Assembly: GCA_028710685.1 (NCBI GenBank)
Contig: JAQTTQ010000007.1
Location: forward strand, 1 to 42,071
Direction: 5' to 3'
Length of the DNA stretch: 42,071 bases
Origin: Candidatus Omnitrophota bacterium
GTDB lineage: Bacteria; Omnitrophota; Gorgyraeia; Gygaellales; Profunditerraquicolaceae
How positions within the stretch are numbered: the stretch's first letter is position 1; every line of letters starts with the position of its first letter. Shown piece by piece: positions 1 to 42,071 of the stretch. The translations under genes were made by a program, and so were the position numbers. The notes beneath the pieces are model-generated. The model was not told where the DNA came from, ran no database searches, and worked only from the letters and a program-made list of their open reading frames with translations.

Positions 1-240
1 GCTTGACTCCAGAATAAGCGCCATACTTTCATTGGGGCAAAGCCTGTAATCTATATCACAGGCGTTCAAAATAAGCGCCCGGGTCTTGGGGGAAAGGTCG
101 TCATGAAAATAGCTCTTTAGACGTTTTTTTAAAGACTTTGCCTTACCGATATAAATAACCTTGCCGGATGCATCTTTCATTAAATATACCCCGGAAGAAT
201 CAGAAGCAGTGGCTGCTTTTTCTTTTAAGATATTATTCAT
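1..240 (-). CDS. uvrC: UvrC-like GIY-YIG nuclease, N-terminal fragment (runs off left edge)
   Basis: Minus-strand reading from 240 gives MNNILKEKAATASDSSGVYLMKDASGKVIYIGKAKSLKKRLKSYFHDDLSPKTRALIL..., matching the UvrC N-terminal GIY-YIG pattern; overlaps the murJ stop by ATGA. Confidence 0.75.
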   Translation of the reverse strand, partial: MNNILKEKAATASDSSGVYLMKDASGKVIYIGKAKSLKKRLKSYFHDDLSPKTRALILNACDIDYRLCPNESMALILESS

Positions 241-1781
241 TTTCTCTTCACTAAGCCCCAGACCTGCCGTAACTCCTTAACTCTAAAAATAAAACAAAAA
301 AAGACGTAAGAAAATAAAGCTGCTATTAAAATAAATATCAGGCTTAAGAATTTATTCGTAATAATACCGCAAGAAAAATAGCATACCGCACCCATACCTA
401 GGCTTGAGGCAAGAATCCTCAGGAAAGAAAGCTTAATCTCTCCGACCCCAAAATCACCGGCCTTCCTCAGGGCCAGCAGAAACAAAACACAGAAGGTAAT
501 TACTCCGGATATTGACGTAGCCAGGGCAATACCGGCTATCTTAAGCGGAAACATCAATATAATATTTAATACTATATTTAAAGCCAAACCTAAAGCCGAA
601 ACCTTGGCCGGGGTGAGGGTATCTTTCATACTAAAGAAATACGACTGCAGCACCTTATTGGCGCCGTAAGCGCTTAAACCTATCCCGTAAAAAAAGAGGG
701 CTTCCGAGGTAAGCCTGGCAGAATAAGCATCAAATTTACCGCCGAAGAAAAGGTAATTCACCAATGGCCCGGCGAGGACCATCAGAAAAACCCCTGCCGG
801 CAACATAACAAAGAATACCGCGCGCAGCCCAAAAGAAAGAGTTTGTTTCAGTGCGCTAGAATCCTCTGCTATTGCCTGCCGGGAGAGGGTAGGAAGTATT
901 GCCTGGGAGATGGCATTACTGAAAATTCCCAACGGGAATTGGATCAAACGATAAGAAAAATACAAAACCGCAACCCCGCCCTCCCCCACTATCCAAAACA
1001 AGGAACCGAAGATAGAATCGACAAAATTATTAACCTGATAAATACAGGAACTTAAAATTCTAGGCAGCATGAGCCTGCGGATAGCCCTTGCCCCAGGATG
1101 ATTCAAGGTCTTGGGTAATTTGAACCTAAATCCCTTCTTGTAAAGCACGGGGATTTGTACAACTAACTGTAAAGCCCCTCCGATTAAAACCCCTAAAGCC
1201 AAACCCTTAACCCCCTCCCCGAAAATAAGAGCAAAAATAATTATGGAAATGTTTAGCAGGCAGGGCGCAAACGCAGGAACAGCAAAATGCCTCAAGGAAT
1301 TTAGCAATGCCGTGGCATATGCTGCCAGGCTAATTAATAAAATATAGGGAAAGATAATCCGGTTAAGCTTAACCGTTAAAGCGAACTTCTCCGCAGTGGC
1401 CAAGAAGCCCGGGGCGATAAGGCGCACGATAAAAGGAGAGAAGATTATGCCTAATACGGTTATAGACATCAGGATTACTAATAGGATGTTGAGCATAACA
1501 TTGGCTAACTCCCAAAATTCATCCTTTGAATGCTTAATCTTGTATTCGCTGAATATAGGGACAAACGCGGCATTAGTAGCCCCTTCGCCTACAAAATCAC
1601 GGAAAAGATTAGGGATCTTAAAAGCTATAACAAATACCTGCGCATAAAGATAAACCCCGAAAAGCCTTGCGATGATCACGTCGCGGACAAAACCCAGGAG
1701 GCGGGAAACAAAAGTACCCAAACCGATAATACCGGCTGATTTTGCTACTGCAAGGTTGGATTGGTCCTTATCTATTGACAT
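237..1781 (-). CDS. murJ: Lipid II flippase MurJ
   Basis: 514 aa polytopic protein, N-term AGIIGLGTFVSRLLGFVRDVIIARLFG and GEGATNAAFVPIFSEY typical of MurJ/MviN. Confidence 0.95.
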   Translation of the reverse strand: MSIDKDQSNLAVAKSAGIIGLGTFVSRLLGFVRDVIIARLFGVYLYAQVFVIAFKIPNLFRDFVGEGATNAAFVPIFSEYKIKHSKDEFWELANVMLNILLVILMSITVLGIIFSPFIVRLIAPGFLATAEKFALTVKLNRIIFPYILLISLAAYATALLNSLRHFAVPAFAPCLLNISIIIFALIFGEGVKGLALGVLIGGALQLVVQIPVLYKKGFRFKLPKTLNHPGARAIRRLMLPRILSSCIYQVNNFVDSIFGSLFWIVGEGGVAVLYFSYRLIQFPLGIFSNAISQAILPTLSRQAIAEDSSALKQTLSFGLRAVFFVMLPAGVFLMVLAGPLVNYLFFGGKFDAYSARLTSEALFFYGIGLSAYGANKVLQSYFFSMKDTLTPAKVSALGLALNIVLNIILMFPLKIAGIALATSISGVITFCVLFLLALRKAGDFGVGEIKLSFLRILASSLGMGAVCYFSCGIITNKFLSLIFILIAALFSYVFFCFIFRVKELRQVWGLVKRK

Positions 1782-1803
1782 ATCTGCCTTATTATGTTAA
1801 TAT
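1775..1803 (+). promoter_or_regulatory. sigma70-like promoter for rpsT
   Basis: TTGACA (1775-1780), 17-bp spacer, TAATAT (1798-1803), followed by AGGAGA before the ATG at 1836. Confidence 0.6.
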
Positions 1804-1835
1804 TACTAAAATTTATAAAAATAGGAGATTTAAAT

Positions 1836-2099
1836 ATGCCAAGACGCAAAACCTCGATCAAGAAAACACGTTCCGATAGCAAAAAACACCTGCAAAATGT
1901 AAAGATTAAGCAAACCCTTAAGAAAACTATCAAAAAATTCCAGGGCTTAGTTACCGCAAAAAACCTGGACGAAGCAAAAAAGATGCTGGCCAGTGTTTTT
2001 TCTCAATTGGATAAGGCAGCAAAAAAAAGAACCATTCACCCGGCTACGGCAGACAGAAGAAAATCCCGCCTGATGAAACATTTAAGCAAGGGCGCATAA
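1836..2099 (+). CDS. rpsT: 30S ribosomal protein S20
   Basis: MPRRKTSIKKTRSDSKKHLQNVKIKQTLKKTIKKF...AAKKRTIHPATADRRKSRLMKHL; RBS-preceded ATG at 1836 rather than the ORF-track start at 1794. Confidence 0.93.
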   Translation: MPRRKTSIKKTRSDSKKHLQNVKIKQTLKKTIKKFQGLVTAKNLDEAKKMLASVFSQLDKAAKKRTIHPATADRRKSRLMKHLSKGA

Positions 2100-2720
2100 A
2101 TTAACCACTAATTTTTCAAGGGCAAAAACGGGCTTTAATCGGCCCGTTTTTATTTCTATATCGCAATTTAAAAGCAGCCTCAGCCTTATTTGCAGGCCGC
2201 GCGGATTAACCATATTATTCTCCAAAGAATACCTTAGTCCACCGAGTATCCTTTCCGCAGGCTCCCCTTCCCTTATAAGCTGATTTAATATCAATAAGGC
2301 CTTTCCTGCCTGCCTGTTTTCTATTTGGCGGCTTAAGTTGAAAGCGCTAGGAATAGCTTCTTCTTTAAAGCGTATTACCTTCGCATGTTTGCTTACGCTT
2401 CTTAAAAATGCGGCCTTTTGCCTCTCCTGTCCTATATCTAATATCAAAATAGTATTCTTATCCTGCCTGGCTGCCCATATAGCAATGAAATCATCTATTG
2501 CCTTTTGAAGCCCCTGAGCATCTCTTATCAATACTATCCTCTTATGAGAATTAAGCGGGATGCTTAAAAGCTTTTCCTGCAGCTCTTTAAGGGTGAGTTT
2601 CTCAGCATATAATACATCTAGGTTGAAATCTTCTAGTTTACGCGGGAGGGACTCTTCTTTGATACGTTTTAACGCTGCATCTTTGGCGGGAAGATCTTGG
2701 CCGATAAACAAATAGAGCAT
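2082..2720 (-). CDS. holA: DNA polymerase III delta subunit (compact HolA)
   Basis: N-term YLFIGQDLPAKDAALKRIKEE; C-term AFNLSRQIENRQAGKALLILNQLIREGEPAERILGGLRYSL...IKTGRLKPVFALEKLVVNL typical of HolA. Confidence 0.8.
   Translation of the reverse strand: MLYLFIGQDLPAKDAALKRIKEESLPRKLEDFNLDVLYAEKLTLKELQEKLLSIPLNSHKRIVLIRDAQGLQKAIDDFIAIWAARQDKNTILILDIGQERQKAAFLRSVSKHAKVIRFKEEAIPSAFNLSRQIENRQAGKALLILNQLIREGEPAERILGGLRYSLENNMVNPRGLQIRLRLLLNCDIEIKTGRLKPVFALEKLVVNLCALA
2124..2151 (+). terminator. Rho-independent terminator of rpsT
   Basis: AAAAACGGGC-TTTAATCG-GCCCGTTTTT, perfect 10-bp stem with a U-tract, 24 nt after the rpsT stop. Confidence 0.8.
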
Positions 2721-2726
2721 TTTTAC

Positions 2727-3284
2727 TTACCAATCTTCGACTGTCCGCTCAACAACCCTGCGGGCTAGATCGTTAAGCGCATCAACAACCGCATTACTCT
2801 CTGATTGTGCCTGCGGGCCGGTAACAAAGTAAATTGAATCGCCGATAAAACCATTCTCCTGCCAGAGTATCTTATCTGTCTTGCTATCCCAAAGGCTTAT
2901 ATTGACTACCAGGTTAATACGATATTCGCTTACATCATCATTATCTAGGTAACGCAAGGGATCTTTACGGAATTCAACCACCTCTCCCTTTAAAATTAAG
3001 TCTGCCAGTTCTTTAGCGGCCGGTTTTAAATTACCATCAAATAAATACCTGTTATTCACATACCTGGTAATCTCCGTCTCAATCATCGGGCGGTAAATCC
3101 TGTATTTTCTGGCGGCATTAGCCTCGCTGGTGATGTCGATTCGGTTTATAAATGGGGTTACATAAATGGTTTTAAAATCATCCGCAATCATAGAGCGCGT
3201 AGTATAGCCGCAACCGGAAAGCATTACCGAGGATAGACAACAGAGAGCAAAAACAAAAAAGTAATGACAGCTTAATTTCTTCAT
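2727..3284 (-). CDS. lptE: LPS-assembly lipoprotein LptE-like
   Basis: Lipobox LSGCGYTTRS and YVTPFINRIDITSEANAARKYR...ETEITRYVNNRYLFDGNL pattern of LptE-type lipoproteins. Confidence 0.75.
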   Translation of the reverse strand: MKKLSCHYFFVFALCCLSSVMLSGCGYTTRSMIADDFKTIYVTPFINRIDITSEANAARKYRIYRPMIETEITRYVNNRYLFDGNLKPAAKELADLILKGEVVEFRKDPLRYLDNDDVSEYRINLVVNISLWDSKTDKILWQENGFIGDSIYFVTGPQAQSESNAVVDALNDLARRVVERTVEDW

Positions 3285-4222
3285 TTTCTATTCTCCAATT
3301 CCTGCAGCTTTGCTAAAGACTTTGCCGCCCAGATACTCTTAGGATAATTATCTACCACGTAATTATAATATATGTTTGCCGCCTTATAGGATTTCTGCTT
3401 TTCGTAGAATCTTGCGGTATTAAAACTGGACTCGGCCTCTTTCTCATTCAGCTTGGCTATATTAGCTTCGGCCTCTAGCGAAAGGACTGCATCCGGATGA
3501 TCCCTGACAAATTCCTCGAATTTCTGCTTGGCCTCTCCGGCTGCGCCCTGGTCATAATCTGGGCTGCGCGATAATGCTGCGCGACAGGAAGCAATCTGGA
3601 ACCTAGATGGCTCGCTCCACTCGCTGTCGGGGTAATTTGAGATCACTTTATTAAAAGCCTCTTCTGCTTCATAATAACGCTGCAGGCTCTTCAAAACCAA
3701 ACCAAGCCTATACTGCGCCTTGGGGGCTAAAGGCCCATAAGTAGAATTTTCTACTACCTTAGTGTATATTTCAACCGCCGGATTTTCAACCGGCAGAGTA
3801 ATACCCAGGGCCTTGCGCTTATAACCAGACATAAACTTATCGGCAATGTTATATTCTCTCTCAATGGCCTCTTTTATCCTCTCAGAAAAAGGATATTTAT
3901 CAATTAACCTCTGGTAAGCCTGGTATGCTTCGTAAAAATTCTCCCGCGCCTCCTCAATCAGGCCTAAATAATACTGAGACTCTGAGGCCTCAAAAGACTT
4001 AGGGTATTCTTTAAGCAGCTTCCTGAATTCGCGCCGGGCTTCCTCAAACTTACCTTCACCATAGAAACTCAGGGCGTAATCAAACTGCGCCTTAGGGCTC
4101 TCCTTAGCGACATTCTTCGGGTTAACCCATTTCCCGGTCTTAGGGGTCCAGATCCAGAAAGGATAAGCAGGGTTGGCTGAAATGGAAAAAATAATGAGGA
4201 AAATTAATATTATCCGCCGCAT
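3281..4222 (-). CDS. BamD/YbgF-like TPR outer-membrane assembly protein
   Basis: Signal peptide plus repeated TPR motifs (AQFDYALSFYGEGKFEEARREFRKLLKEYPKSFEASESQYYLGL...). Confidence 0.75.
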   Translation of the reverse strand: MRRIILIFLIIFSISANPAYPFWIWTPKTGKWVNPKNVAKESPKAQFDYALSFYGEGKFEEARREFRKLLKEYPKSFEASESQYYLGLIEEARENFYEAYQAYQRLIDKYPFSERIKEAIEREYNIADKFMSGYKRKALGITLPVENPAVEIYTKVVENSTYGPLAPKAQYRLGLVLKSLQRYYEAEEAFNKVISNYPDSEWSEPSRFQIASCRAALSRSPDYDQGAAGEAKQKFEEFVRDHPDAVLSLEAEANIAKLNEKEAESSFNTARFYEKQKSYKAANIYYNYVVDNYPKSIWAAKSLAKLQELENRK

Positions 4223-4351
4223 AATGCTATAACTTTAACATACTACTACGCTTTTGTCAAACAAGAAATAGCAAAATAGGGGACGGTTCTCATAAACGCT
4301 AACCCTTTAACACCAATAGTTTAGAGAAACAGCATATTATATAATAACTTC

Positions 4352-5734
4352 TTAAAGATAACGATAGGCAAAAGGCAGGTCGCTAAAGAATCTACCAAGC
4401 CACAAGAGAAGAAATACTATTAGCTCGTTAAAACCTGCAAAGGCTCCCAGCAAAACAGGGGGAAAAACGCTTGCAATAGCCAGGCTTAATCCCGAAATAA
4501 TAAGCAAGGAAGCCAGCGGGATAATAAAAAGGTTAGCTAAAATGGCAACCGGAGAAATAATCTTAAAATAGTAAGCTATTAATCCGGCTGTACCAAGCCA
4601 GGCAGAAAAAGAGATCAGTAGGCTATTCGCAATAACCTTTAAAAACCCTATCCGTAACCTTTCTACCTGGAATAACGCCTTTAGGCAAGGGTATAAATAG
4701 GCTATCGCCGCGACGCTAGCAAATGAAAGCTGGAAACTAATCGAAAAAAGGTCCCGGGGATTGATAGCTAGTATAAATAACGCAGCCAAAGATAGAGAAC
4801 TTTTAAGTGATGTTTCTCTCTGTAGAAAACAACCTATAGTCAAAAATACTCCCATAACGGTCGCACGCATAACCGGAGTTGAGGCACCGGTAATAAAACA
4901 ATAAAGAATTAAAAAAAATATCACCCCAAAATACCGTATCCTCCTGGGAATACGCAATATCTTAAGCAATACCCCTGATATAAACGCAATAACCCCTACA
5001 TGAAAACCGCTTACCACCATTATATGCACCGTAGCAGATTTAACCATATAATCATATACAGCTGCAGGGATGCTTTTTTTATCGCCTAAAATCATGGCCC
5101 TGTTAATACTTGCGGCTAAAGGGGAAAGGTGCCGCAGGAATACAGACTCTGCATTATCTTTCAGGAAAAAGGCCGACTTTTTAAATAGGCTCCCCTTGTT
5201 TGTATTTAAACGAGTTACTGAAGAACTTTTTTTTACCTGCATTAAAAGCGGTATTTTACCCGTAAAAAAACGATAAGGCCTGTAGGCAGAGCCGAACAAT
5301 ATTAACTCCTCTCCATATGAGAAATTATTTATCCCTTTAACAGCTACCCGGATATTCCCGCAGGATTTATATCTCTTTCCTTCAAGCCCCAATTCCTCGA
5401 CCCTGAAAATAAACGAAGAACCGGCATCCTTAAAGACAGGTTTACTGTTAATAAAACCTTTGATAATATAAGGGCCATTATTCCGGTAGCGGATATAACG
5501 GCCTATATCTGTTTTAGGGGTTGTATATGAATTTTTAAGGCAAAGCGCCCCTAAGGTAAATATTAATGCGCAAAGCGTGACTTCAAAACTTAAGCCCTTA
5601 TTTATAAGGAGCATGCAAGATAGAGCAAGGATAAGAGCGATGATATAGAAAGCCTGGAAAGAAACCTTAAATAAATATACGCATATTATCCCCATGCAGA
5701 AAAAGACAACAAAACAACCCAAAACATTCTTCAT
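4352..5734 (-). CDS. comEC: ComEC/Rec2 DNA-uptake channel, short form
   Basis: DUF4131-like N-terminus plus Competence domain (VHIMVVSGFHVGVIAFISGVLL, GASTPVMRATVMGVFLTIG); no C-terminal metallo-beta-lactamase domain. Confidence 0.85.
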   Translation of the reverse strand: MKNVLGCFVVFFCMGIICVYLFKVSFQAFYIIALILALSCMLLINKGLSFEVTLCALIFTLGALCLKNSYTTPKTDIGRYIRYRNNGPYIIKGFINSKPVFKDAGSSFIFRVEELGLEGKRYKSCGNIRVAVKGINNFSYGEELILFGSAYRPYRFFTGKIPLLMQVKKSSSVTRLNTNKGSLFKKSAFFLKDNAESVFLRHLSPLAASINRAMILGDKKSIPAAVYDYMVKSATVHIMVVSGFHVGVIAFISGVLLKILRIPRRIRYFGVIFFLILYCFITGASTPVMRATVMGVFLTIGCFLQRETSLKSSLSLAALFILAINPRDLFSISFQLSFASVAAIAYLYPCLKALFQVERLRIGFLKVIANSLLISFSAWLGTAGLIAYYFKIISPVAILANLFIIPLASLLIISGLSLAIASVFPPVLLGAFAGFNELIVFLLLWLGRFFSDLPFAYRYL

Positions 5735-6064
5735 CTACTGCACCATGATATAATCTTTAATTTTATCGAATTTAGCTTCAGTAATGCCTTTTATACCCTT
5801 AAGCTCCTCCAGGCTCCTAAAACCTTTATTAAGTTCCCTGGAATCAATAATGCGCTGAGATAACCTATCACCGATTCCTGATACGCTCATTAAAAGTTTC
5901 TTATCCGCAGTATTTATATTTATCTTACCCAAACTTTGGTTAAGACGGCCTAGGCTCTTTCCTGCGGTAAAATGCTTGCATGCAAAATTTATCCCCAACC
6001 CTAAAAGATAAATTAAAAGAATGAATACAACCGCCCTTCGTTCATCATTAGTAAGATTAAGCAT
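5735..6064 (-). CDS. comEA: ComEA-like helix-hairpin-helix DNA-binding protein
   Basis: INTADKKLLMSVSGIGDRLSQRIIDSRELNKGFRSLEELKGIKGI HhH motif after an N-terminal TM helix. Confidence 0.88.
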   Translation of the reverse strand: MLNLTNDERRAVVFILLIYLLGLGINFACKHFTAGKSLGRLNQSLGKININTADKKLLMSVSGIGDRLSQRIIDSRELNKGFRSLEELKGIKGITEAKFDKIKDYIMVQ

Positions 6065-6139
6065 TAATTCACCTCCCTAATCCTAATAGACGCAAAAAAC
6101 CCTGAAATCTAACGCTTTTTTTATGGTATACTTTAAGGT

Positions 6140-6508
6140 ATGGGCAAGAGGATCTTGATTATAGATGATGACTATAACGGAGCAAAACAAACCAAAGAGG
6201 CCTTGAAAAAAGAGGGCTTTGAGGTAAGTTACGCCTATAGCGCAGAAGAGGGATTCGATAAAATGAAGGAGTCCAAGCCCAATCTCATACTTCTTGATTT
6301 GGTCCTTGCTGATGAAAGCGGATTCAAGGTAGCCCAGCAGATAAAGGAGATCCCTGCCTATGCAGATATCCCGATTATTGCCATATCGCTAAAAAAAGAG
6401 GCTATAGATAAACATATAGCCTCGAAAATCGGTATTATTGACTACCTGGAGAAGCCCCTGGATATGGATAAGCTTCTCTTCAGGATAAAAGATATCCTCA
6501 ATATTTAA
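6140..6508 (+). CDS. Single-domain response regulator
   Basis: MGKRILIIDDDYNGAKQTKEAL...PNLILLDLVLADESG...AISLKKE...YLEKPLD receiver domain. Confidence 0.92.
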   Translation: MGKRILIIDDDYNGAKQTKEALKKEGFEVSYAYSAEEGFDKMKESKPNLILLDLVLADESGFKVAQQIKEIPAYADIPIIAISLKKEAIDKHIASKIGIIDYLEKPLDMDKLLFRIKDILNI

Positions 6509-8905
6509 TTATACTACGATATTTACAAGCTTATCCGGTACAATAATGATCTTCTTCAAAGAGTTGCCTTGTAGCCAAGGCTTTAATTTCTCTTCGCCTA
6601 AAATCAACTCCTTTATTTTTTCCTCACTCATCCCCGCAGGTACCTCAATTTTAGAGCGCACCTTTCCGTTAACCTGAAGCACAATCTCTACGGTATCCTC
6701 AATAAGCATACCCGGATCATACTTTGGCCAAGAAGCCTTGAAAATGCTCTCCTGATTGCCCATAAGGCGGTAAAGCTCCTCTGAGAAATGTGGAATTATC
6801 GGGCTAAGCATAATAACTAATTTAGAGAAGACCTCTTTATCTGCGCCAAACTGGTAAATAGCGTTGGTAAATTCCATAAGGCTGGCTATAGCGGTATTGA
6901 ATTTAAACCCATTAAAATCATCACCCACCTTTTTTATAGTTTTATGCATAAGGCGCACCAACCGATCGTCTGCCTTCTCCTTAAGATTCTCCTGTATGCG
7001 CCATACCCGGTTTAGAAACCTATAAGCCCCTTCCAGCCCGCGGTCATCCCACTCTAATTCTGTTTCAGGGGGAGCGGCAAAAAGAATAAAAAGGCGCAAA
7101 GAATCTGCGCCGTATCTCTTAATCATAGAATCGGGATCAACGATATTGCCTCTGGACTTAGACATTACCTCGCCGTCTTTTAAAACCATCCCCTGGGTTA
7201 AAAGACGGTTAAAGGGCTCGGAGAAATCTATTAATTTTAAATCTTTAAAAAATTTAGTAAAAAAACGCGAGTAGAGCAGATGCAATATCGCATGCTCAAT
7301 TCCGCCGATATACTGATCAACGGGCATCCAGTAAGATACCTCTTTCCTGTCAAAGGGCGCCTCTTTGAATTGAGGAGAACAAAATCTTAAAAAATACCAG
7401 GAAGAATCAAAAAAAGTTGCCATAGTATCCGTCTCTCTCCTGGCCTTCATCCCGCACTTAGGGCACTTAGCCTCTACAAATTTCTTTACCTTTGCCAACG
7501 GGCTTCCCCCTTCTCCGGTAAAAGGCGCATCCTTAGGAAGCTCAACAGGCAAATCTTGATACGGCACAGGGACAGCGCCGCATTTATCGCAATATATAAC
7601 CGGAATGGGACTTCCCCAATAACGCTGGCGCGAAATCAGCCAATCACGTAAACGCCAGTTAGTCTTAATGCGGCCAAACCCCTCTGCCTCCATCCACTTT
7701 GATATACTATCTTTTGCCTCTAGATTTGAAGTGCCGTTAAATTTACCGGAATTAACCTGTAAACCATCACCCTCAAAAGCTTCTTCCATAGTTGCCTCAT
7801 CCAGGCTGCGATCAAAAGGCTTAATAACTACACGCATAGGCAAGCCGTGTTCTTTAGCAAAAATAAAGTCGCGCTGATCATGGGTAGGAACAGCCATGAT
7901 TGCCCCGGTTCCATATTCCATCAGGACATAATCCGCAATCCAGATAGGGATTACCTCATTATTTACCGGATTGAGAGCATAGCTTCCGGTAAAAATACCC
8001 TCTTTCTTTACATCCGAAGAGGCACGGACAATTTTACTCTTTTTGGAAACTTTATCGATAAAATCCAGGGCTTCTTTTTCATGTGGTTTCCCGCGGATAA
8101 AATCTTTTGCCGCCGGATGTTCGCAAGCCAAAACGATATAAGTTGCCCCGAATATAGTATCCGGGCGCGTTGTAAAAACTGGTATAACCGTATCAGAATC
8201 CTTAAGTTTAAAATAAATCTCCACTCCCTGGCTCTTGCCTATCCAGTTCTCCTGCATGCTTAAAACCCGCCCTGGCCAGTTCTTCAGTAATTTTAAATCT
8301 TCCAGGAGCCTCTCTTTATATTCCGTAATCTTTAAATACCACTGCTCTAAGTCTTTTTGCTCTACCTTGGCATGGCACCTCCAGCAACCTCCATCAATTA
8401 CCTCTTCATTAGCCAAAGTTGTTGAGCATTCCGGGCACCAGTTTACGGCCGATGCCTTTCTATAGGCTAACCCGCGCTCAAGCATCTTTAAGAATATCCA
8501 CTGGTTCCACTTATAATAGCTGCTGTCACAGGTAGAAAGTTCCCTGCCCCAGTCATAAGAAAAACCCATTTTCTTTAATTCTACTTCCATATCCTTGATG
8601 CACTTATGGGTCCAGGTATCCGGCTTAGTCTTATTTTTAATCGCCGCATTCTCCGCAGGCTGACCAAAAGCATCAAAACCCATCGGATGTAAAACATCAT
8701 ATCCCTGCAGCATCTTAAGGCGCGCGGCCACATCTCCGATGGTATAATTACGCACATGGCCCATATGTATTTTCCCTGAAGGATACGGGAACATCTCCAA
8801 AAGATAGTATTTTTTATTATTTGAATACGGAGAGGCCTTTAAAAGCCTCTTTTTATCCCAATATCCCTGCCACTTCTCTTCAATTTTCTTAAAGTCGTAG
8901 AACAT
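6509..8905 (-). CDS. leuS: Leucyl-tRNA synthetase
   Basis: EMFPYPSGKIHMGHVRNYTIGDV, VMSKSRGN (KMSKS-type) and LeuRS editing-domain segments. Confidence 0.98.
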   Translation of the reverse strand: MFYDFKKIEEKWQGYWDKKRLLKASPYSNNKKYYLLEMFPYPSGKIHMGHVRNYTIGDVAARLKMLQGYDVLHPMGFDAFGQPAENAAIKNKTKPDTWTHKCIKDMEVELKKMGFSYDWGRELSTCDSSYYKWNQWIFLKMLERGLAYRKASAVNWCPECSTTLANEEVIDGGCWRCHAKVEQKDLEQWYLKITEYKERLLEDLKLLKNWPGRVLSMQENWIGKSQGVEIYFKLKDSDTVIPVFTTRPDTIFGATYIVLACEHPAAKDFIRGKPHEKEALDFIDKVSKKSKIVRASSDVKKEGIFTGSYALNPVNNEVIPIWIADYVLMEYGTGAIMAVPTHDQRDFIFAKEHGLPMRVVIKPFDRSLDEATMEEAFEGDGLQVNSGKFNGTSNLEAKDSISKWMEAEGFGRIKTNWRLRDWLISRQRYWGSPIPVIYCDKCGAVPVPYQDLPVELPKDAPFTGEGGSPLAKVKKFVEAKCPKCGMKARRETDTMATFFDSSWYFLRFCSPQFKEAPFDRKEVSYWMPVDQYIGGIEHAILHLLYSRFFTKFFKDLKLIDFSEPFNRLLTQGMVLKDGEVMSKSRGNIVDPDSMIKRYGADSLRLFILFAAPPETELEWDDRGLEGAYRFLNRVWRIQENLKEKADDRLVRLMHKTIKKVGDDFNGFKFNTAIASLMEFTNAIYQFGADKEVFSKLVIMLSPIIPHFSEELYRLMGNQESIFKASWPKYDPGMLIEDTVEIVLQVNGKVRSKIEVPAGMSEEKIKELILGEEKLKPWLQGNSLKKIIIVPDKLVNIVV

Positions 8906-8907
8906 AA

Positions 8908-9756
8908 TTATCCTGCCTTAGCTAATTTCCTCACCAGTTTTAAATTCATTTCATCGCTTAAAGGGCTATCCTTAGGAGTCTCTAAAATCATTGGTATTTT
9001 CTTAAGCTTAGGGTGGTTAATAATCCTCTTCATCCCCTCTAAGCCTATGCTCCCCTTGCCGATATGATCATGCCGGTCATGATGCGAGGCTAAATCCCCG
9101 TGGGCATCGTTTAAATGAATAAGTTTAATTAATCCTATGCCCACCAACCCCTCAATTTCATTAAGCATAGATGATAAACCTTCCCTGGTACTTAAATCAT
9201 AGCCTGCCAGGTATGCGTGCGCAGTATCCAGGCATAGGCCTAGGCGTAATTTATCCTTTATGCCGGAGATGATTTTCTTCTGATGCTCAAATTTATAGCC
9301 TAACCATGACCCGCTTCCCGAGGTATTTTCAAGGAGTATCCCTACCTTAAGCCCTTTAGTTTCATCCAGTATCTTATTCAAGGCATTAATAAGCCTGGCG
9401 ATCCCCGCTTCCTCAGAGGTATCCTTATGGCTTCCCATATGGGTTACGATATAATCCGCCTCCAGCCTTGAGGCCTCTTGGATATCTTCAATATAAGACT
9501 GGATTGAACCTTTATAAAGCCTGGCATCTGGAGAAGCAAGATTAATTAAGTAGGATATATGGATAAAAACCGGATTTATCTTAAGCTTATTACGCCGGAC
9601 TTTAAATTCCTCGATATCTTTACTGTCTAGAGGCTTGCCCTTCCACTGTTGGGGATTTCGGGCAAAAATTTGCATGGTTTGACAGCCTAGGGCATGCGCG
9701 CGGTTAAGCGATTCGTAAATTTTACCTGCCCCGGATACATGGATGCCTATGGTCAT
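8908..9756 (-). CDS. nfo: Endonuclease IV (Nfo), AP endonuclease
   Basis: MTIGIHVSGAGKIYESLNRAHALGCQTMQIFARNPQQW; LCLDTAHAYLAGYD; HDRHDHIGKGSIG. Confidence 0.95.
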   Translation of the reverse strand: MTIGIHVSGAGKIYESLNRAHALGCQTMQIFARNPQQWKGKPLDSKDIEEFKVRRNKLKINPVFIHISYLINLASPDARLYKGSIQSYIEDIQEASRLEADYIVTHMGSHKDTSEEAGIARLINALNKILDETKGLKVGILLENTSGSGSWLGYKFEHQKKIISGIKDKLRLGLCLDTAHAYLAGYDLSTREGLSSMLNEIEGLVGIGLIKLIHLNDAHGDLASHHDRHDHIGKGSIGLEGMKRIINHPKLKKIPMILETPKDSPLSDEMNLKLVRKLAKAG

Positions 9757-9802
9757 AATTTATAAATTATACCCCTCCTTCTAAATAGCGTCAAGGTTAT
9801 AG

Positions 9803-9831
9803 TTGACAATGCCCTGGGGCAATGTTATATT
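9803..9831 (+). promoter_or_regulatory. sigma70-like promoter for the tRNA-Ala/tRNA-Leu pair
   Basis: TTGACA (9803-9808), 17-bp spacer, TATATT (9826-9831), upstream of the tRNA genes. Confidence 0.65.
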
Positions 9832-9858
9832 TATAACCGCTAATCTTATAGATTTTAT

Positions 9859-9934
9859 GGGGCTGTAGCTCAGCTGGGAGAGCACTTGCATGGCATGCAA
9901 GGGGTCAGGGGTTCGATCCCCCTCAGCTCCACCA
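9859..9934 (+). tRNA. tRNA-Ala (anticodon GGC), CCA encoded
   Basis: GGGGCTG...CAGCTCC acceptor stem, anticodon loop ATGGCAT, GGTTCGATCC T-arm, encoded ACCA. Confidence 0.96.
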
Positions 9935-9951
9935 TTCTCCGTATATCTCTT

Positions 9952-10034
9952 GCCGAAGTGGCGAAATGGCATACGCGGCAGCCTCAAAAGCTGTTGAGCG
10001 CAAGCTCATGTGGGTTCAACTCCCTCCTTCGGCA
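9952..10034 (+). tRNA. tRNA-Leu (anticodon CAA)
   Basis: GCCGAAG...CTTCGGC acceptor stem, anticodon loop CTCAAAA, long variable arm (TTGAGCGCAAGCTCA), GGTTCAACTCC T-arm; CCA not encoded. Confidence 0.93.
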
Positions 10035-10057
10035 CTATTTTTGTCGCCTCTTTTAAT

Positions 10058-11887
10058 ATGCAGAAAAAGGTAATCTTACTAGTTTTCTTTCTATGCTTAG
10101 CCCCGCAACTCTCCTTTGGCGAAAACGGCATCCTTGATAAACTTACCATAGAAGCAGCAAGAATAAATACGCCCGCCCAAAACCGTTCCATTATCCATAA
10201 TACAGTTTCAGGCCCAAGCCTGTATTCCTCCGATGTTTTCAATAGCTCAGCCAAAAAATATATAACCAAATTTAAAGACTCCCCGGTATATTTAGTAGAC
10301 GCTGTTATAGACGAAGTACTCTACCGTATTAAAATTAAAGAATTGGTCATCTACACCAATACCCAGCCAGAGCCTACAAGCTTTCTATATTTACGTATCT
10401 ACCCCAACAGCCCGATGTTTATAATGCGCAAGGATAACGTCCGATTCAATAAAGTCGAAATAAACGGCATTACTGCAAACTATGAACTTTTAGGTACCCT
10501 GCTAGAAATAGAGCTCCCGCAACCCTTAAGACAGAATGAAAGTATCAATCTTTATATGGAATTCTCCGAACTGCTGCAAGAGATAATCCCACCTTCAGAC
10601 AATCTATTCAGCTCGCTTGATCCTACTTCCAGTAGCGTTGGCGGATTTGTTGATTACGGCGTATTTGGCTATTACAAAGAGATAATAAGTCTGGGGCACT
10701 GGTTCCCTATGCTAACCCCTTATAGAAACGGAGAGTGGTCGCGTACGCCTCCTGCGCGAAACGGAGATATCCAAAACTTTGAGGAAGGAATTTTTAAAAT
10801 AAATTTTACAGCAGATAATGATACTGTAATAGCCAGCGCAGGGGTAAAAATCGGTGAAAAGGCCTCCGGGGTAGAAGGAAAGAAGACATCGGCTTATATC
10901 GGTATCGGTATGCGTGAATGCGCCTTTCAGCTAAGCAAACATTTCCAGGTCCTTAAAGAAAAAGTGGGAGAGACTATTATTGAATCTTATTTCTTAAAGG
11001 GCCACAGCGATTTCGGTAAAAATATCCTCTCTTACACTGCTAAGGCCCTAAAGCTCTATGGAGACTTACTCGGTGAATACCCCTTCTCTGAGCTTAAGGT
11101 AGTTGAGACCTACCTTACAGGAGGAGCAGGAGGGATGGAATTCCCTGCTTTTATTACTATATCCTCTTATTACAACAACCCTAAAATTAACTTGGGGCCT
11201 ATGGCGCTTCTGTTTGGCAATAAAAATAAAGAACTGGAGGAGAGCTTACGCCCCATGCTACAAAACACCCTCGAGTTTATTGTAGCGCATGAAGTTGGGC
11301 ATCAATGGTGGAATACGGTAGTGGGAAGCGACTCTATTAATAGCGCCTGGGTTGACGAATCACTAACTAATTATTTTTCTTTGGTTTATTTTGACAAGAT
11401 ATACGGGAGGGCGAAATTTGAAGAACAAAAACTTTATAATCTGAGGCTGCCTATCCTTCTAGCGAAATTTGCGGGGACATCCGATAAAGGAGTTAACCGG
11501 CCTTCCTCAGAATTCACCGATACCATGCAATACGCCGTGATAGTCTATTCTAAAGGAGCTTATTTTTATGACGAGTTGAGCCAACTCTTAGGAGAAGCTA
11601 ATTTCTTAAAAACAGCCCGGGCTTACTATAACACGTATAAGTTCTCCTTAGCTCCGGAAGAAGGCTTTATTAATGTAGCAAAGAAAGAGCATCCTAAGTT
11701 TAAAAACAAGATCGATGCCCTATACCGACGCTGGATAATAGAAGAACACATGTATGAAGATATTAAAGGCAATTTTATCGAAGAAATCGCCAGAATGGCA
11801 GGAGTAGAGATTCCTAAAGTAATCGACTTTGATAAGGGCCTATTTAATTCTTTTAAAGATATAATGCGCTTTGGCGGTAAAAAATAA
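10058..11887 (+). CDS. Secreted M1-family zinc metallopeptidase
   Basis: GGAGGMEFPAF (GxMEN-like) and VAHEVGHQWWNTVVG...DESLTNYFSLVYF (HExxH-x18-E). Start placed at ATG 10058 with signal peptide MQKKVILLVFFLCLAPQLSFG; the ORF-track start overlaps the tRNA. Confidence 0.88.
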   Translation: MQKKVILLVFFLCLAPQLSFGENGILDKLTIEAARINTPAQNRSIIHNTVSGPSLYSSDVFNSSAKKYITKFKDSPVYLVDAVIDEVLYRIKIKELVIYTNTQPEPTSFLYLRIYPNSPMFIMRKDNVRFNKVEINGITANYELLGTLLEIELPQPLRQNESINLYMEFSELLQEIIPPSDNLFSSLDPTSSSVGGFVDYGVFGYYKEIISLGHWFPMLTPYRNGEWSRTPPARNGDIQNFEEGIFKINFTADNDTVIASAGVKIGEKASGVEGKKTSAYIGIGMRECAFQLSKHFQVLKEKVGETIIESYFLKGHSDFGKNILSYTAKALKLYGDLLGEYPFSELKVVETYLTGGAGGMEFPAFITISSYYNNPKINLGPMALLFGNKNKELEESLRPMLQNTLEFIVAHEVGHQWWNTVVGSDSINSAWVDESLTNYFSLVYFDKIYGRAKFEEQKLYNLRLPILLAKFAGTSDKGVNRPSSEFTDTMQYAVIVYSKGAYFYDELSQLLGEANFLKTARAYYNTYKFSLAPEEGFINVAKKEHPKFKNKIDALYRRWIIEEHMYEDIKGNFIEEIARMAGVEIPKVIDFDKGLFNSFKDIMRFGGKK

Positions 11888-11889
11888 GA

Positions 11890-12510
11890 TTATTCGGATT
11901 TTAGATATGGGATGATAGCGCGGTATATGCGCTGGGCAATAATCTTATACCCCTCTTGGTTAGGGTGCATAAAATCGCTCTTCATGGCAGGATTGGTAAT
12001 TATGCCGCTTAATACTGCCGGGACAAAAATTGAACCTGTCTCTTTAGCCAGCCTGGAAAACTTCATCCGGTAATCCCGCAGGAAGAACCCCGCGCTTACA
12101 TCAACAATAACCGTAATTGCTCCCTGGCCTTGGGCCTTAAGGATCATTGACCTGACATTATCTATAGTAGACTCCTGCGGTATGTCCTTTAAGAAATCAT
12201 TTCCGCAAAACTCGATTAAAACCAAAAAAGGCTTTCTAGCTAATACATCTTTTTCTATGCGCTTAAAAGCGCTGATAGATGTGTCTCCGTCTACCCCGGC
12301 ATTTATTACCGGCATTTTTACCATTTTAGAAAGAATTGAGGGATAGTCTTCCCCGGGCTTAACCCCGTAGCCAAAAGTAATACTATCCCCGAAACAAATA
12401 ATATTCTCTCCAGAAGAACCTGTATTCTGAACCTCTCTTTTATCGCAGGCAGATATGGTAATAGCACAAAAACATAGCAACACTATTAAGAGTATCTTAA
12501 TTTTTTGCAT
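11890..12510 (-). CDS. GDSL/SGNH-family esterase (TesA-like), lipoprotein-like N-terminus
   Basis: IICFGDSITFGYGVKPGEDYPSIL, IEFCGNDFL, DFMHPNQEGYKIIA. Confidence 0.88.
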   Translation of the reverse strand: MQKIKILLIVLLCFCAITISACDKREVQNTGSSGENIICFGDSITFGYGVKPGEDYPSILSKMVKMPVINAGVDGDTSISAFKRIEKDVLARKPFLVLIEFCGNDFLKDIPQESTIDNVRSMILKAQGQGAITVIVDVSAGFFLRDYRMKFSRLAKETGSIFVPAVLSGIITNPAMKSDFMHPNQEGYKIIAQRIYRAIIPYLKSE

Positions 12511-13528
12511 AATTTAACCTCAGCTGTCCGCAGGCAGCATTTATATCCTCTCCCCGCTCTTTACGCAACGTTACATTAATTCTTGACTTAACAAGGTAAT
12601 CTTTAAAGATATCCACGCTATCCTTTGCAGCCGGTGCAAATCTTAATTCCGGGATATAATTTGAGGGGATCAAGTTTACCTTAGCCAGCTTAAAATCTTT
12701 TAGTAGCCTGAACAAATCTTCAGCATCTCTAAGCGAAGAATTCAGGCCCTTGATTAATATATACTCAAAGGTAACCTGGCGGCGGGTTTTAAGGCTGTAC
12801 TCTTTGCAGGTATAGATAAGCTCCCTAAGCGGATAAACCTTATTTACCGGCATAAGGGTTGACCTTAGTCCATCGGTAGCCGCATGCAGCGATACGGAAA
12901 GCTCCAATTGCAGCCCCTCTGAACTTAATCTCTCTATGCCGGGGATGATCCCGCTGGTTGAAATGGTAATCCTGCGCGCTCCGATATTTAGCCCTGCGCT
13001 TGAATTCATAATCCTGATTGCCTTAATTACATTATCGTAATTATCCATAGGCTCTCCCGTGCCCATAAAGACCAAGTGGGTAAGCCTGTTTTCTAAAGCA
13101 TTGTCTTTTAAATAAATCGCCTCTTCGAGGATCTCCCCCGTGGTTAAATCCCTCTTAAAACCGAGCATACCACTGGCGCAGAAACTACATCCATACTTAC
13201 AACCTACCTGGGAGGAAAGGCATCCCGTAACCCTGGACTTGGCAGGAATAACCACGGCCTCAATTGAATTATTGTCTTTTGATCCTAAAAGAATTTTTCT
13301 TGTACCATCCTGAGAATCCAAATGCTTCAGCAACCTGAAACCTAAAACATAAAACCTATCTGCAAGCTCTTTTCTCAACGACTGGGGGATATCGCTCATA
13401 TAATTGAAATCCCAGACCCCCCTTTTGTATAGCCACGAAAATACCTGGCGGGCATGATAAGGCTTAGCGCCTAAAGCTAAAAACTCCCCCTCCAGCTCCT
13501 TTAAGTCAAAATTCTTGATATCCCGCAT
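12497..13528 (-). CDS. rlmN: 23S rRNA (A2503-C2)-methyltransferase RlmN, radical SAM
   Basis: CLSSQVGCKYGCSFCASGMLGFKRDLTTGEI, GTGEPMDNYDNV, SLHAATDGLRSTLMPVNK. Confidence 0.96.
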   Translation of the reverse strand: MRDIKNFDLKELEGEFLALGAKPYHARQVFSWLYKRGVWDFNYMSDIPQSLRKELADRFYVLGFRLLKHLDSQDGTRKILLGSKDNNSIEAVVIPAKSRVTGCLSSQVGCKYGCSFCASGMLGFKRDLTTGEILEEAIYLKDNALENRLTHLVFMGTGEPMDNYDNVIKAIRIMNSSAGLNIGARRITISTSGIIPGIERLSSEGLQLELSVSLHAATDGLRSTLMPVNKVYPLRELIYTCKEYSLKTRRQVTFEYILIKGLNSSLRDAEDLFRLLKDFKLAKVNLIPSNYIPELRFAPAAKDSVDIFKDYLVKSRINVTLRKERGEDINAACGQLRLNYAKN

Positions 13529-13533
13529 ATTAA

Positions 13534-15039
13534 TTATTGAGAACGAAGCTGTTCTTTATCAACCTTACCAGTGCGGTTTTTAGGAAGTACGGCTTTAAAT
13601 TCAAAATAATGAGGGATCTTGAAATGGGCAAGGTGTTTCCTTAGAAAATAACGCAGGTCTTCCTCAGAGACGGACTTTCCCTCTTTCACAACTACGAAGG
13701 CCTTGGGCACTTCGCCTCTTAATTTATCCTTAACCCCCACTACCGCTGCCTCCGATACAGACTCATTCTTCTGTATCGCCGCCTCGACCTCCGGCTCAAA
13801 AACAATTTCTCCCCCTACCTTAATCATCTCTTTCTTCCTGCCAACAATATAAAGATACCCCTGCGAATCAAATTTGCCCAAATCACCAGTATGGAACCAT
13901 CCCTGGCGCATACACTCGGAGGTAAGCTCAGCATCCCTATAATATCCGTCGGTAACAACCCATCCCTTAACTACTATTTCCCCTACCTGCCCCGCGCTTA
14001 ACTCCTGGTCGGCATCATCAAAGATTTTTATCTCTATCCACGGCGCAGGCCTGCCTACACTCTCAATCTTATCCGACCCCATAGGCAAGACTGCGGTAGG
14101 CGCGTTAGTCTCGGTCATCCCCCATCCGTTTAAAAGGTGAGCCTTGGGACAAAACTGGTGGAACCTGCGTAATGCATCGGGAGAACTCGAGGCACCGAAT
14201 GTCACAATCCAGCGCAAAGAGGTTAAATCAAATGTCTCAAACTCCTTTAGTTGCAATAAGGCATAGTACATGGAAGGAACTATCCAGAAAAAGTTGACCT
14301 TGTATTTAGCAATATTCTTTAAGAATTCAAGAGGTATAAAACGCTCCATTAAAACAAGCTTCAAGGAAAAACATATTGTATTTTGGATATAAATAAGCCC
14401 TCCCAGGTGAGAGAAAGGCAAGGCGCAAAGCGCGGTATCTTTATGGCTTAAATCTGAATTTACGAAAAACTCCATGGATTTAGGAGGGGCTAAAAGCTGG
14501 CTGTAACTTATCAATACCCCTTTGGGCTTTCCGGTCGTACCCGAGGTATAAAAAATTATCGCGTAATCTTTTTCCTGAGTATCAACATTAACGGCTACAT
14601 CGCTGCCTTTATCCAAACAATCGTTAAAGAATAAATAATCCTCCTGTCTATCTTGGCAAGTTATTACCGTCTTTAAGAAAGGAACCCTTGCCTTAAGCGC
14701 GGTTAAATCCAGCGTAGCCTTAGGCTTTATTATCAAAACCCTGGATTCAGAATGCATAAGGCATGAAGAGAGCTCCTCTGAGGTAAGCATAAAATCCAAA
14801 GGCACAGCTATTGCGCCTAGCGCCCATATTGCCAGGTAACTATAAATATACTCCGGCCAGTTAGGAAGGTACAAGGCTACCCTATCCCCCTTCTCTACCC
14901 CTATCTTCTTAAGGCTGTTTGCCAGCGTAAGGTATCTCTCCTGCAATTTCTTTAAAGTTATTTCTTCATCCCTGAAAATAACCGCAACCTTATCCGGATT
15001 AATATTTGCCTGATCCCTTAAAATATCCAGTATCTTCAT
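13534..15039 (-). CDS. AMP-dependent acyl-CoA synthetase/ligase (ANL superfamily)
   Basis: IIFYTSGTTGKPKGVLISYSQL; GWFHTGDLGKFDSQGYLYIVGRKKEMIKVGGE; NRTGKVDK. Confidence 0.93.
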   Translation of the reverse strand: MKILDILRDQANINPDKVAVIFRDEEITLKKLQERYLTLANSLKKIGVEKGDRVALYLPNWPEYIYSYLAIWALGAIAVPLDFMLTSEELSSCLMHSESRVLIIKPKATLDLTALKARVPFLKTVITCQDRQEDYLFFNDCLDKGSDVAVNVDTQEKDYAIIFYTSGTTGKPKGVLISYSQLLAPPKSMEFFVNSDLSHKDTALCALPFSHLGGLIYIQNTICFSLKLVLMERFIPLEFLKNIAKYKVNFFWIVPSMYYALLQLKEFETFDLTSLRWIVTFGASSSPDALRRFHQFCPKAHLLNGWGMTETNAPTAVLPMGSDKIESVGRPAPWIEIKIFDDADQELSAGQVGEIVVKGWVVTDGYYRDAELTSECMRQGWFHTGDLGKFDSQGYLYIVGRKKEMIKVGGEIVFEPEVEAAIQKNESVSEAAVVGVKDKLRGEVPKAFVVVKEGKSVSEEDLRYFLRKHLAHFKIPHYFEFKAVLPKNRTGKVDKEQLRSQ

Positions 15040-15041
15040 AA

Positions 15042-15695
15042 TTAACCTAGCTCTTTCTCTATTTTATTTATAAGTTCCCCTGTCTCCCTAATCAAGAGAG
15101 CAGGCAAAAAATGCGACATTTCTGCCTCCTGTTTCAGGCTTTTTAAGCTGCCTAACAATCTTTTCAATGTAACAAGGCGCCTCTTTTCCTGGGCCTCCTC
15201 AGGCTCTAATTCTTTCCTTTGCCTGATGAGCGCGGTTAATCCTTTTCTCACCTCTTGCGTATCTTTCCCGTGCTCGAGAACATCTTTCTTTAGCCTAGAG
15301 TAATCCTCTTCGTCGATATCCTTTTTATTCTTTGCCTTGCGCAGTAGATCAACTGCCTCATAGGTAGGCAGTTTAGCGGTATTTACAGATTCGGCATAAT
15401 CTCCCTTAAGATAGGCCGGCTCTTCTTTCTCCAGGAAATAATAAGAACGCAAAAGTTTCATTGCCGTGACCTTCTTGATGCCGACCTCTTTGGCCGTATA
15501 GGCCTCAAAGGTGGCAAATCCCCACTCCTTATAGAGCTTGTCCTTAAGGACGCAGTAGAGCGAACGCCCTAGATTAATCCAGGATGATTTGAAATTCCTA
15601 GCGCTCTCTAGGACATGATAACGCAACGAACCTTCATCTAAGGAGGCCATTTTATTCTCGATAGCTTCAAGAGATTTTGTCTTATGTGCTTCCAT
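15042..15695 (-). CDS. Hypothetical protein
   Basis: 217 aa ORF packed between neighbours (stop/start contact at 15695); charged helical sequence, no family recognised. Confidence 0.6.
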   Translation of the reverse strand: MEAHKTKSLEAIENKMASLDEGSLRYHVLESARNFKSSWINLGRSLYCVLKDKLYKEWGFATFEAYTAKEVGIKKVTAMKLLRSYYFLEKEEPAYLKGDYAESVNTAKLPTYEAVDLLRKAKNKKDIDEEDYSRLKKDVLEHGKDTQEVRKGLTALIRQRKELEPEEAQEKRRLVTLKRLLGSLKSLKQEAEMSHFLPALLIRETGELINKIEKELG

Positions 15696-16774
15696 CAGTT
15701 TTTATCCTTAAAGATCCTTTCCAGGCCTTTTCCGAAATCCTTAAACTTTTCAATATTATCAGTTACCTTCCTGATTAAGTCAGCGGGGTTTTGAAGGGCA
15801 AGGTTTTTGGCAGCCGAGAGTAGAATTATCTTCTTAAGTTCCTTGGGATTAAAGCTGGGACGGTCTAATTTAGTCTTTACCTTAAATTCTAATGCAAGGT
15901 CTCCTTTTGCATCGGTAAATAAGTCCAGGGCGCTCTTGGTAATGTCAAGAGAGGTAACTTGCACATCCTCCTGGCGCGCAGGCTGCGCATAAACTAAATC
16001 CGAGAGCTTAAAATTAGTTATAATCTCTAAATCGTTATTTTGCGAACTAAATACCGACCTAATATTAAGCCTTGCCGAATCCAGCTGCCTGTCAGAAATA
16101 AAATTCCCGTAGTATGGGCTAAAGTAGGTTAAATCCAAATCCTGCAGCCTTAAAACAGCATCCATGTCCTTAGGCACGAAATCAATCCATCCAGAAAAGT
16201 TAATATCCCCTATTTTAGTTGAACTTAAATTAAGAAAACTTGCCGCAACCTTAAAATTTGCCTTCATAGAGTTCACCGGGAAAAGCACCTTGGAGATATC
16301 CGCATTTATGGAAGTTAATACGGTCTTAAAGCCCCGGCGGTCAACCTTCTTATCGATAAACACAACCGTGCCGTTTCTTATAGTTAAACCGGCTAAATAT
16401 ACCTTTGGTGCCTGCCCCTTTAAGCCAAGTTGCGGAATATTAATTTTACCTTCGGCAGACTGCTCAAGTACAATCACCGGATTAACCAAGCTTACCCTGC
16501 TTAAAACAACCTTACCGGCGAGAAATCCCAAAAGGCTGGGTGAAACCGAAATCTTATCGGCCTGGAATAACTCACCTGCCTTAAGCTTGATTAAATTAAC
16601 CGTTAAGGGGACAGTAATATTTACCTTGTCGATGCTCGCCTTAACCTTAAGGGACTGCTCAATCTGCCCGACTATTATTCCCTTGGCAAAATAAGAAAAT
16701 GCCAAATTTAGGATAACAAATAAGACAATTACCGCAAGGATAACTGCAATTAAGATCTTAAAAAATTTTTTCAT
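15695..16774 (-). CDS. AsmA/DUF748-like membrane-anchored protein
   Basis: N-terminal TM helix, then repetitive beta-rich sequence (VSPSLLGFLAGKVVLSRVSLVNPVIVLEQSAEGKINIPQL) typical of AsmA-like proteins. Confidence 0.65.
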   Translation of the reverse strand: MKKFFKILIAVILAVIVLFVILNLAFSYFAKGIIVGQIEQSLKVKASIDKVNITVPLTVNLIKLKAGELFQADKISVSPSLLGFLAGKVVLSRVSLVNPVIVLEQSAEGKINIPQLGLKGQAPKVYLAGLTIRNGTVVFIDKKVDRRGFKTVLTSINADISKVLFPVNSMKANFKVAASFLNLSSTKIGDINFSGWIDFVPKDMDAVLRLQDLDLTYFSPYYGNFISDRQLDSARLNIRSVFSSQNNDLEIITNFKLSDLVYAQPARQEDVQVTSLDITKSALDLFTDAKGDLALEFKVKTKLDRPSFNPKELKKIILLSAAKNLALQNPADLIRKVTDNIEKFKDFGKGLERIFKDKN

Positions 16775-16801
16775 TCATTAAACCCTTAAATTAAATACAG
16801 C

Positions 16802-17644
16802 CTAAAAAATAACGGTCTTATCTTTAAACCTGAATACTCGATGTTCGATATAAGCGCGCAGGGCATCGGAAAGAGCCCTCTTCTCTAAATTCCTCCCCTT
16901 TAGGAGAAGCGCCCTTAAATCATCTTTGTGCGATATCACCTCCACTGCCTGGGCAATAATCGCTCCGGTATCAAGCCCTGCCGTGACAAAATGGCTGGTT
17001 GCCCCGATTACCTTAACCCCTCTGTTTAATGCCTGTTGATAGGGATTCTTCCCCTTAAACGAAGGAAGAAACCCATGGTGTATATTTATAATGTCGTTGC
17101 CGAAAGACTTAATAAAATGCGGGGATAGCACCAGCATATAACGGGCAAGGGCCAGAAAATCAACAGAACCCTTGGTTAAAGATATTATCTCCTTTTCCCT
17201 CCTGTTGCTCTTATTTGCCGGTATAAAATAAAAAGGCACATTATGCTGCTTAACTAACTTGCCATGCCCCTCGAAATTACTAATTACAAAAGGAATATTA
17301 ACGCCCAACTCTCCTCTCTTATAAAGATAAAGTATCTCGGCGAGGCAATGGTCAGGCTTAGAGACAAGTACGCCCATAGATAAGGGTATTCCTTTTTCAT
17401 AGAGCCTTGCCCTGGCCTTAAAATATCTGGCAACCCTACCTAAACCTTCTTTCAATTTGCCTATGTTACATGTCTTATTTTCCGTTATAAACTCAACCCG
17501 CATAAAGAAATAACCTCCCTGGGGGTCAGAGGAATACTGGTCAAGGGTAATAATATTGCCCGTAGATTTAAATATGAAATCCGAGACCCTGGCCACTATT
17601 CCCTTCTGGTCCCTGCACTGCAAAAGAAGAATATAGGTATTCAT
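16802..17644 (-). CDS. purU: Formyltetrahydrofolate deformylase
   Basis: ACT N-term (RDQKGIVARVSDFIF...NIITLDQYS) plus formyltransferase core (INIHHGFLPSFKGKNPYQQALNRGVKVIGATSHFVTAGLDTGAII). Confidence 0.92.
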   Translation of the reverse strand: MNTYILLLQCRDQKGIVARVSDFIFKSTGNIITLDQYSSDPQGGYFFMRVEFITENKTCNIGKLKEGLGRVARYFKARARLYEKGIPLSMGVLVSKPDHCLAEILYLYKRGELGVNIPFVISNFEGHGKLVKQHNVPFYFIPANKSNRREKEIISLTKGSVDFLALARYMLVLSPHFIKSFGNDIINIHHGFLPSFKGKNPYQQALNRGVKVIGATSHFVTAGLDTGAIIAQAVEVISHKDDLRALLLKGRNLEKRALSDALRAYIEHRVFRFKDKTVIF

Positions 17645-17647
17645 ATT

Positions 17648-18370
17648 TTATTTCCTTTCGCTATTTATACTATTGAAAACCTTATCCCTTAATTCTGAAA
17701 AATCTCCCGGCCCAAAGGAAGATGTCTCAACGGGAGGCAAGACAGTAACACTGGCTAAAACTTTTGATTTAAATATCCAGCTTCCTTTGGGGATTGCATC
17801 ACGGGTCCCTTTTATACAAATAGGGAGAATAGGCCTCTTCTCTTTTATCGCCAGCTTAAATGCCCCATTCTGGAAAACATTCATTTCCTCAGTTTCGCTG
17901 CGTGTGCCTTCTGGAAAAAATAGCACCGACATATCTTTTCTCAGCCACTCAGCCGCTTCACGGTAAACCTTTTTAATACTGGAATATTCCCCGCGGGCAA
18001 GCTTTATATGTTGGGTAAGCGAAAGGCACCATCCGATAAATGGTACTTTAAACAAGCTCTCCTTGGCAACCCATTTGAATTGCATTCTTGTCTTATAGAG
18101 AACAACGATATCGGCCATACTCTCATGGTTGGCGATAGCAACATAAACCCTGCCGTAATCAATGTTCTCAAGCCCTTTGATTTCAAATTTCCAAAATGGA
18201 TTTAAGCGGATAATGGCATCCGACCACCAAAAACACTGCATGTGGGCGATTTTTCTCTTTTTATCAATAGTATAAAGAACGGCCCACAAAAAGAAGACTA
18301 CAAAAGCAAGCGCCATAGTTAATATTATATTGTAGATCCAAATGGCGATAGAAAGGAATATTTTAAGCAT
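17648..18370 (-). CDS. 1-acyl-sn-glycerol-3-phosphate acyltransferase (PlsC family)
   Basis: IANHESMADIVVLY (NHxxxxD) and LFFPEGTRSETEEMN. Confidence 0.9.
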   Translation of the reverse strand: MLKIFLSIAIWIYNIILTMALAFVVFFLWAVLYTIDKKRKIAHMQCFWWSDAIIRLNPFWKFEIKGLENIDYGRVYVAIANHESMADIVVLYKTRMQFKWVAKESLFKVPFIGWCLSLTQHIKLARGEYSSIKKVYREAAEWLRKDMSVLFFPEGTRSETEEMNVFQNGAFKLAIKEKRPILPICIKGTRDAIPKGSWIFKSKVLASVTVLPPVETSSFGPGDFSELRDKVFNSINSERK

Positions 18371-18376
18371 AGTATT

Positions 18377-19861
18377 TTAAAAACCGTACCAATAGTTAAC
18401 TAGGGGCTTACCCTCATTTGAATGATCAATTATTATATTCTTAAGCCGGGTATATTCTAAAAGGCCATCCCGGCCAAGTTCCTTGCCAAAACCGCTCTGC
18501 TTGAACCCACCGTAAGGAAGCTGGTCATAAAACATGCCGTAGGTATTTATCCATATTGTCCCGGCATTAATCTTTTTAGCCACTTCTTCAGCAAGCCCTA
18601 GATCTTTACTCCAGATACAAGCCGCCAGGCCAAAATCGGAAGAATTAGCCAACTCCACTGCTTCCTTTGAATCAGAAAAACTTCCAACTATAGCTACCGG
18701 CCCAAAAACCTCTTCTTTAAATATATGCATATGCGGTTTGACATTGCCGATAACCGTAGGCTCAAAAAAATACCCGTTTTTAAGCTCCGCATCCTGAGGA
18801 ATCTTTCCGCCACACAAAATTCTTGCCCCCTCTGTCTTAGCCTTCTCCAGGTAGGCAATAATTTTCTTGCGCTGGCTATCGGTAACTAAAGGGCCCATTT
18901 GGGTCTCATGGTTATCCGATAAACCTAATTTTATAGCCTTAGCCTTGCTTACAAAACTAGCCACAAATTGGTCATAGATCTTTTCCTGGACAAGGATGCG
19001 CGACATAGCTGTACACATCTGTCCTTGATTTAAGAAAACCGAACAAAGAGAACTGTTTACCGCCGTTTCGATATCAACATCCGCAAAAACCAAGCTTGCA
19101 GATTTGCCTCCCAACTCCAAAAGAAGCTTCTTAACGCTTGAAGATGTATACCTGAGGATTTCTTTGCCCACTTCCAGGCTGCCGGTAAAAGAAACCATGT
19201 CTATTCTCTTATCGCAGCAAAGTATCTGCCCAGACTTTGCCCCGCTTGCATTGATAATATTCACCACCCCAGGAGGCATTCCTGCCTCATGAATAATCTT
19301 GCCCAATTCAAAGGCAGTAAGCGGGGTTATACTGGAAGGCTTTAATATTACGGTATTGCCCGCTGCAAGGGCAGAAGCCAGCTTCCATGAAGCAATTAAA
19401 AGCGGGTAATTCCACGGGATAATTAAAGATACTACCCCTACGGGCTCACGCAACAAAACTGCCCCTGCCTCTTGCGCAGGAGCTAAAGTTTCATTAATAA
19501 GATAATTCTCAAGATTATTAGCAGCATGCTCAAAAGTTTTAGCAGCAGAAGGCACATCCATAAAGGTTGTCTCTTTTATAGGCTTACCCGTGCTCTCTGT
19601 TTCAATCCTTGCCAGCTCTTCTGCCTTATTAAGGATACCCTCAGCGATCCTAAGAATAACAGCCTTACGCTCCTTGAGAGAAAAACCCCTCCAGGCTCCT
19701 TTATCAAAAGCCTTCCGGGCACTCTCAACAGCCAGGTCAATTTCTTTTTCTGAAGCCAGGAAAACTTGGGCAATAACCTTGCCGGTAGAAGGATTGAGGA
19801 CATTCTGCCTCTCCCTAGTCTCAACAAACTCTCCGTTTATATATAAAGGGGCACAATTCAT
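18377..19861 (-). CDS. NAD(P)-dependent aldehyde dehydrogenase
   Basis: PWNYPLLIASWKLASALAAGNTVILKPS, LELGGKSASLVFADVD, FLNQGQMCTAMSRILV (catalytic Cys). Confidence 0.95.
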   Translation of the reverse strand: MNCAPLYINGEFVETRERQNVLNPSTGKVIAQVFLASEKEIDLAVESARKAFDKGAWRGFSLKERKAVILRIAEGILNKAEELARIETESTGKPIKETTFMDVPSAAKTFEHAANNLENYLINETLAPAQEAGAVLLREPVGVVSLIIPWNYPLLIASWKLASALAAGNTVILKPSSITPLTAFELGKIIHEAGMPPGVVNIINASGAKSGQILCCDKRIDMVSFTGSLEVGKEILRYTSSSVKKLLLELGGKSASLVFADVDIETAVNSSLCSVFLNQGQMCTAMSRILVQEKIYDQFVASFVSKAKAIKLGLSDNHETQMGPLVTDSQRKKIIAYLEKAKTEGARILCGGKIPQDAELKNGYFFEPTVIGNVKPHMHIFKEEVFGPVAIVGSFSDSKEAVELANSSDFGLAACIWSKDLGLAEEVAKKINAGTIWINTYGMFYDQLPYGGFKQSGFGKELGRDGLLEYTRLKNIIIDHSNEGKPLVNYWYGF

Positions 19862-20859
19862 CGTATTTTAACTTCCTTAAATAAAGCAAAAAGCCTGGTA
19901 AAGGGCACATACCATTTTGAGAGTTGTCCTAACTGGCCGGATAATTTCATCCTTCCCTGGGTTACGGCAACAAAAGAATCTAATTTTCCTAAAAATACCT
20001 GTTCCCAAACTTCCCGGGGCGCGGAAATGACAAACGGGGCGTCTGCATCCAGGTCAAGCCTCACAATTTTTCCTTTTTCAAAGTTAAATTTATAAACCTT
20101 ATCCGAACCATCAAGCTTGATAGCCAGCTTGACGGTAAGATTCAGTTCTTCGCCTTTTCTGGCAATCAGCTCATCCTTATTAACCAAATCAACTATTGCC
20201 TGTATATGTTCCCTTGAAAACATAGGCAGGCTTAAATTTAGCGATAAATCTGATTTTAAGGCCTTATCCAAATCATCCAGGATATCGCTTTTGAAAATCC
20301 TTGCTATAGCCGTAGTGCGCACTGCCTCCTCTAAGGCCTCAATCAGGCTCATGGCATCGCAAAATTTATCTGCCAAGGCTACAGCCCCGTGGTTTTTTAA
20401 TACCACGAGGTTATTTGTTTTAAGCGCGGCAATAACCGGCTGGGGGCTTACCACTGTCGGGGTATCCTGCTCAATCACAGGAATCGTACCTAAATAAAAC
20501 TTTGTCTCAAAGGTCAGTGCCTTGAGGTCGGAGGTTACTGCAAAATAACCGTTAGTTAAGGGGGGATGGGCATGTATTACTACATTCGCTTTAAAGTTTT
20601 TATAAACTAAAGAGTGCAGCGGTAATTCTGAGCTTGGCTTAATGGAGGAATATACCTTTCCGGTATTTAAATTTACCCTCACGATATCCTTATGCCTTAG
20701 CTCCCCCAAAGAAGTGCCGGTTGCGGTAATAAGTATATTTTCATCATCCAGGCGGGCACTAATATTCCCGGATTTAGCTACCGCCAGCCGAGCCTGATAA
20801 AGCCGGCTGCCTACCCTTATAATCTCTTTTCTTAACTTAAGTTCTTTTCCAAAATTCAT
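19858..20859 (-). CDS. Class II (AraD/FucA/MtnB-like) aldolase with C-terminal SCP2-like domain
   Basis: SGNISARL, IKPSSELPLH, VVIHAHPPLTNGYF and LKNHGAVAL aldolase metal and catalytic motifs; residues ~217-333 show SCP2-like KVYKFNFEKGKIV...APFVISAPREVWEQVFLGKLDSFVAVTQGRMKLSGQLGQL. Confidence 0.85.
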   Translation of the reverse strand: MNFGKELKLRKEIIRVGSRLYQARLAVAKSGNISARLDDENILITATGTSLGELRHKDIVRVNLNTGKVYSSIKPSSELPLHSLVYKNFKANVVIHAHPPLTNGYFAVTSDLKALTFETKFYLGTIPVIEQDTPTVVSPQPVIAALKTNNLVVLKNHGAVALADKFCDAMSLIEALEEAVRTTAIARIFKSDILDDLDKALKSDLSLNLSLPMFSREHIQAIVDLVNKDELIARKGEELNLTVKLAIKLDGSDKVYKFNFEKGKIVRLDLDADAPFVISAPREVWEQVFLGKLDSFVAVTQGRMKLSGQLGQLSKWYVPFTRLFALFKEVKIR

Positions 20860-21782
20860 CTTTTAATCTCCATACGGATATGCTTAGTTATTAAATTACC
20901 GGGAGTAATATCAAAGGCAGGGTAATATCCTTTAGCCCCTTTCGGAGCCAGCCTTAATCCCCGGTATTCCAGCATCTCCTTATCCGGGCGGATTTCTATC
21001 TTTATCTCCTTACCGCTTTTTTTATCCGAGGGAGGAGGGCATATAACATAAAAGGGGATCTTAAAATACCTAGCCGTAACCGCAATCTGATATGTGCCGA
21101 TCTTATTGGCAATATCTCCGTTTAAAGCCAAATGGTCTGCCCCTACGATTACCTTATTTACTTTTTTAAGCGACATTACCGAAGCCACCATATTATCAGT
21201 AATCAAGGTAACATCAAAACCCGCCCTTTTTAGCTCCCAGGCAGTAAGCCTGGAACCCTGCATATAAGGGCGCGTCTCGGTGGCAAAGAATTTTATGGTT
21301 TTGCGCTGTTTCTTAGCTATAGCTGCGATTAAGGGCATAAGTCCGCTTATGTTACAGTGGGTTAAAACAACATCCCCGTCTTTTAAGAGCCTTGCCGACT
21401 CCTCTGCCTGCGCAAGCCTGCTATATTTTAAACCCTCAAGAAAACCTAATATACATTTTTCTAAAGGCGCTTTGCCATTCGACCAGCTTAATACCATATC
21501 GGTTAAAGACTTAAATGATAATGTCGGGCGGGTCTTGTTAATCTCTGCGGCAACATTTGCCAATTCCTTGCCTCTTCCCTGTTTAAGCAGCTGAAGGAAA
21601 ATATACATCACCAGAAGCACCTGGCCAACCGCACGCGTCTTCATATCCTTAATTGCCTTGCAGGCTTGCCGGTAATGATGCGCCTTTATATAAACGAGCT
21701 CCTGCGGCAGCCTAGTCTCATCGAGTATATAGATAATCTTTCCTTTTAGCTGGATTGGCCAGAATAACGGCGAAAATTTCAT
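20856..21782 (-). CDS. mtnA: S-methyl-5-thioribose-1-phosphate isomerase-like (MtnA) sugar-phosphate isomerase
   Basis: LDETRLPQELVYI, IKDMKTRAVGQ, VLTHCNISGLMP (catalytic Cys), FATETRPYMQGSRLTAWELKRAGFDVTLITDNM, KVIVGADHLALNGDIANKIGTYQIAV (catalytic Asp), NPAFDVTP-like YYPAFDITPGNLIT. Confidence 0.88.
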   Translation of the reverse strand: MKFSPLFWPIQLKGKIIYILDETRLPQELVYIKAHHYRQACKAIKDMKTRAVGQVLLVMYIFLQLLKQGRGKELANVAAEINKTRPTLSFKSLTDMVLSWSNGKAPLEKCILGFLEGLKYSRLAQAEESARLLKDGDVVLTHCNISGLMPLIAAIAKKQRKTIKFFATETRPYMQGSRLTAWELKRAGFDVTLITDNMVASVMSLKKVNKVIVGADHLALNGDIANKIGTYQIAVTARYFKIPFYVICPPPSDKKSGKEIKIEIRPDKEMLEYRGLRLAPKGAKGYYPAFDITPGNLITKHIRMEIKR

Positions 21783-22528
21783 TTCCCCTCTAGTTTTCTT
21801 ACTGTCTCTAAGGCAATCTTTAAAATATTTGCCTCTGCCATATAATACATCGGGTTCATGAAGCCCATCTCTCCCGTAACCACATTATCGCTCACCGCTA
21901 AAATTGAACCGGCTTTAATATTGTAAATCTGGGCGATAGTAAGAAGAGTTGCAGAAACCATATCAACTGCCAAGGCCCCCTCCTTGCGCTTTGCCTCCAC
22001 TATCTCGCGGGTCTCCCGTAAGAGCGCATCTGTGGTCCAGGCCTTGCCGCGATGGATATTAACACCCATTTCCTTTCCTGCTTCATATAAGGTATCGACG
22101 ATCTTTTTATCGGCAACCGTCTTAAAGTCTTTATCAACGTAATAAGGCGTAACCCCATCACCGCGGATAACCTCATCTACTACGAATATATCTCCGACTT
22201 TAATATTTTCATCCAAAGAACCAGCGGTGCCGACTCGGATAATATTTTGAATCTGGGCATTGCACATAACTTCGGTAGTAATGGAGGTATCGGTAGAAAA
22301 CCTTCCTCCGTTAACCGCGGTTATCTTTATCCCTTCAACCGTGCCAGTGTACATAGAATACTCCATAAAGGTAAAGTTCTTCACCGGGTTATCAAATTTC
22401 TTTAATAAAACATCCAGCCTGTCCCTTGGCCCGGGGACGATTGCATACTTGCCTACATCCTGCGGCCTAAGCTGCACCATCTCCGTTAAATCCTTCCCCG
22501 TTAGATGTACCTCCTTTTGCATCTGCAT
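21779..22528 (-). CDS. Nucleoside phosphorylase (Udp/DeoD family)
   Basis: YAIVPGPRDRLDVLL, NIIRVGTAGSLDENIKVGDIFVVDEVIRGDGVTPYY, VDMVSATLLTIAQIYNIKAGSILAVSDN. Confidence 0.9.
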   Translation of the reverse strand: MQMQKEVHLTGKDLTEMVQLRPQDVGKYAIVPGPRDRLDVLLKKFDNPVKNFTFMEYSMYTGTVEGIKITAVNGGRFSTDTSITTEVMCNAQIQNIIRVGTAGSLDENIKVGDIFVVDEVIRGDGVTPYYVDKDFKTVADKKIVDTLYEAGKEMGVNIHRGKAWTTDALLRETREIVEAKRKEGALAVDMVSATLLTIAQIYNIKAGSILAVSDNVVTGEMGFMNPMYYMAEANILKIALETVRKLEGK

Positions 22529-22542
22529 ATTAATTTCTCCTT

Positions 22543-23448
22543 TTAAGATAACAGCCTTGACAAATTAATCCCAAGAATATTCTCCTTATCCTCTTGGGAT
22601 ATCTTCAAATCCCTGATCGCCTGCATACTGACAGCGGGGTCTTTTTTTGCCGGATAATCGCTGCCCCATAAAATATGCCTCGGACCTAATAATTCAAGGG
22701 CTGCGCTAAAATTTGCCTCAGTTTTATCTCCCGAAGTATCCACATAAATATTCTTTAAATAATCCGTAGGGTTTCCTTTTAAATCTTTGACAAATTCTAC
22801 TGAACGCAGCATCTGATATGTTGAATCGAACCTCCCGGTTAAATGAGGCGTTACTCCGCCGAAGTACCCAAAGATGAATTTTACCCCGTAATCACGCAGA
22901 ATATCGGACATCAAAAGTTTGCCGATACAAATGGTGGTATCAAAAATATATTCGATTACCGGGGTCAGAAGAGGATCCTTAACCCGCTCAAAACCAATAG
23001 GGTTTACAATTTGAGAATGCACAAAAACCGGAATGTTTTTATCCTGCGCTATTTTATAAACCTGAAGGAACCTAGCATCATCAAGGTAAATTCCGTTATA
23101 ACTGGTTGCCAGGGATATTGCCTTAAAGCCCAGCTCTTCGGTTGAACGCTTAAGCTCCTTAATCATATCCGGTTCATGGTCAATGGGAAGTATGGCAGCC
23201 CCGATAAATCTGTCAGGGTATTTTCTTATTATCCTGCTTACGTGGTCATTAAATATGCGGACAACTTCGGATATGCTCCCTAATTTTAAGTGGGCATCGG
23301 ATGTGGGATATGATAAAACTGCCTTATTGATACCTGCCCCATCCATAACCCTAAGCTGGGATTCTATCTCTCCCCAGCCTTTATGGTAAAAATGGGCATT
23401 ATTAATAATGCCTTCCGGCAGCCAGTGGCTATGCGCATCAATTACCAT
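22543..23448 (-). CDS. Amidohydrolase-2 (ACMSD/resorcylate-decarboxylase-like) family protein
   Basis: MVIDAHSHWLP (HxH), IPVFVHSQI, KFIFGYFGGVTPHLTGRFD, HILWGSDYP. Confidence 0.82.
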   Translation of the reverse strand: MVIDAHSHWLPEGIINNAHFYHKGWGEIESQLRVMDGAGINKAVLSYPTSDAHLKLGSISEVVRIFNDHVSRIIRKYPDRFIGAAILPIDHEPDMIKELKRSTEELGFKAISLATSYNGIYLDDARFLQVYKIAQDKNIPVFVHSQIVNPIGFERVKDPLLTPVIEYIFDTTICIGKLLMSDILRDYGVKFIFGYFGGVTPHLTGRFDSTYQMLRSVEFVKDLKGNPTDYLKNIYVDTSGDKTEANFSAALELLGPRHILWGSDYPAKKDPAVSMQAIRDLKISQEDKENILGINLSRLLS

Positions 23449-23843
23449 TAATGCTCCCTGCTACCTAATATGCGCTCAGTCATCTCTATCTCATAAAGAA
23501 GCTTGATCTCCTCAAGCGCCTTCCTCCCTAATTCTTTTACAATTGCCTTTTCAATAGCGCGCAATTTAGCAACGATAAACAGATAATCAGGCTTAAGCTT
23601 CTTATCCTCAAATTTGAGCCCTAAGCCATCCCTTTCTTTTTTCTCTATATATTCCTCAAATTGTCGTATGAATTTAGCCGACGAGCCATCCCTCACCCTT
23701 GCCTTGAGTTCTTTAAGTATAAACCGGTCGACCTCAACCTGGGTAAATTTACGCTCGATCTTATCCAATGATTCTTTAGTATTCTTATAGAACCATACCA
23801 GATAACGCTTTTTTAAATTCTTGACCTCTTTCTTATCCATCAT
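23448..23843 (-). CDS. Hypothetical protein, 131 aa
   Basis: ORF in tight stop/start contact with both neighbours (23448 and 23840-23843); no family recognised. Confidence 0.6.
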   Translation of the reverse strand: MMDKKEVKNLKKRYLVWFYKNTKESLDKIERKFTQVEVDRFILKELKARVRDGSSAKFIRQFEEYIEKKERDGLGLKFEDKKLKPDYLFIVAKLRAIEKAIVKELGRKALEEIKLLYEIEMTERILGSREH

Positions 23844-24448
23844 TTCTTTATCAGCTCCACCCTATCGAAGTAAAGGGTTCCGCTTGATTCAGGCAACGGC
23901 TCAAACTGATAGCTCTTCAGAGGAAAATCTATTACCGAGTTCTTATCCGATGACTCCGGCTGCCAGTCATCGCGCACCACAAACTGGTCAAATAAGCAGA
24001 CTACCTCTTTCCAACCGTTAAAATCATCGTTAATAATAAAACGCCACACCTCGTTACCGCTATCTTTAACATCAACGGCTATCCTGTTTTTTGAGTCTGA
24101 CCCGTACATATAAAAGGCTAGGCCGCTATAGTCATCCCAGATAATATCCTGAGGGTCAACTAACCATCCGGCATTCTGGGCATCCAGGTCAAAACCGCGG
24201 GCAATCCACATATATCCTCCGGCAACAGCATCGTAAACAACCTTTAAAGATGAATCATTAGAATATTTTATCTCTGGTTCCGATGATACCTCTACGGAAG
24301 AACCGTTTCCCGAACCAAAATCAATAGTACCGTCCAATCCTCCGATAATAGGGGTTTCAAAATCATCAATTATAAGATTATCGCCCTGAGCAAACGAAAC
24401 TACGGAAAAAGCCAGAATTAACGCCGCCAGCAAGAGAGATTTCTTCAT
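23840..24448 (-). CDS. Secreted carbohydrate-binding (CBM11/CIA30-like) domain protein
   Basis: Signal peptide MKKSLLLAALILAFSVVSFAQG; LIIDDFETP...YSNDSSLKVVYD...LAFYMYGSDSKNRIAVDVKDSG..WRFIINDDFNGWKEV...GTLYFDRVELIKK; SD AGGAGG. Confidence 0.65.
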   Translation of the reverse strand: MKKSLLLAALILAFSVVSFAQGDNLIIDDFETPIIGGLDGTIDFGSGNGSSVEVSSEPEIKYSNDSSLKVVYDAVAGGYMWIARGFDLDAQNAGWLVDPQDIIWDDYSGLAFYMYGSDSKNRIAVDVKDSGNEVWRFIINDDFNGWKEVVCLFDQFVVRDDWQPESSDKNSVIDFPLKSYQFEPLPESSGTLYFDRVELIKK

Positions 24449-24487
24449 TCTTCCTCCTATTTTTAAAAACTTTATATAATAAATAAC

Positions 24488-25264
24488 CTATTTATCCGGA
24501 TGCTGCTGTTTAAACGGAATAATCGGCGCCACCCAAGGCGTCTGCTGATTAATTACCGATATCTCCAAAGGACAGACATTAGCCGGTACGGTCAATGCAA
24601 ACTTTACGGCATCTTCAATAGCCTTAGTCGACATTAGCCTGGAGGTATCGCTGGTAACATTCTCCAGTTTACCGGTAAGGTCGGTATCCGTTACCCCGGG
24701 GAGAATCGAAGTAACCTTAATCCCGTGGTCGCGTAATTCCCAAAATAACCCCTTGGAGAAAGCGCGTAACCCTACTTTTAAAGAACTATATACTATAAAG
24801 TTTCTTGGCACCGGATCTACAAGCGTAGAGCCGGAAACGATATTAATAATTGCCCCGGACTTCTGCTTGATCATATCATTGATCACCAAACGGATAAGGC
24901 GCACATAGCCTAAATAATTAGTATGCGCAAGTTTCTCTAAATCTTCAATCGGCTGATTCTGGAACGGGTACTGACTGGAGACGCCTGCACAGTTGATCAA
25001 TATATCCACCCGTGAGAATTTTTCTTTTGTCTTATTGGCTAAATTCTCTAAATCTACCAGCTGCGTAACATCGCAAGGCAAAGCAAGAACATCCACCTTA
25101 TGTTTATTGGAAATTTCAGCGGCAGCCTCTTTTAACGGGCCTTCATTACGTGCTGCTATCGTTAAATTGATACCTAAACTGGCAGCGGTTAAGGCTAAAG
25201 ACTTACCTATGCCTCGGCTAGCCCCTGTAACAATAGCAACCTTTCCCTTAAGCCCTTCTCCCAT
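24488..25264 (-). CDS. Short-chain dehydrogenase/reductase
   Basis: KVAIVTGASRGIGKSLAL, DILINCAGVSS, YSSLKVGLRAFSKGL (YxxxK). Start placed at ATG 25264 with a strong GGGGGG-type SD; the ORF track starts at 25333. Confidence 0.92.
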   Translation of the reverse strand: MGEGLKGKVAIVTGASRGIGKSLALTAASLGINLTIAARNEGPLKEAAAEISNKHKVDVLALPCDVTQLVDLENLANKTKEKFSRVDILINCAGVSSQYPFQNQPIEDLEKLAHTNYLGYVRLIRLVINDMIKQKSGAIINIVSGSTLVDPVPRNFIVYSSLKVGLRAFSKGLFWELRDHGIKVTSILPGVTDTDLTGKLENVTSDTSRLMSTKAIEDAVKFALTVPANVCPLEISVINQQTPWVAPIIPFKQQHPDK

Positions 25265-25283
25265 AGCTACTTCCCCCCTATCA

Positions 25284-26402
25284 TTAATTCGCTTTAATTG
25301 ACCTTCCCGAAAATAATAAAAACAATAGCCCAAAACCGAAGATAAGAAATCCTGCGCTAAAGCTGTACGACATAATAAAACCGCCTAAACTCACCCCTAT
25401 GCCTCCGGAGATAAAACGCACTGCGCTGTTTAAACTTGCCGCCTCATTTAAAAATTCTTTAGGCAAGTCCGTAAGCATGGTCGCTAAACCCACATGGTTA
25501 AAGGTCCATCCCAAACCCCAGATTACCATAATCAAAACAAGGGCAAAAAGAGGCAGTTTAAAAATGAGCGCAAAAATACTGAGCACCATAAAGATTATGC
25601 CGATATTAACGATCCTGTTTCTCCCCAGCGAATCCGCAAGCAAGCCTCCCCAGAATTCACCGGCTATGCCGCTTAGGGAGGTTAAGGTTATCAGCATGCT
25701 GATAACGAATTGGGTATACTTTAGCTGAGTAGAAAAATACACTCCCAACCATTGTTGTATAGCATGATAAATAAGGCTGATAAAGAATATGTAGGCCAGT
25801 ATCCTAAGCATCGCCTTATCATTAAACGCCCTTAGGTAATTGAATTTAAAATCGCCCGTATCCTCCTTAAAACTGGGAAGGTAGAAATACATGACTATCC
25901 AGAGAATAAATCCTGATAAGGCCGGTATCAAGAATATCCAGCGCCAGTAAATAACCCCGCTTAGAAACAAACCTAAGAGAGAGGCAATAAAGGTCAGGCC
26001 GAAGAATATCCCGATATATTTACCTCTGTTTTCTTTCGCCTTGTGCTTACCGATTAAGATTAAACCAAGAGGGATGACAGAGGCCCCAAATAGCCCCATA
26101 AGGAACCTTCCCATAAACAGGATATTTATATTCCCTGATAGGCCTACTAAGAGATTGGCAAGGGCAAACAAAAACATGCAGGTTAGCTCTATTTTGCGCG
26201 CATCGAATTTACGCACTAAAGGCCCGTAGATTAAAGCAGCCAAGCCGTAAGTCAGCATATAGATCCATATGACCTTGCCAACTACAAACTGAGAAAGAGC
26301 AAACTCCTTTGCTATCGAAGGAATTAAGGCTGCGGCTGCGGCGACATTAAACGATAAAACCGCGCCTTCTAAACATAATATAAGAAAGGTAATTTTTTTC
26401 AA
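25284..26402 (-). CDS. Major facilitator superfamily transporter
   Basis: 12-TM-like; YGPLVRKFDARKIELTCMFLFALANLLVGLSGNINILFMGRFLMGLFGA and GGLLADSLGRNRI motifs. Confidence 0.9.
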   Translation of the reverse strand: MKKITFLILCLEGAVLSFNVAAAAALIPSIAKEFALSQFVVGKVIWIYMLTYGLAALIYGPLVRKFDARKIELTCMFLFALANLLVGLSGNINILFMGRFLMGLFGASVIPLGLILIGKHKAKENRGKYIGIFFGLTFIASLLGLFLSGVIYWRWIFLIPALSGFILWIVMYFYLPSFKEDTGDFKFNYLRAFNDKAMLRILAYIFFISLIYHAIQQWLGVYFSTQLKYTQFVISMLITLTSLSGIAGEFWGGLLADSLGRNRIVNIGIIFMVLSIFALIFKLPLFALVLIMVIWGLGWTFNHVGLATMLTDLPKEFLNEAASLNSAVRFISGGIGVSLGGFIMSYSFSAGFLIFGFGLLFLLFSGRSIKAN

Positions 26403-26839
26403 AGCTGCGCTTCTTTTTCGATTACCTTTTTAAAAATCAGTAGGTTCTCCTGGGAATGTTTATTAATAAATCCCTCCACCTCTTTATCGGTGAACTTTGC
26501 CTTTTCATCCATCTCAAAATGCTGGATCCAGGTAAGCTCTACCCCTTCAGGCTTCAAGGTGTAAAGCCAGACGATTTTCATATATATAAAGGGAAACTTA
26601 GGTTCAAACCTTTCGGCATAGGCAAAATATTCTTCTTTAAATAAAAGCCTCCAGGAGACCCATGATTTATCCTCATCATCGGTTAAGCGGAAGGTAATCT
26701 TATCCCCTTCCTTACTGATAATTTCAGCTTTCTTGTATTCACTGCCGAATAACTCTATCCAGCGGGGAATATCATTGGATATGTCAAAAACTAAGCCATA
26801 GGGAGCATTAATTATAATTGAATTACAGGTATGTCCCAT
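26399..26839 (-). CDS. SRPBCC polyketide aromatase/cyclase (WhiE ORFVI/TcmN N-domain-like)
   Basis: MGHTCNSIIINAPYGLVFDISNDIPRWIELFGSEYKKAEIISKEGDKITFRLT...MKIVWLYTLKPEGVELTWIQHFEM closely follows the spore-pigment/TcmN cyclase pattern. Confidence 0.88.
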   Translation of the reverse strand: MGHTCNSIIINAPYGLVFDISNDIPRWIELFGSEYKKAEIISKEGDKITFRLTDDEDKSWVSWRLLFKEEYFAYAERFEPKFPFIYMKIVWLYTLKPEGVELTWIQHFEMDEKAKFTDKEVEGFINKHSQENLLIFKKVIEKEAQL

Positions 26840-26876
26840 ACAATCCTCCTTTTTCGCACATTCCCCGGTTCAAATT

Positions 26877-27677
26877 TTACACCAGGGCAACTACCCTTGA
26901 CCAGGCAGCTCCGGTCTGTCGTATCCTTACCGGAAAACATGCAACCTTAAATCCGGCTGCCTGAGGAAGGCTGCTTAAATTACCCAGCCTCTCTATATGG
27001 ATAAATTCTCTTTTCCTGCCGTAAAAATGCGCTGGGTAAAATCTTGCGGGGTCTTTTGAATCAATAAATTCTTTAAGCATAAATTTATAAGGACGGTCTA
27101 TGCCCATAGTATCAACGCCAAAAACCTTAACCCCATGGTCAATAAAAAAATCTATCGCCGTTGTGCCTATCCCGGGATAATCTGTAAAATATCTGGGAGT
27201 CCCGTAAAATTTATCCGCACCCGTCCAGATTAATACGATATCAAGAGGTTTTAAAACATAATCTTCTTTTTTTAGCGCTGTTTCTAAATCTTCAGCGGTT
27301 ATCTCTTCGGCTGCTTTTTTGTGGCGTAAATCCAAGCGCACGGCGTTCTGATAGCAGTATTCAAGAGGTATCTCATCAGCAGTCTTAGATGCCCTCCCCT
27401 CAGATTGAGTCCCATAATGGAAGGAATAATCAAGGTGAGTCCCTACATGCACGGGAGAATGCACTATCTCAAGAGAGAGAAATTCTCCATCCGGAAGGTC
27501 TGCGGGCTTAAGAATTCTTTTCCCCAAAAGGTAATTAATCTTGCCCCTTAAGGTCTTGCCCATAATCACGCGGTTAAATTTCTCAACCCCCGCCTTATGC
27601 GTTATCCGCTCAATATCAACCTTATGGACCTCAAAGCCCTTTTCATCGATCGGCAGGCTCAAATCAATAATCTTCAT
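26877..27677 (-). CDS. Cyclase-family metal-dependent hydrolase (kynurenine formamidase-like fold)
   Basis: HxGTHxDxxxH motif in SPVHVGTHLDYSFHYG; KVFGVDTMGIDRP. Confidence 0.85.
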   Translation of the reverse strand: MKIIDLSLPIDEKGFEVHKVDIERITHKAGVEKFNRVIMGKTLRGKINYLLGKRILKPADLPDGEFLSLEIVHSPVHVGTHLDYSFHYGTQSEGRASKTADEIPLEYCYQNAVRLDLRHKKAAEEITAEDLETALKKEDYVLKPLDIVLIWTGADKFYGTPRYFTDYPGIGTTAIDFFIDHGVKVFGVDTMGIDRPYKFMLKEFIDSKDPARFYPAHFYGRKREFIHIERLGNLSSLPQAAGFKVACFPVRIRQTGAAWSRVVALV

Positions 27678-27710
27678 CTCACTACTCCCGTAACTTACCC
27701 GATACAGATT

Positions 27711-27944
27711 TTATGATGTTTTTGAAAGAATTACCTTCTCGATATCATTGATGTTCGATGATTTTGTAATCTCCTTAGGGCTTAACTTAACCCCGAAAGC
27801 CTTCTCCAGGGCGATAACCGATTCTACCATCTCCGTTGAATCGACCCCAATGCTATCCTGCAAGGATAAATCGTCTTTTAACTCTTCGGGCTTGACCTTT
27901 AACAAATCCACTAAAACTTCCTTGATTTTTAATTTTGTATCCAT
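27711..27944 (-). CDS. Acyl carrier protein
   Basis: 77 aa; LQDSIGVDSTEMVESVIALEKAFGVKL with phosphopantetheine Ser in GVDS; SD AGGAGGG. Confidence 0.93.
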   Translation of the reverse strand: MDTKLKIKEVLVDLLKVKPEELKDDLSLQDSIGVDSTEMVESVIALEKAFGVKLSPKEITKSSNINDIEKVILSKTS

Positions 27945-27981
27945 TTAACCCTCCTTAAAACTTTTGCGTATCCGGCAATAC

Positions 27982-29445
27982 TTATATTTGTACCTCTCCT
28001 TTTGTTGCAGCTGCTTCCCATTTATTGATACCATCCATTACATCCTTAAAACAAAGCTTTGCCAAAGGATCAAAGTCGCTCTCCATAATCCTATTAATAC
28101 GCCCCGGCTTTGAAAAAAATTCTCGCATGCACCAAGAGCCTAACCTGCCCAGGTCTTCCGTAGTAAGGTGATCTGTGGGGATTACCGGATGTAAAAAATC
28201 CCAGGTGCTAAAATCTACCTTCTTGGGATCAACCCAGTTCTTCTTTAAGGCAATCCTCCACATCGGAGAGTTCGGGGCAGGGGTAACATAACCTACCCAC
28301 ATAATATCCGGGTCGACGGCATCAGTAAATTCAAAACGCTGTTTGATGATAGCTTCCGTATCATAGTCAAAACCCATCATTATATCCGCGACAATAGCAA
28401 TATCATTTTTACGCAGAATCTCGATGGTCTTCTTGATTTGATCCAGGGTAATGCCTTTGGCGATCTTCTTTAGCTCCGACTGAGTCGTTACCTCAATGCC
28501 AAAAACGCCCATAAATAAACCATTCTCCTTCATAAGCGGGAGGATAGACTCGCAATTCACCCAATCAATAGCCCTTCCTAGAGATACCCATTTAATCGGA
28601 TTGTTAGATGCCTTTTTAAGTTCACAGAACTTCTGTACCCTTTTAGGGTCGACATTAAAGTTATCATCCTGAATAACCACAACCTTAACCCCGTATTTCT
28701 TATGCAAAAGGTTTAATTCCTCCATTACCCTTTCCGGGGATTTTGCGCGCCATTTTAAAAAGTCAGAAGGAGAGCGTGGGTCAAACTGATCCCACTCATA
28801 GCAAAATGTGCACGCTGAAGGGCAACCGCGGGAAGTAACCATATCAACAAAAGGCTTCCAGTAAGTATGCCCGACATATTTATCCATCGGAAATAAATCA
28901 TAGGCTGGCAAAGGCAGCTTATCCAAATCTTCCATAAGCGGTTTATGCGGCCCCATGACAATTTGCCCGTCAATGCGTGAGGTAACACCGGCTACATCTT
29001 TTAAGGGCTTATTCTTATCAATGGCCTCAACCAGGTCTCCGAAAGATTCCTCTTCGCCCATCACTACAAAATCAACTGCAGGATTTTCTTCTAAAGTAGG
29101 CACAGGCATAGCAGAATACCATAACCCCCCGAAGATTATTTTAGCCTTAGGCAAGGCCTTTTTGATTCCAACAGCTGCATCTTTAAAATGGCGCAATACT
29201 CCGTATCCTCCATAACCATGCAACTGCTCACCCATTACTACGACATCGGGATCTTTTTGCTTTACCTGTTCAATTAATTGATCCATAGAAATCTGGTCAG
29301 CTTTTCCGTCAATAACCGCAACATCGGCGTAACCCCTTGTGTCCCTGACATACGCTGCCCAATGCGCATAAAGCTGGTTTGGAGAACGGTGTATTCCGTG
29401 CGTTGCCCAAGCTCCTACTTTCGGCATAACAAATAATATTTTCAT
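27982..29445 (-). CDS. B12-binding-domain radical SAM enzyme (BchE-like)
   Basis: N-terminal cobalamin-binding-like Rossmann domain (DPDVVVMGEQLHGYGG...AKIIFGGLWYSAMPVPTLEENPAVDFVVMGEEE), then CPSACTFC (CxxxCxxC) and GIEVTTQSELKKIAKGI; strong SD. Confidence 0.9.
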   Translation of the reverse strand: MKILFVMPKVGAWATHGIHRSPNQLYAHWAAYVRDTRGYADVAVIDGKADQISMDQLIEQVKQKDPDVVVMGEQLHGYGGYGVLRHFKDAAVGIKKALPKAKIIFGGLWYSAMPVPTLEENPAVDFVVMGEEESFGDLVEAIDKNKPLKDVAGVTSRIDGQIVMGPHKPLMEDLDKLPLPAYDLFPMDKYVGHTYWKPFVDMVTSRGCPSACTFCYEWDQFDPRSPSDFLKWRAKSPERVMEELNLLHKKYGVKVVVIQDDNFNVDPKRVQKFCELKKASNNPIKWVSLGRAIDWVNCESILPLMKENGLFMGVFGIEVTTQSELKKIAKGITLDQIKKTIEILRKNDIAIVADIMMGFDYDTEAIIKQRFEFTDAVDPDIMWVGYVTPAPNSPMWRIALKKNWVDPKKVDFSTWDFLHPVIPTDHLTTEDLGRLGSWCMREFFSKPGRINRIMESDFDPLAKLCFKDVMDGINKWEAAATKGEVQI

Positions 29446-29499
29446 GCATCCTCCTTTTAAAAACGTAGTCAGAATTATTTTTTATTTTGACCCCGTTTT

Positions 29500-30729
29500 T
29501 TATGCTTTCTCTACAACCAACACGGCATTAATCCCCCCTCTGCCCCGGGAAATTACCAATGCCTTATTGATTTTATGTTCTCTGGCTTCCTTACCTATAT
29601 AATTAAGCCCTTGTTTAGCTGGCACATCTAAATTAATTGTCGGAGGGACTAAATTATTCTCCATAGCTAAAATTGTAGTAACCAAATCTACTGCCCCTGA
29701 AGCCCCCAGGAGGTTACCAAACATTGATTTAGGGCAGCTTGCCGGTATACTTTCAGCATTTTTACCGAATACGTTTCTAATAGCTTCTACTTCGGAATTA
29801 TCCCATAAATCTACTGCCAGGCCGTCCAAGCTTATATAATCTATATCCGAAGGCGAAGCTTTCGCATCTGAAAGCGCCTCTTTTATCGCACGGGAGAGCT
29901 CTAATCCCTTAGAATCACAATTAATCCGGTCAACCCCGTCACAAGTCGTAGCGTAACCGGAGATTAAAGCTAAAATATTTGCCTTCCGCGATTTTGCGCG
30001 CTCAATGCTCTCCATTACCACAACCCCGGAGCCTTCTCCGATAACACAACCGCTTCGGTTTTGATCAAAAGGCCTGTAAGCAGATTTGGGGTCAGAATTA
30101 TTTTTGGATAGCGCCCCATAAGTATTGCAGCATAAAAGCGCATAAGGCGTAACCGGCGCCTCCATGCCTCCGGCTAAAATCATATTCAATTTATTCTTGG
30201 CTAAAACCTTCCGGGCATAACCTAAGGCCATTGAAGAACTGGCGCGGTCAGCAACTACTGTCTTGGAAAAGCCTTTTATGCCGTAATAGATAGAAACCTG
30301 TCCTTGCGGTGCAGCGGGAAACCAGGCTGATGCCATATAAGGAGAAACGCCTTCGCGGCCTTCAATATATAAATCCCGCAACTCTGTTTCAGCATAAAGC
30401 CATCCGCCGATGGCATTCCCTAAGAAAATCCCGACTAAATTCGGGTCTTCATTCTTAATGTCAATCCCGGCATCCTGTAAAGCCAGCTCTGAAGCAATTA
30501 AGGCCATATGCGAAAAAGTATCGATTTTCTTCATAAGCCTCTCTGAAATATGGCTATACTTTTCTAAATCGTCTATTTGTCCGGCGATGCGCGAAGGATA
30601 TTTAGAAGAATCAAAACGGGTTATCTCCTTGACAAAAGACCTTCCGCTTTTGATATTTGCCCAGAATTGGCGTTTGCCTATGCCTGAAGGAGAAACTATC
30701 CCTATACCTGTAACAGCAACCTTATCCAT
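29500..30729 (-). CDS. Type II PKS chain-length factor (KS-beta)
   Basis: Ketosynthase fold; ADRASSS replaces the TACSSS Cys, ISLDGL replaces NAHGT-type His, KSMFGNLLGASG replaces the KSxxGH His. Confidence 0.9.
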   Translation of the reverse strand: MDKVAVTGIGIVSPSGIGKRQFWANIKSGRSFVKEITRFDSSKYPSRIAGQIDDLEKYSHISERLMKKIDTFSHMALIASELALQDAGIDIKNEDPNLVGIFLGNAIGGWLYAETELRDLYIEGREGVSPYMASAWFPAAPQGQVSIYYGIKGFSKTVVADRASSSMALGYARKVLAKNKLNMILAGGMEAPVTPYALLCCNTYGALSKNNSDPKSAYRPFDQNRSGCVIGEGSGVVVMESIERAKSRKANILALISGYATTCDGVDRINCDSKGLELSRAIKEALSDAKASPSDIDYISLDGLAVDLWDNSEVEAIRNVFGKNAESIPASCPKSMFGNLLGASGAVDLVTTILAMENNLVPPTINLDVPAKQGLNYIGKEAREHKINKALVISRGRGGINAVLVVEKA

Positions 30730-31984
30730 TATATCTCCTTAAAACCAATGATGAATGAATCCCCGAAAAACCGCTGCTAGTCTTAAGTATCACGTTAACT
30801 TTCTTCTCTATCGCTTCATTCGGAACGTAATACAAATCACACTGCGGATCCTTCTCTTCCTGATTAATAGTAGGAGGAAGGATGTTTTTCTCAAATATCA
30901 AAGAGGCTACGGTAAGCTCAATGGCGTTAGCCGCTGCCAAAGGATGCCCGATCATGGATTTAAAAGAGCTTATCGGAAGTTTATAGGCATAGTCTCCGAA
31001 GATCTCCTTATAGGCGCTGGTCTCAAATATATCATTCATACGCGTAGATGACCCATGGGCATTAATATAATCTATCTCTTTTGGAGACACCCCGGAATCT
31101 TTTAAGGCTAAGAAAATACAGGTTTCCATCGCCCTTCCGTCAGAAGGAAGGTCAGTCATATGGAAAGCGTTGCAGCTTGTACCAAAACCTAAAACTTCGC
31201 AATAAATCCTGGCATTGCGTTTTAAGGCGTGGTTTAATTCCTCCAAAACTAAGATACCGGCTCCTTCCGATAATACAAACCCGTCGCGTTTATTATCAAA
31301 AGGGCGCGAGGCTTTTTGCGGCTCATCATTATGCGCTGACAAAACATTAACCACATCAAACGCCCCAAAAGTAATAGGCGTTATAGGCGCCTCTGCCGCA
31401 CCGCAAATCATAACATCTTGCTCTCCATCCTGAATTGATTCCAAGCCAAAACCCAAAGAATCTGTTCCGGCAGTACACCCTGTAGAGAGCGTATTACACA
31501 CTCCCTTAAGTTTGTATTTTGATGATAATTCTATCGAAGGGGTATTAAACATAGCCGCGTCATACAAATCCGGGCGGACTAATGAAGGATCAATCGGTTT
31601 TTTACCGTCATCGGTTACAAGCGCAAACTCCTCTTCCATATATTTTGTACCGCAGATAGCATTGGCCAGACAGACGCCGACACGGCGGGAGTCTTCTTTG
31701 CTAAAATCCAAACCACTGTCTTTTATTGCCATATTACCCGCCACTACCCCAAACTGCACATACCTGTCCATGCGCATAACTTCCTGGTGTGTTAATCCTA
31801 ATTTAAAAGGGTCGAAGTCACGTACTTCTGCGGCGATTTTGGTATTAAAAACAGAGATGTCAAAACCATCAACTAATCTCACTCCTGATTTGCCATTGGA
31901 CATACCAGACCAAACTGCTTCTTTCCCTATGCCGTTTGGCGAAATAGTGCCTATCCCGGTTATAACTACTCTACGCTTATCCAT
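30722..31984 (-). CDS. Type II PKS ketosynthase alpha (KS-alpha)
   Basis: STGCTAGTDSLGFG (Cys), INAHGSSTRMND (His), SFKSMIGHPLAAANAIEL (His); overlaps KS-beta start by 8 nt. Confidence 0.95.
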   Translation of the reverse strand: MDKRRVVITGIGTISPNGIGKEAVWSGMSNGKSGVRLVDGFDISVFNTKIAAEVRDFDPFKLGLTHQEVMRMDRYVQFGVVAGNMAIKDSGLDFSKEDSRRVGVCLANAICGTKYMEEEFALVTDDGKKPIDPSLVRPDLYDAAMFNTPSIELSSKYKLKGVCNTLSTGCTAGTDSLGFGLESIQDGEQDVMICGAAEAPITPITFGAFDVVNVLSAHNDEPQKASRPFDNKRDGFVLSEGAGILVLEELNHALKRNARIYCEVLGFGTSCNAFHMTDLPSDGRAMETCIFLALKDSGVSPKEIDYINAHGSSTRMNDIFETSAYKEIFGDYAYKLPISSFKSMIGHPLAAANAIELTVASLIFEKNILPPTINQEEKDPQCDLYYVPNEAIEKKVNVILKTSSGFSGIHSSLVLRRYNG

Positions 31985-31988
31985 AAAA

Positions 31989-32588
31989 TTATTTCTTCTC
32001 CTCTTCTACTCTGGTAATTTTAAATACGATATTACCGCCGTCAGGGCAGGTGACCGTATCGATAGAATTTTGGTCTTGCATAAAGAAAAACCGGGCTCCA
32101 AAATTTAAAGCAAAAAGCGCAGGGAAGGCGCAATGAAATGCCGCACCGCAAAATCCGGGGATGCATTTTAGCCCTTGCGTCTGCCACTTATCTCCCTTTT
32201 TATATCCGAATGAACATTTCCCTTGAGCTTTAACTACTTCTATAATCATCTTCTTAGGATTGGGGCCTTTATGGTTAGGGTCTTTAGGGATAACTTCGAC
32301 TTTTCCTTCTTTATCAAATATCTCTGCCTGAAACTCTAGTTTCCCCCCGTCGGGACAGGTGACTAAAAGCGAACGCTGATTATCGCGAAACCCAAACTTC
32401 GCCCCGAAGCTTAAGGCGTATATAACCGGGAATAATGCGTGGGCAAGCCCCAGGCAAAAATGTTTGGGAGGATGAGTAAAATCTTCCAGAATTATCTCAT
32501 CCCCTTTTTTGTAACCATGGTAGCATTCACCGAATACTTTAGTTACGGTAAGCTTTAATTTTGGAAAAGGGGTATTAACCTCATTCAT
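31989..32588 (-). CDS. Protein with two tandem TIGR04076-like repeats
   Basis: Residues ~11-90 and ~112-197 align: GECYHGYKKGD...HFCLGLAHALFPVIYALSFGAKF...VTCPDGGKLEF and GKCSFGYKKGD...GFCGAAFHCAFPALFALNFGARF...VTCPDGGNIVF. Confidence 0.75.
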   Translation of the reverse strand: MNEVNTPFPKLKLTVTKVFGECYHGYKKGDEIILEDFTHPPKHFCLGLAHALFPVIYALSFGAKFGFRDNQRSLLVTCPDGGKLEFQAEIFDKEGKVEVIPKDPNHKGPNPKKMIIEVVKAQGKCSFGYKKGDKWQTQGLKCIPGFCGAAFHCAFPALFALNFGARFFFMQDQNSIDTVTCPDGGNIVFKITRVEEEKK

Positions 32589-32589
32589 C

Positions 32590-33597
32590 TTAGTTTAAAA
32601 ATATCTTTACGTTGTTCAAAAGCTCCGCCTTGCTGAAGAATTTTTTTGTCTCTTCAACTTCATGCACCATGCCGACTAATTTGCTATTAAGCGCGGAAGA
32701 TAAACCATGATCCTTGGCTATACTGACAAACTCTCCGTTAATATAATCTATCTCCGAAGGCCGGTTGCGTTTAATACTCTGCAAAATTGACCCGAATAAA
32801 GGGTCACGGCTTAATCGTGTCATTATCCCTGAAAACACCTTTGCCGCTTCTTGTGAAGGCATAAAGATAAGCTTAGTTAAGTTTTCCAATGGGAAACCCG
32901 GCAAAGAAGATAATTTTATCCCGGCCTTAGAGATTATATCAAAACCCTCTTTCCAGATACTGATGCTTATGCGGCTGATTTCAGGGTCCAAAAAAGCCTC
33001 CTGCATGCTTACGCCCATTATCGCGGGGATACAATTATTGGCATTAACAAATATCTTTAAATACTTCATCCCTAATATATCCTCGCTTAACACCGTTGGG
33101 AAAGCCTTATCCAAGAGCGCACTCACTGAAAGCATCTTGGAATCCTGCCTTACACCGAATGGGTTGCCTAAAATCCAACTTCCTTCAAAATTATGCACAA
33201 CCTCTCCCGCATTAAGATAAGTTGAACCGAACATAACAATACTAGAAATAATATTTTCTCTTGGCAGATACCTTGAAACAATATTATCCGCACTGACTCC
33301 GTTTTGCGTAGTTACAATTACAGAACCTTGAAGTAACGGAAGGTTACTATTTAAAGCAGCGACGATATCCTGGGTCTTAGTCGCTAAAATAAGGATATCA
33401 GGGCTACAATCCAGTATTTCAGCGGCGGTTATATTGACCTTAAAAGAACCTCTTACCCCTGATATCTTAAGGCCTTTTTTATTAATAGCATAAGTTGCAT
33501 CAGGACGGCCGACCAACAAGACATCTTCACCTTTAAGCTTAAGATAACCAGCTACTAAAGAGCCTATAGCACCTGCTCCGATAACCGCTATTTTCAT
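32590..33597 (-). CDS. Ketopantoate reductase (ApbA/PanE) family protein
   Basis: MKIAVIGAGAIGSLVAGYLKLKGEDVLLVGR, LATKTQDIVAAL, TTQNGVSAD, SSIVMFGSTYLNAGEVVHN. Confidence 0.9.
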   Translation of the reverse strand: MKIAVIGAGAIGSLVAGYLKLKGEDVLLVGRPDATYAINKKGLKISGVRGSFKVNITAAEILDCSPDILILATKTQDIVAALNSNLPLLQGSVIVTTQNGVSADNIVSRYLPRENIISSIVMFGSTYLNAGEVVHNFEGSWILGNPFGVRQDSKMLSVSALLDKAFPTVLSEDILGMKYLKIFVNANNCIPAIMGVSMQEAFLDPEISRISISIWKEGFDIISKAGIKLSSLPGFPLENLTKLIFMPSQEAAKVFSGIMTRLSRDPLFGSILQSIKRNRPSEIDYINGEFVSIAKDHGLSSALNSKLVGMVHEVEETKKFFSKAELLNNVKIFLN

Positions 33598-33600
33598 ACT

Positions 33601-33861
33601 TTAAGATTTGGGGAAACCGTATTTTTTGTAATCAAACCCGGTTTGTTCTAATAATCTTACCATCATACTATAAAATGGGGAGGGGACACCGGAGAAAAAA
33701 GCGGCCAGAACATCCTGCTCCTCTACTTTCGCACAATTTCTTTTACCGGCATTTTCCTCAGCCATTTTTGTCACCGCTTCTTCAGTAATATGCCGGTGGA
33801 AAACTGGTATTTTGGATGTAAACAGCTTAAACTTCTCTTTCGTATTAATATCCCATTCCAT
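33601..33861 (-). CDS. Small PCP_red-like protein (protochlorophyllide-reductase C-terminal-like domain)
   Basis: 86 aa with WDINTKEKFKLFTSKIPVFHRHITEEAVTKMAEENAGKRNCAKVEEQDVLAAF resembling the PF08369 'W...A.E.L.kvP.fvR...r..vE..A...g...It.e.v..A' pattern. Confidence 0.6.
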   Translation of the reverse strand: MEWDINTKEKFKLFTSKIPVFHRHITEEAVTKMAEENAGKRNCAKVEEQDVLAAFFSGVPSPFYSMMVRLLEQTGFDYKKYGFPKS

Positions 33862-33897
33862 AATTTAATAAGGCAAACAGCCCGTATCTTCTCTTAT

Positions 33898-33915
33898 ATA
33901 GTAAAATTTTACTAT
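33898..33915. promoter_or_regulatory. Putative operator, 18-bp perfect palindrome
   Basis: ATAGTAAAATTTTACTAT, self reverse-complementary, just downstream of the predicted transcription start. Confidence 0.6.
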
Positions 33916-33929
33916 TCTTAAACATTAAT

Positions 33930-33958
33930 ATTTTATAATCTTGGTTGATATGTGTCAA
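33930..33958 (-). promoter_or_regulatory. Near-consensus sigma70 promoter for the biosynthetic run
   Basis: Minus strand TTGACA (33958-33953), 17-bp spacer, TAAAAT (33935-33930) in the only sizeable gap upstream of the cluster. Confidence 0.7.
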
Positions 33959-34001
33959 GTTAATTTTTAGGGTACAAACCTATTTTAAGAGGGATAAAAA
34001 C

Positions 34002-34502
34002 CTATGTCTTATGGGAAGATACCTTAATTATTGCCTCAGATATAGACTGATTTAAGGAAGCTTCATTGCCTACATCATCCCAGTGGATAAAGATATTTTC
34101 TATGGAAGAAAATCCTTTTTTCTTAAGGAAAGATTTAACATACTTTGAGCACCTTTTAGCGCTTTCCTTAAAGCCATAAACATAAAAACATATCGCTTTT
34201 TTACCTATGGTATTCTTGGTAAGGAGTAGATATTTAGTAACCGGGGCTGAAGGCCTCCCTCCCCATACCGGTATCCCTATGCAAAGCAGGTCATAATCGG
34301 TCAGGTCTGTTTTTACCGGGGCAAGCTTTACAAACATAGGGAACAACCTGTAAAACGTCCGCATAATAATATTCTGCCGGTTATCCATATATTCTATCTG
34401 GGTAATATCGGTTTCGCCCTTTTTGCGTAATGCATCCAGTAATGCATCTGCCAGGCGTGCGGTATTTCCGTAGCGCGAGTAATATACTACCAGGCTTTTC
34501 AT
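34002..34502 (-). CDS. Flavodoxin-like protein
   Basis: MKSLVVYYSRYGNTARLADAL (phosphate loop), YDLLCIGIPVWGGRPSAPV. Confidence 0.88.
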   Translation of the reverse strand: MKSLVVYYSRYGNTARLADALLDALRKKGETDITQIEYMDNRQNIIMRTFYRLFPMFVKLAPVKTDLTDYDLLCIGIPVWGGRPSAPVTKYLLLTKNTIGKKAICFYVYGFKESAKRCSKYVKSFLKKKGFSSIENIFIHWDDVGNEASLNQSISEAIIKVSSHKT

Positions 34503-34519
34503 TATTCCTCCCCTAGGTT

Positions 34520-34810
34520 TTAAGTTACTTCTTCTAACGGCAAGACAAACGCCTTTACCCCTTCATGCCCGATACTCTTTCTCAATTCCCTTACCTTCTC
34601 AATCATCACGTTTGCTTGAGCCTCTTTACAAGCAATATAAAGTATATTGTTTAACCCCGGCCAAATATCGGTCCCTAAATGGCTTCCGCTTGATACGCCA
34701 TCTCCAAGTACGCCAGTAATTTTTGTGTAATTTTTTGATGCCCCTTCAGCCAAAATACCCATTACCTCATCGTCCAAAGCCTCATTATATACAACCATTA
34801 CCATTTTCAT
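34520..34810 (-). CDS. PII-like RND-associated protein (PG0541-type)
   Basis: 96 aa MKMVMVVYNEALDDEVMGILAEGASKNYTKITGVLGDGVSSGSHLGTDIWPGLNN; overlaps the RND pump stop. Confidence 0.7.
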   Translation of the reverse strand: MKMVMVVYNEALDDEVMGILAEGASKNYTKITGVLGDGVSSGSHLGTDIWPGLNNILYIACKEAQANVMIEKVRELRKSIGHEGVKAFVLPLEEVT

Positions 34811-37800
34811 ATTTTTAAAACCTCCTGCGGGATTTTTCTTTTATGGAATATGGCATAGAGCGTCGGGACAAAAAACATGGTAATAAATGTTGAGACCGAT
34901 AAACCGCTTATCATCGTAATCCCCAATGGCTGCCAGGTCTCTGAACCAGTCCCATGCGATAAGGCTAACGGTAAAAGCCCCGCTAAAGTAGTTATCGTAG
35001 TCATCAATACCGGCCTAAGCCTGTCACGTCCGGCGGAAGTTACGGCATCAAACATAGTAAGGCCTCTTGCGCGCAATATATTTATATAGCTGATTAAAAC
35101 TATAGCGTTATTGACAACTATGCCCATAAGCATAACTATGCCTAAAAAGGTATTGATACTTAAATTAGTCCTGGTAGTAACAAAGCCTACTATCACCCCC
35201 ACAAAAGTAAAAGGTATAGAAAACATTACGATAAAAGGATCAAGCAGGGATTCAAATTGCCCGGCCATAACCATATAGACTAAAGATATGCCAAGAATAA
35301 GAAGCAGGGATAAATCCCAGAAAGCTTTCTTCTGTTCATCTGCCTCTCCGCCAAAACTTACAATAATATCCGAAGGTATGGCGACCTTTGTTAATCCCCT
35401 TTTTAAATCCTCGACTATCTTACCGGAAGAGCGTTGGTAAGCGTTGCATTCTACGCTTACTACTCTCTCCCGGTTCAGGCGCTCGATAGTTTCGGGCCCG
35501 CTTGATTCATAGATTTTGGCTATATTGCTTAGCCTGATATGCTTTCTTATCGCACCTTTTGCGCTAGCTGCTTCCTCCAAAGTCTCAAAAGGTACATTAT
35601 CTGCGGGTAGCGGGGCAATGATAGCAAGGTTTCTTATATCCTCTATCTTTGTGCGCGATGATTCTTCAAGCCTGACATATATATCATAGGTCTTGCCTTT
35701 TTCCCTGTATTTGGTAGCGGTTGCTCCTTGTATAAACGTCTTCATGCTCTCTGATATCGTGTACATATCCAAGCCCAGGCTGGCTGCCTTTTCTCTGTCT
35801 ATTTCAATCCTTAATTCCGGGCGGTTTGCTTCTCGCGAAACACTTACATCAACTGCTCCGGGTATTTTTTCAAGGATTAATCTTATTTTTTCTGCTAAGG
35901 CATCGGTCTCCTCAAAAGAATGCCCTATAATATCTAACTGCACAGTCTTGCCACCAGTGCCTGCAATCAACCTGCCCAAAGGATTGCCTGTAGTTATATC
36001 TGTTTTTAAGACTCCGGGGATAAGCTTCACCTTCTCTCGCACTGCCTGCCCTATTTGTTTTACCGATCGCCTTCTTTTTTCTTTTGGGATAAGCTTGGCG
36101 CCGGCTGAGATTATGTGCGTGCCTGAAGACCCTCCCATTAGCCTGCCTACGCCGGTAACAGCCCCGCTTCTTGAATAATAAAAACTTGCCTCAGGGATAT
36201 CCTCTTTAAGAATCCCCTCTATCCTTTGAGCTACTTTATCTGTCTCTTCAATGCGCGTTCCTATGGGCAAATATACGGTAAGGCGCAAATCTCCAGAATC
36301 TTCTTCGGGTATAAACTCATTACCGACTAAAGGAAGCAACAGTATGCTTGAAATAAAAGCTATGGAAAAACCAGCCAATATAAGCTTTTTGTGGCTTAGG
36401 CAAAAACCTAAAGCCTTTGCGTATGCGCTCTCTAAGCTTTTAAACCACCGCTCCGATATGTCATACAGTTTAAGAATATGCTTTCTTTTGTCATCACTGT
36501 TAAAACGCATAAACTTAGAACAGAGCATCGGAGTAAAAGTTAAAGCCGTAAATAATGAAGCTAATAACGCCACTGAAACAACCATAGCCAAAACACCAAA
36601 CATTATGCCGATTACTCCGGGTATAAAAAGCATGGGTAAAAATACAACCACTGTAGTTAACGTTGAAGCTGAAATTGCCAAGAATAATTCTGAAGCCCCA
36701 AAAATAGCCGCCTCGGAAGGCCGGTTTCCCCGCTCCAGCTTTCGATGTATATTATCTACGACTACGATAGCATTATCTACTATCATCCCCGCGGCAATGG
36801 CTAAAGAAGAAAGGCTGATTACGTTTATCGTCCCTTTGCTTAAAAATAAATATATGAAGGTAGCCAGAATCGAAAACGGCAAGGTCAAAGCAATAATTAA
36901 GCTCGGAGTAAAGGCGCGTAAGAAAAACCATACCACTAATATAACCAATAAAATACCCAACCAAACCGACGATTTAAGCGATTTAAGCGAATCTATTATG
37001 TCTTTTGAAGTATCAAATATAATATTTAGCTTTACATCCGCCGGTAGGGTTTTTTCTATTTCTTTGAGCCTGGCCTTCACGCGGCTGGCAACTTCTACCG
37101 TATTCGTACCGTTTTGCTTCTGGACCATAAGCATAATCCCCCGCTGCTTATTAATACGCACATACCCGGTCTCTTCTTTAAAACCATCGTCTATCCTAGC
37201 GACATCTTTTAAATAAATCAGTTTTTTGCCGCGCTTACCTAAAATAACCAAATTAATTTCATCCGGCTTAACAAATTCACCCGGGAGCCGGACAAGATAG
37301 TCAGTCAAGCCTGTCTTTAGGTTACCGACAGGCTGGGTAATATTTTCTTGTTTTAATTTGTTTTGTATATCTAATACGGAAAAGCCATAACCTTCCAAAC
37401 GCTGCCTATCCACCCAAATATTTATCTGCCGCTCTAAGCCGCCTCCCTGGATTTGCACCGTTCCTACTCCGGGTAGCTGTTTTAAAGAATCCCCTATTTT
37501 CTTATCGACGATATCGTAAAGATCCGGGTAACTCTGCCCAGCGGTTATACCTATATAAATAATGGGCATATTTGCAGTATTAAACTTGAATATCATCGGG
37601 TTATCCATTTCATCGGGGATATCAGGAAGGAACCTTTTTGCCCTTTCTATACGGTCACGCACATCATTGGAGGCTTCATCAAGATTTGTCCCCCATATAA
37701 ACTTAAGCCTTATTACTGAAGAACCTTCGGAAGAAGAAGAAGTTATCTTCTCTAATCCCGGGGTTGTGCCCAGCTGATTCTCCAGCTCCTCAGTAACCTT

Positions 37801-37983
37801 GGTTTCTACGTCAACGGGGCTTGCCCCCGGGTAGCTTGCTATCACGCTTATCGAAGGAGGCTCTATTTCAGGCATCATATCAACTCCCAGCCTGCTTAAT
37901 GAATAAACTGCCAGGATAATTATGGCAGTAAAAATCATCAAATTAGTAACCGGTTTCTTTACCCCGAATTTCGGAAGATTCAT
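34807..37983 (-). CDS. RND multidrug efflux permease (AcrB/HAE1-like)
   Basis: 1058 aa; GVDMMPEIEPPSISVIASYPGASPVDVETKVTEELE; GMIVDNAIVVVDNI; two repeated TM halves. Confidence 0.96.
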   Translation of the reverse strand: MNLPKFGVKKPVTNLMIFTAIIILAVYSLSRLGVDMMPEIEPPSISVIASYPGASPVDVETKVTEELENQLGTTPGLEKITSSSSEGSSVIRLKFIWGTNLDEASNDVRDRIERAKRFLPDIPDEMDNPMIFKFNTANMPIIYIGITAGQSYPDLYDIVDKKIGDSLKQLPGVGTVQIQGGGLERQINIWVDRQRLEGYGFSVLDIQNKLKQENITQPVGNLKTGLTDYLVRLPGEFVKPDEINLVILGKRGKKLIYLKDVARIDDGFKEETGYVRINKQRGIMLMVQKQNGTNTVEVASRVKARLKEIEKTLPADVKLNIIFDTSKDIIDSLKSLKSSVWLGILLVILVVWFFLRAFTPSLIIALTLPFSILATFIYLFLSKGTINVISLSSLAIAAGMIVDNAIVVVDNIHRKLERGNRPSEAAIFGASELFLAISASTLTTVVVFLPMLFIPGVIGIMFGVLAMVVSVALLASLFTALTFTPMLCSKFMRFNSDDKRKHILKLYDISERWFKSLESAYAKALGFCLSHKKLILAGFSIAFISSILLLPLVGNEFIPEEDSGDLRLTVYLPIGTRIEETDKVAQRIEGILKEDIPEASFYYSRSGAVTGVGRLMGGSSGTHIISAGAKLIPKEKRRRSVKQIGQAVREKVKLIPGVLKTDITTGNPLGRLIAGTGGKTVQLDIIGHSFEETDALAEKIRLILEKIPGAVDVSVSREANRPELRIEIDREKAASLGLDMYTISESMKTFIQGATATKYREKGKTYDIYVRLEESSRTKIEDIRNLAIIAPLPADNVPFETLEEAASAKGAIRKHIRLSNIAKIYESSGPETIERLNRERVVSVECNAYQRSSGKIVEDLKRGLTKVAIPSDIIVSFGGEADEQKKAFWDLSLLLILGISLVYMVMAGQFESLLDPFIVMFSIPFTFVGVIVGFVTTRTNLSINTFLGIVMLMGIVVNNAIVLISYINILRARGLTMFDAVTSAGRDRLRPVLMTTITTLAGLLPLALSHGTGSETWQPLGITMISGLSVSTFITMFFVPTLYAIFHKRKIPQEVLKI

Positions 37984-38855
37984 GGATTATCTACCTCTGC
38001 TTCTACCAAGGCTCCTTCATATAACTTCTGCTGGCCCATTATTACTACTAATTCTCCCTCTCTAAGCCCGCTTAAAACCTCATAGTAAGGCCCGTCTTTT
38101 ATCCCCAGGGATATTTGCCTTAAAGCCGCCTTCTTGTTTTCGATTACGAATACATAAGTATTAGAATCCCTGCCCATTGTCGCTTCTTTAAGTATAGCCA
38201 AAGCTGCCAACCTTTTGTCCAAAATAATACTTACCTTGGCAAACATACCAGACCTTAATCTTCCTTCGGGGTTGTCCACTGTTATCTCAATAGGCGCAGA
38301 ACGCGTAGAAAGGTCTATTACGGGGCTTATCTTGGTGACTACCCCCGGGAATTCTTCATTTGGCCAAGAGTCTACTTTAGCCTTTGCCTCTTGAGATAAA
38401 GAAATCCTTGGCATATATTTTTCAGGAATATCCAAAGTTATCTTTACCTTTTCATCGTTTACCACAAATGCAACCGGAGTCTGCGTATTGACATTCTCCC
38501 CAATATCCACAAAAACCCTGCCTACTACGCCCGTTAAAGTGCTCTCAACCGGGGCCTTTTCAAACTTAAGCCCGACCTCATCGCGGTCAATATAGCAGAT
38601 GACATCGCCTTTATTTATCAAACTGCCGTCTTCCTTAACTTTTTCTATTATTTTTCCGCTTACCTTAGGGTATATATAAGCTTCATCCGTAGCCTTTATA
38701 TCCCCGGCATATTCCAGTATATAGTTTAGTTCTTTTGCTTCCAATTTCATTGCCTTAACCGGTATAACCTCCTGCTTCATATTGTTTATTTCTTTGGCCT
38801 GGCATCCGCATATAAAGGCTGAATATAAAAATAATATTAAAATAAACTTACGCAT
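37980..38855 (-). CDS. RND efflux periplasmic adaptor (membrane fusion protein)
   Basis: Lipobox FICGCQAKE; YPKVSGKIIEKVKEDGSLINKGDVICYID; GVVGRVFVDIGENV; LRSGMFAKVSI. Confidence 0.93.
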   Translation of the reverse strand: MRKFILILFLYSAFICGCQAKEINNMKQEVIPVKAMKLEAKELNYILEYAGDIKATDEAYIYPKVSGKIIEKVKEDGSLINKGDVICYIDRDEVGLKFEKAPVESTLTGVVGRVFVDIGENVNTQTPVAFVVNDEKVKITLDIPEKYMPRISLSQEAKAKVDSWPNEEFPGVVTKISPVIDLSTRSAPIEITVDNPEGRLRSGMFAKVSIILDKRLAALAILKEATMGRDSNTYVFVIENKKAALRQISLGIKDGPYYEVLSGLREGELVVIMGQQKLYEGALVEAEVDNP

Positions 38856-38857
38856 AA

Positions 38858-40123
38858 TTAAAAACCTCCTGTTGCTTTATCAAATTCTGCCTTAGCTACC
38901 ATATAGTCATAAGAAGCCTGGTTGAGGCTAAACTGCGATACAGCATATTTGGCATTGGCATCGCTTTTATCAAGAAAACTCGCCTCTCCTTTAGCATACT
39001 TCTTATTCATAACTTTGAAGTTATCTTCATACATTTTCAGGTCTGATTCCGAAGATTTAATCTTAGAAAGCGCATCTTTTAAGCTAAGATACGCGTCCTT
39101 TAACTCCAAAGTAATATCCTTGATCGCTTTATCCTTTAGGATCTGGGTCTTTTTTAAATCAATTACTGCCTGCTCTACTTTCGCCTTTGCCTTCCATCCG
39201 TCAAATATAGGCCAAGAAAACGTAGCCCCCAAGACATTATAATCATGCCAGTCTCTGGTATTAACAGTAGTGGTCACCGCATGCGACCTGCTGTAATAAT
39301 CCCACCCCGCGTATATGCTCGGCCGCGTTGATGATTTAGCTATTTCAATAGACCTTTTATCCGCATTAATCTGGGCTGCATACTGCTTTATCTCCGGCCT
39401 TACCTCAAGCGCTTTTAATAACCCTTCATCAAAAGCAGCCTCCCTGCCATCATAGTAAAATTCTCCTGTGGCAACTATATTAACAGTTTTATCAAGATAT
39501 AACAAATTGTTTAGCGTTTCCTGGGCCAAGCTTATTTGGTTTAAGGAAGATTCGTAAACTTGCGTTAAATTACTTAAAGAGGCTTCTGCCTGAAGCACCT
39601 GTGAATCTGAGGCTTCTCCAAATTTATGTTTTTCTTTCATAAAATCCAGGTGCTCCTTGCCGTTATCCAGCAAAACCTTATTAAGCTTAGAATATTCCTG
39701 AGCCAGTAAAAGGGTATAGAGGCTCTTTTTAACATCTAACGCTGTCTCTATCCTGCTTTTGTCTAAAAGAGCCTGAGAGACTTCAAAGATATAACCGGTA
39801 TATTTTATAGTATTAAAAGTCTTGCCTCCTGTATAAAGATACTGCTTTAAACTAACCTGTGAGCCGGTCTGGCTCATATCTTTAGAATAATAACCTCTTG
39901 TATAGGTCCAATCTCCTAGAAAAGTTAAAGAAGGAAAGAGGTCAGCGTGGCTCTCAGCTATTTTAGCCTTGGCCTTGATTAATTCTTCTTCCCCAAGCAA
40001 TATATTACGGTTATCTCTTAACGCAATTATAAGAGCCTCTTCTATAGATAGAGGCATCTCTTCGGCTATAAGTAGGGATAGAGGAAGGAATAAAATAATT
40101 GCAATAACTGCTGCTGTCTTCAA
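38858..40123 (-). CDS. TolC-family outer-membrane efflux protein
   Basis: Signal peptide; MPLSIEEALIIALRDNRNILLGEEELIKAKAKIAESHADLFPSLTFLGDWTYTRG; two OEP repeats. Confidence 0.93.
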   Translation of the reverse strand: MKTAAVIAIILFLPLSLLIAEEMPLSIEEALIIALRDNRNILLGEEELIKAKAKIAESHADLFPSLTFLGDWTYTRGYYSKDMSQTGSQVSLKQYLYTGGKTFNTIKYTGYIFEVSQALLDKSRIETALDVKKSLYTLLLAQEYSKLNKVLLDNGKEHLDFMKEKHKFGEASDSQVLQAEASLSNLTQVYESSLNQISLAQETLNNLLYLDKTVNIVATGEFYYDGREAAFDEGLLKALEVRPEIKQYAAQINADKRSIEIAKSSTRPSIYAGWDYYSRSHAVTTTVNTRDWHDYNVLGATFSWPIFDGWKAKAKVEQAVIDLKKTQILKDKAIKDITLELKDAYLSLKDALSKIKSSESDLKMYEDNFKVMNKKYAKGEASFLDKSDANAKYAVSQFSLNQASYDYMVAKAEFDKATGGF

Positions 40124-40569
40124 ATTACCCCTTTCTTAATATGCTTTTCTATGCGCATAAGTACGCGCAGGTAATCCTGGCGGTCTTTTTCGGTAACTTT
40201 GCCAAAAATCCTCATTACCATCCTGCGCCTTTCATGAGCGACTTTTTTCATTAAAGCCTGCCCTTTTAAATTAATCTCTATCTTAATAATACGGCGGTCA
40301 TTTTGATCAAAAATCCTATTTACATAACCAGCTTTAACTAATCTATCCACAATCCCGGTTACAGCAGCTGTAGTTACTTTCATGAAATTAGCTATATCGG
40401 TCATCTTAACTGAATCCTGGGTACTTAAATATTGCAAAACCAGAATCTGGGGCAAAGTCACCTTCCCCTTGTAAATTTCCTGCGGCTGCATATGGGCAAA
40501 CTCTTTCATAAGTATAGGCATAATCTCATTCATCTTATCGGCAAAATCAGACAATGTTAGCATTGGCAT
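40120..40569 (-). CDS. MarR-family transcriptional regulator
   Basis: TLPQILVLQYLSTQDSVKMTDIANFMKVTTAAVTGIVDRLVKAGYVNRIFDQNDRRIIKIEI winged helix. Confidence 0.93.
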   Translation of the reverse strand: MPMLTLSDFADKMNEIMPILMKEFAHMQPQEIYKGKVTLPQILVLQYLSTQDSVKMTDIANFMKVTTAAVTGIVDRLVKAGYVNRIFDQNDRRIIKIEINLKGQALMKKVAHERRRMVMRIFGKVTEKDRQDYLRVLMRIEKHIKKGVI

Positions 40570-40581
40570 AGGTACCTCCTA

Positions 40582-40646
40582 ATATTATTAACTATATTGA
40601 TTATTAAGCCTATTAATAATATGCCATACAAGAATACATTTGTCAA
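40582..40646 (-). promoter_or_regulatory. Promoter and putative MarR operator half-sites for the marR-efflux operon
   Basis: Minus strand TTGACA (40646-40641), 17 bp, CATATT (40623-40618). Half-sites ATATTATTAA (40582-40591), ATTATTAA (40600-40607) and inverted TTAATAATAT (40613-40622). Confidence 0.65.
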
Positions 40647-40670
40647 GAAAAAACTGCGCATAAATTCTTA

Positions 40671-41186
40671 TTAAAGGGTTTTAATGAGCGTAAAGAGGAA
40701 TTTCGCTTCGGCCGTAAGCATTTGCGTGTTATGCTCAAGGATGCGGGATAATGAAGAATGCCCTTTATTCTTTTTAAGATTACCTAACTTTTTCATACTA
40801 AGGGATATCCTATTTAACATACGCAATCTTGCCCTTAGCCTATTGCGCGCTGAAATGGGCTTTAGATAATGCAAAAAATATAGGCTTAAGTCTAAGCTGA
40901 ATTGCGGCCGTTTAAGCTCTAAAAGGCTTCTGCCCAGCAATTCTTCAAAACGGGTTTTGCCTTTTGCGGTTAAAGTATAAACAATGCGTTTTGGGCGATT
41001 GCCAACTTTACCTATCTTCTTGGCTATCAATCCTTTTTGCTCCAGGACTCTTAAAGGATAATATATAGACTTGGCTTGTATTCCGGCAAACAAAGAGAGG
41101 ATCTGTTTAACCTTGGTTTTTATATCATAGCCATGCTTTGGCCCTTGGCGCAAAAGGCCCAACAACAATAATTCTTGCTCAATCAT
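40671..41186 (-). CDS. PadR-like transcriptional regulator
   Basis: [30 protein letters not shown]...[45 protein letters not shown]. Confidence 0.88.
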
Positions 41187-42071
41187 GCCACAACGCCCAT
41201 GTTGCGGAATTTCTTATATCTTTGCTTAACCAGCTCATCTTTTTTTAAGGCTGTCAAATTTTTAATCTCTTTGACAAGCACTTCTTTTATATTCTGCGCT
41301 GTCTTCTCAAAGTCACGGTGAGCGCCACCTAAAGGCTCAGGGATAATCCCGTCTATAACTTTTAGTTTGATAAGGTCTTCTCCGGTTAACTTTAAAACAG
41401 CTGCTGCGTCAGGGGCCTTTGAACCATCCTTCCATAATATGGCGGCACAACCTTCGGGGGATATAACAGAATAATATGAATTTTCCAGGATATAAACACG
41501 GTCAGCTACTCCCACACCAAGCGCCCCTCCTGATCCTCCTTCGCCTATAACCACTGAGATAATCGGCGTAGAGACAGAAGACATCTCTCTTAAATTCATG
41601 GCAATTGCCTGTGACTGCCCTCTCTCTTCAGCCCCTATACCCGGGTATGCCCCCGGGGTATCAATAAATATTACCACTGGAATATTGAATTCCTCTGCCA
41701 ACTGCATCATCCTTATTGCCTTGCGGTAACCTTCAGGGTGAGCGCAGCCAAAATTGCGCTTAAGGTTCTCCTTGGTATCCCGGCCCTTTTGATGCCCTAT
41801 AACCACGATTTTCTGTTTATCTAACCTAGCAAGGCCCGAAACAATGGCCTTATCATCGGAGAAAAGCCTGTCTCCGTGCACTTCCAGGAAATCCGTCATC
41901 AAAAGTTGGATGTAATCTAAGGTGTAGGGCCTTTGTGGGTGCCGCGCAAGCTGGACTTTCTGCCAGGGGGAGAGGTTTGTATAGGTATCTTTTCTAAGAT
42001 GCTCTAGCTTATCTTCGAGCTTTCTGACCTCGGAAGATAAATCGATCTTTTTATCTGTTATAAAATGCCTG
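41183..42071 (-). CDS. accA: Acetyl-CoA carboxylase carboxyltransferase subunit alpha (runs off right edge)
   Basis: [73 protein letters not shown]; the frame stays open to the edge (...[36 protein letters not shown]). Confidence 0.96.

Follow-up and report, generated by a model that had tools for sequence, protein, structure and literature searches.

Class-1 cobalamin (B12) radical SAM enzymes in general lack the DxHxxG motif (PMC13331322), and the non-methylases among B12 radical SAM enzymes are few, with the role of their cobalamin unclear (PMC13142503). The described systems closest to the locus presented here are BchE, the anaerobic Mg-protoporphyrin IX monomethyl ester cyclase, which carries out a six-electron oxidation with oxygen taken from water; HpnJ, a non-methylase radical SAM enzyme of the hopanoid cyclitol ether; the HpnH/HpnG pair, in which radical adenosylation, giving adenosylhopane, is followed by removal of adenine (PMC12583986); the DHAP shunt, in which MtnP or MtnN/MtnK, MtnA and Ald2/DrdA perform deglycosylation, isomerisation and retro-aldol cleavage to DHAP, in that order (PMC10986504); and the actinobacterial type II PKS. 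The presence of the chain-length factor (CLF) in Ca. Omnitrophica has already been catalogued, as presence only (PMC10132072), and no earlier description of the cluster or of its radical SAM gene was found in the literature searched. The conserved cluster of a radical SAM gene, an aromatic PKS and re-tooled nucleoside-trimming enzymes points to a previously undescribed pathway.

The window, that is, the whole stretch of DNA analyzed, comprises 42,071 nucleotides of contig JAQTTQ010000007.1 (assembly GCA_028710685.1, Candidatus Omnitrophota bacterium). From the acyl-CoA ligase through the DUF2621-like gene, the ORFs share a strand, and successive ones either overlap or are no more than 54 bp apart (Table 1). 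KS-beta precedes the radical SAM gene at a distance of 54 bp, and ACP follows it after 37 bp, the latter neighbor having been pointed out in the first-pass annotation. Judged from sequence, the KS/CLF/ACP set is a type II PKS: a KS-alpha with its active-site Cys adjoins a KS-beta with Ala in place of Cys, and the discrete ACP keeps its Asp-Ser across cluster members. It resembles the actinobacterial systems in the KS-alpha with Cys-His-His, the Cys-less KS-beta, the discrete ACP and the cyclases, but the HMM that fits the two KS proteins of the window best is FabF, and the cluster adds a radical SAM tailoring gene and a nucleoside module. The TIGR04076 tandem is conserved between KS-alpha and PanE in the group A clusters defined below and is missing in many group C clusters.

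Table 1. Genes of the cluster, with coordinates in the window
Feature	Coordinates	Strand	Remarks
Acyl-CoA ligase, long-chain type	13534..15039	(−)	recurrent in cluster
Aldehyde dehydrogenase (ALDH)	18377..19861	(−)	
Class II aldolase (FucA/DrdA fold) fused to C-terminal SCP2 domain	19858..20859	(−)	
Second MtnA-type isomerase	20856..21782	(−)	catalytic Cys and Asp present; RGAP and 7-residue loop lost in 25/25
Nucleoside phosphorylase	21779..22528	(−)	ribose-binding Glu replaced by Val in 22/22; VSDN motif in nearly all
Amidohydrolase	22543..23448	(−)	PF04909, family including aromatic-acid decarboxylases; His6, His8, His144, Asp264 invariant
SDR reductase, 3-ketoacyl-ACP reductase-like	24488..25333	(−)	
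MFS exporter	25284..26402	(−)	
SRPBCC aromatase/cyclase-like protein	26399..26839	(−)	Pfam Polyketide_cyc2 8e-5, below cut-off
Metal-dependent cyclase	26877..27677	(−)	PF04199, HxGTHxD
Acyl carrier protein (ACP)	27711..27944	(−)	Ser36 in D-S-T-E
Class-1 B12-binding radical SAM enzyme, 487 aa	27982..29445	(−)	ATG start; Pfam, NCBIfam, tree, model
KS-beta, CLF-like protein	29500..30729	(−)	active-site Cys replaced by Ala163
KS-alpha, active ketosynthase	30722..31984	(−)	Cys170, His310, Lys342, His347 invariant
Tandem TIGR04076-family protein	31989..32588	(−)	
PanE/ApbA-type ketopantoate-reductase-like dehydrogenase	32590..33597	(−)	
Small DUF2621-like protein	33601..33861	(−)	conserved in the cluster; weak PCP_red similarity

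The radical SAM reading frame is no chance one, having orthologues 67% to 96% identical in many Omnitrophota genomes. Its product combines an N-terminal B12-binding Rossmann domain (Pfam E = 6.1e-10, above cut-off, by which cobalamin binding is predicted) with a Radical_SAM domain (E = 2.2e-20, likewise above cut-off) in which the earlier noted CPSACTFC is a proper CxxxCxxC at residues 208-215, the architecture of class-1 cobalamin radical SAM enzymes. DxHxxG is absent by a motif check, as had been claimed, but this is a trait of class-1 enzymes generally and is not confined to BchE-type members. The window sequence, together with homologues from named loci, gave an AlphaFold model that shows a radical SAM barrel and a B12-binding Rossmann domain (pLDDT 87, pTM 0.89). 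Its best PDB matches in Foldseek include AprD4, MgmA, OxsB, TsrM, TokK, and CysS; AprD4, OxsB, TsrM, TokK, and CysS are the nearest folds among solved structures, yet only 13% to 19% identical to the enzyme. As several of these (TokK, TsrM, CysS, MgmA) are methylases, the enzyme might use B12 for radical C-methylation, whether of the polyketide, of its starter or of a lipid precursor, with S-adenosylhomocysteine and 5′-deoxyadenosine as by-products. We regard this as rather unlikely: the two top models, BchE and HpnJ, are both non-methylases, and the scores of all methylase models stay well below theirs, although no sequence feature examined decides for or against methyl transfer. Nor was the protein placed firmly in a methyltransferase subfamily of known substrate, the outcome named beforehand as refuting the first-pass reading.

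Among 18 NCBIfam matches, BchE (TIGR02026) is the best with 205.8 bits (E = 1e-60), against an equivalog cut-off of 481 bits, followed by HpnJ (TIGR03471) with 158 bits against a cut-off of 578, while the curated B12 radical SAM methyltransferase families (PhpK, KedN5, HpnR, Sden_1168, MgmA) give at most 104 bits against cut-offs of at least 360. These scores are for the window member alone; the BchE and HpnJ models also match 14 of the 14 Omnitrophota members scanned. To the BchE references, taken from two plasmid photosynthesis clusters (L066 and L067) where they stand beside bchL/M/J and bchB/N, the protein is 23% identical. In the tree the 58 Omnitrophota sequences are monophyletic (support 100/97) and BchE forms a separate clade, with long branches among the references leaving their mutual order unsure. 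Both proteins share the B12-binding Rossmann and radical SAM architecture and a W after the CxxxCxxC cysteines, but the window protein is without the longer C-terminal part of BchE, has an extra loop after strand 3 and an extra segment after the cysteine motif, and is encoded in an operon with no tetrapyrrole genes. HpnJ is 28% identical, but no hpnI/hpnK neighbors accompany the window gene. As the first-pass annotation had remarked of chlorophyll genes, no bacteriochlorophyll genes were seen in the 42 kb window, and the source genome's best BchE match is the window gene itself, below cut-off.

Membership of BchE is rejected on the score (206 of 481 bits), the separate clade and the lack of a bacteriochlorophyll gene context. 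The label "BchE-like" given to the gene at first survives insofar as BchE is the best curated match; with a score so far below the cut-off and a separate clade, it denotes, at the level of sequence, the nearest named relative and no more. The N-terminal segment, once held to resemble the start of BchE, is not a BchE signature: it shares 8 of 31 aligned residues with Thiodictyon BchE and 9 of 26 with HpnJ. The radical SAM protein falls outside every curated family tested and represents a new clade of class-1 cobalamin radical SAM enzymes, made up of Omnitrophota alone among the sequences compared. A tetrapyrrole reading would gain ground again if the small DUF2621-like protein were a protochlorophyllide-reductase domain, but this too was rejected: PCP_red gives E = 0.054 (0.0028 for the best member of the family), and DUF2621 suits the family better (12 of 13 members, best 1.2e-8), the window member being below both the DUF2621 and the PCP_red cut-offs.

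In an even draw of 334 Omnitrophota genomes, 123 have a member of the radical SAM family at E ≤ 1e-70, and a scan of contigs gave at least 80 loci, almost all of them Omnitrophota among the matches listed. Groups A to E were set by identity to the window protein, tree, and context. Group A (67%-100% identity) lies inside PKS clusters; group B (57%-66%) mostly stands alone beside a TetR gene; group C (47%-56%) likewise belongs to PKS clusters, frequently with ALDH and the DUF2621-like gene on its two sides; and part of groups D and E (35%-46%) is found in clusters that have no PKS. Copies of B and C, or of B, C and a D-like type, stand together in some genomes. The TetR-like regulator, recognized by eye, adjoins the group B gene at L052, L053, L159, L162, L164, L166, L169, and L176, and the same arrangement occurs in G129, a genome without a CLF match. 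Near 33 well-flanked group A copies we found KS-alpha, KS-beta, ACP, both cyclases, and PanE 30 times each, SDR 31, amidohydrolase 32, MtnA 28, SCP2-aldolase 26, phosphorylase 24, and ALDH 21 times. The commonest immediate neighbors are KS-beta and ACP (49 copies) and SDR and amidohydrolase (22 copies), with ALDH and the DUF2621-like gene (9) and acyl-CoA ligase and phosphorylase (4) being rarer pairs. Across 46 loci the radical SAM protein has the highest mean identity (89.6%), followed by KS-alpha (83.8%), KS-beta (79.0%), and ACP (76.6%).

The loop following Rossmann strand 3 (residues 68-72 in the model, local pLDDT about 69) is longer in the window clade than in BchE and HpnJ. It reads G-[DE]-x-[LI]-H-x-x-G-G (residues 72-80) throughout groups A to D, with His76 kept in 55 of 55 sequences, and in the alignment this pattern was not found in the BchE references, the HpnJ references or group E. 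Since the same loop holds the residue below the cobalt in OxsB (Asn186), TsrM (Arg69) and TokK (Trp76) (PMC13331322), His76 would be a candidate for a new axial environment of the cobalamin, near the presumed cobalt site.

CLF occurs in 117 and the SCP2-aldolase in 121 of the 334 genomes, and in 114 and 118, respectively, of the 123 genomes with the radical SAM gene (Fisher p < 1e-70, a statistic that ignores shared ancestry). Three genomes have CLF without the radical SAM gene, and contig ends explain two of them: G190 has a truncated copy at a contig start, and in G004, of the same genus as the window, a contig break falls at the very place expected for the gene, so that a true absence was rejected in favor of an apparent assembly gap. 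The shared operon, the conserved neighborhood and the presence of CLF in 114 of 123 genomes strongly support that the radical SAM enzyme belongs to the polyketide pathway. This bears out one half of the earlier proposal that it acts on the polyketide; for the other half, the polyketide is a candidate substrate, and it is the genes for phosphorylase, MtnA, aldolase, ALDH, and ligase that are the most persistent partners of the enzyme across the family. Six genomes with the radical SAM gene (G036, G043, G153, G162, G196, G273), from four genera, have no CLF match, and no type II PKS match was found in them, but they keep the gene together with phosphorylase, MtnA, SCP2-aldolase, and acyl-CoA ligase. 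Clusters without PKS also carry an HAE3/MMPL-type RND exporter; at L059, L060, L062, L174, L175, and L177 it is accompanied by a conserved secreted protein of ~296 aa, which by eye resembles lipoprotein-sorting proteins.

Enzyme and module could also be clustered by descent or shared regulation only, the module being ordinary salvage. G129, whose group B copy has neither CLF nor SCP2-aldolase beside it in the genome, and the many group B copies alone with TetR are consistent with this, but the tight co-occurrence over 334 genomes argues against it, as do nine genomes without the radical SAM gene in which the remaining aldolase match ends at the SCP2 boundary, and we consider it very improbable. 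In the five near relatives examined among these nine, the aldolase adjoins rlmN and has neither MtnA nor phosphorylase as a neighbor.

The module contains all the enzyme types of the DHAP shunt (nucleoside cleavage, MtnA isomerase, and class II aldolase of the FucA/DrdA fold) with their catalytic residues (Cys, Asp, Glu, His), but differs in consisting of second, pathway-specific copies with changed binding motifs and an SCP2 fusion that co-occur with the radical SAM gene. Besides a housekeeping MtnA of at least about 350 aa, a cluster MtnA is present in five of the five radical SAM-positive genomes tested, while of 20 negative genomes only G313, a cluster fragment, has two copies, and the others have one or none. 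The phosphorylase occurs in 5/5 positive but 1/20 negative genomes, although these 20 hold 14 to 59 radical SAM domains. The MtnA and phosphorylase counts, set beside these domains, disfavor the module as a general salvage of 5′-deoxyadenosine. Its substrate sites are altered in all phosphorylase and cluster MtnA members examined. The phosphorylase has DMV[ST] in 22 of 22 sequences where uridine and purine phosphorylases have EME, losing what we take to be the ribose-binding Glu, and keeps the R-[VIL]-G segment, presumably of the phosphate site. The loss of RGAP and the loop from cluster MtnA is seen in none of six housekeeping copies, whereas Cys160 and Asp240 (B. subtilis numbering) are retained. 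The aldolase keeps Glu78, His96, His98, and His157 in 29 of 29 sequences or nearly so; its SCP2 domain is just above the Pfam cut-off, and such domains bind hydrophobic ligands. The acyl-CoA ligase resembles long-chain rather than acetate ligases. By sequence, then, the module enzymes are catalytically complete with altered substrate sites, and the module is very probably specific to the pathway. A second, truncated MtnA/eIF2B-like gene, absent in the window, stands beside the cluster MtnA in groups C, D, E, and some of A (L049, L055, L057-L060, L062, L174, L177), which suggests a two-subunit isomerase.

It might be argued that a BchE-type enzyme carries out a hydroxylation, oxidation or ring closure on the polyketide with water in place of O2, and that the module disposes of the inhibitory by-product 5′-deoxyadenosine and recycles its carbon. 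In favor are the rank of BchE as top curated match and the 49 copies flanked by KS-beta and ACP; moreover, an anaerobe needs O2-free oxidations, and dedicated salvage of 5′-deoxyadenosine exists (PMC8102628; PMC10986504). Against this stand the low score and identity to BchE, the persistence of enzyme and module without PKS in four genera, the lack of the module phosphorylase in genomes that are rich in radical SAM enzymes yet miss the present one, and the housekeeping MtnA already present in all positive genomes tested. We hold it to be unlikely, if worth keeping in view.

The altered substrate sites, the SCP2 domain and the long-chain type of ligase together favor a hydrophobic 5′-substituted nucleoside as intermediate, and, being the only radical SAM gene recognized in the clusters without PKS, the present family would be the natural candidate for an adenosylating step. 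As the likeliest of the readings weighed here, though a speculative one, we tentatively propose that the enzyme adenosylates a precursor and that the module trims the adduct to an acyl-CoA starter for the PKS. Much like HpnH on the way to hopanoids, the radical SAM enzyme would attach a 5′-deoxyadenosyl group to its precursor, here a hydrophobic one; the phosphorylase would release adenine from the adduct by phosphorolysis, the MtnA-type isomerase would convert the ribose-1-phosphate, the SCP2-aldolase would remove DHAP in a retro-aldol reaction, ALDH would oxidize the aldehyde, and the ligase would activate the product with CoA, giving R-CH2-CO-CoA to prime the KS/CLF/ACP set. The pathway probably builds a lipid-like aromatic polyketide. 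Radical adenosylation followed by a nucleoside phosphorylase is also the logic of HpnH/HpnG, but here an isomerase and an aldolase come after the phosphorylase, steps for which the DHAP shunt is the precedent.

Several observations count against adenosylation. HpnH is not a B12 enzyme, and we know of no B12 radical SAM enzyme that adenosylates its substrate. Group B orthologues are mostly apart with a TetR gene, and G129 lacks CLF and SCP2-aldolase; the gene of the window clade mostly sits outside the module, with KS-beta and ACP as its neighbors; the phosphorylase is near only 24 of the 33 well-flanked group A copies; and loss of the ribose-binding Glu is not predicted by a plain 5′-substituted adenosine. 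Improbable as a whole is the joint reading that B12 radical SAM adenosylation of a hydrophobic precursor and a neofunctionalized DHAP shunt, trimming to two carbons, supply the R-CH2-CO-CoA starter of an oxygen-free aromatic PKS making a widespread Omnitrophota lipid or quinone, and that His76 may sit under the cobalamin. If true, the DHAP shunt would reach beyond salvage into biosynthesis. The family amounts to an entire clade that is better conserved than the PKS genes around it; its operon is defined, natural losses serve as controls, and a His in a loop lies close to the presumed cobalt site. Through the cluster, a previously undescribed aromatic product, probably lipid-like, becomes approachable in a phylum that is major but uncultured.

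Further observations concern the surroundings of the cluster. A flavodoxin gene (34002-34502) just upstream of the operon could encode a reductant for the radical SAM enzyme; flavodoxin is near the radical SAM gene in only one of 33 group A loci. An RND efflux operon (AcrB, MFP, TolC, MarR) with a small PII-like protein follows at 34520-40569; relatives have it close to the cluster too (L144, L191), and it also occurs in genomes without the radical SAM gene (L181, L182). The source genome has a UbiA gene. One PKS cluster (L139) contains a second, distant B12 radical SAM gene (13125-14573), 24% identical.
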